A DNA stretch of 48,820 nt, from positions 1-48,820 of the forward strand of contig JASMLC010000012.1 of assembly GCA_030748895.1 (NCBI GenBank), read 5' to 3'. The position numbers were made by a program, and so were the translations under genes. The stretch comes from Candidatus Poseidoniia archaeon (GTDB lineage: Archaea; Thermoplasmatota; Poseidoniia; MGIII; CG-Epi1). How positions within the stretch are numbered: position 1 is the first letter of the stretch; the number at the start of each line of letters is the position of its first letter. Of the stretch, positions 1 to 48,820 are shown piece by piece. Below the pieces are notes generated by a model that was given only the letters and a program-made list of their open reading frames with translations, had not been told where the DNA came from and ran no database searches.

Positions 1-1
1 G

Positions 2-1258
2 GGTCGCGAACATGTGCGCGAGAAACTCGAGAAGCGCGACCCCTATCGCGTCGAGCCACTGGAACGGGACGAAACAAAATTCCTGATCGAGGGTAACGAC
101 GCGGTCGCGCTCGGCTCACTCTATGGTGGCGTCGCGATGGTCTCGTGGTACCCGATTACGCCCTCGTCGTCGCTCGCTGAGACAATCGAGAACTACCTGC
201 CGCAGCTGCGTACGGGTGATGACGGTGCAACCTGTGCAGTCATCCAGGCCGAGGACGAGATTGCCGCAATCGGGATGGTCGTCGGTGCCGGCTGGGCTGG
301 TGTACGCGCAATGACCTGCACCTCCGGACCGGGGATTTCACTCATGTCAGAGATCATCGGGCTCGCCTACTACGTCGAGGTGCCGGCGGTTATCTGGGAT
401 GTGAACCGCGTCGGCCCATCGACCGGGATGCCGACACGTACCCAGCAGAGTGACGTTATCAGTCTCTATAGGGCAAGCCATGGCGACACACAGCACCCGG
501 TGCTAATTCCCGGCACCGCTGAGGAGTGCTTCGAGTTCGGCTGGCGCGCTCTTGACTGTGCCGAGCGGCTCCAGACGGTGGTCTTCGGCTTCAGTGACCT
601 TGACTTGGGAATGAACCACTGGGTTTGCTCCAACTTCACGTATCCAGAAAAGCTGGACCGCGGCAAGGTGGTGCGGACGCAGGAACAGCTTGACGCCTTC
701 GAGGAGTACGGGCGATATCTCGACGTCGATGGCGACGGCATCTGCTGGCGCACTCTCCCCGGTAGCGGGCTGGCCCCCTACCTCGCCCGCGGTACTGGCC
801 GCAATGAGAAAGGCGTCTACTCCGAACGGCCTGAGGACTACCGCAAGAACATGGTGAGGCTGAAACGCAAGATCGAAGGGGCTCGTGACACGTTGCCGAA
901 ACCTGTCCTGCGGGAAGAGCCAGAACTGCAGCTAGGTATCATCTACTACGGGTCAATGGAGAACAGCATCCAGGAGATTGATGCCATGCTCGAGGCTGAT
1001 GGCCTAAAAGTGAGCCAGTGCCGCGTCCGCGCACTGCCACTGCACTCCGAGGTGGAAGAATTCGTAAGGCGACACGAAATGATTATAGTACTTGAGATCA
1101 ACCGAGATGGGCAAATGTACAAACTCATGCGTGCCGAGCTGCCGAGCGAGCTGGTGCCACGTCTGCGCTCGGTCGCCTACAGCGACGGCATCCCGCCGCG
1201 CGCGCAGGTCTACACTGACGCAATCTGCGCTGAGATACAGAAATTCGAGGCGGCTTGA
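2..1258 (+). CDS. korA: 2-oxoacid:ferredoxin oxidoreductase, alpha subunit (gamma-alpha fused type), 5'-truncated by window edge
   Basis: Alpha subunit of a 2-oxoacid:acceptor oxidoreductase, which decarboxylates a 2-oxoacid with CoA to an acyl-CoA and reduces ferredoxin. The frame is open to the left edge. A GTG lies at 14, but the residues before it are also coding, so the true start is outside the window. The visible part begins with the linker typical of the ~600-aa Halobacterium-type KorA, which carries a fused N-terminal gamma domain; that domain would be the missing ~190 aa. The pyrimidine-binding motif YPITPSSSLAE lies at about 149-180 and a TSGPGISLMSE segment follows, both standard for the alpha chain. 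Its stop overlaps the start of the beta subunit (TGATG). Substrate class (pyruvate, 2-oxoglutarate or branched-chain) cannot be read from the sequence. Paralogous to the alpha chain at 4115. Confidence 0.9.
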   Translation, partial: GREHVREKLEKRDPYRVEPLERDETKFLIEGNDAVALGSLYGGVAMVSWYPITPSSSLAETIENYLPQLRTGDDGATCAVIQAEDEIAAIGMVVGAGWAGVRAMTCTSGPGISLMSEIIGLAYYVEVPAVIWDVNRVGPSTGMPTRTQQSDVISLYRASHGDTQHPVLIPGTAEECFEFGWRALDCAERLQTVVFGFSDLDLGMNHWVCSNFTYPEKLDRGKVVRTQEQLDAFEEYGRYLDVDGDGICWRTLPGSGLAPYLARGTGRNEKGVYSERPEDYRKNMVRLKRKIEGARDTLPKPVLREEPELQLGIIYYGSMENSIQEIDAMLEADGLKVSQCRVRALPLHSEVEEFVRRHEMIIVLEINRDGQMYKLMRAELPSELVPRLRSVAYSDGIPPRAQVYTDAICAEIQKFEAA

Positions 1259-2283
1259 TGGTAAAACTCAACGTGCTTGGCCGGCCTCTCGACGACTACC
1301 GCGGATTCAAGTCGACACTCTGCTCCGGCTGCGGCCACGACGCCGTCTCGAGTGCGATAATCTCTGCAGCATGGGCCAACGGGCTGCCGCCCGAGTCGCT
1401 GGCCAAGATGTCCGGCATTGGCTGTTCATCGAAGACGTCAGCCTATATCCTGGGGCGGAGCCACGGCTTCAACACCGTCCACGGACGGATGCCATCGGTA
1501 ACGACTGGCGCGGCCATGGCGAACCGTGACCTCAGCTTCATCGCTGTCTCAGGAGATGGGGATACCGCTGCAATCGGCATCGGCCAGTTCATCCACGCCA
1601 TCCGGCGCAACCTGAACATGGTTTACATCGTCGAGAACAACGGCGTTTACGGCCTGACGAAAGGGCAGTATTCGGCAACCGCCGAGGAAGGCTCGCAAAA
1701 GCGCAAGTCGCCGCCGAACCAGACACAGCCGATTGACCTTTGCAAGCTCGCGATTACGCTCGGCTGCTCGTTCGTCGCACGCTCGTTTTCGGGCTCGCGC
1801 CAGCAGCTGGTGTCTCTAGTGCGCGCCGCACTGTCACACCGCGGGATGGCGGTGATAGACGTTATCTCGCCCTGCGTGACATTCAACAATAATGAGGAGT
1901 CGCTCAAATCCTACGGCTACGTCAAGTCGCACGACGAGGAACTGCACATCGTCGACTACATTCCGCACTTCGAGCCGATAACAGAGGTAGATGTACCGGC
2001 GGGCGAATTCCGTAAGGTGCAGCTGCACGACGGCTCGTTCATCCGGCTCGAGACAATTGATGAGGCACACGACCCTGCCAGCGAGATAGCTGCACTCAAT
2101 GCACTCCACCGCGCCGAGAACGCGCAGAAGCACGTCACCGGGCTGCTCTATTTCAATCCCGGCAAGCCGACACTCGACGAGACGCTCAACTTGGTCGAGA
2201 CTCCACTGGCTGACCTACCGGACAAAATGTTGAGACCTCCCAAGAAAACCCTGGATGAACTATTAGCTAATTTCAGGGCTTGA
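1258..2283 (+). CDS. korB: 2-oxoacid:ferredoxin oxidoreductase, beta subunit (thiamine diphosphate-binding)
   Basis: Beta subunit partner of the preceding alpha chain, 341 aa. It carries the Cys motif CSGCGHD near the N terminus (codons around 1321-1338), which supplies ligands for a [4Fe-4S] cluster, and the thiamine diphosphate motif SGDGDTAAIG followed about 25 residues later by ENNGVYGLTKGQ. ATG at 1258 overlaps the upstream stop by one base and is preferred to the TTG one codon earlier. This two-subunit enzyme needs no separate delta ferredoxin subunit, unlike the four-subunit enzyme at 3825-6713. It ends the transcription unit: the next gene begins 81 bp downstream and differs strongly in base composition. 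Confidence 0.92.
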   Translation: MVKLNVLGRPLDDYRGFKSTLCSGCGHDAVSSAIISAAWANGLPPESLAKMSGIGCSSKTSAYILGRSHGFNTVHGRMPSVTTGAAMANRDLSFIAVSGDGDTAAIGIGQFIHAIRRNLNMVYIVENNGVYGLTKGQYSATAEEGSQKRKSPPNQTQPIDLCKLAITLGCSFVARSFSGSRQQLVSLVRAALSHRGMAVIDVISPCVTFNNNEESLKSYGYVKSHDEELHIVDYIPHFEPITEVDVPAGEFRKVQLHDGSFIRLETIDEAHDPASEIAALNALHRAENAQKHVTGLLYFNPGKPTLDETLNLVETPLADLPDKMLRPPKKTLDELLANFRA

Positions 2284-2364
2284 TCTACTCTCAACACTCA
2301 TGTCTTTTTATGAAATGAACCCCTGACTTTATCTATCCCTATTATCTCAATCCAACAGGCAGAA

Positions 2365-3684
2365 ATGAACCGAATTATTCCGATTGGACTGATGATTGTG
2401 CTGGCTACAACCGGATGTACCGGTCCCGGGGGATTGTTTGGCGATGATGAGGAAAGAGACGAACCTTTTGTTTATGACCTGACCATTGATGACCTCTGGG
2501 CCGATATTCCTGGAAATATGACCCCGGCTTCTGATATTGTCAATATGACTTATGGACTTGAGAAAAGTCCAAGAGTAACGAACTTCACTGAGATTGGATA
2601 CAGTATCAACGGCCAGCCATTGTTATTGCTTGAATTTGGGGATTATGATCCCTCAGTTCCAACTGTCTATTTCGTTGCCGCCCAGCATGGAAACGAGCCA
2701 GCATCAGTTGATTCAGCCTATCTTATGGTTCGCCATTTTGCAAGAGGAATACCTGAAGAGATAGACCCAATTCTGGATGAGATTAATCTGGCAATCCTGG
2801 TAATGGTCAACCCCGACGGACGTGATAATGGAACACGAGGAAATGCGAACGGTACTGACCTGAACCGTGATCACATGAAATTGATGGAACCAGAGGGAAA
2901 GGCAATGCATCGTGCATTTGACAGTGTGCATCCCTCGGTCACAGTGGATATGCATGAATTCGGAGGAGCTGGAACGGTCATTTTCCAGGTAGCTGCTCCC
3001 CAGAATCCAGCAACCCATCACGATGTTATTTTCGCTTCCTACAACTTGGAAACGACTGTCATAGACTCGATCAGTGAGGAATGGGGAATTGGTAGCGTTA
3101 CGAATTATCCGCCCACAACCAGTTCACAGGATTCCAGTATCCATCGTAATCACTTTGCGGTACACGGTTCTACAAGTTTACTTTTTGAATCTGCAGTCTC
3201 CGAGGAATACTCGGAAAGAGTCAGGCTCCAGGCCTGGGCTGCACTGGCTGTGATCGGTGAAGTGGCTGAAAACCCAGATTACTATCTGGAGGCGCGTGAA
3301 TCTTCAGATGAGGAAGGTCAAGAAGGAAATAATTTTGTTTATGCCTATCTCTTTGAATGCAGCGATCCTGCAGCTGTGGAGACAATCCGGATCCTGAAGG
3401 ATCATGGATTCTATCTGGGTGTAAAGTCAGATAACGAAGGGGTTTCCTCAATCCATTATGAGACCTTCGTGCCAAGGAGCAATTTTCCAAATGGCACTAT
3501 CGTAGTTCCCATGAACCAGATTGGATGGAGGTCCCTTAGTGAACTGATGGAATATACTTCAGAAAAAGACCAGCATTATACCAATTCACCCAAAGATAGA
3601 GGAATGGACGCTTGGCGTGCCCTCAACTCCGTGGAATTCAATGTCCAGACAGTGTCCTGTCTGAACCCCGAGAAACTCCTTTAA
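2365..3684 (+). CDS. M14-family zinc metallocarboxypeptidase, predicted lipoprotein
   Basis: Secreted or membrane-anchored zinc carboxypeptidase-like protein, 439 aa. The N terminus is a hydrophobic signal ending in a lipobox (ATTGC, Cys near residue 18), followed by a Gly/Asp/Glu-rich linker. M14 features are visible: HGNE (His108, Glu111) as the first two zinc ligands, DMHE with His197 as the third, an Asn-Arg pair in DLNRD for the substrate carboxylate, and LLFESA (Glu275) in the position of the catalytic glutamate. It probably trims peptides outside the cell, supplying amino acids. The gene is clearly more AT-rich than the Kor genes on both sides and sits alone between two Kor operons, which suggests acquisition by transfer. 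Exact specificity is unknown; succinylglutamate desuccinylase-like members of the superfamily are an alternative. Confidence 0.85.
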   Translation: MNRIIPIGLMIVLATTGCTGPGGLFGDDEERDEPFVYDLTIDDLWADIPGNMTPASDIVNMTYGLEKSPRVTNFTEIGYSINGQPLLLLEFGDYDPSVPTVYFVAAQHGNEPASVDSAYLMVRHFARGIPEEIDPILDEINLAILVMVNPDGRDNGTRGNANGTDLNRDHMKLMEPEGKAMHRAFDSVHPSVTVDMHEFGGAGTVIFQVAAPQNPATHHDVIFASYNLETTVIDSISEEWGIGSVTNYPPTTSSQDSSIHRNHFAVHGSTSLLFESAVSEEYSERVRLQAWAALAVIGEVAENPDYYLEARESSDEEGQEGNNFVYAYLFECSDPAAVETIRILKDHGFYLGVKSDNEGVSSIHYETFVPRSNFPNGTIVVPMNQIGWRSLSELMEYTSEKDQHYTNSPKDRGMDAWRALNSVEFNVQTVSCLNPEKLL

Positions 3685-3824
3685 TGGGTGGTGAAATACC
3701 TATAGTAATGGTACGACATATCAGTTTGTTTCACATGTTTGCCTCCCGGGCCGAGTGGGTTATTTCCCTGTATCCTGGAGAGACTGTAACATGGCTTGCT
3801 CACAACCCACATGGATGTGCCTGA

Positions 3825-4115
3825 TTGTCAACCCTGCGTACCCCTCTCGACCGGAAGCAGGTCCGGCTACCTCTGGGACAAGTGCATATCATCTCCGAGC
3901 GCTGCAAGGAGTGTGAATTCTGCTGGGAATACTGCCCCAAGGGTGTGCTCGAACCCTCGACTCGCCGCAACGCCAAGGGTTACCACTATCCCCAAATCGT
4001 AGAGGGTAAACTCTGCGTCGATTGTGGTATGTGCAATGTAATCTGTCCCGAATTTGCCATCTACACTGTTGAGACTAGCGATGAATTGGCCGAAGCTACT
4101 CAGGAATCAGCCTAA
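3825..4115 (+). CDS. korD: 2-oxoacid:ferredoxin oxidoreductase, delta subunit (2x[4Fe-4S] ferredoxin)
   Basis: Small dicluster ferredoxin, 96 aa. Two CxxCxxCxxxCP motifs (CKECEFCWEYCP and CVDCGMCNVICP) bind two [4Fe-4S] clusters and carry electrons from the catalytic beta subunit to the outside acceptor. It is the first gene of the KorDABC-Hdr-Etf operon; its stop overlaps the KorA start (TAATG). An in-frame stop at 3822-3824 lies directly before the TTG at 3825, so TTG is the earliest possible start. The next in-frame alternative is GTG at 3882, which would remove a basic, conserved-looking N-terminal segment. The TTG start is therefore likely but not proven. Confidence 0.88.
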   Translation: MSTLRTPLDRKQVRLPLGQVHIISERCKECEFCWEYCPKGVLEPSTRRNAKGYHYPQIVEGKLCVDCGMCNVICPEFAIYTVETSDELAEATQESA

Positions 4116-5272
4116 TGGTCATCGGCGCCGAAACGGGAGCAGTGCTCACTGGCACCCACTTCCTGAAGGGTGACTACGCTGCCGCCGAGGGTGCTATTGC
4201 CTCCGGTTGCCGCTTCTTTGCCGGCTATCCCATCACTCCCGCCACCGAGGTCGCTTCGCGCATGGCTGCGCGACTCGACCAGCTGGGGGGCAACTACATC
4301 CAGATGGAAGATGAACTGGCATCGATGGCCGCCCTGCTCGGTGCTTCCAACGCCGGTGTTAAGTCCATGACTGCCACCAGTGGCCCAGGACTCTCACTAA
4401 TGCTTGAGAACATTGGCCTTGGCTTCATGACCGAAACACCCTGCGTAATCATCAACGTACAGCGTGGGGGGCCGTCGACGGGACTGCCCACGCTGGTGGG
4501 TCAGCAGGATATGCTTCAGGCACGCTGGGGCAGCCACGGCGACTATGAGACCGTGGCCTATGTCCCTGCCAGTGTACAGGAAATGTTCGACCTGACGGTG
4601 AAAGCCTTCAACACATCCGAGGCACTGCGGCTGCCAGTCTTTGTGCTCGCCGACCAGGCCGTAGGTCACATGACAGGGCGCTTGGTCATACCGCCCGCCG
4701 ATGATGTAGAAGTGGTGAATCGCGCCACACCTACTGGCAAATCCAACCGTGACTTCAAACCTTTCGACGCCAGCCAAGGCGACATACCACCTATGGCCCA
4801 CGCCGGCGAGGGGTACGGGATCCACGTCACCGGACTCACTCATGATGAGCGTGGTTACCCCGCAATCACCTCCACAGCGCAAGCACGCTTGCAGCAGCGA
4901 CTGCTGGGCAAGGTGCGTAACCGTGTCGACGAACTGGTAATGGTCGAGGAGATACAGACAGACGATGCAAAGCTCATCGTAATTGCCTATGGCTCGCTTT
5001 CACGCTCGGTGCTCCAAGCTATCAACATTGTGCGCGAAGAAGGACTTAAGGTTGGGATGTTGAGACTCATCGCCGCCTGGCCTTTCCCCAGTGCCATCGT
5101 CCGCGCCGCTGCCGAGCGGGCACAATCGCTGCTGGTGGCCGAGATCAATATGGGGCAGATGATACATCCAGTACGTGAGGTTACTAGCTGTCCGGTCCAT
5201 TCCTATCACCACGCCGGAGGTGAGCTATCGACGCCACAGGAACTGGTTGCGCGTATCCGGGAGGTGTACTAG
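4115..5272 (+). CDS. korA: 2-oxoacid:ferredoxin oxidoreductase, alpha subunit
   Basis: Alpha subunit (385 aa) of a four-subunit 2-oxoacid:ferredoxin oxidoreductase. GYPITPATEVASRMA is the pyrimidine-binding motif and ATSGPGLSLMLEN follows. There is no fused gamma domain; gamma is encoded separately at 6168. The layout delta-alpha-beta-gamma is typical of the KGOR family (2-oxoglutarate to succinyl-CoA) and of some branched-chain enzymes, so 2-oxoglutarate is the leading guess for the substrate but is not proven. ATG at 4115 overlaps the korD stop by one base, and the stop overlaps the GTG start of korB, so the subunits are translationally coupled. Confidence 0.92.
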   Translation: MVIGAETGAVLTGTHFLKGDYAAAEGAIASGCRFFAGYPITPATEVASRMAARLDQLGGNYIQMEDELASMAALLGASNAGVKSMTATSGPGLSLMLENIGLGFMTETPCVIINVQRGGPSTGLPTLVGQQDMLQARWGSHGDYETVAYVPASVQEMFDLTVKAFNTSEALRLPVFVLADQAVGHMTGRLVIPPADDVEVVNRATPTGKSNRDFKPFDASQGDIPPMAHAGEGYGIHVTGLTHDERGYPAITSTAQARLQQRLLGKVRNRVDELVMVEEIQTDDAKLIVIAYGSLSRSVLQAINIVREEGLKVGMLRLIAAWPFPSAIVRAAAERAQSLLVAEINMGQMIHPVREVTSCPVHSYHHAGGELSTPQELVARIREVY

Positions 5273-6171
5273 TGGACACCAGTCCCAACCAGCTTGCCCA
5301 CGCACTCGAGACCCACCACCATCCTGTCGATGAGGTGTTGCGCAAGGAGCGTATACCCCACATCTGGTGTCCTGGCTGCGGCCTGGGTCCCGTCACCAGC
5401 GCTTTCACACGCGCCCTCGAACAGGCAGACACCCCTCCGTCAAAACAAGTAGTAGTCTCAGGCATCGGTTGCAGCGGACGCACCGCCGGCTACGTCAACA
5501 TCGACTCCTACCATACCACCCACGGCCGTGCAGTGGCTTTTGCCACCGGCCTCAAGCTCGCCAAGCCGGAGCTTGGCGTCACGGTTTTTTCAGGTGACGG
5601 CGACCTCTTCAGTATAGGTGGCAACCATATCATCCATGCCGCACGACGCAACCTGGACCTCACTATCCTCTGCAACAACAACTTCATCTATGGCATGACT
5701 GGAGGCCAGATGGCAGCAACAACTCCCCACGAGGCACGCTCGACCACCTCACCTCTGGGGAACTTCGAATATCCCTTCAACCTACCCCAGATCATGTCTG
5801 CTCTGGGTGCCACCATGGTCAGCCGCTGGACCTCACTTCATGTCCGGCAGCTTACCGACGCTATGGTCAGTGCCCTCAACCACGACGGCCTCGCATTCGT
5901 CGAGATCGTTTCACCCTGCCCCTCGGGCTACGGCAAGCGCAACGAATTTGTCGACGGCCTGAGCCATATGCGCCACTTCCGCGAGTATGCGCATGTCGAC
6001 CATGATGCCGATTTATCAACCATCGACCTCGACTTCGCCTCCGACAAGCCAGTGGTACTGGGCAATTTCGTCAAGCTCGATAAGCCGTCGTACCTTGTCG
6101 TAAAAAACCGCATGCTCGAGGAACAGGGCATTGACAGACAGACTTCCTCGCGATTGCGAGAATCTGCATGA
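5272..6171 (+). CDS. korB: 2-oxoacid:ferredoxin oxidoreductase, beta subunit
   Basis: Thiamine diphosphate-binding beta subunit, 299 aa. It shows WCPGCGLGPV near residue 30 for the iron-sulfur cluster, SGDGDLFSIGGNH for Mg-diphosphate binding, and NNNFIYGMTGGQ completing the GDG...NN motif. GTG start at 5272 overlaps the korA stop (TAGTG), with a GGAGG Shine-Dalgarno sequence about 10 bases upstream. The C terminus overlaps korC by four bases (ATGA). It is paralogous to the KorB at 1258 but shorter at the C terminus. Confidence 0.92.
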   Translation: MDTSPNQLAHALETHHHPVDEVLRKERIPHIWCPGCGLGPVTSAFTRALEQADTPPSKQVVVSGIGCSGRTAGYVNIDSYHTTHGRAVAFATGLKLAKPELGVTVFSGDGDLFSIGGNHIIHAARRNLDLTILCNNNFIYGMTGGQMAATTPHEARSTTSPLGNFEYPFNLPQIMSALGATMVSRWTSLHVRQLTDAMVSALNHDGLAFVEIVSPCPSGYGKRNEFVDGLSHMRHFREYAHVDHDADLSTIDLDFASDKPVVLGNFVKLDKPSYLVVKNRMLEEQGIDRQTSSRLRESA

Positions 6172-6713
6172 CTCGGCACGAACTACGATGGAGTGGCTAC
6201 GGTGGCCAGGGAATTGTCACAATGGGTCTCGTTTTTGGCCGTGCCGCCGTAATGGAGGCGCAGTGGGACGCGGTGATGACCGAAGCCTATGGTCCTGAAA
6301 TTACTGGTGGGTGGTCACGCGCCGATCTTGTCATGAGCTCTGATACAGTCGAGTACCCATTAGTGACGCGCCCCGAGGCGCTGGTAGTGATGTCACAGGA
6401 CGGCCTCGCGCGCTTTACCGATGAAGTGCGTGATGACGGGCTGATCCTGGGTGAGATTGATCTGGTAAAGTGTGATGATCCACGCTACCACCCGGTACGC
6501 GCGTTATCACTCGCAGAAGAACTTGGTAAACGCGTGGTGGCCAATTCGATTATGATTGGTGCGCTGGCAGCAGCGCTGCCCATCCTGCCCCTTGAATATG
6601 TGCGTACCGAACTTTTGGCAGGGGTACCTCCAAAGACCGTCGAGCTGAATGAAAAAGCCTTTGAAGAAGGTGTTGCGCAGGGAGAGGCCATCCGGGCCAA
6701 GCTGGAGGCCTGA
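6168..6713 (+). CDS. korC: 2-oxoacid:ferredoxin oxidoreductase, gamma subunit
   Basis: Gamma subunit, 181 aa, the usual length of this domain (PF01558). The N-terminal WSGYGGQGIVTMG is the hallmark glycine-rich motif, followed by EAYGPEITGGWSRADLV, a conserved block of the family. It completes a four-subunit oxidoreductase with the three preceding genes. ATG at 6168 lies in an ATGA overlap with korB. Its stop overlaps the HdrA-like start (TGATG), so the redox enzyme and the Hdr module are one translationally coupled operon rather than chance neighbours. Confidence 0.9.
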   Translation: MTRHELRWSGYGGQGIVTMGLVFGRAAVMEAQWDAVMTEAYGPEITGGWSRADLVMSSDTVEYPLVTRPEALVVMSQDGLARFTDEVRDDGLILGEIDLVKCDDPRYHPVRALSLAEELGKRVVANSIMIGALAAALPILPLEYVRTELLAGVPPKTVELNEKAFEEGVAQGEAIRAKLEA

Positions 6714-9700
6714 TGCCTGTAGCGCGTTCCACCGTGATGGTGATTGGCGGCGGTATCGCCGGCATCCAGGCTGCTCTTGACTGTGCCGAAGCCGGGGCCA
6801 AAGTGGTGATGGTCGAGAAGTTCGCCTCTATCGGCGGCAAGATGGCTGCTCTTGACAAGAACTTCCCGACACTTGACTGTTCAGTCTGTATCGAAGCCCC
6901 TCGCATGTCTGAGGTGGCTGAACATCCACATATCGAAATCTTGGCACAGGCCGAACTAGTAAAACTCAAGGGCGAGGCGGGGCACTTTACCGCTACCGTC
7001 CGCCAGCATGCCAGTTATGTCACAGACGCCTGCACACGCTGTGACGACTGCTCAGATGCCTGCCCTGAAGCCCAGCCCAACCTCTTCGACGAAGGACTTG
7101 CTACGCGCAAGGCGATTTACACTCCATTCCCCCAGGCGGTACCAACACCCTACGTCGTCGATATGGAAAGCTGTCTCAACGCTCCACCCAACTACCTACC
7201 GTGTGACCGCTGCATGCGCGCCTGCGAGGCAGACGCCATTGACTTCAGCATGCCCGCAGGGCGCGTGGTACAGCGCCAGATAGCATCAGTGATCGTGGCA
7301 ACTGGCTTCGCCATGCAGGACCCCCGGGCGGTGGACGAGTACAGCTATGGCAGTCATCCCGACATCCTGACTGCGATGGAGTTCGAGCGACTCGTAAGCG
7401 CTGCCGGACCCACCGAAGGCGAAATTCTGCGGCTGTCAGACATGCAGCACCCCAAATCACTTGCCTTCATCTACTGTGTGGGCTCGCGCTCGACCAGGCA
7501 TGCTGCCTACTGTTCGCGAGTCTGCTGCATGTACTCCACAAAGCAGGCTATTCAGGCCCTCGATCATGGCGTAGCCAATGTCACAGCCTACTACATGGAC
7601 ATTCGCGCCTTTGGCAAGGAATTCGATGAATTTCACCAGCGCGCCATCGAGATGGGGGCGCACTATATCCGCGGCCGGCCAGCACGCGTTTATCACGACG
7701 GAAAGAAGCTGAAAGTACGTTACGAAGATACCGAAACTGGCCGTGTCACCGAAGCAAACCATGATCTGGTGGTGCTCGCCAACGCACTGGTTCCGCCAGC
7801 AGGGCTCGAAGAGCTTGCCACAGTACTCGGGCTGGAGCTGGGTGACGATGGTTTCCTGGCGACTCCCGAACAATGGGGCGATCATGTGCTGAGCCTGCGC
7901 GACGGGATCTACTTTGCTGGCTGCGCCACAGGTCCACGTGACATCCCTGATTCGGTAGCCGAAGGGTCAGCGGCAGCGGCAGCGGCGCTGGCACATCTTG
8001 GTAAACGGATCTGGCCAGTGGAAGAAGAAGTAGAGCCCATCCCGGCCGATGGCGAGCTGCGCACAGGCGTCTTTGTCTGCGACTGCGGTTCCAATATCGC
8101 TGGTGTGGTTGACGTGCCGACGGTGGTCGACTACGCCTCCGGACTTCCAAACGTGGTCCACGCCGAGGAGGTCATGTTCGCCTGTGCCGGAAATACTCAG
8201 GGTGACATCACCAACCGTGTCAAGGAACTTGGACTCAATAGACTCGTTGTAGCGGCCTGTTCGCCTAAAACTCACAATAATACTTTCGAAAAGGTCTGCT
8301 CCAGGGCAGGTCTCAACCCCTACCTGCTCGAGATGGCAAATGTTCGCAATCACAATTCCTGGGTTCATAAGAAGGAGCCGGAGGCCGCCACTGCCAAGGC
8401 CCAGGACCAGGTGCTCATGGCAGTACACAAGGCCAAGGAGCTCAGGCCCCTCGAGCCGTCCAATCACAACGTCACCCAGACTGCTGTGGTCATCGGTGGC
8501 GGTATTGCCGGCATGACTGCTGCCACAGCCCTGGCGAAACAGGGGCACGAAGTGCATCTTATCGAGCGTGAGAGTGCCTTGGGTGGGAGACTGCAGCAAC
8601 TTGATCGAATTGCTCCCGCAGACCTGCCAGCGTCGGAGCTGCTGGCGCGCCAGCAGCGCGCGCTGTCCGATGCCGGTGTAGAGATCCATCTCTCCACCAC
8701 TGTGTCCGGAGTCGATGGTTTCATCGGCAATTTCGATGTTACCCTCAGCGACGGTGTCACGCTTCCAGCCGGCGCCATCATACTCGCTATGGGCGCCCGC
8801 GTCCATCAACCTGCCAGCTTCGGTTACGGCGATGACCCCAAGGTCATCACGACCCTCGAACTAGAGGACGGGCTCGAACAGCGGAAGGAGGAGCGGATCA
8901 CCTTCATCGCTTGCGTTGGGTCACGTAATGAAGAGCGTGGGTGCTCACGCTTCTGCTGCACCGCCATGGTACATCAGGCACTGCGGCTGAGGCGACTTGG
9001 CAAGCAAGTGCGCATACTCTACCGCGACCTACGTACTTTCACTCGCCAAGGAGAGGAGCTCTACGCCGAAGCCTGTAGCGCCGGTGTCCAGTTCTTCCAG
9101 TGGCCCCAGTCCACCATCACCGAGGAGGCGGTGCGCTGGGAGCGGAATGAAGCAATCTTCTACGATGAACTTGTGGGTCACGAGGTGGCACTGCCCACCG
9201 ACCTGCTGGTGCTCGCTGTAGGCTTGGTACCTGACACCTACTCCGAGGCACAGATGGTAAAGGTGGCCACATCACAGGACGGTTTCCTGCTCGAATTGCA
9301 TCCCAAACTGGGACCGGTCGAAACCCAGGTACAGGGCGTCTATCTCTGTGGCACAGCCCAGTACCCCAACGACGTGCGTGGTACCGTAGCTCAAGGGCTG
9401 GGTGCCGCCGCCCGTGCAGGAACGCTGCTCGCTCGCGATGCCATCCAGGCCGAGCCCTACACCGCACGTATCGTTACAGATCGCTGTACAGGCTGTACGC
9501 TCTGTGAACGCGTCTGTCCTTACACTGCCATCGAGATGGTACCATGGGAGGAGAACCGCGCCGGCAAGGTGGCACACGTCATCGAGGCTGCCTGCACCGG
9601 TTGCGGTGCCTGCGCTGGCGGCTGCCCTGTCGGTACTATCGACATGCCTGGTTTCACCGATGAACAGATTATGGCACAGGTCGATGCCGCCACCGCCACG

Positions 9701-10141
9701 CATCCCGAAGAGAAGGTGGTTACCTTTGCATGCAACTGGTGCTCCTATGGCGGTGCTGACACAGCAGGTATCGCCAAGCTTCAGTACCCCCCCTCATCGC
9801 GGCTTATCCGTACCATGTGCTCGGGGCGCGTCGCTGAAAAATTTGTCATGCGTGCCTTTGAACGTGGCACTGCGGCAGTACTGATCACCGGATGCCACCT
9901 CAGCGATTGCCACTACATCAATGCCAATCACCAGACGGACAAGCGAATAAAAATATGGAGACGCAAACTCGAACGCAGGGGTATCGACCCCCAGCGGCTC
10001 CAGCTCAAGTGGATCAGTGCCTCCGAGGGACCGCAATTTGCCGCCAAGATGCGTGAGATAGATGACTTCATCCATACCCTGGATGCCTCCGAACTCGACT
10101 CAACACAGGAGAAAATGGGTGGAGGGAAGACGGCCGCATGA
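6713..10141 (+). CDS. HdrA-HdrA-MvhD fusion (QmoA/QmoB-like) FAD iron-sulfur electron-transfer protein
   Basis: Very large heterodisulfide-reductase-A-type protein, 1142 aa. Order of parts: FAD-binding GGGIAG (residues 12-17); the HdrA motif around LDCSVCIEAPRM; a first ferredoxin-like insert (CTRCDDCSDACP, then CDRCMRACE); a typical HdrA iron-sulfur start, VFVCDCGSNIAG, near residue 455; a second FAD site GGGIAG near 595; two [4Fe-4S] motifs near 925-970 (CTGCTLCERVCP, CTGCGACAGGCP); and a C-terminal MvhD domain from about residue 1005 (CNWCSYGGAD). This equals two HdrA units plus MvhD in one chain, or QmoA fused to QmoB. HdrA flavins can bifurcate electrons between ferredoxin and a high-potential acceptor. 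SD GGAGG precedes the ATG, which overlaps korC. No hydrogenase or formate dehydrogenase genes are present to supply MvhD, so Kor or Etf is the likely partner (inference). Confidence 0.9.
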   Translation: MPVARSTVMVIGGGIAGIQAALDCAEAGAKVVMVEKFASIGGKMAALDKNFPTLDCSVCIEAPRMSEVAEHPHIEILAQAELVKLKGEAGHFTATVRQHASYVTDACTRCDDCSDACPEAQPNLFDEGLATRKAIYTPFPQAVPTPYVVDMESCLNAPPNYLPCDRCMRACEADAIDFSMPAGRVVQRQIASVIVATGFAMQDPRAVDEYSYGSHPDILTAMEFERLVSAAGPTEGEILRLSDMQHPKSLAFIYCVGSRSTRHAAYCSRVCCMYSTKQAIQALDHGVANVTAYYMDIRAFGKEFDEFHQRAIEMGAHYIRGRPARVYHDGKKLKVRYEDTETGRVTEANHDLVVLANALVPPAGLEELATVLGLELGDDGFLATPEQWGDHVLSLRDGIYFAGCATGPRDIPDSVAEGSAAAAAALAHLGKRIWPVEEEVEPIPADGELRTGVFVCDCGSNIAGVVDVPTVVDYASGLPNVVHAEEVMFACAGNTQGDITNRVKELGLNRLVVAACSPKTHNNTFEKVCSRAGLNPYLLEMANVRNHNSWVHKKEPEAATAKAQDQVLMAVHKAKELRPLEPSNHNVTQTAVVIGGGIAGMTAATALAKQGHEVHLIERESALGGRLQQLDRIAPADLPASELLARQQRALSDAGVEIHLSTTVSGVDGFIGNFDVTLSDGVTLPAGAIILAMGARVHQPASFGYGDDPKVITTLELEDGLEQRKEERITFIACVGSRNEERGCSRFCCTAMVHQALRLRRLGKQVRILYRDLRTFTRQGEELYAEACSAGVQFFQWPQSTITEEAVRWERNEAIFYDELVGHEVALPTDLLVLAVGLVPDTYSEAQMVKVATSQDGFLLELHPKLGPVETQVQGVYLCGTAQYPNDVRGTVAQGLGAAARAGTLLARDAIQAEPYTARIVTDRCTGCTLCERVCPYTAIEMVPWEENRAGKVAHVIEAACTGCGACAGGCPVGTIDMPGFTDEQIMAQVDAATATHPEEKVVTFACNWCSYGGADTAGIAKLQYPPSSRLIRTMCSGRVAEKFVMRAFERGTAAVLITGCHLSDCHYINANHQTDKRIKIWRRKLERRGIDPQRLQLKWISASEGPQFAAKMREIDDFIHTLDASELDSTQEKMGGGKTAA

Positions 10142-11298
10142 GTGAGGGTACACCTCTCCGACTCGATGACCAGCTCTGGGAGCAACTCAACGCTGTCACC
10201 GATGGTGCAGCCAACGCCTGCTACCAGTGCGGGACCTGTACTGCCACCTGCCCCTGGCCTGAGCTTAGCCAGGTCAATCTTTCAGTGCGCTACCACCTGC
10301 GCCGCGCCCATCTCGGACTCACTACGGGAGGTGAAGGGCTCTGGCGCTGCACAGCATGCAAGGAATGTGAGGCAGGCTGTCCCCGTGAGGTCCCAATCGT
10401 CGACGTCCTGCGTGGATTGCGGGGCCTCGACCTGCATAATCGCCAAGCCCCGTCCGTGCTGGTTGACTCACTCTGGTCCATCTATGAGAACTACAATCCA
10501 TATGGCCAGCCACGACTGGAACGCCATGCCTGGGCAAAAGGGCTGGACGTGCCCATCCTGGACGCAGGTGAGACCATCCCCGTACTCTACTATGTCGGGT
10601 GTGCTGCCTCCTACGACAGGCGACTGCAGGCGCTACCTCGCGCTGTCGCACGCCTGCTCAATGCCAGCGGTATCGAGTGGGCCACCCTCGGTCCTCGCGA
10701 GCGCCATGACGGCGACCTCATCGCCAGTACCGGGGATGACGCATTCTTCGACTGGTATGCCCAGCGCAACATCTCACTGCTGGAAGCCACCGGCGCCAAG
10801 GTCATTGTAGCCACTTCACCCCACACCGTCGAAGCCCTCAAGCGCTACCCCTGGAAGAAACGACCAGAGATAATGCATTACACTAAATTCCTTAAAATAC
10901 AGGTCGACGACAAAAAACTCGAGTTCAAAACTGGCGGCGGCCCTCTTGTCACCTATCACGATCCCTGCTATCTGGGGCGCTGGAACCAGGACTACGATGC
11001 CCCGCGCGAACTACTCGCTGCAGCAGGGCTCCAGCTGCGAGAGATGGAGCACACCCGTGGTGATGCACTCTGCTGTGGTGGTGGCGGCGGCCGCATATTC
11101 CAGGATTCCCTGCCCGGAGAGCGCTTCAGTGAACCGCGCATGGCTGAAGCTGCCACGACCGGGGCAGAAGTGATGGTCACCACCTGTCCATTCTGCATCC
11201 AGAACTTCGAGGATAGCGGTCGCACCCACGCACCTGACATGCAGGTGCGGGACCTGGCCGAGATACTCGCAGAAGCGCTTCCGCTAGGAGAAGCCTGA
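10138..11298 (+). CDS. HdrC-HdrB fusion (Fe-S and CCG-domain subunit of a heterodisulfide-reductase-like complex)
   Basis: Fusion of an HdrC-like ferredoxin domain and an HdrB/HdrD-like CCG domain, 386 aa. The N terminus has CYQCGTCTATCPW (Cys28, 31, 34, 38) and CTACKECEAGCP near residue 71, binding two [4Fe-4S] clusters. The CCG part starts at YYVGCAAS near residue 153. The second CCG motif is intact: YHDPCYLGR, then LCCGGGGGR near 310, then CPFC. The first has lost its central cysteines: GPRERHDGDL stands where the membrane paralogue at 26677 has GEAEMCNGDL, and ATSPHT where that one has TACPHC. At most one noncubane cluster can therefore form. It overlaps the preceding gene by four bases and EtfA by one. 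No transmembrane segment is present, so the complex is likely soluble. Confidence 0.88.
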   Translation: MSEGTPLRLDDQLWEQLNAVTDGAANACYQCGTCTATCPWPELSQVNLSVRYHLRRAHLGLTTGGEGLWRCTACKECEAGCPREVPIVDVLRGLRGLDLHNRQAPSVLVDSLWSIYENYNPYGQPRLERHAWAKGLDVPILDAGETIPVLYYVGCAASYDRRLQALPRAVARLLNASGIEWATLGPRERHDGDLIASTGDDAFFDWYAQRNISLLEATGAKVIVATSPHTVEALKRYPWKKRPEIMHYTKFLKIQVDDKKLEFKTGGGPLVTYHDPCYLGRWNQDYDAPRELLAAAGLQLREMEHTRGDALCCGGGGGRIFQDSLPGERFSEPRMAEAATTGAEVMVTTCPFCIQNFEDSGRTHAPDMQVRDLAEILAEALPLGEA

Positions 11299-12299
11299 TG
11301 GCCCATGAATCTTCATGTGATGGTGACCTGTGGGTCTATCTCGAACGGACACCCCAGGGCACACTGGCCCCAGTGTCGCTCGAACTGCTGGGTCGAGGTC
11401 GCGAGCTGGCGGCCGAGCTCGACTGTGGCGTAGCAGGGGTCCTGCTCGGGTGCGATAAACTGGAACCACTGACCAAACAGGCAATTGCAGGAGGTGCCGA
11501 CACCGTCTTCGTCGCCACCCACGAACTGCTTGCAGAGTATTCCACTGATGCCTGGACCATGGTCCTTGACAACCTGCTGGGCGAACATCGTCCCGCTATC
11601 CTGCTTATTGGTGCCACTTTCAACGGCCGTGACCTGGCCGGGCGACTCGCCGTACGCACTCATACCGGGCTGACGGCAGACGTAGTACGCCTCGAGATCG
11701 ACCCTAAAACAAAACTGCTGCTCTCTGGTGTTCCGGGCTTTGGCGGCTCGATTATAGCTATGATCCTCTGCCCTGAGCACCGCCCTCAGATGGCCACCGT
11801 GCGTCCCGGCATCTTCTCTGCCCGTGACCCTGAACCCCGGCGCAAAGGCGACATTGTTCCGGTGCAGGTGGAGCTCCTTCCGGACAAGATCCATACCACC
11901 CTGCGCCAGCGCGAACTGCAAGAGACCATTGACATCACCACCGCCGACCGTGTGGTGGCAACTGGAGTGGGAGTTGCAGGACGCTTTGCACAATGGCAGG
12001 AACTGGCGGAACAGCTTGGCGCTGCGGTAGGTGCCACGCGACCGCTGGCTGACGAGGGTATCGTTGACCGTGCGCAGCAGATTGGCTCCACGGGCGTCTC
12101 GATAAAGCCTGAACTGCTGATCTGCGCCGGCATCTCAGGCGCGGCCCACTTCACTGCAGGAATTGCTGACGCTGGCACGGTAGTGGCCATCAACACCGAC
12201 CCTGATGCTCCGATATTCGAACATGCGGACTACTGCTTGGTGGGCGATGCCGACGAAATACTGCCGCCATTGCTCGCAGCGCTGACGGAGGACGCGTGA
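11298..12299 (+). CDS. etfA: Electron transfer flavoprotein, alpha subunit
   Basis: Alpha subunit of an electron transfer flavoprotein, 333 aa. The C-terminal FAD-binding domain is recognisable from IGSTGVSIKPELLICAGISG and VVAINTDPDAPIFEHADY. The family consensus has GQTGK at the first site, so the variation GSTGV is worth noting. EtfA with EtfB shuttles electrons between dehydrogenases and an acceptor and in some lineages bifurcates electrons. The gene overlaps the HdrCB stop (TGATG), has a nearby GGAGA, and overlaps etfB by four bases. Its placement in an Hdr/Kor operon rather than with acyl-CoA dehydrogenases is unusual. It is a distant paralogue of the EtfA at 29462. Confidence 0.9.
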   Translation: MAHESSCDGDLWVYLERTPQGTLAPVSLELLGRGRELAAELDCGVAGVLLGCDKLEPLTKQAIAGGADTVFVATHELLAEYSTDAWTMVLDNLLGEHRPAILLIGATFNGRDLAGRLAVRTHTGLTADVVRLEIDPKTKLLLSGVPGFGGSIIAMILCPEHRPQMATVRPGIFSARDPEPRRKGDIVPVQVELLPDKIHTTLRQRELQETIDITTADRVVATGVGVAGRFAQWQELAEQLGAAVGATRPLADEGIVDRAQQIGSTGVSIKPELLICAGISGAAHFTAGIADAGTVVAINTDPDAPIFEHADYCLVGDADEILPPLLAALTEDA

Positions 12300-13090
12300 A
12301 GCAGATCGTGGTCTGTTTGAAAGTGGTGCCCAAGCCGGGCGAGGTCAAGTATGACCAGGAGACCAACACGCTTGACCGCTCCGCTGCTGAGAATCAGGTC
12401 AATCTCTCAGACAAACACGCCCTCGAGGCGGCTCTGACGCTCAAGGCTGTCGAGGATGCAGATGTGACCGTGATCTCGATGGGGCCTCCAATGATCGACT
12501 CCGAGCTCAAGCTGATGCTGGCCATGGGCGCTGACCGCACCATCTTACTCTCCGACCGCGCCTTCGCCGGCGCAGATACCTACCCCACCTCACGCACCCT
12601 CGCTGCTGCTATCGGCAAGCTCGCACCGGTGGACCTGGTGCTCTGTGGTGAGGAGTCTTCCGACAGCAGTACCGGACAGGTGCCTCCCGGCATCGCCGAA
12701 TGGCTCGACTGGCCCCAGATTACCTACGCCACGACCCTGGCTGTGGAGGCGAATGACCTGGTCGCGACACGGGAGATCGAGGGAGGGCATGAGATCCTGG
12801 CTGCGCCGCTGCCTGCTGTAGCGTCAGTGGTGCAGGGTTCGCAGCAGGTGCGCTTCCCTGACTTTGGGCGATTCGCTGAACTGGAGAGTCATGATATCGA
12901 GATATGGTCGGCAGCTGACCTGAAACTCAAAACAGAAGAGGTGGGACTTCCCGGTTCCTGTACTACTGTTGGAGATCTTGTGGAGACCGCCCCCCCAGAA
13001 CGGAAACGGGAGTTCATCACTGGCAGTCCGCCGGAGATGGTGTCTCAACTGGTGGAAAGACTGGCCGGACTTTTTGCCCCGCGAGTGTAG
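12296..13090 (+). CDS. etfB: Electron transfer flavoprotein, beta subunit
   Basis: Beta subunit of ETF, 264 aa, the normal length. It begins IVVCLKVVPKPGEVKYD, typical of the family, and contains the nucleotide-loop region VDLVLCGEESSDSSTGQVP, where FAD (bifurcating ETF) or AMP (ordinary ETF) binds. I cannot decide between those classes by eye. GTG start at 12296 overlaps etfA and follows SD GGAGG. It is the last gene of the Kor-Hdr-Etf operon; the next gene has its own TATA-like box. Confidence 0.9.
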   Translation: MKQIVVCLKVVPKPGEVKYDQETNTLDRSAAENQVNLSDKHALEAALTLKAVEDADVTVISMGPPMIDSELKLMLAMGADRTILLSDRAFAGADTYPTSRTLAAAIGKLAPVDLVLCGEESSDSSTGQVPPGIAEWLDWPQITYATTLAVEANDLVATREIEGGHEILAAPLPAVASVVQGSQQVRFPDFGRFAELESHDIEIWSAADLKLKTEEVGLPGSCTTVGDLVETAPPERKREFITGSPPEMVSQLVERLAGLFAPRV

Positions 13091-13118
13091 TAACCCATAC
13101 TCATACTAGTGGTAAATG

Positions 13119-13126
13119 TTAAATAA
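13119..13126 (+). promoter_or_regulatory. TATA-like box for the 52-aa small gene
   Basis: TTAAATAA centred about 24-25 bp upstream of the ATG at 13147, the spacing expected for a leaderless archaeal transcript. It argues against the in-frame ATG at 13126, which lies inside the box. Confidence 0.55.
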
Positions 13127-13146
13127 TGGTGGAATTCGGGCCCGGC

Positions 13147-13305
13147 ATGGCCGATATCAACTGCGATATCGAAATCCTTCGCACCGGAGGCGAGTTTGAG
13201 GCACGCATCGAGGGCGCCATGCCCAACATCATCTCGCTCAAGAGCGACAACCTGGAGGAGCTGCTCGAGCAGCTCTCGCTCGAGCTGGAAGACAAGCTCG
13301 TCTAG
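13147..13305 (+). CDS. Small conserved-looking hypothetical protein, 52 aa
   Basis: A short reading frame, too small for most ORF lists, with GC-rich coding-like codons and its own TATA-like box 24-25 bp upstream. The product starts MADINCDIEILRTGGEFEAR and ends in a Leu/Glu-rich amphipathic stretch around residues 36-52 (LEELLEQLSLELEDKL), likely a helix after a short beta-rich half. I do not recognise the family. An in-frame ATG at 13126 would add seven residues but falls within the promoter. Its stop TAG shares bases with the stop of the convergent DMT transporter gene (CTAG at 13302-13305). It is highly acidic and presumably cytosolic. Confidence 0.6.
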   Translation: MADINCDIEILRTGGEFEARIEGAMPNIISLKSDNLEELLEQLSLELEDKLV

Positions 13306-14210
13306 GAAAGACCGCTCTCTTCCGCATCGTCGCGGTAGGAAAGGGCAGTCAGCGCAATCCCGCCCAGGATGAGCGCCGCCGCGAGCAGTAGCCGCGGCGA
13401 CAGCACGTCGCGGCCGACGGCGATGCTGGTCGAGGTCGCAATCAGCGGCTGCAGGTAGATGAACAGCGCCACCTGCGATGATGGCACCCTACCGAGCGCG
13501 TAGTAGTTGAGGCTGTAGGTAACGACGGTCGCGAGGATGATGGTGTAGACGGCCGCGAGCAGCACATGCTGCGGCAGCGCAGTCCACGCGTCAGCATGCG
13601 TGACGCCGCTCCAGAGTGCCAAGGGAGCCATGGCAACCGCGCTGCCACCCATCACCAGCGCCGTGAGGCCCATTGCACCGTGGCGGTCGACCGCTTGGCG
13701 GGAGAGCGCAAGGAACAGCGCGAATGAGGTGGCGTTGATGAACACCAGCAAGTCCCCGATAAGGTATGCTCCCGTAAGGCGGAAGCGGTCCGCCTCGAGA
13801 AGCACCAGCGCTCCCGCCAGCGCCAGGCACAGCGCTGCCTGCTTGGCGCGGCTGGCGCGCTCATATCCAAGCGCGATGGCGAAGGTGAGCGTCAGCACCG
13901 GTACCATGCACATGATGAGCGCGCCATGCGCCGGGGTAGTGCGCTCCATACCCATCGCGAAGAATACCATGTTGACGACTACGCCGAGCGCCGCCAGCAG
14001 GGCGACCTGCCGCCATTCGGCGCCGACCGGCCAATGCATGATGCGGTGACGGTGCAGCAGCAGCAGGATTACCCCGGCGATAGAGATACGCACCGCCGCC
14101 CACTCAACCGGGTTGATGCGCTCGACCACCAGCTGCGTCGTCAGGTAGTGCAGCCCGAACAGCAGCTGGACCAGCAGCAGTGCACCGTAGACGCGCAGCA
14201 GCGGAGCCAT
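13302..14210 (-). CDS. EamA/DMT-superfamily transporter
   Basis: Polytopic membrane protein of the drug/metabolite transporter superfamily, about 302 aa, with the expected ten hydrophobic segments arranged as two EamA repeats. The N terminus from this start is MAPLLRVYGALLLVQLLFG, running straight into the first membrane helix. An upstream in-frame start at 14288 would add 26 basic/proline-rich residues and would overlap the divergent folE gene, so it is rejected. An AT-rich TAATATAT at 14253-14260 sits between the divergent genes and may serve both. The substrate is unknown; relatives export amino acids and small metabolites. A second EamA transporter lies at 17610. Confidence 0.85.
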   Translation of the reverse strand: MAPLLRVYGALLLVQLLFGLHYLTTQLVVERINPVEWAAVRISIAGVILLLLHRHRIMHWPVGAEWRQVALLAALGVVVNMVFFAMGMERTTPAHGALIMCMVPVLTLTFAIALGYERASRAKQAALCLALAGALVLLEADRFRLTGAYLIGDLLVFINATSFALFLALSRQAVDRHGAMGLTALVMGGSAVAMAPLALWSGVTHADAWTALPQHVLLAAVYTIILATVVTYSLNYYALGRVPSSQVALFIYLQPLIATSTSIAVGRDVLSPRLLLAAALILGGIALTALSYRDDAEESGLS

Positions 14211-14252
14211 TGGGCGGCGATGGGGCGGGGTTATGAAGGGGGCCGGCGAGGC

Positions 14253-14260
14253 TAATATAT
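14253..14260 (+). promoter_or_regulatory. TATA-like box in the folE / DMT divergent promoter
   Basis: TAATATAT about 22 bp upstream of the GTG at 14278, in an otherwise GC-rich spacer. Being nearly self-complementary it could also direct the divergent transporter gene, whose start is about 45 bp away on the other strand. Confidence 0.5.
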
Positions 14261-14277
14261 CGGCGACGCTCCGCGCC

Positions 14278-14835
14278 GTGGACCGCAAAGCCCTGGAGCA
14301 GGCCGTCGCCGACTTCCTGAAGGCAACCGGAGTCCCGCCGGAGGAGCACCATCCCGAGACGCCGGTGCTGGTCGCCGAGGCGTGGGAGCAGGAACTGCTC
14401 GCTGGCTACGCGCAGTCGCCCGCGGAGGCGCTGGGCGAGCCTATTGGCTCTGCAGAAGAGGAGTTGGTGCTGCTGAAAGGCGTCGAATTCCACTCAATGT
14501 GCGCGCACCACCTGCTGCCGTTCCGCGGCACCACGCACGTCGGCTACCTGCCCGGCCCGAGCGGAATAGTTGGCATCGGTGCACTGGCGCGGCTGGTCGA
14601 GTGCTTCGCGCGCCGGCTCCAGACGCAGGAGCGGCTGACGGCGCAAATCGTCGACGCGCTCGAAACGCATCTCGCCCCGAAGGGCACCGCCGTTGTCATC
14701 GAGGCGGACCACGCCTGCATGCAGGCGCGCGGTCCGCGGTCGGCGGCGACGACCATCACGTCGCAGTTCCGCGGCGAATTGCAGGCGCGCAGCGGCGAGT
14801 TCCTGACGCTGGCGGGGGTCGGCGATGGCGACTGA
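14278..14835 (+). CDS. folE: GTP cyclohydrolase I (FolE type)
   Basis: Converts GTP to 7,8-dihydroneopterin triphosphate, the first step of folate/pterin synthesis and of queuosine/archaeosine-type 7-deazapurine routes. 185 aa from the GTG at 14278. Zinc ligands are visible: Cys75 and His78 in [11 protein letters not shown], and Cys147 in [27 protein letters not shown] and QERLTAQI are conserved blocks of the family. GTG is chosen because a TATA-like box lies about 22 bp before it. The upstream ATG at 14233 would place 15 extra residues over the promoter. Many archaea use the unrelated MptA/GCYH-IB enzyme instead. The 3' end overlaps msrA by 11 bp, so the two are co-transcribed. Confidence 0.92.
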
Positions 14836-15298
14836 AACCGCCATATTCGCCGCCGGCTGCTTCTGGGGCATCGAGGCGCACTTCGGCGCGCTGGCGGGCG
14901 TCACGGCGACCGAAGTCGGCTACAGTGGCGGGGAGACGCGCCAGCCGACCTACCGGCAGGTTTGCACCGGCGCGACCGGCCACGCCGAGGTGGTGCGGGT
15001 CGCGTTCGACCCCGTGGCCATCGGCTACGGTGAGCTGCTCGCCGCCTTCTGGGAGTGCCACGACCCGACGCAGCTGAACCGGCAGGGGCCCGATTCCGGG
15101 ACGCAATACCGCTCGGCCATCTTCTGCCACGGCAAGCAGCAGCTCGCCGCCGCGAGTGCGTCGCTCGCGGCGGCGCAGCCGCGCTTCGGCGGGCGCATCG
15201 CCACGCAGGTCGAGCCGGCGGGCGAGTTCTGGCGCGCCGAGGAGTATCACCAGCGCTATTTCGAGAAGAACCCGGCGGCGGCCGCCTGCCACACCTGA
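14825..15298 (+). CDS. msrA: Peptide-methionine (S)-S-oxide reductase
   Basis: Repairs methionine-S-sulfoxide in oxidised proteins using thioredoxin-type reductants. 157 aa, typical for MsrA. The catalytic motif AGCFWG (Cys12) is at the N terminus, and [22 protein letters not shown] and GTQYRSAIF follow in the usual order. ATG at 14825 lies within the end of folE. It indicates an organism exposed to oxidants, consistent with surface-ocean life. Neighbouring GC-rich codon use matches. Confidence 0.95.
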
Positions 15299-15338
15299 GC
15301 CTGCAAAACGCTATTCATAGGCCTTCGCTGGGGCCGCC

Positions 15339-16958
15339 ATGAGCGGCCATCCGGCTAACGAGCCGATACTCGACTACGCCCCCGGCAGCGACGAGCGCGC
15401 GGCGCTGCAGGCGGAGCTGGAGCGACAGCTGGCGACGGTGGTCGAGGTGCCGTGCATCGTCGACGGCGAAGCGGTCCTGACGGGAAACACCGTCGAGCAG
15501 GTCGTCCCGCACGACCACGGCCACGTGCTGGCGCGGGTGCACCTGGCTGGCAAGGCCGAAATCGAGCGCGCCTGCACGGCGGCGGTCGCGGCGCAGGGGG
15601 ACTGGATTGCGCTCGGGCTCGAGGCGCGTGCGGCGATTTTCGAGCGCTGCGCCGACCTGCTCGCGGGCGACTGGCGCTACCGCGTCAACGCCGCGACAAT
15701 GCTGAACCAGTCGAAAACGGTGTTCCAGGCCGAAGTTGACGCAGCGTGCGAGCTCATCGATTTCTGGCGCTTCAACGCCCACTACGCGCGCGAATTTCAC
15801 GACCAGCTCCAGCCGCTCGTTTCCCCGGAGGGGGTCGAGAACAGCACCGAAATTCGCCCGCTGGAAGGCTTCGTGCTGGCAATCACACCGTTCAACTTCA
15901 CCAGCATCGCCGGCAACCTGCCGAGCGCGCCAGCACTCGTGGGCTGCACCGCAATCTGGAAGCCGAGCCGCAACTGCTACTACTCCAACTACGTCCTGAT
16001 GCAGCTGATGCTCGAGGCGGGGCTGCCGCCCGGCATCATTAATTTCCTGCCGGGGTCAGGAGCCGAAATCTCCGACGTGGCGCTCGCGAATCCCGACTTC
16101 GCAGGGCTGCACTTCACCGGCTCGACGCCCACGTTCCAGGGCTTGTGGCAGCGCATCGCCGATGCGCTGCCAGGATTGCGCAGCTACCCCCGTATCGTTG
16201 GCGAGACCGGCGGCAAGGATTTTGTTGTGGCGCACCCCGAGTGCGACGAGCGGGGGCTGCTCGTAGCGCTGCTACGGGGTGCGTTCGAATACCAGGGGCA
16301 GAAGTGCAGCGCGGCGAGTCGCGCCTACATTCCGCGCTCGGTCTGGGCCCGCATCGGCCAGCCGCTCTGCGACGAGGTTGCCAAGATTGCGATGGGCGAC
16401 GCGCGTGACTTCTCGAACTTCATGACCGCGGTAATCGACCAGCGCGCCTTCGACAAGATTACCGGCTACATTGAACGTGCGAAAGCGAGCGATACCTGCG
16501 AGGTCGTCGTTGGTGGCAGTAGCGATGACTCGGAGGGCTGGTTTATCGAACCAACTATCATTGTCACCAGCGACCCGAAGGCGGAATCGATGGTCGAGGA
16601 AATCTTCGGTCCGGTGCTGACCGTCTTCCTCTACGAAAACGATGACTTCAAGGGCGCGCTGGAAATGTGTGACGAGGGGAGCCTCTACGCGCTCACGGGC
16701 TCCATTTTCGCGACGAAAGAAGCGGATATCCAGACGGCCTGCGATGCACTTCGTTTCACCGCCGGCAACTTCTACATCAACGACAAACCGACCGGTGCCG
16801 TCGTCGCCCAGCAGCCGTTCGGCGGCGCGCGGGCGTCGGGCACGAACGACAAGGCGGGCGGCCCGCTCAACCTGCTGCGCTGGATTTCGCCGCGCTCAAT
16901 CAAGCGCGCGCTCGACATCCCGCAGGAATGGGGCTATCCCTTCATGGCACCCGACTAA
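15339..16958 (+). CDS. pruA: Delta-1-pyrroline-5-carboxylate dehydrogenase (L-glutamate gamma-semialdehyde dehydrogenase)
   Basis: NAD-dependent aldehyde dehydrogenase of the ALDH4 type, 539 aa, oxidising glutamate semialdehyde/P5C to glutamate in proline and arginine breakdown. VGETGGKDF holds the general-base Glu289 and FEYQGQKCSAASRAY the catalytic Cys323. EIFGPVLTVFLY and the C-terminal QQPFGGARASGTNDKAGG block are characteristic of P5C dehydrogenase. An AT-rich ATTCATA element lies about 24 bp upstream of the ATG, suggesting a leaderless mRNA. No proline dehydrogenase is seen in the window. The next gene, a LysE-type exporter, follows by 5 bp and is probably co-transcribed. Confidence 0.93.
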   Translation: MSGHPANEPILDYAPGSDERAALQAELERQLATVVEVPCIVDGEAVLTGNTVEQVVPHDHGHVLARVHLAGKAEIERACTAAVAAQGDWIALGLEARAAIFERCADLLAGDWRYRVNAATMLNQSKTVFQAEVDAACELIDFWRFNAHYAREFHDQLQPLVSPEGVENSTEIRPLEGFVLAITPFNFTSIAGNLPSAPALVGCTAIWKPSRNCYYSNYVLMQLMLEAGLPPGIINFLPGSGAEISDVALANPDFAGLHFTGSTPTFQGLWQRIADALPGLRSYPRIVGETGGKDFVVAHPECDERGLLVALLRGAFEYQGQKCSAASRAYIPRSVWARIGQPLCDEVAKIAMGDARDFSNFMTAVIDQRAFDKITGYIERAKASDTCEVVVGGSSDDSEGWFIEPTIIVTSDPKAESMVEEIFGPVLTVFLYENDDFKGALEMCDEGSLYALTGSIFATKEADIQTACDALRFTAGNFYINDKPTGAVVAQQPFGGARASGTNDKAGGPLNLLRWISPRSIKRALDIPQEWGYPFMAPD

Positions 16959-16963
16959 CAGGG

Positions 16964-17602
16964 ATGGCGGCTGAACTGATAATTTCGCTCGCGGCGATAG
17001 GGGCGACGCTCGGCATCATCGAGGGGGTGAAGCCGGGGCCGCTGCTGACGGTGGCAATTCGCGAAACGCTCTCGGGCGGCCTGCGGGCAGGTGCCCGGGC
17101 AGCCGCGGCGCCCATCTTCAGCGACGGCCCGCTGATTGTCGCCAGCCTGCTGGCGGCGGGCTGGATTGCGACACAGCCGGCGGTGTTGTTGCTGATTTCG
17201 GTGCTCGGGGCACTGTTTCTGGTGAAGATGGGGGGCGAGTGCTTCTCAATCGAGCCGCCCGAAGTCGAACTTTCCGGGGCGGAGGCGACCGGCTCGTTCC
17301 GGCGTGGCGTCCTGACCAACCTGCTCAACCCCAATGTCTACGTCTTCTGGTTCCTGATTGGCGGGCCGCTAATGGCTTCTGCCGCGGCGGAGGAGCCGCT
17401 GGCGCCGGTCGCCTACGCGCTGGCGTTCCTGTTGACAATAATCATGGTCAAGGTTGCCATTGCGTGGCTCTTCGACTGGTCGCGCGGCCAGCTCTCGACG
17501 CGGGGCTACCGCCTGGCGCTGGGCGGCTGCGGCATCGCGATGCTGGTGTTCGCGGCCGGCTTCGCGTACCGGGCGTTCCTGCTCTACCCGCAGGTCGCCT
17601 GA
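16964..17602 (+). CDS. LysE-family amino-acid exporter-like membrane protein
   Basis: Polytopic inner membrane protein, 212 aa, about six hydrophobic helices, matching the LysE/RhtB translocator size. The conserved N-terminal VKPGPLLTVAIRETLSGGLRAG corresponds to the family's Pro-Gly-Pro motif, and LTNLLNPNVYVFW to the family's NPK/NPN motif before a later helix. The family effluxes amino acids. The ATG at 16964 (MAAELIISLAA) is chosen because the longer frame from 16928 overlaps the P5C dehydrogenase gene and adds non-conserved residues. Location right after P5C dehydrogenase suggests it relieves amino-acid overflow (inference). Confidence 0.85.
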   Translation: MAAELIISLAAIGATLGIIEGVKPGPLLTVAIRETLSGGLRAGARAAAAPIFSDGPLIVASLLAAGWIATQPAVLLLISVLGALFLVKMGGECFSIEPPEVELSGAEATGSFRRGVLTNLLNPNVYVFWFLIGGPLMASAAAEEPLAPVAYALAFLLTIIMVKVAIAWLFDWSRGQLSTRGYRLALGGCGIAMLVFAAGFAYRAFLLYPQVA

Positions 17603-17609
17603 CGGGGAG

Positions 17610-18524
17610 TCAGTCTATTCCTTCGGGCGGCTGCGTGTTGACCAGCCTGACGCCGGCGTAGACCAGCGCGAAACTGGCGACGTGCGCCAGGCCGAATTGC
17701 TCGTCGAGCGCCGGCCAGAGGACCGCGGTGGCGATGCCGAAAATCGGGACGAGGTTGATGAAGCTCGCCGTGCGGGGGGCGCCGATAGCGGCGACGCCCA
17801 TGGCGAAGAAGGCGTAGCAGACGACGGTTGAGAGCACGCCGAGGTAAGCGAGGAACGCCCATTCGGCGGTCGTCCAGTCGTGCTGCCACGGCTGCTCGGC
17901 CAGCATCGGCGGCAGCAGCAGCAGCGTCCCGATGAGCGACGCCCAGGTCAGCGCGCCGAGCGGCGACTGCGAGCCGCCGCGCAGCAGGTAACCGCGCAGC
18001 GTGACGGTGTAGATGCTGTAGGCGGCTGCGCCGAAGAGAATCAGGCCGTTGCCGTAGAGCCGCTGCTCGAAGGGAATATGCTCGTTGGGCGACGCGAGAA
18101 AAATCAGCGCCACGCCCGCAAAGCCGCTCGCCAGCCCGATGCTCGCGTTGCGCGTCAGGCGGTAGCCGAGCAAGGGCACGGAGAGCAGCGCGACCATCAC
18201 CGGGTTGAGCGCAATCACCAGCGACGCGTCGGAAGCGACGGTCTCGCGCATGCCGAAGATGAAGCCGACCTGATAGAGCACGACTGACGTAATACCCATC
18301 AGCGCCAGCGCGCGCCATTCGCTGCGCGGCGGGAGCCGCACGCCTTCCGCGAAGTGGAGCCACGCGAAGAGCAGCGGAACCGCGAAGCAGTAGCGCAGCG
18401 CCATCGCCGACCACGGCGGCGCAGCCAGCGCCAGCGCGCGGCCGACCGGCCACGCCGCACCCCATGTGACGGCGACAATTAGCAGCATCGTGTAGGTCGT
18501 CCAGACCGGCCGCTGCTGCTCCAT
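17610..18524 (-). CDS. EamA/DMT-superfamily transporter
   Basis: Second drug/metabolite transporter of the window, 304 aa with ten hydrophobic segments in two EamA halves. The N terminus MEQQRPVWTTYTMLLIVAVT leads into helix 1 with the characteristic TWGAAWPVGRAL, and YQVGFIFGMRETVASDASLV is the conserved region closing the first repeat. A TTAAT element at 18546-18550 lies about 24 bp upstream, supporting the ATG as a leaderless start. Convergent with the LysE gene, with only 7 bp between the stops. Substrate unknown. It is only distantly similar to the transporter at 13302. Confidence 0.88.
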   Translation of the reverse strand: MEQQRPVWTTYTMLLIVAVTWGAAWPVGRALALAAPPWSAMALRYCFAVPLLFAWLHFAEGVRLPPRSEWRALALMGITSVVLYQVGFIFGMRETVASDASLVIALNPVMVALLSVPLLGYRLTRNASIGLASGFAGVALIFLASPNEHIPFEQRLYGNGLILFGAAAYSIYTVTLRGYLLRGGSQSPLGALTWASLIGTLLLLPPMLAEQPWQHDWTTAEWAFLAYLGVLSTVVCYAFFAMGVAAIGAPRTASFINLVPIFGIATAVLWPALDEQFGLAHVASFALVYAGVRLVNTQPPEGID

Positions 18525-18545
18525 GCCGCGCCAGCCTGCCGGGGG

Positions 18546-18550
18546 ATTAA
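18546..18550 (-). promoter_or_regulatory. TATA-like box of the EamA gene
   Basis: On the minus strand GGTTAATCC, about 24 bp upstream of the ATG at 18524 in a GC-rich spacer. Confidence 0.45.
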
Positions 18551-18596
18551 CCGCTGCCGCCCGATGGGAGCGTCAGGGAGCTTCAGTCCCCACCGC

Positions 18597-19241
18597 TCAC
18601 TGCTTGCGCTTTTCCCAGTCGGCGAGGAATTTCGCGAGCCCGATGTCGGTCAGCGGATGCTTCACCAGCTGGTTAAAGACGCTGAAGGGGATGGTCGCGA
18701 CGTCCGCGCCGGCAAGGGCGGACTCGAGCACATGCACCGGGTTGCGAATCGAGGCGGCCAGGATTTGCGTCCGGAAGCCGTAGTTGTCGAAAATCAGCCG
18801 CATGTCCCGAATCAGGTCCATCCCCACTTCGGAGATGTCGTCGAGCCGCCCGATGAAGGGCGAGACGTAGCTCGCTCCCGCCTTCGCTGCCAGCAGCGCC
18901 TGGTTGGCCGAGAAGCAGAGCGTGACGTTGGTGCGTGTGCCCTTCCCTTCGAGGGTCTTGCACGCCTTGAGCCCGTCGGGCGTCAGCGGCAGCTTGATGA
19001 CCGCGTTCTCGCCCCAGCTCGCCAGCTCCGCCGCTTCGGCCAGCATTCCGGCCGTGTCGAGCGCGGTGACTTCAAGCGAGACAGGGCCGTCCACCAGCTC
19101 AAGGATTTCGCGCGCGACTTCCTCGAAGTCGCACCCGCTCTTCGCTACGAGCGAGGGATTGGTCGTGACGCCGTCGAGGATGCCCAGCGCCTGCGCTTCG
19201 CGGATTTCCGCCACGTCGGCGGTGTCGATGAAGAACTGCAT
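18597..19241 (-). CDS. tal: Transaldolase, small (TalC/FSA-like) type
   Basis: Class I aldolase of the transaldolase family, 214 aa, the length of the short archaeal/TalC and fructose-6-phosphate aldolase subgroup. Visible: [11 protein letters not shown] at the start, [14 protein letters not shown], the Schiff-base lysine Lys83 in [33 protein letters not shown], and ILAASIRNP near the C terminus. It exchanges C3 units between sugar phosphates in the non-oxidative pentose phosphate route; F6P aldolase activity cannot be excluded from sequence. A TTTAAT box lies about 24 bp upstream of the ATG. Not obviously functionally tied to the Liv genes that follow on the same strand 62 bp upstream of it. 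Confidence 0.92.
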
Positions 19242-19261
19242 GCGGCCCGCAGCAGGGGCGG

Positions 19262-19267
19262 ATTAAA
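19262..19267 (-). promoter_or_regulatory. TATA-like box of the transaldolase gene
   Basis: Minus-strand CCTTTAATCC about 24 bp before the ATG at 19241, the usual spacing for leaderless starts in this window. Confidence 0.5.
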
Positions 19268-19303
19268 GGCAGGTTGGTCGAAACCGGGCGTCGCAGAAAC
19301 GGA

Positions 19304-20023
19304 TCAGTCGTGCAGGGTGCCGAGGAAGTATTCGTTTATATGTGGGTCGTCGAGAATCTCGGAGGCTAGTGCGGTGTGGACTACTTCGCCATTGGCAAGG
19401 ATGTAGCCGCGGTCGGAGCGCGCCAGCGAGAGCCGCGCGTTCTGCTCCACGATGAGGATGGTGATGCCCTTCTCACGTAGCGAGTCGATACGCTCGATAA
19501 TCTGTTCCTGGTAGAGCGGGCTGAGCGCCGCGGTGGGCTCGTCCAGCAGCAGGAAGGTTGGGTTCGAAATTAGGGCTCGTGAGATGGCGAGCATCTGGCG
19601 CTCGCCGCCGGACAGTGATGCCGCTAGGTCATGCACCCTGTTGCGCAGGTCGGGGAACATCTCCAGCGCGCGCGAGATGCGCTCTTCCAGCAGGCTCGGC
19701 GGCAGCCGCACGCCGCCCATCTCGAGGTTTTCACGCACGTTCAGCCCGGGAAAGACGTTGTCGACCTGCGGCACGTAGGCGATGCCGCGCTGCACCAGCT
19801 GGTCGGTGCGCCAGCCGGCGATGCTCTCGCCGCGGTGCTGGACCGTGCCGCGGTAGTGCGTCGCGATGCCGAAGATTACCTTGATGAAAGTGGACTTGCC
19901 GCAGCCGTTGGGGCCGATGATGGTGACAAACTCGCCTTTGTCAACGTGGAGCGAGATGTCCTTCAGGATTTGCACCGAGCCGTAGCCGCCGTCGAGCCCC
20001 GCGACGTCGAGCACCCGGCTCAT
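19304..20023 (-). CDS. livF: Branched-chain amino acid-type ABC transporter ATP-binding protein LivF
   Basis: Cytosolic ATPase of a high-affinity amino-acid-type importer, 239 aa. Walker A GPNGCGKSTF, ABC signature LSGGERQMLAISRAL, Walker B LLLDEPTAALSP and the late H-loop replaced by LIVEQNARLSL, the LivF signature in which the switch residue sits in EQN. It overlaps livG by four bases and is the last gene of the transport operon. Assignment to LivF rather than LivG comes from length and the EQN motif. Confidence 0.93.
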   Translation of the reverse strand: MSRVLDVAGLDGGYGSVQILKDISLHVDKGEFVTIIGPNGCGKSTFIKVIFGIATHYRGTVQHRGESIAGWRTDQLVQRGIAYVPQVDNVFPGLNVRENLEMGGVRLPPSLLEERISRALEMFPDLRNRVHDLAASLSGGERQMLAISRALISNPTFLLLDEPTAALSPLYQEQIIERIDSLREKGITILIVEQNARLSLARSDRGYILANGEVVHTALASEILDDPHINEYFLGTLHD

Positions 20024-20799
20024 CCAGCGCCTCCGGCGCGGCCGCCGAGGTAGGCCTCGATTACCTCGGAGCTCGCCTTGACCTCGTTGGGGGTGCCCTC
20101 CATCAGCACCCGGCCGCGGTCCATCACCACGATACGGTCAACTCCCTGCCGCAGGATGAAGTCCATGTTATGCTCGATGATTACCACCGAGATGCCGGTC
20201 TCGTTGACGATGCGGTGCAGGTCGTTGAAAATCTTGTCGGCCAGCGGCCCCGCGACGCCTGCGACCGGCTCGTCGAGCAACAGCAGCTGCGGTTCGCCCA
20301 TCAGCGCGCGCCCGATATCGACCAGCTTCGACTGCCCGCCCGAGAGCTCGCTGGTCAGGTTGTGCGCCATGTGCCGTATCTGCAGCTGGTCCAGCACCTC
20401 GTAGGCGCGCCGCACTCGAGCCCGCTCCTCCTCCCGGCGCCAGGGTGTCAGCAGCGCCCGCAGCGGGTCGAGCCCGAACTGGTTTCGCGGCGGAATCAAC
20501 AGGTTCTCGATGGCAGTCATCTCGCGCCAGAGCCGCGTGTGCTGGAAGGTGCGCGTCAGCCCCAGCTGCTGAATCTGGTCGGGGCGCAAGCGTCCCGCCG
20601 GCTGGCCGAATATCTCGACGTCGCCGCCCGTGGCGTCCAGCAACCCGGAAATGCAGTTGAACGTCGTCGTCTTGCCGCAGCCGTTCGGGCCAATCAGGCC
20701 GACGAACTCGCCGGCGCCCACCTCGAGCGAGAAATCATCGACCGCACGCAGCCCGCCGAACTCCTTCGAGAGGTTGCTAACGCGCAGGACCGTACTCAT
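20020..20799 (-). CDS. livG: Branched-chain amino acid-type ABC transporter ATP-binding protein LivG
   Basis: Second ATPase of the importer, 259 aa. Walker A GPNGCGKTTTFNCISG, the LivG-specific GLTRTFQHTRLWREMTAIEN block, signature LSGGQSKLVDIGRAL, Walker B LLLLDEPVAGV, and switch His in VVIIEHNMDFI. The C terminus holds the LivG/BCA_ABC_TP_C tail ending EVIEAYLGG. ATG overlaps the permease stop by four bases. LivF and LivG form the heterodimer under the fused permease. Confidence 0.93.
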   Translation of the reverse strand: MSTVLRVSNLSKEFGGLRAVDDFSLEVGAGEFVGLIGPNGCGKTTTFNCISGLLDATGGDVEIFGQPAGRLRPDQIQQLGLTRTFQHTRLWREMTAIENLLIPPRNQFGLDPLRALLTPWRREEERARVRRAYEVLDQLQIRHMAHNLTSELSGGQSKLVDIGRALMGEPQLLLLDEPVAGVAGPLADKIFNDLHRIVNETGISVVIIEHNMDFILRQGVDRIVVMDRGRVLMEGTPNEVKASSEVIEAYLGGRAGGAG

Positions 20800-23700
20800 T
20801 CCGCCTCGCCTCCCGGTTCCGTGCCGCTGCTGGTTGCTCCAGCAGGCTCACCCGCAAGGCCACCAGCCGGGTCTTCCGGCCGGCTCGGGACCTCCGGTAG
20901 CAGCCCCTTGGCCGAGAACTGGAGCGAGACCACAATGACCAGCCCCACCAGCGCCAGCTTGATGTAGGCGAAGCCGGCCGCGCCGAGCGCGACCGAATCA
21001 CCGAAGACCTCGCTAATCGCCAAGTCGCTAGTGAATATGCCCATAACGTCGGTTATCCACCACGCAAAGCCCCCCTCCATCCACATTGCCTCGTCGTGGA
21101 AAGCGGCCGAAGTGTCGCCCTGCGCGGCAACCATGGCGTTGAAGAGCAGGTCCACCAGCACGATGATGAAGGCACCAATAATCATCCCGCGATTATTGGC
21201 GCGGCCGCCGACGATAAACGCCGCCCAGACCAGGAAGGTGGACTTGACGGGGCTGATGAACTCGGGGAACACGGCGCCGTTCAGCCAGACCCACAACCCC
21301 CCTGCCAAGCCGGCGATGCCGGCGCCCAGCGCCAGCGAGTAGGCCTTGTTGCGCAGGACATCGTGGCCGTGGTGCTTGGCGACCTCCTCGTCCTCGCGGA
21401 TGGCGCGCAGCACGCGCCCCCACGGTGCGTTGAGCATCGTCTCGAGCAGCAACCACACCAACAACAGCGCCGCCAGCGCCAGCGCCGCCAGCAGCAGGTG
21501 GTAGGCGGCCGGTTCCCCCAGTCCCAGCCAACCGCCGACCGTCGCGCTCGCGCCGCCATCCCACCAGCCCTCGAGCGGCAGGTCGTAGTTAGAGATGCCG
21601 ACCGCCGAAGTGGGGGTCCCGGCGGCGAGCATCGGCTCGGCCAGCAGCGAGACCCGCAGCACCTCCCCCAACGAGATGGTGACAATCGCGAAATAGTCCA
21701 TCCGTAACCGCGCGGTGGGATACGCCAGCAGGTAGCCCGCAGCGGCTGCGAGCAGGATGCCGAACAGCAGCGCCGCGAAGGGAGACCAGCCGTGGCCGCC
21801 CGGACGGTCATCCGGAACAGAAAGCAGCGCGACCGAAATCCCACCCAGCCCGACGAAGAAAATCACTCCGAAATTGGTCATTCCCGTAATTCCGGTGTGC
21901 AGGTTGAGCGAGAACGCCATCAGCCCGAAAATCGAGACCAGCACGACCAGTCGCGCCACCTGCATCGACTTGGAGAAGGTGGTGACGCTCGGCAGCGACC
22001 AGCCAATCCAGAGCAGCAGCAGCAGCATGATGGCGAACGCGACCCACGACCCCCGCTCACTTTCACGTCCGTAAGGCGCGAACTCCCGCCAGAACCGCCC
22101 CGGCGCAGCGACCGCGTCGTACACCCCGTCCGGAATCGAGCCGGCTGCGCTGGCGCGCGCGCCTGCCAGCAGGCCGGTCATGCGCACCGCAAGCGCCCCC
22201 GCACGGCGATATACCGCCGAGAGCGACCGGTCGAGCGCGGCCAACGCCCCCTGCCGGACAGCGTGCAGCCCGTCGAACAGCCCGGCTGGAACCAGCGACA
22301 GCTGCCGCCCGGAGGTCGCCTCGCCCCTGAGCGGCCACCACGTCGCCAGCCCCAGCAGGCTCACGCCGCCCAGCAGCAACAGCCAGAGCACCGGCCGCGG
22401 ATAGCTCCGGTCGGGGTAGAGCGCCGAGAGCGCCAGCAGCAGCATAATCGCGCTGCACGCCACGAAGGTGAACTGCATCGGGCCCATGCCACTCGCCTGC
22501 TCGCCCCGCTCGGCGCGTCGGCGATGGCGCTCGATAGTCCATTTTTCCAGAGCGTCTCCAAGGCCTTGCGGCATCACCATCAGCACGCCAATCAAGAAAA
22601 TGTAGGGCACGATTTCGCCGAACGCCGAGAAGGAGGCGCGGTCGAGCGGGTTGCCGATGCCGACCAGCACCGGCTCCGACGAGGCGCGGACGAAGCCTAT
22701 GATAATCGCGGCAATCATCGCCCCGCGCACCGAGCCCATCGTCCCGAGCACGACCACCGCGAAGGAGGGGAGCAGAATACTGAGCCCCACCTCGGGGTTG
22801 ACGCGCGTCACCATCGCAAACAGCACGCCGCCCAGCCCCGAGATGCCGGCCGAAAGGAACGCGCTGGTGGCATGGATGCGCTCGACGTGAATTCCCGATG
22901 AGGCTGCCAGGTCGGGGTTGTCGGCCACCGCGCGCATCTGCCGCCCCAGCCGGGTGCGGTTCAGCAGCAGCAGCAGCAGCAGCACCGCGCTGAAGACGCC
23001 GATAATCAGCAGCGCCTTGCTGTAGACCAGCGCGTAGAGGTAGGGATCCCCGTTAGTCTTGACGGTTACCCACTCATAGAACGGGATTTGGTCGCGCAGC
23101 CCAAAGTGGAACTTGAGCAGCGCCGTGTCGAACTGGAACGATGACGTTACCAGCCGCCAGTCGCGGTCCGGCACGAAGAGCCGCATCTTGGCTCCGTAGC
23201 GCAGGTAGAGCAGCGCGCGCAGGACCATCGAGACGCCCAGCGACGCAATCATCATCACCTGCGGAATTGCGTGCTTACTCCGGAAGCGACGGTAGACCAG
23301 CCGATCTATCAGCACCCCCAGCAACCCCGTCAGGAAGAAAGCGGCGACACAGGCCCAGATAAGCAATTCCCAGGCCAGCTCCCCGTCCTTGACCGCGTCA
23401 ACGCCCGCTTCGAAGGGGACGCTCCACATCAGCGTAATCGCGACGAACGCACCGAAGAGCATCATCTCCGCCTGCGCGAAGTTGCCGAACCGCTGCACCT
23501 TGTAGGTCAGCGTGAGCCCGGCCGCAATCGAAAGGTAAGCGGCTGCCCAGTAGAGGCCGGTGAAACTGAACGAGGTCAGGTTGAATATGACATTGGCCGT
23601 GTCGTCACGGCCCCTGAACAGCAGCTCAAAACAGGCGCCGAGAACCAGCAGGATAATGAGTGGGATTGCTGTGATTACGGCAGTGCGGTAATTCCCGGTC

Positions 23701-23915
23701 AGCCGCTCGACCACAGCGTGCAGCAGCAGCAGCCCGCCGATAATGAACTCGACCGACTGCGAGAGCCAGAGCAGGTCGCCGCCAATCCCGAGGTCGAGCA
23801 GGCTACTGCCGTAGAGCAAGCCGATGCCGCCATCCAGTAGCATCAGCGTCGCAAGCACTCCGCGGCGCGTAGCCGCTGGCAGTGCCTGCCACTTCTGCCA
23901 CTGTTCCTCCAGCAT
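20796..23915 (-). CDS. Fused LivH-LivM permease of a branched-chain amino acid-type ABC importer
   Basis: One polypeptide of about 1039 aa holding both membrane subunits normally encoded as livH and livM. The N-terminal ~130 residues form extra hydrophobic segments with no counterpart in LivH. The LivH part starts around AAGLTLTYKVQRFGNFAQAE. A charged linker (residues ~460-650) follows, with several hydrophobic segments. The LivM part begins near SLNLHTGITGMTNFGVIFFV and includes the EAA-like YFAIVTISLGEVLRV and GRVLRAIREDEEVA motifs. Start: the ATG at 23915 is used. A TTG at 23954 has a TATA-like TTATA about 26 bp upstream and would add 13 residues, so the start is not settled. Substrate is probably hydrophobic amino acids. 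Confidence 0.85.
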   Translation of the reverse strand: MLEEQWQKWQALPAATRRGVLATLMLLDGGIGLLYGSSLLDLGIGGDLLWLSQSVEFIIGGLLLLHAVVERLTGNYRTAVITAIPLIILLVLGACFELLFRGRDDTANVIFNLTSFSFTGLYWAAAYLSIAAGLTLTYKVQRFGNFAQAEMMLFGAFVAITLMWSVPFEAGVDAVKDGELAWELLIWACVAAFFLTGLLGVLIDRLVYRRFRSKHAIPQVMMIASLGVSMVLRALLYLRYGAKMRLFVPDRDWRLVTSSFQFDTALLKFHFGLRDQIPFYEWVTVKTNGDPYLYALVYSKALLIIGVFSAVLLLLLLLNRTRLGRQMRAVADNPDLAASSGIHVERIHATSAFLSAGISGLGGVLFAMVTRVNPEVGLSILLPSFAVVVLGTMGSVRGAMIAAIIIGFVRASSEPVLVGIGNPLDRASFSAFGEIVPYIFLIGVLMVMPQGLGDALEKWTIERHRRRAERGEQASGMGPMQFTFVACSAIMLLLALSALYPDRSYPRPVLWLLLLGGVSLLGLATWWPLRGEATSGRQLSLVPAGLFDGLHAVRQGALAALDRSLSAVYRRAGALAVRMTGLLAGARASAAGSIPDGVYDAVAAPGRFWREFAPYGRESERGSWVAFAIMLLLLLWIGWSLPSVTTFSKSMQVARLVVLVSIFGLMAFSLNLHTGITGMTNFGVIFFVGLGGISVALLSVPDDRPGGHGWSPFAALLFGILLAAAAGYLLAYPTARLRMDYFAIVTISLGEVLRVSLLAEPMLAAGTPTSAVGISNYDLPLEGWWDGGASATVGGWLGLGEPAAYHLLLAALALAALLLVWLLLETMLNAPWGRVLRAIREDEEVAKHHGHDVLRNKAYSLALGAGIAGLAGGLWVWLNGAVFPEFISPVKSTFLVWAAFIVGGRANNRGMIIGAFIIVLVDLLFNAMVAAQGDTSAAFHDEAMWMEGGFAWWITDVMGIFTSDLAISEVFGDSVALGAAGFAYIKLALVGLVIVVSLQFSAKGLLPEVPSRPEDPAGGLAGEPAGATSSGTEPGGEAE

Positions 23916-23963
23916 CGAGTGCAAGTGTTGACCGTTAACCCCAACAGGGCCCAAGCTGGGAGT

Positions 23964-23994
23964 GCAGGGGGCTGCCTATAACCAGCAGCCCTGC
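23964..23994. other. Inverted repeat between LivK-like and permease genes
   Basis: Arms GCAGGG(GG)CTGC and GCAGCCCTGC around CTATAACCA: ten pairs with a two-base bulge. It lies upstream of the permease start and its loop contains the TATA-like TTATA (minus strand). It could be a processing or attenuation hairpin in the LivK-permease transcript, or an operator at a permease promoter. Confidence 0.45.
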
Positions 23995-24000
23995 GGACCG

Positions 24001-24022
24001 TGAGGCGGCTGCGCCGCCCTCA
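24001..24022 (-). terminator. GC-rich hairpin just after the LivK-like gene
   Basis: TGAGGCGGC-TGC-GCCGCCCTCA forms a stem of nine pairs with one bulged base, 22 bp beyond the LivK-like stop. There is no T tract, so it is more likely an mRNA 3'-end stabiliser or partial attenuator than a classical terminator. Such an element would let the binding protein be made in excess over the permease. Confidence 0.4.
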
Positions 24023-24044
24023 GCCCTTGTCAGTGTTTGCCGGT

Positions 24045-25229
24045 CTAGCCCTGAAGGCCGTCAGCCAGATTCCAGGTTTGGTCGCAGCTGAATGATACTG
24101 CGCTTCCGTCGTAGGAGAAAGCACAGACAAGGTAGCCACTGCCGACCACATCACCGCTTGACATGAACGTGTGTGTTCCGCTCGCGCCTGCGTAGTTAGT
24201 CCCAACCGTTGCAAGGTCATCGCGCAGGTCGCTATTGTTGTCGGCCATAGCCGCCAGACCAATGATCATTACTGCGTCGTAGGTCTCGGCAGTGTAGATA
24301 CCACTGGGGTCACCACCAGCTGCTGCATAGGCTGCCTCGAAGGCTGTCTTCTCAGCTGAGTCACCGCCGGGTGAAGGCTTGGTCGCCATGATACCGGCAA
24401 CCGCGCTCGAGTCACTGAACTCGTCTACGAACGGAAGGTCAGCAATACCGTCAGCGCCCAGAATCGGGACATCGACGCCTTGTGCCGACATTTCCTCAAC
24501 GATACCAGCGCCATCGGTGGCGTAAGTTACCATCACTACTGAACCGCAGCTGCCCGCCTGTTCGACGATTGTGCTGAAGTCAGTCACGTCCGCGTCGTAG
24601 CCGACCTTGACACAGAAAGATTCATTGTCACCGAGCCAGCTGCCCTCAAAGGCGTCCGCCAGGCCCGCGCCGTAGTCGTTGGTCATGTAGATCAACGCTA
24701 CATTGCTGAAGCTCTCAGCTGCAGCTACCGCTGCCATCGCCTGACCCTGCTGGGCGTCGCTCGGGACTACCCGGAACAGGTATCCGTCATCAGCGTGGGC
24801 GGTGATGGCGGGGGAAGTCGAGGCGTAGGAAACCATCGGGGTCGAGGCCGCCTTAGCTACCTCGATTGCGCCAAGGGTCGCGCCGGAGCACGCTGCGCCA
24901 GCAATGCCGGCAACGCCTGCGTCAACCAGCGTCTGTGCAGCTGAAGCGGCAGTCGTGCCGTCACAGCCTGAGTCGCCCACTACAAGTTCGAACTCGTAGT
25001 CGTCGTTCGCGGCATTCAACTCTGCAATCGCGACATTAGCCGCATCCGAGAAGCCGGGCGCGTAGACCGCTATGGGTCCGGTTATGGGAGACAGGAGACC
25101 GATTTTCACCGTGGTGGTTGTCGGTTCCGGCTCGGGCTCCGGCTCTTCGTCATCGCCAAGGCAGCCGACGAATGCGCTAAGGACCAAGAGCATGCTCAAG
25201 GCCATTATCTGTGCTTTGGAAGTTCTCAT
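24045..25229 (-). CDS. LivK-like substrate-binding lipoprotein of the ABC importer
   Basis: Type I periplasmic-binding fold protein, 394 aa. It has a signal segment with lipobox VGC (Cys23), then an acidic Asp/Glu/Pro stretch and four Thr, a likely glycosylated spacer seen in archaeal lipoproteins. The ligand fold follows: VKIGLLSPITGPIAVYAPGF, VVGDSGCDGTTAASAAQTLV, SYASTSPAITAHADDGYLFR with the family's Ser/Thr ligand contacts, and ETYDAVMIIGLAAMA. It captures amino acids outside the membrane and hands them to the LivHM fusion. Its TATA-like box (TTAATAA) lies about 38 bp upstream, so unlike many neighbours it has a short leader of ~10 nt. Exact ligand not determinable. Confidence 0.92.
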   Translation of the reverse strand: MRTSKAQIMALSMLLVLSAFVGCLGDDEEPEPEPEPTTTTVKIGLLSPITGPIAVYAPGFSDAANVAIAELNAANDDYEFELVVGDSGCDGTTAASAAQTLVDAGVAGIAGAACSGATLGAIEVAKAASTPMVSYASTSPAITAHADDGYLFRVVPSDAQQGQAMAAVAAAESFSNVALIYMTNDYGAGLADAFEGSWLGDNESFCVKVGYDADVTDFSTIVEQAGSCGSVVMVTYATDGAGIVEEMSAQGVDVPILGADGIADLPFVDEFSDSSAVAGIMATKPSPGGDSAEKTAFEAAYAAAGGDPSGIYTAETYDAVMIIGLAAMADNNSDLRDDLATVGTNYAGASGTHTFMSSGDVVGSGYLVCAFSYDGSAVSFSCDQTWNLADGLQG

Positions 25230-25263
25230 ATGGAATTCACCGTCGCGGCCACGCAGAAGGCGG

Positions 25264-25271
25264 TTAATAAG
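25264..25271 (-). promoter_or_regulatory. Promoter TATA-like box of the LivK operon
   Basis: Minus strand CCTTATTAACC, about 38 bp upstream of the ATG at 25229; predicted transcription start near 25240. Confidence 0.5.
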
Positions 25272-25283
25272 GACAGAGGTATT

Positions 25284-25293
25284 GTACGCGTAC
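25284..25293. promoter_or_regulatory. Palindrome GTACGCGTAC upstream of the LivK promoter
   Basis: A perfect ten-base palindrome within TTGTACGCGTACGA, about 15-20 bp upstream of the TATA-like box. The position fits an activator or repressor site for the transport operon. No second copy was noticed in the window. Confidence 0.35.
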
Positions 25294-25415
25294 GATAGAA
25301 AACCATCCTGCCATCACACTCCTCCCCGGCCATAGTCACACGTGCCTGTACGTATGGATGGCGACCGGCTGCCCATCACCCATAAATCCGGCGCTGGACT
25401 CGGCGGCGCAGAAAC

Positions 25416-25961
25416 ATGGCCGAGCCGCCGAAATTCATCTACGACTGCGTCCGCTGCGGGCAGTACTGCTCCAGCGTTGACGGCGTGCCCGTCACGCTAC
25501 AGGACCTGCTGCGCTGGCAGGCCAGCGGCGAGCTGGGGAGGCTGGTGAGCCAGCTCGGGCTGGAAAGCGGCTCCGGCTTCCCGCGGCTGGTGCTGAAGCC
25601 GCCGGAAGGGGAGGAACAGGGGTGCCCGGTCTACGACGTCAAGACGAAGGATTGCGGGCTCTACGATGACCTGCCGCTCAACTGCCAGGCGTACCCGCTG
25701 GGCTACAACAGCCAGAAATATTATGTTGTCGACCAGGCGTGCCAGGGGCTGGGCGAGGGCGAGATGACCACCGACAGGTTGCGCGCGCAGCGGGACTGCG
25801 CGCGCAACGAATACGAAGCTCGCTCGAGCAGCGCGGCGACGCTCCCGGTCATGTACGGGCTGGTGATGCGCGAACTGATGGACCAGTCCCGCCAGGCGAT
25901 GGAGAGCCTGACGCCCGAGCAGAAAGCGGAGCTGGAGCGCCGTTTCAGGGGTGGCGCATGA
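25416..25961 (+). CDS. YkgJ-family cysteine cluster protein
   Basis: 181-aa protein with the YkgJ/CxxCxxxC cluster (PF03692), predicted to bind Zn or an Fe-S cluster. Cysteines sit in DCVRCGQYCSS near residues 11-18, then GCPVYDVKTKDCGLYDD and PLNCQAYPLG, and a further Cys in VDQACQG, the family's usual eight-cysteine spacing. Function of the family is unsettled. A TATA-like CATAAATC about 31 bp upstream of the ATG suggests a start of transcription very near the start codon. The stop overlaps the ribK start (ATGA) inside a strong hairpin, so expression of the two is probably coupled. Confidence 0.85.
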   Translation: MAEPPKFIYDCVRCGQYCSSVDGVPVTLQDLLRWQASGELGRLVSQLGLESGSGFPRLVLKPPEGEEQGCPVYDVKTKDCGLYDDLPLNCQAYPLGYNSQKYYVVDQACQGLGEGEMTTDRLRAQRDCARNEYEARSSSAATLPVMYGLVMRELMDQSRQAMESLTPEQKAELERRFRGGA

Positions 25962-25972
25962 AGCCACCCCTG
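25946..25972 (+). promoter_or_regulatory. Perfect hairpin enclosing the ribK start codon and ykgJ stop
   Basis: CAGGGGTGGC and GCCACCCCTG form a ten-pair, nearly all G:C stem with a seven-base loop GCATGAA that contains the overlapping ATG and TGA. It could restrain new initiation so that ribK is translated mainly by ribosomes finishing ykgJ. Confidence 0.5.
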
Positions 25973-26638
25973 CTGGCAACACTGAAGTGGCTCGCGCTGC
26001 GTGGCGCGGTGCGGCGGCCAGTGCACGTCTCGTCTGGCCAGCTCGCCGGGGAGCTGGGAGTCGGCCAGCAGTCGGGCGCGCGCTACCTGCTCGAGCTGGC
26101 CGACCTCGGGCTGGTCGAGAGGCGGCTGGTGCGCGGCGGGCAGATGGTGGCGCTGCTGCCGCCGGCGCGCGACCTGCTGCGACGCGAGTTCGCCGACTAC
26201 AACCTGATTTTCGACGCACAGCCCGAGGTGACGCTGGCAGGCATGCTCGAGACCGGGCTCGGCGAGGGAGGCTACTATATTTCGCGCGACGGCTATACTG
26301 CACAGTTCGAGGCACTGCTGGGCTGGACGCCCTACAAAGGGACGCTGAACCTGCGTGTCGGCGAGGCGGGGGTGCCCGAGCTGGAGGCGATACGCGCCGC
26401 CGAAGGGATGCTGGTCGACGGTTTCGAGGGGGGGGGGCGCACCTTCGGGCGCGCCTGGCTCTTCCCCACCAGCGTCAGCAACGGCGGCCGCAGCGAATCG
26501 CGCTGCGCGCTGATTACACCCAAGCGCACCCACTACCGACGCGTCATCGAGCTGATTTCGCCGGAATACCTGCGTGACCGGCTGGACGCCGAGGACGGGC
26601 AGGAACTCTCAGTAACGGTGCGGCTGGCGCGGGACTGA
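25958..26638 (+). CDS. ribK: CTP-dependent riboflavin kinase (archaeal RibK) with N-terminal winged-helix domain
   Basis: 226-aa protein with an N-terminal helix-turn-helix region (residues ~1-75: HVSSGQLAGELGVGQQSGAR reads as the recognition part) and the archaeal DUF120 riboflavin kinase domain. Domain motifs include GLGEGGYYIS near residue 105, GWTPYKGTLNLRV, and RTHYRRVIELISPEYLR at the end. It phosphorylates riboflavin to FMN with CTP. Many archaeal members carry this HTH and may repress riboflavin genes (RbkR). The ATG at 25958 is chosen over the longer frame from 25739, which only overlaps ykgJ in another frame. FMN/FAD supply fits the flavoprotein-rich neighbourhood. Confidence 0.9.
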   Translation: MKPPLLATLKWLALRGAVRRPVHVSSGQLAGELGVGQQSGARYLLELADLGLVERRLVRGGQMVALLPPARDLLRREFADYNLIFDAQPEVTLAGMLETGLGEGGYYISRDGYTAQFEALLGWTPYKGTLNLRVGEAGVPELEAIRAAEGMLVDGFEGGGRTFGRAWLFPTSVSNGGRSESRCALITPKRTHYRRVIELISPEYLRDRLDAEDGQELSVTVRLARD

Positions 26639-26643
26639 CAGGG

Positions 26644-26650
26644 TTTTAAC
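26644..26650 (+). promoter_or_regulatory. TATA-like box of the membrane CCG oxidoreductase gene
   Basis: TTTTAAC about 30 bp upstream of the ATG at 26677, in the 38-bp gap after ribK. Confidence 0.45.
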
Positions 26651-26676
26651 GGTCGGCGGGCCATGCCGGCGCGGCG

Positions 26677-28677
26677 ATGGACCCCTACCACGACTACTTC
26701 GGAATCGAGTGGTACTGGCTACTCGGAGCATGGGCGGCACTCTCGATTGGAGCGCACTTCTGGCAGGTGGGCTACATCGTGCAGCTTATCCGACTCGGGA
26801 AGCCGGACGACCGTTTCAACGCGTGGCCGGTGCGGCTGCGCGAGTTCCTGCGCGACTGGCTCGGCCAGCGCAAGGTGGTCGAGGACCGCCTGGCAGGCGG
26901 CGCGCACGCGCTGATTTTCTGGGGATTCCTGCTGCTGGTGAGCGACGTGCTCGATTTGGGAACGGGCGGAATGCTGGCAGGATTTCTCGAAGATATATAT
27001 TTAAAAGATTTCTGGAACCTGATTGTCGATATTGGCTACGCCATGGCTGGCGTCGGTATCGCCGTCGCGCTCTTCCGACGTGTAGTACTGCGACCCGCCA
27101 AGTTGCGCGGCGCGAGCATCGAGGGCGAGCTAATCCTGCTTGCCATCATGGGCATCGTCCTGACCGCGTTCCTGCTCGAGGGGGCAGCGATGCTCGGCCC
27201 CGCAGGCGACTCGCAGGCGCGCGACGGCTGGGAGCCGGTCGGCGCGCTCTTCGCCAGCTTCATGGCGGGGATGGCGCCCGCCACGCTGCAGGCGGTGGTC
27301 GACGCCAGCTACTGGCTGCACATGCTGCTGATTGGCGGCTTTCTCATCGAAATCCCGCAGTCGAAGCACTCGCACCTGCTCGGGACGATCCCCAACGTGC
27401 TGTTCCAGGACCACGCCCCGCTCGGGAAGCAGCAGCCGCTGCAAATGGCCCCGGATGGCCGTGCGGTGAGCACTGACGAGCTGGACATCGAAAATCTCAC
27501 GCTCGGCGCCAGCAACTACGCGGACTTCAGCTGGCGCCAGCTCTCCGACGGCTGGGCCTGCACGGCGTGCGCGCGGTGCCAGAATGCCTGCCCGGCATTC
27601 GCGAGCGGCAAGGGGCTGAACCCGATGCAAATCGTGACGGACGTCAAGGATTACGGCTGGGAACACGGGCGGCAGCTGCTCGCGGGCGAAACCCCGCAGG
27701 AGAGCATGATTGACCGCTTCACCGAAGAGGCAGTCTGGGCCTGCACCACCTGCTTTGCGTGCGTTGACGCCTGCCCGGTGCACATCGAGCACGTACCGAA
27801 GCTGACCGACGCGCGGCGGCACCTGGTGATGGAGGCCGCGCAGTTCCCGGAGGAATTGCAAGGCGTCTTTGAAAATCTGGAGCGCAACTCCAACCCGTGG
27901 GGCTTCGGCGCGCACACGCGTGGCGACTGGGCCGAAGGCCTTGGCCTCAAGGTGGGCGAGCCGGCCGAGTACCTCTTCTACGTCGGCTGCGCAGGGTCGT
28001 TCGACAACCGCAACAAGCAGGTCTCGCGCACGCTGGCGCAGCTTATGCAGCAGGCGGGCGTCGACTTCTCGATACTGGGCGAAGCCGAGATGTGTAACGG
28101 CGACCTTGCCCGCCGCAGCGGTAACGAGTTCCTGTTCCAGATGCTGGCGGAGATGAACGTAGCCACACTACAGGAGGCCGGCGTGAAGAAAATCGTGACT
28201 GCCTGCCCCCACTGCTTCCACACGCTCGGCAAGGAGTATGGCGATTACGGCGGCGACTTTGAAGTCATCCACCACACCCAGCTGCTGGCCGAGCTACGCG
28301 AGCAGGGCAAGTTGCAGGTTGGCGACCGCGGTACTACCCTGACCTACCACGACCCGTGCTACATGGGACGCATCGACGGCAGCCACGACGCTCCCCGGCA
28401 GGCGCTCGGTGGCGAAATCCTGGAGATGCACCGCTGTCGCGACAAGACATTCTGCTGCGGCGCCGGCGGGGCACGCATGTGGGTCGAGGAGGATGCTGAC
28501 AAGCGGGTCAACCTGATACGTGCGCAGGAAGCGCTGGAAACCGGCGCCGACGAGGTCGGCACCGGCTGCCCCTTCTGCATGACCATGCTGACCGACGGGA
28601 TGAAGACTTTGGGCTCCGAAATGGTGGTGCGCGACGTTTCGGAAATCATGGCTGAGCAGCTCGAGCGTGATAACTAA
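26677..28677 (+). CDS. Membrane NarI-HdrD-like Fe-S oxidoreductase (candidate ETF:quinone oxidoreductase)
   Basis: 666-aa fusion. The first ~230 residues hold five membrane helices with the NarI/cytochrome-b-like pattern (YWLLGAWAALSIGAHFW, HMLLIGGFLIEI). Then a double [4Fe-4S] domain follows (CTACARCQNACP near 295, CTTCFACVDACP near 356). The C-terminal two CCG motifs, YVGCAGSF / EMCNGDL / TACPHC and YHDPCYMG / FCCGAGG / GCPFC, are both complete and would bind noncubane clusters. Proteins of this build sit beside etfBA and pass ETF electrons to menaquinone. The etfB and etfA genes follow directly here, so that role is likely. A gap of 26 bp with a weak TATA-like element separates it from etfB. 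Confidence 0.88.
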   Translation: MDPYHDYFGIEWYWLLGAWAALSIGAHFWQVGYIVQLIRLGKPDDRFNAWPVRLREFLRDWLGQRKVVEDRLAGGAHALIFWGFLLLVSDVLDLGTGGMLAGFLEDIYLKDFWNLIVDIGYAMAGVGIAVALFRRVVLRPAKLRGASIEGELILLAIMGIVLTAFLLEGAAMLGPAGDSQARDGWEPVGALFASFMAGMAPATLQAVVDASYWLHMLLIGGFLIEIPQSKHSHLLGTIPNVLFQDHAPLGKQQPLQMAPDGRAVSTDELDIENLTLGASNYADFSWRQLSDGWACTACARCQNACPAFASGKGLNPMQIVTDVKDYGWEHGRQLLAGETPQESMIDRFTEEAVWACTTCFACVDACPVHIEHVPKLTDARRHLVMEAAQFPEELQGVFENLERNSNPWGFGAHTRGDWAEGLGLKVGEPAEYLFYVGCAGSFDNRNKQVSRTLAQLMQQAGVDFSILGEAEMCNGDLARRSGNEFLFQMLAEMNVATLQEAGVKKIVTACPHCFHTLGKEYGDYGGDFEVIHHTQLLAELREQGKLQVGDRGTTLTYHDPCYMGRIDGSHDAPRQALGGEILEMHRCRDKTFCCGAGGARMWVEEDADKRVNLIRAQEALETGADEVGTGCPFCMTMLTDGMKTLGSEMVVRDVSEIMAEQLERDN

Positions 28678-28703
28678 TACAGCGGCCTGACTGTGCGCGG
28701 CGC

Positions 28704-29465
28704 ATGAACATCGCCGTGCTGGTGAAGATGGTGCCCGACACCGAGTCGCGACTCGAGGTGCGCGACGGAGTGCTCGACGAATCGGGCTTCAAGTACATGG
28801 TCAACCCCTACGACGAGTTCGCGGTCGAGCAGGCGGTGCAGTTCCGGGAGGCCGGCGGCGGCAAGGTGACGCTGGTCGCGCTCTTTTCCGAGGCGAGCAG
28901 CATCGACACCGACCTGCGCAAGATGCTCGCCATCGGCTGCGACGAGGTGCTGGCGCTACGCCAGCCGGGCTACCGCGGCGACCGGCCGGCCGCCAACGCG
29001 ACGGCGCTGGCCGCGGCGCTCGAGGCGCTGGCGCCCGATATCGTGCTCTGCGGCGTGCAGGGCATCGACTTTTACCAGAGCGCAACGGGGCCGATGGTCG
29101 CGCACCGGCTGGGGATGCCGCACGTCGCGTCGGTGACCCGGCTCGAGCTGGCTGATGGCAAGCTCAGGGCGTGGCGGCAGGTCGAGGGCGGCCTGCAGGT
29201 AATCGAAACGCCAACGCCAGCGCTCGTCACCTGCCAGAAGGACCTGAACAAGGTGCGCTTCCCCGCCCTGAAGGATATCATGTTCTCGAAACGGAAGCCG
29301 TTCGAGAACCGCCCCGTCCCCGCTGCCGCAGGGCCGGACCTGCCCTGCGCTGCGGCATCGCTCCCGCCGGCGCGCGGAGGCGGCGAAATCATCGACGGCG
29401 AGACGCCCGACGCGAAGGTTGCGACGCTGCTCGGCAAGCTGCGCACGGAGGCGAAAGTGCTGTGA
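28704..29465 (+). CDS. etfB: Electron transfer flavoprotein, beta subunit (second copy)
   Basis: 253-aa EtfB/FixA. Starts NIAVLVKMVPDTESRLEVRD, with NPYDEFAVEQAVQFRE (classic family block) and the nucleotide loop region IVLCGVQGIDFYQSATGPMVA. It pairs with the EtfA encoded four bases into its end. The gene order membrane oxidoreductase-etfB-etfA suggests electrons from acyl-CoA or other dehydrogenases flow through this ETF to the quinone pool. It is clearly a different lineage from the EtfB at 12296, in which the second block reads NQVNLSDKHALEAAL. Confidence 0.93.
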   Translation: MNIAVLVKMVPDTESRLEVRDGVLDESGFKYMVNPYDEFAVEQAVQFREAGGGKVTLVALFSEASSIDTDLRKMLAIGCDEVLALRQPGYRGDRPAANATALAAALEALAPDIVLCGVQGIDFYQSATGPMVAHRLGMPHVASVTRLELADGKLRAWRQVEGGLQVIETPTPALVTCQKDLNKVRFPALKDIMFSKRKPFENRPVPAAAGPDLPCAAASLPPARGGGEIIDGETPDAKVATLLGKLRTEAKVL

Positions 29466-30367
29466 GCGTCATCGTCATCGGCGAGGCCGACGGCGCTGCC
29501 ATCAAGCCGGCGTCGCAACAGGCCGCTGCCTTGGCGGCGCAACTGGGCGACACCGTCGGGCTGGTCTTCGGGTCGAGCGGCGCGGCGAGCCAGCTCGCCG
29601 CGCCACGTGTCGTCAGCGCCAGCGCGCTCGAGAGCTACGATGCACTGCAATTCACAGCGGTCGCGGCACGAGTGGCGCGTGACGCCGGCGCGACCGCGGT
29701 CGTGATGGGCGCAACCGCGATGGGCAAGGACCTTGGCCCGCGGCTCGCGGCGGAGCTGGGGTGGGGCTACATCGCCGACGCACTCGAATACGATAGCGGG
29801 GCGTGGACGCGCCCCAACTACGCCGGCAAGGTGCTGGCGCGGCTGGAGCCCGACGGTCCCTTCGTCGCGACCCTGCGGCCCAACGCGTTCCCGGCCAGCG
29901 ACGGGGGGGCCGGCGCAGTCGAGGAATTCGGCGGCGAGGCTCCCGGAACGCCCGCAACGACCGTTGCCCTGGAGTCGGCTGGCTCCAACGTGGTCGAGCT
30001 GACTGAAGCCGCCATCGTGGTCAGCGGCGGCCGCGGACTGGAGGAGGCGGAGAATTACGACAAGCTGATTCGGCCGCTCAGTGCAGCGCTGGACGCGGCT
30101 TGCGGCGCAAGCCGCGCCATCGTCGACGCTGGCTGGGTGCCCCACTCGCATCAGGTCGGGCAGACCGGCAAGACCGTTACCCCGGAGCTATACCTGGCGG
30201 TCGGGATTTCGGGCGCCATCCAGCATCTGGGCGGCATGTCCGGCTCGAAATGCATCGTTGCCATCAACAAGGATGCCGAGGCACCGATTTTCAAGGTCGC
30301 CGACTACGGAATCGTGCATGACCTGTTCGAAATCATCCCGGCGCTGATGGCTGCGCTGGACAACTGA
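29462..30367 (+). CDS. etfA: Electron transfer flavoprotein, alpha subunit (second copy)
   Basis: 301-aa EtfA/FixB. The C-terminal FAD domain is canonical: [38 protein letters not shown] and [12 protein letters not shown]. The N-terminal half ([19 protein letters not shown]) starts at GTG 29462, overlapping the etfB stop by four bases. A longer frame from 29171 exists only as a shadow of etfB. Compared with EtfA at 11298 this one keeps all consensus FAD residues, so it is expected to be an ordinary ETF. Confidence 0.93.
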
Positions 30368-30375
30368 GGATACTG

Positions 30376-30382
30376 TTAAGTA
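30376..30382 (+). promoter_or_regulatory. TATA-like box of the 63-aa gene
   Basis: TTAAGTA centred 26 bp upstream of the GTG at 30405. Confidence 0.45.
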
Positions 30383-30404
30383 GCAGGCAAACCTGTCCCG
30401 AAAC

Positions 30405-30596
30405 GTGCCAGAACAGCCTGATGAAATTGCCAAGCTTCACCAGACCATCCACGAGTTGCAGGTCGAGGTACGGCTGCTACAGGAAGCGGTCGGTTCACTG
30501 CTGGCGCTGGCTGACGACGAGGATTTCGGCGACGACCGCTGGTTCGCCGGCGGGGAGAGCGGTGGTCCCGCCTTCCGGCTGAACATGGGGATGTAG
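30405..30596 (+). CDS. Small coiled-coil protein, 63 aa, function unknown
   Basis: Short acidic protein. Residues ~6-37 have a heptad-like pattern of Leu/Ile/Val (EIAKLHQTIHELQVEVRLLQ), giving a likely coiled coil, then an Asp/Glu-rich stretch and a Gly-rich tail ending LNMGM. It uses a GTG start with a TATA-like box 26 bp upstream, so a leaderless mRNA is likely. I do not recognise the family. It stands alone between etfA and the tRNA gene. Confidence 0.6.
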   Translation: MPEQPDEIAKLHQTIHELQVEVRLLQEAVGSLLALADDEDFGDDRWFAGGESGGPAFRLNMGM

Positions 30597-30612
30597 GCTC
30601 GAGGCTACAAAC

Positions 30613-30618
30613 TTTAAG
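30613..30618 (+). promoter_or_regulatory. TATA-like box of the tRNA-Asp gene
   Basis: TTTAAG centred about 27 bp before the first base of the tRNA, in an AT-rich patch (ACAAACTTTAAGC) following the stop of the small gene. Confidence 0.55.
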
Positions 30619-30642
30619 CACCCCCCTCAGGTGCCGCGTCGC

Positions 30643-30720
30643 GCTCGAGTGGTGTAGCCTGGCCTATCATCTCAGCCTGTCGAGCTGAGGACTCGGGTTC
30701 AAATCCCGGCTCGGGCGCCA
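30643..30720 (+). tRNA. tRNA-Asp (anticodon GTC), CCA encoded
   Basis: Hand fold: acceptor GCTCGAG with CTCGGGC (one G:U), positions 8-9 TG, D stem GTGT with TCAT (containing the U13:U22-type mismatch and a G:U as in other archaeal tRNA-Asp), anticodon stem TCAGC/GCTGA with loop CTGTCGA giving anticodon GTC, a short variable region GGAC, T stem TCGGG/CCCGG with loop TTCAAAT, discriminator G and encoded CCA at 30718-30720. G discriminator and GUC are Asp identity elements. No intron. Confidence 0.93.
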
Positions 30721-30734
30721 TTGCACATGGACAG

Positions 30735-30740
30735 TTTTAT
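30735..30740 (+). promoter_or_regulatory. TATA-like box of the giant transglutaminase gene
   Basis: TTTTAT centred about 27 bp upstream of the ATG at 30765, supporting that ATG as a leaderless start just after the tRNA. Confidence 0.5.
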
Positions 30741-30764
30741 GGGCTGCCCCACATCTGCAAGTCG

Positions 30765-33700
30765 ATGCGGGGCGGTCGCTACCAGGCGCTGATTGTCGTA
30801 ATCCTGCTGCTGACGGCGTTGCCGTACACCCCGCTGATGAACATCCAGAGCGCACAACACGCCGACCCTGCCACGCAGGAACGCGACCCTTCATTCCCCG
30901 AAATGGACAGCGACGGGGACGGGCTCAACGACTCCTACGAAATGGAGCTGGGCTTCGACCCGTTTGATTTCGACTCTGACGGCGACGGCTTCCCCGACGG
31001 CATCGAGCGCGAGATGCTGGAGGACCTGGCCGGTTCGGGGCTGGTGCCTCCCAATATCGAGGACCTGATTGGTCCCGATGGGGATCTGGACGGCGACGGA
31101 ATTCCCAATTACCTCGACGACGATATGGACGGCGACGGCATCCTCGACTCTATGGAGTGTAATCAGGATTTCAACGGCGACGGGTTTATCGATGAGGCGG
31201 ACCGCGAGCACGACAGCAATGGCGACGGCATCAGCGACTGCCTCGAGCAGATGCTGACGCCCAACGGCATCGGCGACTCGGCACCGGTCGACGGATTTTA
31301 CGGCATGAACGAGCAGAACCTGGCGGCGCCAATTTTCGTTGTCGACCCGGTCTACAATCCGCGCTACTGGCGCGCCGCCGCCTTCGACGAGTATACCGGC
31401 GCGCAGTGGCGCACCTCTGCTGAGTACAACCCCGACCCCGGCTGGTGGCACAACGGCCAGTCGCCCTACGATTTTACCGACGAAGTAAATCACCCCGGCG
31501 TCACAAGCAGCGAAACGAGCTACACCATCAGCTTCCTCGCCCCGACCAACGGACATGTCCCGACCGCGCTCTACGCCACCTCGGTCGCCATGGCGCCGTC
31601 GTGGGAGCAGGGAGTGCGCATGGATTCTGAGCAGAGCTTCGTCGCCGACGGGCAGTTCCAGGCCTACACCTTCACCGTCACCGAGTTCAGCTATCCCACT
31701 GAAATCATGAATGCCAGCGTCGGTGCGCCCGGGTCCCAGTACCTGGCGTTGCCGGACCTCCCGCAGCGGCCCGGCAGCGACAACGACATCTACGACCTCG
31801 CACCAGTCCTGGCCGAAGGCGCCGATTCCGACTACGATATCGCGCAGGCCATCGTCAGGCACCTGCGCGAGAATTACCAGTATGACCTCAACATGGAGGA
31901 TTCCGCCGAGGGTGAGGACCCGATTGACCGCTTCCTGTTCGACACTCGGCGCGGCAAGTGCACCAATTTTGCCTCTGCTTTCGTGGCACTGGCGCGGCTC
32001 AACGACCTCCCGAGCCGGTTCGTCGTCGGCTTTGCGCTGGGCGAACTGACCGAGTGGGAGGGCGAGACCGTGCGTGTTATCACCGCCGGCAACGCGCACG
32101 CCTGGGTCGAGGTCTACTTCGACCAGTTCGGCTGGGTCACCTTCGAGCCGACCAGCTCGCAAGTCGCCCCCGGCGGCAGCGACCTCGGCACCAACACCAC
32201 CGGCGAGGACGAGACGGTGCAGGGCAACGGCACCCAGCCCGGCACCGACAACGAGCAGCTCGACAGCGACGATGACGGCCTTACGGATGACCAGGAGCTC
32301 GAACTCGGAACCGACCCGCTCGACCCAGATAGCGACGATGACTTGCTGCTCGACGGAGTCGAAACCCTCACCGGCATTTTCGTCGCAGAATACGATACCG
32401 GCAGTGACCCGCTCAACCCCGATACCGACGGCGACGGGCTTGCCGACGGCGACGAAGTACTGAACGTCCTCACCATCTACGGAATCCGTTTCTTCAGTGA
32501 CCCCAACGACCGCGACACCGATGACGACGGGCTGACCGACGGCGAAGAATATGAAGGAGCATTCTATGGCGGGGGGACAGTCTACACCTTCCCCAATTCA
32601 AACGACACCGATCAGGACGGACTCCACGACGGACTCGAGCTGGGACTCACGGCCCCACACGGCGGTAACCACACCGGCCCCGGCTGGACCCCCGACCTGG
32701 ACCCGGCCAACCGCACGAATCCGGTCAGCGACGACACCGACCGTGACGGCCTGCTTGACGGGGAGGAAGACGCTAACCATGACGGTCGAGTTGACACAGG
32801 GCCATGGCTGGGGCTCGGCAACCTTTCGGGCGGCGAGACCGACCCGTTGCTCGAAGATACCGATGGTGGCTCGCGCACCGACTACGAGGAAATCTTCGTA
32901 GACGAGACCAACCCACTAGATTATGACGATGAACTGAGGGATTCTGACCATGATGGACTGCTCGACGAAGTCGAAATCGAAGTTCATGGTACCGACCCGT
33001 TCAACCCCGACAGTGACTACGACGGGCTTACTGATGGCAATGAGCTGCTGGTCTACCTGACCGACCCGCTTGACAGCGACAGTGATGACGATGGACTCGA
33101 GGATGGTAAAGAAGTGAAGGAGTTAGACACGGACCCCCTTGATGAGGACAGTGATAATGGGGGTGTTATTGACGGCATCGAGGTTGAAGTTGACTTTACT
33201 GACCCCCTCAACGGCAGTGATGACAGGCTGGATGAACAGGATGATGACGGGGACGGACTGACCAACAGCGAAGAGACACTTTACGGAACCGACCGCGACA
33301 ACCCCGACAGTGACGGGGACGGACTTTCCGATGGAGATGAAGTTCATATCTACTCTACGGACCCGGCACAGGCTGACAGTGATGGTGATCTACTCGATGA
33401 TGGAGACGAGATTATGAACTGGAGCACCGACCCAAACCATCCTGACACGGACCGGGATGGACTGGATGACGGAGAAGAAATCCTCGCTTACGGTACCAAC
33501 GCCACACGGGAAGACACCGACGGGGACGGGCTCTTGGATGGTGAAGAAGTCAACGAACAGAACACCGACCCGCTGGTCAAGGATACGGACGAAGGGGGAA
33601 TATCCGACGGAGTCGAAGTGCTGGTTGACGGCACGGATCCGCTAAATGGCAGTGATGATCTGGACCCCACGGGTGACCGGGATGGTGACGGGCTGACTAA

Positions 33701-36700
33701 TGGCGAGGAACAGGTACTGGGAACAGACCCGGACAACCCTGATTCGGACGATGACGGGCTTGCCGACGGATTTGAAGTCAACACTCTGGGGACCGACCCG
33801 CTCGATAGCGACAGTGATGGCGACGGGCTTGACGACTATCAGGAAAATAACGTAACCGGGACCGACCCGCTCGATAACGACAGTGACAATGACGGGCTGG
33901 AGGATGGTGACGAGCTGAATGAGCATGGAACCGACCCGCTCGATAACGACAGTGATGACGATGGTCTGAACGACGGACAGGAGGTGAAAAATTATGGGAC
34001 CGACCCGCTAGATTCAGACTCGGATGATGACGGCCTCAGTGATGGACAGGAGGTTCTGGTCCATAACACTAACCCCAACGACTCCGATTCGGATGATGAT
34101 GGCCTCATCGATGGAGGGGAAATCGCGGCAGGGAGCGACCCCCTCGATGAGGATAGCGATGACGAAGGATTGCTGGACGGGGCTGAGGTACTACAGTATC
34201 TGACCGACCCTACCAAGCCTGACACGGATGGTGACGGACTGGATGACAGGGAAGAAATCGAGGACTACGGGACCAATCCGAATAGCCAGGATTCTGATAA
34301 CGACGACCTCGACGATTATGCGGAGCTCTTCGATTACGGCACCAATCCACTGGATTCGGATTCGGATGACGACGGGCTGAAGGACGGCGAAGAGATTAAC
34401 GAGTACGAAACCGAACCACTGGACTACGATACCGATGACGGAGGGGTTGGTGATGGTGTCGAAGTGCTCGACCATGAAACCGATCCGCTCGATGGGGATG
34501 ATGACCGGACCGATCTGGAAGACGAGGACGGGGATGGATTAACGAACGGACAGGAGACTATCTATGGTACCAATGCTACTAATCCTGACACGGACGGGGA
34601 TGGACTAAATGACGGGTTCGAAATCCTCACGCTGGGCACCAACGCAACCAACCCGGATACAGATGGTGACGGACTGGGCGACTGGTGGGAGAACAACGTC
34701 ACGGGTACTAACCCGAATGATGCTGACAGTGACGATGATGGACTCGATGACTGGTGGGAGAATAACGTCACGGGTACTAACCCGAACATGTGGGATACTG
34801 ACAGTGACGGCCTGAGTGACGGATTCGAAATCCTCACGCTGGGTACCAACGCAACCAACCCGGATACGGATGGTGACAGACTGGAAGACGGGGAAGAATT
34901 CAATAATCTGGGAAGCGACCCCCTCAACAACGAAACTGATGGTGATGGACTCTATGACGGAGATGAGGTGCTGGACTATGGAACGGACCCCACAGACATG
35001 GATACCGATGATGATGGGCTTGATGATGGTGACGAAATCCAAATCCATGGCACAGACCCCACCGACAGTGACACCGATAGCGACTATCTAAGTGATGGAC
35101 TCGAGGTGCTGACCCACGGTACCGACCCGCTCGACCCCGATTCAGATGATGATGGTATGGAGGATGGGCTGGAAGTAGCGCAGGGCAGCAACCCGCTGGA
35201 CCCCGATACGGACGACGATGGCCTGATTGACGGCTGGGAATTCCAGAGACTCATCGAGGGATATGCATTCTCACCCACCAATAATGACACTGATGACGAC
35301 GGAATCGAGGATGGGGATGAGGACCCGGACGGGGACGGCCTCGGCGTGCTGAAGGAGATGAACACACACTTCACTGACCCACTAAACCGTGACTCGGATG
35401 GCGACGGACTCTGGGATGGTGACGAAATCGACCCGTGGAATATTCAGCTAGACCCTGTCAGCAACAGCCGCAACTACGATTCATGGCCCAACTCCACTGA
35501 CTCTGACGGTGACGGGGTAGGCGACTACGCAGAGGTGGTACCCTCCAACGACACCTACGGCTCGCGCACCGACCCCCTGCGTGCCGACACCGACTCGGAC
35601 GGGCTGGACGACGCGTTCGAGTTGAGCTACTACTGGAACGTTACCGGCGACAACAACACCGCCCGACTCTGGTATGACGTGGAGGGCTGGGAGACCTCCG
35701 ACCCGACAGACCCAAACACTGACGGTGACGCCTGGGATGACGGTGACGACGAAAATCCGGTTTACGGAGATTTTGACGAGGATGACCCTGGCTGGGGTTT
35801 CTCGCCGCCAGCACGCGGCCCGCAGGTCAGGCCAGACAGCGTCAACAAGACCGAACTCTTTGTCTGGACGGGGCGCCTGTTAAACACCACGACAGGCACG
35901 GGCTACGTCGGTGTGTCAATCCACGCCTACCTGAACCGTACCATCTATACTACAGGCTCGATTATCGGGCAGAACGTTACTGACGCGGACGGGTACTTCA
36001 GCATAGACTGTATCGTGCCGGAAAGCCACGTAGCGGGCGACTGGCTAATTCGTTTCTATACCCCACGTACGCAGATAAACACCACCACTGTCCTGAAGGA
36101 GGGCTACTCGCCCGCTTTTCCGCTGACGGTCCATGGCTACAGCAACCTGACGCTGAACGTACCGCCCACCTCTCCGCTTAACGGTACCACTGTCATCAGC
36201 GGCCAGCTGCGTGAACAAGGCAGCCTCGCCGTAACGGGCGCGGTCGTGAATCTGAGCTGGCAGGGAATGCTGCTCAACACAACCACCGGTAGCGACGGCA
36301 CATTTACCTTCACAATCGAACTCCCGGGCACACCGGGAAACTACTCACTCACCACCAGCTGGAACGGGACGCCATTCCTCACGCCAGCCGGCTCAAGCGG
36401 TTGGACCGAAGTAATCGATGGGGATGTCGAGCTGATGGCGAACCTGCCTGAAATCCTCCTCGCTAACGCCAGCTACCTTGTAACTGGTACATTACAAGGC
36501 AACGAAACTGTCCAGCCCACTGGCACGCTCACGCTGTCTCTGGGAGGGCAGCCATTCACGGTGATGCCCGTGACAGGTAATGGTGGCTGGCAGGCACAGT
36601 TCAACATTTCAAACAACGCCACGCCAGGCAGCACCTCGCTTACTATGACCTACTCGGGCGACAGCTACCATCCTTCGGCCGTACTGAGCCGGTCCGTGAC

Positions 36701-38747
36701 CATCCGCGGCTGGACCTCGCTGACGCTCGAGACGCACAGCGCCAGCCGCGACGGCGGGGCGGCGCTGCGCGGTAACCTGACCGACAACCGGGGTCTTCCC
36801 GTTGAAGGTGTCGAGGTGGTGCTGCAGTGGGACTCGCGCTGGACGGGGACGGTCATCACCGACTTGAACGGCCAGTACCTGCTGCTGCTTGACATCAGCG
36901 ATGCGGACAACGGTGCGCACGCCGCAAAGGCAGTTTTCAACACTACACTGGCGCTCAACGGAAGTTATGCGGTGGCTCAAATCCTAATCGAGACCGATAC
37001 CTTCCTCACATTCCCGGACTGCATGCAGAACGGCACGGTGTGGGAATGCAACGGCGTCAGGGGTGAGAACTTCACGCTGGCGGGGCGCCTCGTCGATGAC
37101 CGGGGCGAGGGACTCCCCTTCGCCGAACTGGAGGTGCTGTGGGACGACGTGTCGCTGCCAGTCATCTACGCCGATGCCGGAGGCAACTTCTCACTCGAGA
37201 TGCCGATTGCCGCCGAAACGGCGCAGCCGTTCGACGTGCTGGTAACGCATCCGCAGCGAGGCTACCTGCACGGCTCCGCAGGCGAGGTACTGATGGTGCC
37301 GCAATCATCGGTGAATATCATGCTGCTGGCGACCGACGCAATGCGCGGCTACGACATGGCGGTGGGCGGGGTAATCCGCGACCTGCTCGACGTCCCCGTC
37401 GCCGGTGCGGAGCTGCTGCTGGAACTGCGCGACCCGACTGGTGCGATATGGCTCACGCAACCGGTCATGAGCGACGGAAACGGCTTCTTCACATTCACGA
37501 CGCAGGTGCCGGCCGACGTGGCGGCCGGCAACGGCAGCGTCTTCGCTGACTACGCGGGAGCGCGATTCTACCTCGCCAACCACACCAGCGCACCGTCTTC
37601 ATTCCGCATCAGTGGCGCTTCGCAGTTCAGCGGCCTGAACGCCAGCAGCGACGGGGGGATGCTGCTGCGCGGCCACGCAGTCAGCTTTACGGGGATGCTG
37701 ACCGACGAGCTGGGTAACCCCCTCAACGGGAACATCTCGGCGCAGCTCGACATGCATGACCTCACAGTCGCTGCGCTGGGCGGCGGCAGCTACCGCGCCA
37801 ACGGCACCGTGCCGGCGCATTACCGGCTGAACCACACCCTCACATTCGCCTGGCCGGGCGACGAGTTCCACACCGGCGCCAGCGGCAGCCTCGAGGTTAT
37901 GGTCTACGTCGCAACGCAATTGCTGCTGGCGGCCGACCCGGCAGTCGCGCGGCCGGGCGACAACGTGACGCTGGTGGCGACGCTACAGGAGGACGACGGG
38001 TCGCCGCTCACGGGCCAGACCGTGACGCTGAAATTCGTGCTGTTCGACCAGCTGGGACAGGTCATCGACCAGCGGAACGTGACGCGCGTGACGGGCGCTG
38101 ACGGGAGTGTAAGCGAAGTAATCGAGTTCGTCCCGGGAACGGAATACCTGCGTATTTCTGGCGGCTATAGCGGCTCGGGAACCTGGGTGGCGACGGAAAG
38201 CTCGACCAGTATCGAGCGTAAAGTGGTGGTTGTTCCCGGCACAGACTGGTCGCAATACCTGCCGTTGCTGGCGGGCATCCCCGCGGCACTGATGGTCTCG
38301 GGCTACTACCTCTACTGGCTGCAGCGGCACAAGTACGAAGTGCGCAACCTCATCCGGGACATGCAGGCGCAGATGAACGAGGAGGAGGATTACCGCCGCA
38401 TCATCATCCAGTCCTACTTCCAGCTCACCAGCATCCTCGAGCGCTATGGCTTCCTGCGGCGGCCGACGCAGACCGCGCGCGAGTTCCGTGAGGTACTCGC
38501 GCGCGCGCTGCCGATTTCGCCCGAGGGTGTCGGCCTGATGACGCAACTGTTCGAGATTGCGCGCTACTCGGGAGTCCAGCCGCAGGTGGTTGACGAATTC
38601 GGGATGACCTGGAGCGATGGCTCCTACAACCTCTGGTGCGGCGAGGCGCTGGAGACGCTGCGCACCATCGAGCTCGACCTCGAAGGGGGGCTCGAGCAGG
38701 ACTTCCTCAGCCGCATGGGGCGCAAGTTCCGGAGGTGGGCGACCTGA
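30765..38747 (+). CDS. Giant surface protein: transglutaminase-like core, ~45 TSP3-type calcium repeats, Ig-like domains, TM, DUF4129
   Basis: 2660-aa secreted, membrane-anchored protein. Order: signal segment (residues ~7-25); four or five EF-hand-like calcium loops (~46-165); a transglutaminase core (~360-465) with Cys399 in [10 protein letters not shown], His445 in [10 protein letters not shown], and [10 protein letters not shown] carrying Glu where Asp is common; thrombospondin type-3-like repeats of ~23 residues (DxDxDGLxDGxE...GTDPL), about 45 by hand count, ~498-1662; several Ig-like/carboxypeptidase-regulatory-like domains with many N-glycosylation sequons (~1690-2480); one membrane helix near 2510; and a cytosolic DUF4129 tail. 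TG plus DUF4129 beside DUF4350, MoxR and DUF58 is the TgpA-type gene set. Probably a Ca-stiffened stalk or protein-processing enzyme at the surface (inference). Confidence 0.88.
32260..35750 (+). repeat. Coding tandem array of 69-bp units (TSP3-like, ~45 units)
   Basis: In-frame units of about 69 bp encode a 23-residue calcium-loop repeat. Every so often (units starting near 33148, 33580 and 34428) a variant reads DxGG(V/I)xDG and is followed by a longer acidic linker and DGDGLTN, which suggests a higher-order period. Unit divergence at DNA level is mostly high, apart from the near-identical copies near 34600-34880. Confidence 0.85.
34611..34877 (+). repeat. Recent duplications inside the TSP3 array (A-B-B-A arrangement)
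   Basis: A copies at 34611-34670 and 34818-34877 differ at 3 of 60 bases. B copies at 34680-34717 and 34749-34786 differ at 1 of 38. Offsets are exactly three units (207 bp) and one unit (69 bp). The similarity is far above that of other units, so this part of the array expanded or converted recently. Confidence 0.8.
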
Positions 38748-40003
38748 AGCTGTGGTGGGACCGCTACGGCCTCAAGCTGACAGCGCTCGTCGCGGCGGCG
38801 CTGATTATCGGCGCAATCTACCCGCAGCTGGCGAGCCGCTCGCAGAACCCGTCGCAGCTCTCGGCATGGGACTCCGACTGGAACGACCTCTCCCGCTTCG
38901 CAGACGACATGGAGGCGCGCGGCTACACGACGCAGTCGCTGCTCTCGAGCCCGCAGGCGCTGGGGGAGCTTACGGGCGAGCAGCGCAACTCGACCGTGCT
39001 GGTCATCCTGGGCGTCGAGCGCGCCTACACCGAGCCGGAGGCGAAGGCGATTCACGAGTTCGTCAAGCAGGGTGGGCGGGTGCTGCTGGCGGACGATTTC
39101 GGCCACGGCAATTCGGCTGTTTCGGGGCTTTACTCTGTCGGCGCCAGCTTCTTCGGAAACCGGCTCTACGACCGCAACCACTGGGAGGAAGCCTACCACC
39201 CCCACAACTCATCCTACGTCATCGTTGATGCCGCCATCACGCATTACGGCTTCAGCGGACAGCTGCTGCTCTCGGAGCCGACCGCGCTGACGATTGCCGA
39301 AGGAGGCAAGGCGATTCCGCTGGCGCGCTCCTCAGTGCAGGCGTTCGTCGACCTGGATGGCGACGGGATTGGCGACAGCGACGAGGGCGCGTTCTCCATT
39401 GGCGGCGCGGTGGTGATGGCGGAAGTGGAAATCGGCAGCGGCCGTATGGTGATGCTCTCCGACCCGAGCCTCTTCATCAATTCGCTCTATGACGAACTCG
39501 ATAACCGCGAATTCGCGCGGGCACTTATTGACAGCCTGGCGCAGGGGAGCAACGCGACGCTACTCTTCGATGAGAGTCGCCACCTGCAACCCGATTTCCT
39601 CTCACTGGTCTACGTCCAGCTCTTCGGCTACGTCGTCTTCGCCGGCAGCAACGAGGTGGCGCGCATCATCTTCCTCGCCGCCATCCTGCTCGGTGCCGAA
39701 GTGGCGCTGATGCGCACGCGCAACCCGCTGGCGTGGCGCCACCTGCACAACCTCTACCGCGGGCGCAGCACCAACTATCGCGTGCCGCACGCGCACTACG
39801 TCCACCCCGATACCATTCGCGAGGTGTTCCTCAACCGGGTGCGGATTGAACATGGCTACTCACGCGAGGAGTTCGACATGCTCTCCGGAACACGGCTGGA
39901 AGAGCTGCTGGGTGACGAAACGCTAGTGCGGTTTATTGTAAATAGGGATGCAAAGCTGCGACAGGAGCAGGTGCTGAAAGCAATCAGCAGGTGGAGCAAA
40001 TGA
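38735..40003 (+). CDS. DUF4350-domain membrane protein with one calcium-loop insert
   Basis: About 422 aa. One N-terminal helix ([17 protein letters not shown]), an outside domain resembling DUF4350 ([18 protein letters not shown], then [19 protein letters not shown], a glutamine-amidotransferase-like fold), a second helix near residue 310 ([16 protein letters not shown]) and a cytosolic tail. An insert [15 protein letters not shown] near residue 205 is the same calcium loop as in the TSP3 repeats of the preceding protein. GTG at 38735 overlaps the giant gene by 13 bases and starts directly before the first helix; the longer frame from 38636 is a shadow. DUF4350 proteins are standard partners of DUF4129/MoxR/DUF58 sets. 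Biochemical role unknown. Confidence 0.8.
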
Positions 40004-41028
40004 GCGAAGATTCTGAAACCGGGGAAGAACAGGATAATTCAGTCAGCCAGACTTACCTCATGGACGAGGAACTGCGCGAGACGCAGGAGCTGGCCGAGGG
40101 ACTACTGGGCGAAGTGGAGAAAGTAGTCATGGGCAAGCGGCCGGTGCTGGAACTGGTGATGACCGGTATCCTGGCTGGCGGTAACATCCTCTTCGAGGAT
40201 AATCCCGGCCTCGCGAAAACCCTGCTCGCCAATACTTTTGCGCAGGGGCTTGGCTGCGAATTCAAGCGGGTGCAGTTCACACCGGACCTGCTGCCGGCCG
40301 ACATCACCGGCATCTACATTTTCGACCGCAAGCAGAACGAGTTCGACTTCCGTCCGGGGCCGCTCTTCTGCAACATCCTGCTCGCGGACGAAATCAACCG
40401 CGCGCCGCCCAAGACGCAGGCCGCATTGCTGGAGGCAATGCAGGAGCACCAAGTCACCATCGAGGGGCATACGCACAAGCTGCCGCAGCCGTTCGTGACT
40501 GTCGCGACGCAGAACCCCATCGAGTCGGAAGGCACCTACCCGCTGCCCGACGCGCAGCTGGACCGCTTCATGATGAAGCTCTCGGTCGGCTATCCCGGCC
40601 GGCCCATCGAGCGCGCGATTATCGTCAAGCGTATGCAGCGCCAGAAAGACGACCACGACGTCAAGGCACTGGCATCGCCGGAAAAACTGCAGCAGATGCA
40701 GGCGTCACTCGAGAAGGTGAAGGTGGACGAGGCAATTATCGAATATATCGTCGAAATCGTCACACGCACGCGCGAAGACCCGCGGGTGGCGGTCGGCTCG
40801 AGCCCGCGCGGGACGCAATCGCTTTTCAAACTCTCGCGGGCGCTGGCGGTGATGAACGGACGCGACTATGTCGTGCCGGACGACATCAAGCGGCTCGCCA
40901 TCTACACGCTGCGCCACCGCATTATCCTGAAGCCGGAGCCACGCATCAAAGGCGTCCAGACCGAGGAAATCATATCGCAAATCCTACAGGAAGTCGAGGT
41001 TCCCACGACGCAGGGCTACACCGATTGA
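40000..41028 (+). CDS. MoxR-family AAA+ ATPase
   Basis: 342-aa AAA+ chaperone-like ATPase. The P-loop reads FEDNPGLAKT, differing from the textbook GxxxxGKT but keeping Lys-Thr. Walker B is NILLADEINRAPPKTQAALL, the MoxR hallmark, followed by TIEGHTHKLPQPFVTVATQNP (sensor 1 Asn) and LPDAQLDRFMMKLSVGYP. MoxR proteins remodel or activate partner proteins, often ones with von Willebrand/DUF58 domains. ATG 40000 lies in an ATGA overlap with the DUF4350 gene; a GTG three codons upstream (39991) is an alternative. The stop is directly adjacent to the DUF58 start. Confidence 0.93.
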   Translation: MSEDSETGEEQDNSVSQTYLMDEELRETQELAEGLLGEVEKVVMGKRPVLELVMTGILAGGNILFEDNPGLAKTLLANTFAQGLGCEFKRVQFTPDLLPADITGIYIFDRKQNEFDFRPGPLFCNILLADEINRAPPKTQAALLEAMQEHQVTIEGHTHKLPQPFVTVATQNPIESEGTYPLPDAQLDRFMMKLSVGYPGRPIERAIIVKRMQRQKDDHDVKALASPEKLQQMQASLEKVKVDEAIIEYIVEIVTRTREDPRVAVGSSPRGTQSLFKLSRALAVMNGRDYVVPDDIKRLAIYTLRHRIILKPEPRIKGVQTEEIISQILQEVEVPTTQGYTD

Positions 41029-42279
41029 ATGTGGAGCAGGAAGGCGACGGCGCTCGCCGGGTGCGGCGCCTTTCTGGCGCTCTCGGGGCTGGTGCTGCTG
41101 AACTACCTCTTCATCAGCGTCGGCATCGTAATGCTCAGCTTCCTCTTTCTCGCCAGCTTCTTGAACCTCTGGATGCCGCGCGTCACTGTCGAGCGCACCA
41201 CCAGCTCGGATAACATCTTCGAGGATGGCGAGCTGGAAGTGAGCTTCACGCTGCGCAACCGTGGCCTGCTCGGTGGCTTCGTCGAAATCTACGACGAGGT
41301 GCCGCCACAGGCGCGACTGGCGCGCGGCTCCAACTACACGCTGCTTTACCTGAAGGGACGGCAGGAGGTGAGCTTCGCCTATACCGTACGGATGCCACTG
41401 CGCGGCCACTATCATCTCGGGCCGGTGCGGCTGCGGGTCAAGGACGCGTTTGACCTGTTCTACAGCGAGCGCCACGAGCCGGCGCTGGAGCCTTTCTCGG
41501 TCTTCCCGCGCATTGAGCCGCTCGAGTCGGAAATCCTGGGGGGCAATAATCCCAGGCTCTATCAAGGGTCGATGCCGATTTACTCGATTGGCGAAGGGAG
41601 CCAGTTCTACTCGCTGCGTGAATTCCTGCCAGGCGACTCGATGCGCAAGGTGAACTGGAAGGCGATGGCGCGCACCGGCCAGATGATGGTCAACGAGACT
41701 GAAACCGAAAATATCCTCGACATCTACATGCTGCTCGACGCACGGGGCGTCAGCGGCGTCGGGACGCCCACTGACAATCCGCTCGAAATGAGCTGTCGCG
41801 CCGCCGCGACCTTTGCCGACCAGCTGCTACAGACGCGCAATAACGTCGGGCTGACGGTATACGGCAGCCGCACTGCGACGGTACACCTCGGCCGGGGCGA
41901 GACGCAACTGTTCCGCATCCTGACCGCACTGGCCGACGCGAAAGCCGAAGGCGAATTGCCGCTGAAGCTGGTCATCCAGGACCTGCTGCCCTACATCCCG
42001 TCCGGGTCGCCGATTATCCTTTTCAGTGCGCTCGACAACGACACTTTGCTGGCCGAGGCGTTCACGCTGGCGCTGACGCGCGGCTACGCGCTAACCGTGG
42101 TTTCTCCGTCGAGCATCGACCTTGAGGCGGCGACCGGGCGCATCCCGGCCGGGCCGGAAACAGTGGCGCGCATGGAGCGCGAAAACATGGTCACCGAACT
42201 GCGCGGCTGGGGCGTACACATCGGCGACTGGAAACCGGGTGAGCCGGTCAATCTGGCGCTGGCGGGGGCGCAACGATGA
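41029..42279 (+). CDS. DUF58-domain membrane protein
   Basis: 416-aa protein. Two N-terminal helices (GAFLALSGLVLLNYLFISVG and IVMLSFLFLASFLNLWM) anchor a beta-rich domain, and the DUF58 hallmark FLPGDSMRKVNWKAMARTGQ is followed by a vWA-like fold (DIYMLLDARG). ATG at 41029 begins immediately after the MoxR stop. DUF58 proteins are almost always beside MoxR and are thought to be its client or adaptor at the membrane. The end overlaps the next gene by four bases. Confidence 0.93.
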   Translation: MWSRKATALAGCGAFLALSGLVLLNYLFISVGIVMLSFLFLASFLNLWMPRVTVERTTSSDNIFEDGELEVSFTLRNRGLLGGFVEIYDEVPPQARLARGSNYTLLYLKGRQEVSFAYTVRMPLRGHYHLGPVRLRVKDAFDLFYSERHEPALEPFSVFPRIEPLESEILGGNNPRLYQGSMPIYSIGEGSQFYSLREFLPGDSMRKVNWKAMARTGQMMVNETETENILDIYMLLDARGVSGVGTPTDNPLEMSCRAAATFADQLLQTRNNVGLTVYGSRTATVHLGRGETQLFRILTALADAKAEGELPLKLVIQDLLPYIPSGSPIILFSALDNDTLLAEAFTLALTRGYALTVVSPSSIDLEAATGRIPAGPETVARMERENMVTELRGWGVHIGDWKPGEPVNLALAGAQR

Positions 42280-43235
42280 ACCTGGTAGAGCGGTTGCCGC
42301 GGCTCGAGCAGGTCATCAACTACCGCGACCTCGTCGGGGAATATCCGCTGCTGCTCGCCGTGCGGGTGCTCGCGTCGGCGGGGCTGCTCTGGATGGGGAC
42401 GCTCTGGTTCGGGTTCCACGACCCGCAGCAGTCGCTGATTACCGAATATGCGCGAGGCTACTATCCTGCCTTCGACCCGGCAGCGTATGACTATGTGGCT
42501 GGCGGCTTCCTCGCTGGATTCGGGCTTTACCTCTACACGCTGCTGCTGCGGCCGTGGAATCGCGTGCTGCTGTTCGGAATCGTGGTGTGGATGGGGTGGT
42601 ATTTCTTCGGCCCCTACCTCGAGTTCCAGACCGAGAACTACGTGCGTTACGCTGACCCGTGGCTGGCGCAGGAGCGCGCGTCGCTCTGGTTCGGCCACGC
42701 GACGATGCTGGTCTTCGGCTCGTCGCTGGCGCTCGGCGCGTACGGCATCTGGCAGCGGCGGACGCTGCCGATTACGCTCTCGGTCATTCTGGCGATTGCA
42801 ATCGGCTACCTGCACACCGGCGAAAGCGTCCAGAGCCTCGAGGGCGGCGTACGCTACGGCCTCGGTTTCCTGGTCTACATCGAGCTTTCGCTGGCGGCGC
42901 TGAAATATGAGGCGTACGTCCTCCAGTTCCAGCCCGCCGGCGCCAGCGGCAGCCTGCTTTCGGAGGGCGAAGTGGGGCGGGTTCGCGCGACGCTGGCGTC
43001 GCTGATGGGGCATTACGGAATGCATCTCGCAGTCATGCTCGGGCTGACCGCGCTTTTAGGAGGTATTATCCTCGAAATCAACACCTGGGTTGCGCGCTAC
43101 ACCAGCGGCCGCATCGCCGAGTCGTTCGAGCTAGACTCGCTCTACGGCATCGTCTTCACTGCGATGGTCGCCTTCCTGCTGCTGGGAGTGCTACGGATGT
43201 TTGCCGGGCCGGACTACGAACTCGACGAGAGCTGA
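42276..43235 (+). CDS. Polytopic membrane protein of the MoxR-DUF58 cluster, function unknown
   Basis: 319 aa with about seven or eight hydrophobic helices, for example LLLAVRVLASAGLLWMGTLW, VAGGFLAGFGLYLYTLLL, HATMLVFGSSLALGAYGIW and GIVFTAMVAFLLLGVLRMF. No motif that I can assign to a family. ATG overlaps the DUF58 stop (ATGA), so it is part of the same transcript and probably assembles with those proteins. Its 3' end overlaps the convergent beta-CASP gene by 22 bp. Confidence 0.75.
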   Translation: MNLVERLPRLEQVINYRDLVGEYPLLLAVRVLASAGLLWMGTLWFGFHDPQQSLITEYARGYYPAFDPAAYDYVAGGFLAGFGLYLYTLLLRPWNRVLLFGIVVWMGWYFFGPYLEFQTENYVRYADPWLAQERASLWFGHATMLVFGSSLALGAYGIWQRRTLPITLSVILAIAIGYLHTGESVQSLEGGVRYGLGFLVYIELSLAALKYEAYVLQFQPAGASGSLLSEGEVGRVRATLASLMGHYGMHLAVMLGLTALLGGIILEINTWVARYTSGRIAESFELDSLYGIVFTAMVAFLLLGVLRMFAGPDYELDES

Positions 43236-44458
43236 ATCGGCACGCCCTCTTCGGGCAGGATGACCTCGCAGTCGATGTCATCCGCCAGTGGCTGCCGGTC
43301 ATCGCCGTGGTAGAGAATCACGCGCTCGGGGTCGCAAGCGCGGATGAACTCGAGCAGCTGCGCGTGCCCCGCATGGCCACTCAGGGAGAACTGCGCCACC
43401 TCGCAATCGACGCGGAAGGCGGGCGATTCCGGGTCGCGCTCCATGCGCATCCTGCCGGTCTCGAGCAGGTGGTGGCCGTTGGTGCCGGGGACCTGGAAGC
43501 CGGTCAGGAACAGCGCCGATTTCTCGTCGTGGCGCAACTCCTGCATGTAGTACATCACCGGCCCGCCGCTGAGCATCCCCGCGGTCGTCACAATCACGTC
43601 GCCACGCAGCGCCTGCTCGCGCATGCGCCAGTGGCGCACGAAGCGTGTCTGCTTCAGCGCGTGGTTCAGCCCGCCGACGTTGCGCAGCGCGCCGGGGTGC
43701 TTCTGCAAGATGCGCGCGATGTCGCGCCCCATCCCGTCGAGCCACACTTCGTAGCCCTGCCCGGCGAGCAGCATCAGCAGCTCCTGACTGCGCCCCAGCC
43801 CGAAGGCGGGCAGGATGACGCGGCCGCCACGGCTGACGATGGCGTCAATCGCGGAGAGTAAATCGTCGATGAGCTCCTCGCGCTCGGGGTGCTCACGCCC
43901 GGAATAGGTTGACTCGATGGCGAGCGTGCGGCACCGGACCGGCCGCGCGGCGCGCGTCAGCCCCGTATCAACGGTGTGGATGTCGCCGGTGAAAAGGAAA
44001 CCGAGCTCGGGGAAGTGAAACATCCCGGCGCCCGGGATGTGACCGGCGTTGCGGATGTTGAACTCGAAGCCGCCGTGGAACGCGCTGCGTCCCGGCACCA
44101 GCGAGCGGTGCTGCCGCAGCAGCTCGCCAATCGCCCCCTTCGGGAACGGCGCCGGATACCCCTCGCTCTCGGAGACGCGCAGCGTGTCCTCCGCCATCCG
44201 CACCGCTAGGTCGCGCGTCGCCGGCGTCGAAATAATCGGCGTCCCGCGGTTCGCCACCTCAGGCGCCAGCCCGCAATGATCGAGGTGCGCGTGCGTCAGC
44301 AACAGCGCGTCGATGTCGGGCGCCGGCGACGGGAAACGTGGCGGGTCGTCCGGCTGGATTCCATAGTCAAGCAGCAGCCGGCCGGCGTCGCCCTCAAGCA
44401 GCACGCCGACGCGGCCGACCTCGCTTGCGCCGCCCAGAAATGTAAGTGTAGCTTCCAC
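43214..44458 (-). CDS. Beta-CASP metallo-beta-lactamase-fold hydrolase (putative ribonuclease)
   Basis: 414-aa MBL-fold protein. Zinc motif HAHLDH (residues 56-61), then GHIPGAGMF (third motif), TGDIH (fourth), and beta-CASP features: ESTYSGREHPEREE, VILPAFGLGRSQELLMLL, TTAGMLSGGPVMYYM, and the closing SGHAGHAQLLEFI and VILYHGDD with the C-terminal zinc histidines. The family cleaves or trims RNA (CPSF73/RNase J-like). It lacks the N-terminal KH domains of the archaeal aCPSF1, so it is the shorter aCPSF2-like class. GTG at 44458 starts four bases after the upstream stop; the longer frame from 44569 overlaps the upstream gene and is rejected. Confidence 0.9.
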   Translation of the reverse strand: MEATLTFLGGASEVGRVGVLLEGDAGRLLLDYGIQPDDPPRFPSPAPDIDALLLTHAHLDHCGLAPEVANRGTPIISTPATRDLAVRMAEDTLRVSESEGYPAPFPKGAIGELLRQHRSLVPGRSAFHGGFEFNIRNAGHIPGAGMFHFPELGFLFTGDIHTVDTGLTRAARPVRCRTLAIESTYSGREHPEREELIDDLLSAIDAIVSRGGRVILPAFGLGRSQELLMLLAGQGYEVWLDGMGRDIARILQKHPGALRNVGGLNHALKQTRFVRHWRMREQALRGDVIVTTAGMLSGGPVMYYMQELRHDEKSALFLTGFQVPGTNGHHLLETGRMRMERDPESPAFRVDCEVAQFSLSGHAGHAQLLEFIRACDPERVILYHGDDRQPLADDIDCEVILPEEGVPIQLSSSS

Positions 44459-44462
44459 GCGA

Positions 44463-47096
44463 TCAGTCCCAGTCGTCCCAGTCGTCGCCCGAGGATTCGG
44501 CGGTGGGGGACGGCGACGCAGACGCGGAGGCCGACTCGTCGCCCTCTTCGTCCTCCCACTCCTCATCATCCCACTCTTCTGAGCGGTAGTACATCGCAGC
44601 GCCGACCGCCATCACCAGCCCCAGCAGGACAAAGACGAACCAGAGGTCGCCGAGCGTGGTCGTGAGGCGACCGCCGAAGCCCTGTTCGACCTCGAGCGTG
44701 AGGGTCTTCTCGACCCGGTGAGAGGTAACGGAACTGGTAATAGTAACCAGAATTTTCTCGCTGTCGCCGTGCCGCACCTCGTCGCTGGCGGTGACGCGCA
44801 CCGTGGCGTCACCGCTGCGGCCGGCGCCGACCTCAATCGAGTTCCCGTCAGGGAACGAGACCTGCCACCCCTGCGGCACCGAAGGCGCCTGCAACAGGTA
44901 GGTGTCGTCGGCATTGAGCGGGTTGTGCAGCTCGAGTGTGAACTCATAGCTGCCGCCCGGCTCAATCGCGGCGCGATACTTCGCGGCGGTGACCTGAAAC
45001 AGGTCGTCCTGCAAAGCGAGGTTGAAAGTCAGTTCCTGGCGGCCGCGCGGCGGCGGTGAGTCATGCAAATCTTCGGCAACGGCCACGACGGGGTAGCCCC
45101 CCTCCTGGTAGGTGGCGGAGTTGCCAGCGGTGACCAGCAGGTCCAGCGGCATACTCTCATCCTCGCTGATGGTGACCTGCGTCACCGTCTCACCGCCATC
45201 CTTGTACTGCGCCGACCACCCCGAAGGGAGGTCCTCGACGTAGAGCTGGACGTCGCGGTCGCCCTCGACCGCCGAGTAGAGCGAGAGGTGCACCGTCTGC
45301 GTCCCGCCCGGCTGCAGGTTGGCGTAAATCGTCGAGCCGCCGCCCGCGACGTTGAGCGAGAGGCCGAAGGTGCGGCTCACCTCGAGGGTCGCCGTGGAGG
45401 TTTTCGTGGCGTTGCCTTGCGAAGTGCCCTTGAGCTGGATGGTCGAAGTGTCGACGTCGCCGCCCTCGGCCGGGCGCACCCAGACGGTGACGTTGGCGAC
45501 ATGTTCACCATCCTCCTCGCGCGGCAGCCCGTTGATGGTGATACCCGAATCGCGGTCGCCGTCATACTCGAACTCGACGTCCCAGTCGGGGAGCATGCCG
45601 GACGCGCTCATGTCGATTGAGTCAGTCGCCTGCCCCAGATTGGCGACGCGCAATCCGAAATCGTTCCAGTTACCAGCGACGGCATCAACCTCGGACGAGG
45701 TGACATGCTGCGTCCCCTCCACGAAGTAGAGTCCCACCATGAACTCGGCGCCGACGACCGTCTTGGTCTCGAGGTCGAAGGTCTGCTTCTGTGAAGAAGG
45801 CGAGTTCTGCGAAGTAGCGAGGATGCTGACGGTCGCGTAACGGCCGACCATCTCAGTCGAGTCCGCCACGGAGACGCTGAAGGTCACGGTCTCGGTCCCG
45901 CCCGGCACGAGGCTGCCGCTGCTCCATGATTGCGGCTCGACGGTCCAGTTGGACGAGGTGTCGCTCGGCTGGAGGTCGAAGCTGTCGGAGCTGTCGCCGC
46001 TGTTGCGCACCGTCAACTGGTAGCTGACCGAGCCGCCGACCGCGACCGACTGCTGTCGCTCGTCAGTCCAGAGGTAGACGCCATACTCGTCCATCTCGAC
46101 CTGTAGCTCGACCCAGTAGCCGTGGCCCTGCTGGTCGACCGCCGAAACGCGCACGGTGTAGGCGCCCGAGCCGGTATGCTGCGCGCCCGGCTGCTCGGGG
46201 TCGTTGTAATTCCAGGTAATATCGTCGAACTCGACCGTGCCGCTCGCGTCACCGCGGTCGGTCGGCGCCAGCTCGCTGTCGAACAGCTCCTCGCCGTCCG
46301 GGTCGTCAACCTGAACGCGAATAGAAGCGACGTCGTAGGCACCGAAAGCGTTGAGCGCGGTCCCGGAGAAGAACGCCCGCGCCAGCTCGGCCGGCAGGTT
46401 GGGCTCGAAGTGGTCGGTCGCCTGCCGGTCGTCGTCATCCGAAGTCTCGAGATTGAATGCCTCGGTCAGGACTGTGATGTCGCGCACCGGGTTGGTCTTC
46501 ACGACCAGCCTGGAGGGGGTATCACCGTCGGTACCGGTATCGAGCCCGAGGTTGACGTCGCTGCCGCCGTCGTTCTCAAGCTCGACGACGATGTAGTGGC
46601 CCGAGGCGAAAGTGTAGCTGGGGCCGAGCGAATCCTCCCAGTAGAGCTCCTCGTCCTCCTGGTCATCGCTGCCGGGGTTCCCGATACCGCCGGAGACGTC
46701 CATCTCGCCACTGGCGAGGATCGCACCCCCCGTCGGCGACGTGCCGTCGCGCACCTTGATGTTCAGGTGACTCGACTGAAATACCGCCGTGTTGACATAG
46801 AGTTCGATGAAAAAGCCACGTTCGGGAGCGTTGTAGGAATCGACGGGGAGGTCTGTCCGCAGTGGCTGGTGCAGCGCGAAGAAGAGGTTGCTACCGCTGG
46901 GAATGCTGACCGTCGTGCCGTCGCTGCCGTGGTCGCCGGTGGTCCAGGTGTGGAGCTTGCCCTCGCCGCTCTCCGACCAGAGATAGAGCCCCACCTCGTG
47001 TGCCTGCCCCCCGATTTCCTCGGCGGAAGCGGGTAGCCAGACGGCTGCCTGAAGCAGCATGAGGCCCGCGACCAGAAAGGCAATGGCACGGTTCAC
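44463..47096 (-). CDS. Secreted Ig-like-repeat (NEW3/COG1470-type) surface protein with C-terminal anchor
   Basis: 877-aa secreted protein. A signal peptide (AIAFLVAGLMLLQAAVWLPA) follows the GTG at 47096. The N-terminal ~330 residues form beta-rich domains. Then repeated ~110-residue Ig-like units follow of the NEW3/COG1470 kind (YQLTVRNSGDSSDSFDLQ, WNDFGLRVANLGQATDSIDM, YEFTLELHNPLNADDTYLLQ), each ending in a TVSVSV/VTVWVR-like strand. One membrane helix lies near residue 820 (WFVFVLLGLVMAVGAAMYY), then a very acidic cytosolic Asp/Glu/Trp/Ser tail. A TATA-like TATTTAT lies 28 bp before the GTG, which supports that start over the 47246 frame. The beta-CASP gene follows by four bases. Confidence 0.85.
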   Translation of the reverse strand: MNRAIAFLVAGLMLLQAAVWLPASAEEIGGQAHEVGLYLWSESGEGKLHTWTTGDHGSDGTTVSIPSGSNLFFALHQPLRTDLPVDSYNAPERGFFIELYVNTAVFQSSHLNIKVRDGTSPTGGAILASGEMDVSGGIGNPGSDDQEDEELYWEDSLGPSYTFASGHYIVVELENDGGSDVNLGLDTGTDGDTPSRLVVKTNPVRDITVLTEAFNLETSDDDDRQATDHFEPNLPAELARAFFSGTALNAFGAYDVASIRVQVDDPDGEELFDSELAPTDRGDASGTVEFDDITWNYNDPEQPGAQHTGSGAYTVRVSAVDQQGHGYWVELQVEMDEYGVYLWTDERQQSVAVGGSVSYQLTVRNSGDSSDSFDLQPSDTSSNWTVEPQSWSSGSLVPGGTETVTFSVSVADSTEMVGRYATVSILATSQNSPSSQKQTFDLETKTVVGAEFMVGLYFVEGTQHVTSSEVDAVAGNWNDFGLRVANLGQATDSIDMSASGMLPDWDVEFEYDGDRDSGITINGLPREEDGEHVANVTVWVRPAEGGDVDTSTIQLKGTSQGNATKTSTATLEVSRTFGLSLNVAGGGSTIYANLQPGGTQTVHLSLYSAVEGDRDVQLYVEDLPSGWSAQYKDGGETVTQVTISEDESMPLDLLVTAGNSATYQEGGYPVVAVAEDLHDSPPPRGRQELTFNLALQDDLFQVTAAKYRAAIEPGGSYEFTLELHNPLNADDTYLLQAPSVPQGWQVSFPDGNSIEVGAGRSGDATVRVTASDEVRHGDSEKILVTITSSVTSHRVEKTLTLEVEQGFGGRLTTTLGDLWFVFVLLGLVMAVGAAMYYRSEEWDDEEWEDEEGDESASASASPSPTAESSGDDWDDWD

Positions 47097-47120
47097 GGGA
47101 AGTTTCGACCCGTTCCGGCG

Positions 47121-47127
47121 ATAAATA
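47121..47127 (-). promoter_or_regulatory. TATA-like box of the Ig-like surface protein gene
   Basis: Minus-strand CCTATTTATCG, centred 28 bp upstream of the GTG at 47096. Confidence 0.5.
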
Positions 47128-47145
47128 GGTATCCCTCCCCGATTT

Positions 47146-47433
47146 TCAGGCGCCGCCATTGGTCTCCCACTTGCGGACCACACCCTCAAGGTCGCGGATA
47201 AACTCGAAGAGTCGCGTGCGGGCGTGCGACGGGATGTTGGTATCATTTATCTGCTCCTCGAGGATTGAAATCGTCGAGTAAATTCGCAGGTCCAGTTCAT
47301 CGCCCTTGTTCAGGAGGTAGGTCTCGAGCGCACCGCTTACGTTGCTGCGCACATTACGCGGGACTGAGGAGTCTTCGGTAATCGCCTGGCGGATATCCTG
47401 CGACAGGCTGTTAATCGTTTCTTCCGTGGCCAT
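47146..47433 (-). CDS. UPF0147 family protein
   Basis: 95-aa archaeal protein of UPF0147, a small all-helical family. Typical segments are ITEDSSVPRNVRSNVSGALE and STISILEEQINDTNIPSHAR, followed by TRLFEFIRDLEGV. The function is unknown. Its presence is a useful sign of archaeal origin. The gene has a short leader: GGAGG lies about ten bases before the ATG, and a TATA-like CTTATAG lies near 47481-47487. Confidence 0.93.
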   Translation of the reverse strand: MATEETINSLSQDIRQAITEDSSVPRNVRSNVSGALETYLLNKGDELDLRIYSTISILEEQINDTNIPSHARTRLFEFIRDLEGVVRKWETNGGA

Positions 47434-47506
47434 GGGAGTGCCTCCATACGAATTGGCGTCGCCACCTTGGGCGCCGCTATAAGAGTGACGTCATCGACGG
47501 ACGGCG

Positions 47507-47968
47507 TCACCGCCGCCGCCCCTCCGCGTCAACCTCGCCGGCGCGGATGCGCGACGCGCTCAACGGCAGCCCATCCGCCGCCAGCAGGTGCGGGACCGTG
47601 ACGACTTCCAGCGGTGCCAGCCCGCGCGCGAGGCGGCGCGCGTTGAGCCGCGCCGCCGCCTCGCGCGTCCCTTCGGAGACGACGATACCGTCGATGTCGG
47701 CGCCCTCGGCCGCCGGTCCCCACTCCTCGGCCAGCGAAACTATTTCGACACGCTCGAGCGCGTCGCGCGCCGTGAACCAGTCGCGCAGTGCCGCCTCGCG
47801 CGCGCCGTACAGCGCCAGCTCGCGGTCCGGGGGACGCCGGCCGGCGGCGAACTCGTCGCTGGCGAGGCCGATTACGAGCGCCTTGCCCGCTGCGAGCGCC
47901 GCCTCCAGCAGCCGCGCGTGGCCGGCGTGCAGGATGTCGAAAGTGCCGCCGAGGCAGACGCGCTTCAT
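47507..47968 (-). CDS. coaD: Phosphopantetheine adenylyltransferase, archaeal type (cytidylyltransferase-like)
   Basis: 153-aa nucleotidyltransferase with GGTFDILHAGHARLL (His14 and His17 of the HxGH motif) at the N terminus, DGIVVSEGTREAAARLN in the middle and SASRIRAGEVD at the end, the pattern of archaeal CoaD. It joins ATP and 4'-phosphopantetheine to dephospho-CoA, feeding CoA to the Kor enzymes. A TTATTA box lies 25-26 bp upstream of the ATG at 47968, consistent with a leaderless mRNA. It is divergent from the HMA-DUF4396 gene. A related adenylyltransferase activity (glycerol-3-phosphate cytidylyltransferase or FAD synthetase) cannot be fully excluded. Confidence 0.88.
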   Translation of the reverse strand: MKRVCLGGTFDILHAGHARLLEAALAAGKALVIGLASDEFAAGRRPPDRELALYGAREAALRDWFTARDALERVEIVSLAEEWGPAAEGADIDGIVVSEGTREAAARLNARRLARGLAPLEVVTVPHLLAADGLPLSASRIRAGEVDAEGRRR

Positions 47969-47990
47969 CGGTGCGGCAGGCGACCGTTCC

Positions 47991-47996
47991 TAATAA
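47991..47996 (-). promoter_or_regulatory. TATA-like box of coaD
   Basis: Minus-strand GGTTATTAGG, centred 25-26 bp upstream of the ATG at 47968. The divergent gene has a separate box 20 bp away. Confidence 0.5.
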
Positions 47997-48010
47997 CCGC
48001 TGGCGGCACC

Positions 48011-48016
48011 CTTATC
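48011..48016 (+). promoter_or_regulatory. TATA-like box of the HMA-DUF4396 gene
   Basis: CTTATC centred about 26 bp before the ATG at 48040. Confidence 0.45.
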
Positions 48017-48039
48017 CCCGCGCCGGATTCGCGCGTCGC

Positions 48040-48762
48040 ATGAGCGAAACGACGACCACGCTCGCCGTCGGCGGAATGACCTGCGGCGGCTGCGCCAACA
48101 ACGTGCAGCGCGCGCTGGAAGGCGTCGCGGGAGTGACGTCGGCCGCGGTGGACCATGTCGCCGGCAACGCCAATATCGCGCACTCAGGCATCGATAGAGG
48201 TGAACTCGAGGCGGCTGTCACCAGTGCAGGATATTCCGTAGGAGAAACGACTGGAGCTAGTGGACTTCACCAGCTTGGCAGTCCGCCCACGGGAACTGCT
48301 ACAGCCGCTGCTGGTTTTAACTGGAGCGATGGGGACATCTGGTGGCAATCAGCTCATAACACTAAATGGTGCCTGATTGGGTGTTCAATTGGCGAATTCG
48401 GAACTCTCGCCTATTACTCATTTTCAGGCATTACTGCCGATCTCGTGCTGTACTCTAACATGTGGTATTTCTTTGCAATCCTGCCGCTCATCAACGGTCT
48501 TGCTACCAGCGTGATGCTTGAAACAATATTGCTTATGCAAGGTCAGATGGATTTCAGTAATGCGCTGTCAACGGCAATGGGAATGTCTTTCATTTCAATG
48601 CTGATGATGGAGATAGCAATGGAGATTACCGACCTTCTCTTTACTAGTGGTGAACTCGGACTCATGTACATCGCAATCCCATTCATGCTCATTGTCGGCT
48701 TCCTGACACCGTGGCCCTACAACTACTGGCGGCTGAAGAAGTTCGGTCAAGCTTGTCACTAA
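48040..48762 (+). CDS. HMA heavy-metal domain fused to DUF4396 membrane protein
   Basis: 240-aa fusion. Residues ~7-72 form a heavy-metal-associated (copper-chaperone-like) domain with the ligand motif GGMTCGGC (Cys15, Cys18). After a Gly/Thr/Ala linker the DUF4396 domain begins near residue 104 (WWQSAHNTKWCLIGCSIGEF) with about four hydrophobic helices (FFAILPLINGLATSVMLETI, GMSFISMLMMEIAMEITDLL, YIAIPFMLIVGFLTPW). DUF4396 is uncharacterised but often near metal or copper genes. The ATG has a TATA-like box 26 bp upstream; the longer frame from 47788 only overlaps coaD. The 5' ~160 bp is very GC-rich like its neighbours, while everything after about 48200 is much more AT-rich, with the switch near the domain linker. 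Confidence 0.85.
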   Translation: MSETTTTLAVGGMTCGGCANNVQRALEGVAGVTSAAVDHVAGNANIAHSGIDRGELEAAVTSAGYSVGETTGASGLHQLGSPPTGTATAAAGFNWSDGDIWWQSAHNTKWCLIGCSIGEFGTLAYYSFSGITADLVLYSNMWYFFAILPLINGLATSVMLETILLMQGQMDFSNALSTAMGMSFISMLMMEIAMEITDLLFTSGELGLMYIAIPFMLIVGFLTPWPYNYWRLKKFGQACH

Positions 48763-48820
48763 AGACTGTATTCGAGTTTATCAGACCTGCTCATGAGGTC
48801 CCTAAGACAATCTGGAGTTC
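48763..48820. other. Window end, no feature recognised
   Basis: The last 58 bases are AT-richer than the rest and show no start codon with a convincing context or any RNA feature. Confidence 0.4.

Follow-up and report, generated by a model that had tools for sequence, protein, structure and literature searches.

The window, by which we mean the whole 48,820-nt stretch of DNA that was analysed, carries eight genes at positions 3825-13090 of the + strand, in the order KorD-KorA-KorB-KorC, HdrA-HdrA'-MvhD, HdrC-HdrB, EtfA, and EtfB, and the seven overlaps between successive ORFs are 1, 1, 4, 1, 4, 1, and 4 bases. Every assignment in this octet is backed by Pfam and NCBIfam profiles. The Kor set consists of the 2-oxoacid oxidoreductase delta subunit KorD (3825-4115), a dicluster ferredoxin whose two [4Fe-4S] motifs are kept among 66 homologues; the alpha subunit KorA (4115-5272), with POR_N and PFOR_II domains and a score of 521.7 bits against NF006412 (cut-off 411); the thiamine diphosphate-binding beta subunit KorB (5272-6171), with a TPP_enzyme_C domain; and the gamma subunit KorC (6168-6713), with a POR domain. 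They are followed by an HdrA-HdrA'-MvhD fusion of 1142 aa (6713-10141; NF040770 HdrA2, 1149.6 bits, cut-off 1100), which is HdrA2-like with a C-terminal FlpD/MvhD domain, an HdrC-HdrB fusion of 386 aa with Fer4 and CCG domains (10138-11298; hereafter HdrCB), EtfA (11298-12299; ETF and ETF_alpha domains), and EtfB (12296-13090; ETF domain). The ORF coordinates and profile matches bear out the eight overlapping genes of the initial annotation. Long ORFs suggested KorC-HdrA and KorA-KorB fusions, and a frame-by-frame check found no fusion. Among the cassette loci whose reading frames were inspected, no gene fusion between the Kor, Hdr, and Etf modules was found.

We scanned one genome per GTDB species for the same HdrA family and found 77 loci, which belong to at least six named phyla and include both bacteria and archaea. 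The gene order is identical in all 77 loci, 47 of which are complete, and contig ends account for the missing genes in all but 2 cases. Because 77 loci in the genome collection share the same order, the co-occurrence of the octet is more than chance and not a local accident. The initial annotation had suggested a check of gene order in related genomes, and the modules there are together and collinear, not scattered. The cassette proteins also diverge in parallel, and the distance matrices of seven of them correlate with r values of 0.82-0.93, a level reached by 0 of 999 permutations. A search of the flanks for a ninth gene found no recurrent or constant extra neighbour. The earlier remark that no hydrogenase or formate dehydrogenase accompanies these genes holds for the cassette, since no such input module occurs in the octet or as a recurrent neighbour in the flanks. 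The conserved octet likewise encodes no mid-potential acceptor module (FdhAB, FrhB, FlxABCD, or hydrogenase), and Kor is the only mid-potential partner module in it.

The domain layout of the large HdrA protein, with two FAD domains and a C-terminal MvhD, agrees with its annotation as an HdrA-HdrA-MvhD fusion. Residues 1-430 form an HdrA FAD domain with an inserted ferredoxin and without the N-terminal domain, and they are followed by an HdrA N-terminal domain (residues 448-585), a second FAD domain (590-900), a C-terminal ferredoxin (910-990), and MvhD (1000-1123). C59 is the equivalent of Cys197, and K277 is the lysine after CCMY, which we take to be Lys409 of HdrA, with the role assumed for that residue. 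The flavin-adjacent lysine and cysteine positions were mapped on 5ODC, and a general Arg/Lys rule for the bifurcating flavin has been described (PMC9232219). K277, C255, C267, C271, and C272 are present in 67/67 HdrA homologues; among the homologues covering each site, the Cys197 equivalent, the CCMYxxK lysine, and the cysteines of the inserted ferredoxin, the C-terminal ferredoxin, and MvhD are invariant. Both ferredoxins and the N-terminal cluster completed by Cys197 of the partner HdrA are present, and one cysteine of the N-terminal domain, C529, varies. The double HdrA thus keeps the lysine that contacts the flavin in bifurcating HdrA, together with almost all of the cluster ligands.

The family also has a signature in the inserted ferredoxin domain, CLNxPPNYxPCxRCxxxC, which reads CLNAPPNYLPCDRCMRAC in the window (residues 154-171; 7172-7225, + strand). 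Of 80 cassette loci, 75 carry it, the other HdrAs that the pattern matched all lack it, and the CLNxPPNYxPC loop is diagnostic of the cassette HdrA versus known fused HdrA. This loop could put Kor at the low-potential exit instead of at MvhD, a point against the model that we favour below. Two HdrA units in one chain are likewise found in the fused HdrA of ANME archaea and in Moorella HdrABC-MvhD-MetFV (PMC9012536), and there, as here, Cys197 and the N-terminal domain are lost complementarily between the halves, whereas only in the cassette does the Cys197 half come first. The fusion to MvhD is common to the HdrA-HdrA-MvhD proteins surveyed in archaea (PMC11237513). The partners of the cassette HdrA are Kor and ETF, in contrast to MetFV or FdhAB for the known fused HdrAs.

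The domain layout of HdrCB fits the HdrC-HdrB fusion named in the initial annotation, but its identity does not, as its sequence, fold, and cluster ligands are of the EtfD type. HdrCB has two cubane [4Fe-4S] sites (C28-C38 and C71-C81) and a noncubane site, D2, formed by C277, C312, C313, C350, and C353 with His229 as a ligand; the five cysteines and His229 of D2 are present in 66/66 homologues. The first CCG cluster site is lost in the window protein, and serine replaces the first CxxC cysteine in 64/66. The AlphaFold model (pLDDT 92) matches EtfD (9ojn) in Foldseek with an E value of 2.1e-25 and a TMq of 0.82, and EtfD is the nearest solved relative both by sequence and by fold. Two cubanes, CCG domains, and a His-ligated D2 are also described for EtfD/EMO, FadF, and DgcB, and a loss of D1 ligands like that in the window protein is reported for FadF and DgcB (PMC13083937). 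Unlike EtfD/EMO (PMC13083937), HdrCB is soluble and lacks the membrane domain and haem, and its gene lies between those of HdrA and EtfAB; no region for a membrane domain or haem b, as used in menaquinone reduction, is present in its sequence or model. A plasmid search with HdrCB returned only EtfD/DgcB-type relatives of <60% identity, and the relative on an Azoarcus plasmid sits inside an ETF operon. The HdrB-type pair of catalytic noncubane clusters with bridging cysteines is absent, and an HdrB-type disulfide reductase is ruled out by the cluster ligands. By sequence, ligands, and predicted fold, HdrCB is a soluble relative of EtfD (ETF:menaquinone oxidoreductase) with a His-ligated, non-catalytic noncubane site. 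Because of this site, the thiol or disulfide acceptor that was initially considered is unlikely.

EtfA and EtfB have bifurcating ETFs as their closest solved relatives, and EtfA falls in the bifurcating-ETF clade. In the Ldh-Etf complex, LctC R205 contacts N5 of the bifurcating FAD and the R205A substitution abolishes bifurcation. At this position, valine is found in 62/63 cassette homologues (Val145 in the window), whereas a second EtfA of the window, outside the cassette, retains the arginine. EtfB keeps the RxFxG NAD(H) motif (R88, F90, and G92 in the window; R in 55/58, F in 58/58, and G in 53/58), and its AMP/FAD site motif is preserved in large part: in the b-FAD segment DGDTAQVGP, D, T, Q, and V are kept and the second D is lost, and the SPT motif is partly conserved (SCT in the window). 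RxFxG is shared with CarDE, LctBC, Bcd-Etf, and Thermotoga EtfABCX, from which the cassette ETF differs in its valine and in the lack of an N-terminal ferredoxin on EtfA. The missing arginine disfavours ETF as the bifurcation site and indicates that bifurcation, if any, would be located at HdrA. Of the bifurcation by Hdr or ETF envisaged at first, the Hdr part has its known requirements kept in HdrA, and the ETF part is disfavoured. With the NAD(H) motif kept, NAD+ instead of quinone could be the end point of the ETF branch.

A candidate route from ETF to menaquinone lies in the same window, outside the cassette, at 26677-30367 of the + strand, where a membrane EtfD/EMO-like protein (26677-28677) is accompanied by its own EtfB (28704-29465) and an EtfA ORF (29171-30367). 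A full-length membrane EtfD homologue, judged by reading the matches, is present in 23/30 owner genomes. COX1 is found in 20/30 owner genomes, including that of the window, which has terminal-oxidase genes.

Taken together, these features suggest, with close to an even chance in our estimate, one soluble HdrA-centred bifurcating oxidoreductase with Kor as the donor and ETF as the high-potential acceptor. Kor would oxidise a 2-oxoacid with CoA, and the substrate is probably 2-oxoglutarate or a related acid; the best family matches of Kor are generic 2-oxoacid and 2-oxoglutarate models. From KorD, the electron pair would reach the bifurcating FAD in the first half of HdrA by way of the MvhD/ferredoxin arm. 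The high-potential electron would then move through the EtfD-like HdrCB to EtfAB, and ferredoxin would be the likely second product. EtfAB may then reduce menaquinone via membrane EtfD in many owners, or possibly NAD+. The plan would then resemble that of HdrABC-MvhAGD, with Kor substituted for hydrogenase or formate dehydrogenase and ETF for CoM-S-S-CoB. We infer that the proteins would form a physical complex, that Kor would dock on this arm of HdrA and be wired to the flavin as described, that electrons would flow in this direction, and that the flavin would actually bifurcate. The single machine of the initial annotation is supported by modules that stay together and in order in relatives, and its mechanism is narrower than was proposed.

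The cassette shares the HdrA FAD, the inserted and C-terminal ferredoxins, MvhD, and the conserved cysteines and lysine with HdrABC-MvhAGD, HdrABC-FdhAB, and ElpABC-HdrABC of methanogens. It differs from them in having two HdrA halves in one chain, added Kor and EtfAB, no hydrogenase, formate dehydrogenase, or F420 module, and an EtfD-type protein without a disulfide-reducing site in place of HdrB. With 2-oxoglutarate:ferredoxin oxidoreductase (Kor/Oor) it shares the complete KorABCD set, including the TPP domain and the dicluster ferredoxin. In phenylglyoxylate dehydrogenase (Pad), which is NADH-linked, electrons leave a Kor-type core by another outlet. Unlike in Kor/Oor or Pad, the outlet of the cassette Kor would be HdrA-HdrCB-EtfAB. 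Since 2-oxoacid oxidation alone is sufficiently reducing for ferredoxin, with no need of bifurcation, the energetic gain is not obvious, which weighs against the favoured model.

It is possible, and we put it forward tentatively, that the cassette represents a new class of flavin-based bifurcating complex. As a 2-oxoacid:ferredoxin,ETF oxidoreductase, it would have an internally asymmetric core of HdrA that receives the electron pair from Kor, and an EtfD-type module that relays the high-potential electron to EtfAB. It would occur in both prokaryote domains and serve cells that respire oxygen and anaerobic cells alike. Such a complex would join three systems that are usually handled separately, namely central carbon oxidation, Hdr bifurcation, and ETF metabolism. 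No earlier description of a Kor-Hdr-Etf operon was found in the open-access papers searched. In the available part of a survey of 12 bifurcating enzyme types (PMC6085437), the same building blocks occur, namely the HdrA and Etf classes; no Kor-Hdr-Etf type is described there, and the terms '2-oxoglutarate' and 'HdrA EtfAB' are absent from that text. If the proposal is true, energy-yield models would change for many uncultured lineages of Chloroflexota, Thermoplasmatota, Nitrososphaerota, and Asgard archaea. HdrA-type bifurcation, which is seldom considered for cells that respire oxygen, would also have a place in them. The cassette also offers a clear test of the swapping of donor and acceptor modules by HdrA.

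Other readings of the cassette are unlikely to different degrees. HdrA and HdrCB could conduct both 2-oxoacid electrons to ETF, and onward to menaquinone or NAD+, without bifurcation, which would make the oxidation irreversible and spare ferredoxin in oxygen-respiring cells. The loss of the bifurcating arginine from ETF, the EtfD-type site of HdrCB (read in EtfD as an adaptation to aerobic conditions), the COX1 genes of two thirds of the owners tested, and energetics that demand no bifurcation all fit such a wire. We regard it as unlikely because what HdrA needs for bifurcation is invariant, down to the clusters of the inserted ferredoxin on the way to free ferredoxin, and a simple wire could do without these features. 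Confurcation, in which Kor would deliver electrons of low potential and reduced ETF those of high potential (e.g., from acyl-CoA dehydrogenases), to merge at HdrA and pass to a mid-potential acceptor, is in our view quite unlikely. HdrA chemistry is reversible in principle, EtfB keeps its NAD(H) motif, and the signature loop could be a docking site for KorD on the low-potential arm, but the octet has no module for the mid-potential acceptor, and reaching NAD+ through EtfB would bar ETF from also acting in the usual manner as high-potential donor.

Mere co-regulation, with Kor, the Hdr-type protein, and ETF needed together and not joined in a single complex, appears improbable. Separate enzymes can share tight operons, and the lack of inter-module fusions is consistent with this explanation and counts against the favoured one, but co-regulation accounts poorly for the invariant order in both domains, the parallel divergence of the parts, the HdrA loop specific to the cassette family, and the gene for an ETF-docking type of protein between HdrA and EtfAB. 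The reductive direction, in which low-potential electrons from HdrA drive 2-oxoacid synthesis (reductive carboxylation) while ETF is reduced, is the most improbable, as no electron-pair donor module is encoded and two thirds of the owners tested, the window's genome among them, have COX1, even though Kor enzymes can work both ways and some owners are without COX1.

Apart from the eight-gene cassette, the window contains a divergent KorA2-KorB2 pair upstream (14-2283, + strand), outside the conserved octet. The large HdrA is absent from the genus and family mates of the window's genome. Mis-binning of the contig was considered and rejected; the contig belongs to its genome because its P5C dehydrogenase is 92% identical to that of a genus-mate.

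The eight genes of the cassette were confirmed on the forward strand by open reading frame (ORF) and domain searches: KorD (3825-4115), KorA (4115-5272), KorB (5272-6171), KorC (6168-6713), HdrA-HdrA'-MvhD (6713-10141), HdrC-HdrB (10138-11298), EtfA (11298-12299), and EtfB (12296-13090). From KorD to EtfB, successive ORFs overlap by 1, 1, 4, 1, 4, 1, and 4 bases, the positions of the eight ORFs are exactly those of the initial annotation, and the domain searches are consistent with its gene names. The window is an entire 48,820-base contig of a 1.4-Mb genome that is 97% complete. Upstream of the cassette lie a divergent second KorA-KorB pair (14-2283) and an apparent zinc-carboxypeptidase gene (2365-3684). 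The G+C content is approximately 58-60% across the Kor-Hdr-Etf region (1-13100) versus 62-69% over most of 13100-48820, in keeping with a separate history for the left part of the contig. Further downstream, a 2660-aa protein (30765-38747) with matches to bacterial TSP3 repeats, a transglutaminase core, Ig-like domains, and MG2 is probably a large surface protein.

The large HdrA is absent from the five genus mates and 15 other family members examined, many of whose genomes are incomplete, and three distantly related genomes in the phylum encode it at 53-57% identity, each flanked by the rest of the full set. An alignment of HdrA from the window and these three genomes was used to scan the GTDB species, each represented by one genome. 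Two HdrA peptide patterns matched 160 relatives, and the best 80 loci were analysed, so that the sample describes the nearest HdrA relatives and not all HdrA. Among these best 80 of 160, 77 loci belong to the cassette family and three carry a more distant HdrA. The initial annotation had suggested comparing gene order in relatives, and tblastn of all parts shows that the octet order is unbroken in 77 of 77 cassette loci, 47 of which contain the complete eight-gene set. Nearly all of the absent genes are lost beyond contig ends, the two absences without this explanation being EtfA in one locus (L090) and KorC in another (L097). By record title, the bacterial owners are Chloroflexota (Anaerolineae, Dehalococcoidia, and Thermoflexus), Elusimicrobia, Rokuibacteriota, Coatesbacteria, and a Planctomycetota bin, and the archaeal owners are Heimdallarchaeota, Nitrososphaerales, Terraquivivens, Geocrenenecus, and Thermoplasmata. 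Correlations between the distance matrices of seven of the cassette proteins have r of 0.82-0.93, values to which shared species history adds because the control was permutation only. The main split of the concatenated tree separates an archaeal from a bacterial side, with the window as a long branch between them. No ninth gene accompanies the octet in a majority of loci, and extra Kor copies lie nearby in ten.

The closest solved relative of the HdrC-HdrB fusion (HdrCB) is Mycobacterium smegmatis EtfD (E = 4.5e-46, versus only 5e-5 for HdrB). Its AlphaFold model (pLDDT 92, pTM 0.91) also matches EtfD (E = 2e-25, TM 0.82) better than HdrB (1e-7), although the fused-chain layout biases this comparison toward EtfD. 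In EtfD, the non-catalytic noncubane cluster D2 has a histidine as completing ligand, and electrons from ETF are thought to enter at D2 in the EtfD relatives FadF and DgcB, which lack D1 (PMC13083937). The five D2 cysteines and the histidine are all retained in 66 of 66 HdrCB homologues. The D1 site is changed in all homologues, with Ser at the first CxxC cysteine in 64 of 66, and is gone in the window. In addition, a plasmid-borne relative lies within an Azoarcus ETF operon. On this evidence, the likeliest role of HdrCB is that of an ETF-linked module, and the EtfD-type sequence and fold, the D2 histidine, and the altered D1 disfavour a disulfide reductase. The fusion lies where the initial annotation placed it, but its nearest solved relative is EtfD.

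HdrA-HdrA'-MvhD is an asymmetric double HdrA. Its second half has the N-terminal domain, C-terminal ferredoxin, and MvhD, and lacks two cofactor-site residues, Cys197 and the lysine that follows CCMY in the first half. The cofactor ligands are invariant in the homologues covering them, with the sole exception of C529, an N-terminal-domain cysteine. HdrA-HdrA-MvhD fusions are known in archaea (PMC11237513), and complementary loss between halves has been described for the fused HdrA of ANME archaea and Moorella, with the ANME halves in the opposite order (PMC9012536). A loop in the inserted ferredoxin domain, CLNxPPNYxPCxRCxxxC, for which we found no description in the open-access literature searched, is present in 75 of the 80 loci of the cassette sample and in none of the other pattern-matched HdrA. 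Because this domain is the exit toward ferredoxin partners in methanogens (PMC12350162), the loop may point to a dedicated partner.

The nearest relatives of both EtfA and EtfB are bifurcating ETFs, and EtfB retains the RxFxG NAD(H) motif. In a lactate dehydrogenase complex, bifurcation is abolished when one EtfA arginine is lost (PMC9232219). This arginine is replaced by valine in 62 of 63 cassette EtfA proteins and is retained in the second EtfA of the window. The cassette ETF may still exchange hydride with NAD(H), since the arginine variant of that complex retained NADH oxidation when given an artificial acceptor (PMC9232219).

The cassette parts can fill all sites of an HdrABC-Mvh-like plan, in which Kor would replace hydrogenase or formate dehydrogenase as electron-pair donor, HdrA would be the bifurcation site, EtfD-type HdrCB and EtfAB would form the high-potential branch, and soluble ferredoxin would be the low-potential product; we infer both that Kor sits on the donor arm and that ferredoxin is the product. 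Rival readings of the same parts are a non-bifurcating wire, confurcation, and operation in the reductive direction. The building blocks of the proposed bifurcating assembly are known. We found no description in the open-access literature searched of the Kor-Hdr-Etf combination, its conservation, or the switch from HdrB to an EtfD type, nor did we find the combination in the consulted passages of a survey of 12 bifurcating enzyme types (PMC6085437). There is a real chance that the cassette could prove to be a new bifurcating class.

At least one COX1 match, by a Pfam model that may also catch related oxidase-family enzymes, occurs in 20 of 30 distinct owner genomes tested, and the genome of the window has two COX1 genes and no NuoF homologue. 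As judged by our inspection of the match extents and open reading frames, 23 of the 30 encode a full-length membrane EtfD homologue. At 26677-30367, the window encodes a membrane EtfD/EMO-like protein with an EtfD-like D1 motif (CN and CPHC), and its own EtfB and EtfA come immediately after it. Genomes G000 (contig C3, approximately 42,000-49,000; L084) and G003 (contig C9, 1-4,000; L086) contain a second Hdr-like cluster, in which HdrA is short and FAD-only. In G003, HdrB, HdrC, and a GcvH-like protein come after the short HdrA, an arrangement resembling sHdr sulfur-oxidation clusters with a lipoate-binding protein. In G000, the neighbours of a similar short HdrA include CCG proteins, EtfB, EtfA, and a membrane EtfD-like protein, and a possible tie between sHdr and ETF/EtfD in the genus of the window deserves a look.

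Follow-up and report, generated by a model that had tools for sequence, protein, structure and literature searches.

A mosaic HMA-DUF4396 gene in a marine archaeon, with evidence for repeated exchange of its membrane core

The stretch of DNA analysed here (hereafter the window) is the whole of contig C12 (48,820 b), from the 1.41-Mb, 97% complete genome of a Candidatus Poseidoniia archaeon. Its average GC content is 62%, and its last gene, in which an HMA domain is followed by a DUF4396 domain, changes from 68% GC at the HMA end to 46% in the DUF4396 part. How a single reading frame came to hold two compositions, and whether its two domains share one history, are the questions raised by this locus.

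An earlier note on the sequence had described the gene as an HMA-DUF4396 fusion, and both domains were confirmed above their Pfam cut-offs. HMA was assigned as PF00403 by the curated cut-off (E 2.3e-11, 44.4 bits against 24.8) and by a CxxC metal site, C15-x2-C18, that is present in 83 of the 83 HMA sequences aligned. DUF4396 (PF14342) matched at residues 101–235 with E 8.5e-27 and 94.7 bits against a cut-off of 27, covering positions 2–139 of the 141 in the profile and thus the whole domain. This gene is the sole DUF4396 match of its genome. Features of the locus are collected in Table 1.

Table 1. Features at the end of the window (positions in the window).
Feature	Position	Strand	Basis
Upstream neighbour, cytidylyltransferase-like gene, GC-rich, same place in G002	47507–47968	−	Pfam, synteny
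HMA-DUF4396 fusion gene, 240 aa	48040–48762	+	ORF and Pfam matches
HMA domain, residues 7–65, motif GMTCGGC (C15, C18)	48058–48234	+	Pfam; modelled fold
Composition step, span between the two fitted change points	48172–48315	+	Change-point fits
N-terminal anchor of DUF4396, residues 93–118, ending ...NTKWCLIGCSIG, alike in types A and B	48316–48393	+	Alignment
Recombination switch, 11 bases common to window, G001 and G005	48364–48374	+	Informative sites, alignment letters
First-helix motif C111-x3-C115-x3-E119	48370–48396	+	C111 and C115 invariant in 69 rows
DUF4396 core read as exchanged, residues 122–219, type A	48403–48696	+	Tree, pair identities
C-terminal anchor, residues 220–240, ...TPWPYNYWRLKKFGQACH, near-identical between types	48697–48759	+	Alignment
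Contig tail overlapping C3:1–117 at 86% identity, two versions of one place	48704–48820	+	Alignment

Comparison with two species of the same genus, G001 and G005, revealed that the closest relative changes inside the gene. The window is 98–100% identical to G001 in 48173–48349 and 95–100% identical to G005 from 48364 on, as against merely 72–83% to G005 earlier in the gene. The ratio of G001-like to G005-like informative sites in the gene is 69:2 to the left of 48364 and 3:155 to the right of the switch (Fisher p 3e-52), a sharp change of closest relative within one reading frame that identifies the gene as a mosaic. Up to 48374 the window agrees with G001, and from 48364 with G005; the switch falls where the Cys motif begins. 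The earlier proposal that the two halves differ in history, the DUF4396 half being incoming, agrees with this switch as well as with the separate trees and the composition described below.

The switch could alternatively be an assembly chimera, with sequence of two strains joined near the contig end. The contig stops 58 b after the stop codon, the window is nearly identical to G005 right of the switch, and the first 117 b of contig C3 are an 86% version of the contig tail, so that the recombinant may be only one strain form in the sample, or part of the tail may have been wrongly joined. However, G001 and G005 share 11 identical bases at the switch, a match too short, by argument rather than by test, to mislead a k-mer assembler on its own, and similar mosaics are found in many other genomes. 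A chimera is therefore considered unlikely.

C3 is placed next to C12 by gene order in G002 and opens with about 1.4 kb of low GC. On this placement, the AT-rich DNA, whose extent past the window end the earlier note had asked about, seems to continue into C3. Positions 1–1450 of C3 (L004) hold a YitT-like gene (GC 0.48) and a DNA alkylation repair gene (GC 0.36), an order repeated in G002 and in the low-GC relative G006. Of 20 fetched loci, 8 have a YitT-like gene together with the fusion; all 8 belong to the window's family, and both A and B cores are represented among them. In G004, another AT-rich gene follows the fusion (L033, 2897–3868; 323 aa, GC 0.43, without Pfam match), and the downstream place is therefore variable within the genus.

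To place the two parts of the gene phylogenetically, the best 80 of 555 relatives, from a scan with one genome per species, were combined with 20 loci of relatives and the window into a set of 101 loci, or 90 after dropping 11 duplicates. A DUF4396 tree (90 rows, 148 columns) comprised two deep groups, type A with 29 rows including the window and type B with 61 rows including G001. The types differ completely at five residues (E/D119, L/I123, Y/F126, P/A149 and E/N195; 25/25 against 58/58 each). In the HMA tree (83 rows, 69 columns), five rows of the window's genus, g1, were split from six other rows of family f1 with a support of 95. By contrast, the DUF4396 data reject genus g1 as one clade (p-AU 5.5e-7) and likewise the remaining f1 rows (p-AU 2.3e-4).

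The same discordance was evident in pairwise comparisons. HMA identity reached at least 72% in 102 pairs, 36 of which pair an A with a B core; in those 36, identity was up to 95% in the HMA domain and 81–100% in the C-terminal anchor and only 35–48% in the core. In the opposite case, 32 pairs had cores at least 88% identical and HMA domains below 68% of bases; for L060/L067 the values were 98 and 49%. The archaeal locus L100 and L120, from the Verrucomicrobia isolate AG-439-D21, share 91% of bases in the core and 48% in HMA, an apparent part-gene transfer between domains of life as judged from these sequences. Cores of different type also occur among the same neighbours, with flanks of 96 and 90% identity for L060/L084, 82 and 80% for L066/L120, and 82 and 81% for L034/L039. 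Verrucomicrobia carry A (L064, L066) and B (L120) cores beside alike neighbours (a peptidase S41 protein, a GAF protein and an esterase). In marine group II, an A locus (L060) and two B loci (L084, L093) adjoin the same class-I tRNA-synthetase gene and have their downstream neighbour, NAD synthase in L060, in common; the synthetases of L060 and the two B loci are 96–98% identical and their cores 40–44%. In all, 306 A/B pairs had common neighbours, a count that includes short matches of about 50 aa, and the argument is therefore carried by the named pairs.

Core identity was poorly correlated with that of the neighbouring tRNA-synthetase (rho 0.22, 31 loci), compared with 0.64 for the HMA domain at the same number of loci and 0.55–0.81 for 60 random 98-column synthetase pieces compared with the synthetase. 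Within type B, rho with the neighbour gene was 0.41 for the core versus 0.60 for HMA. A scan of the class, with at least 150 rows, types assigned by identity as a proxy for tree groups and genera counted by hand, gave 37 type A (66–100% identity), 111 type B (48–62%) and 2 partial matches among the matches listed, and among these both types occurred in 12 of the 19 genera with a match (g1, g2, g7, g9, g12, g13, g15, g17, g18, g22, g24 and g25). Parsimony on the whole HMA tree required 19 type changes, near the mean of 21.8 for shuffled labels partly because 69 columns resolve poorly; well-supported branches forced just 6. With so short an HMA alignment, the count of exchanges stays uncertain.

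The two types might instead be old side-by-side paralogs, sorted by differential loss without horizontal exchange; both are indeed present together in G259, and a Thioglobus genome has each as a stand-alone gene. Against this, the breaks fall within the reading frame, A and B forms can have HMA halves that are 93–95% identical, and cores of 91–98% base identity stand behind dissimilar HMA halves, which makes the paralog explanation very improbable. Exchange of the core, in this genome and repeatedly elsewhere, is strongly favoured, and cores have apparently been swapped between species, even between archaea and bacteria.

The composition step and the differing histories of the halves would also fit the earlier note's proposal of a recent join between a host-type HMA domain and an incoming DUF4396 gene. 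Relatives, however, carry the same fusion. It is spread over Poseidoniia, in marine groups II and III alike, and also occurs in marine Verrucomicrobia (L064, L066, L120); at 94 of the 101 loci (83/90 without duplicates) the ORF also encodes an HMA domain. A search of 60 genomes, own included, yielded a match including the DUF4396 part in 30, spread over three families, and weak matches to the HMA part (E 1e-8 to 1e-4) in 24 more; in the class as a whole, DUF4396 is present in 157 of 339 genomes. Copies that lack an HMA domain are found in SUP05/Thioglobus and SAR11. A recent join was thus abandoned as a highly improbable origin. The pairing of HMA with DUF4396 is of old date and found widely among ocean archaea, and the DUF4396 part has recently been replaced inside this already existing fusion, leaving a G005-like core behind a G001-like front. 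Short stand-alone HMA proteins are also found in Poseidoniia (L202–L207); six in-frame stops in HMA matches were checked and all proved to be ordinary ends of such proteins.

The contrast between a GC-rich HMA end and an AT-rich remainder, first pointed out in the earlier note, was upheld by change-point analysis. GC was 0.677 in 48040–48200, 0.558 in 48201–48363, 0.461 in 48364–48762 and 0.448 in 48763–48820. A one-change-point fit over 47500–48820 placed the change at 48172 (log-likelihood ratio 45.1); inside the gene, the fit gave 48315 (12.1, against a maximum of 8.0 among 500 shuffles). GC at third codon positions fell from 0.81 (codons 1–54) to 0.37–0.58 past codon 55, or about 0.57 for the DUF4396 part; the 22 ORFs of at least 250 aa in the window have a mean of 0.75 (sd 0.11). 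That membrane-protein amino-acid composition alone accounts for the low GC, membrane segments using U-rich codons, is scarcely tenable, as third-position GC drops as well and the DUF4396 half of the sister G004 has a third-position GC of 0.88. The step has parallels elsewhere: of 2421 sliding intervals of 420 b in the window, 86 had a GC below 0.50. The lowest values, at about 2061–3700, mark a candidate import, which holds an ORF (2365–3681, third-position GC 0.44) with a Peptidase_M14 match.

The composition step and the recombination switch are two different places. The low-GC stretch between them, 48187–48363, matches G001 at nearly every base and has a version of about 75–79% identity in G005; G002 and G004 deviate here. 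Being common to the window and G001 and present in G005, this stretch is therefore an older import or an older state of the locus.

As to the route, homologous recombination between conserved flanks (residues about 91–122 and 212–240) would replace the membrane core. Both types have in common the stretch around NTKWCLIGCSIG and the end TPWPYNYWRLKKYGxACH. The left end of the best segment fell at residues 91–122 in all 30 pairs, out of 32, for which it could be numbered, and the right end at 212–240. The segment ends vary, yet fall within or beside the conserved parts; because of this variation, site-specific exchange in its simple form was rejected, and ordinary homologous recombination in the flanks is enough to account for the movement. 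A tblastn search of viral contigs found no relative, and plasmids gave none at 1e-5 with one type-A DUF4396 sequence as query. One Thioglobus genome (G342; L159, L164) holds both DUF4396 types as separate stand-alone genes; this genome and G259 are possible sources of cores. As some genomes hold both types, paralog conversion within one genome could explain part of the pattern. Taken as a whole, the mosaic-gene interpretation, an old fusion whose core has been replaced repeatedly while types A and B circulate, is regarded as probable.

We know of no structure or biochemistry for DUF4396. The protein was modelled (pLDDT 87.2 for the whole protein; 86.6, pTM 0.78, for the domain alone). The model contains a chaperone-like HMA fold resembling CopZ/MerP-type structures (Z up to 13.6), a disordered linker at 71–89 and helices at 98–129, 140–167, 172–181, 184–202, 210–222 and 225–235. 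DUF4396 would accordingly span the membrane four times in this model, with both ends predicted inside because the tail residues are basic. A fold search with the whole model was filled by HMA structures, the viral library giving nothing at E 0.001 or better; Foldseek with the DUF4396 model alone found no PDB chain at E 0.001 or better. A NOT1 fragment, the best second-look match of the DUF4396 model (Z 5.9, 97 residues), was set aside as a common helical arrangement.

Residues C111, C115, N152, S157, E161, M187, M190, E191, M194, D198 and C239 are invariant in 69 rows, and C111, C115 and residue 119, being spaced by four, lie on one common helix face. Stand-alone DUF4396 copies have copper-protein neighbours, a multicopper oxidase (L068) and a cupredoxin (L126). 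Together with the HMA domain, the invariant residues and these neighbours suggest handling of Cu(I) or a soft metal. The HMA CxxC site would take up or hand over Cu(I), or a different soft metal, which the membrane domain would pass along a path of C111/C115/(E or D)119, N152/S157/E161 and M187/M190/E191/M194/D198; C239-H240 stand in the protein's tail. The transport step of this putative route is given an even chance, and the metal-sensing or metal-delivery role put forward in the earlier note is plausible.

MerT carries a Cys pair in its first helix. The MerT/MerP and MerTP (NF033556) systems likewise combine HMA with a small membrane domain bearing such a pair, but only the HMA part of our protein matches NF033556 (33.5 bits, cut-off 180) and it is not a member. 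CopZ chaperones have the same HMA fold with CxxC; their model NF047957, the best NCBIfam match, scored 50 bits against a cut-off of 85, again excluding membership, and here the fold is fused to a membrane domain. CTR-type copper transporters have Met-x3-Met in a membrane helix and a Cys-His tail. This is a resemblance alone: no sequence or fold link to CTR was found, nor was it among the domain-model matches listed, where absence excludes nothing. Distant bacterial DUF4396 members share the CxxGCxxG[ED] helix motif; those aligned lack most of the conserved C-terminal block of the marine group, and in our protein the domain is fused to HMA. Sub-cut-off DUF4396 matches in other bacteria were all dropped, the correct ORFs of L176, L177 and L194 resembling what we take to be ABC-type permeases. 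A literature search for PF14342 found no mention, and a further search, at the level of titles and abstract openings, nothing on an HMA-DUF4396 gene. DUF4396 was named in one paper of the literature searched, which places a DUF4396 protein among those flanking a metal-resistance cluster in Acidihalobacter (PMC7760498).

Exchange of half a gene is familiar from resistance and antigen genes. In the present case, a single membrane domain, from a family without assigned function, appears to have been exchanged repeatedly and over a long time among uncultured archaea that are abundant in the ocean, and Verrucomicrobia have apparently been reached as well. The aph(3')-IIa mosaics (PMC4437187) likewise join segments of different ancestry in one reading frame; in the gene studied here, by contrast, a single membrane domain exists in two deep versions that turn up again in genus after genus and apparently in different domains of life. 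That A (E119, P149, E195) and B (D119, A149, N195) are functional alternatives, forming a cassette selected for swapping, is a tentative proposal; metal affinity, for instance, or escape from a virus or toxin using exposed loops could be the grounds. The residues fixed per type (E/D119, P/A149, E/N195) would point to what may be tuned, and those common to both types (C111, C115, M187, M190, E191, M194, D198, C239) to what the protein must do, which offers a way into the function of DUF4396. Whole-gene trees of this family mix two histories, and, if the swapping cassette holds, sharing across marine Archaea and Bacteria in the plankton would take place at the level of the domain and not of the gene.
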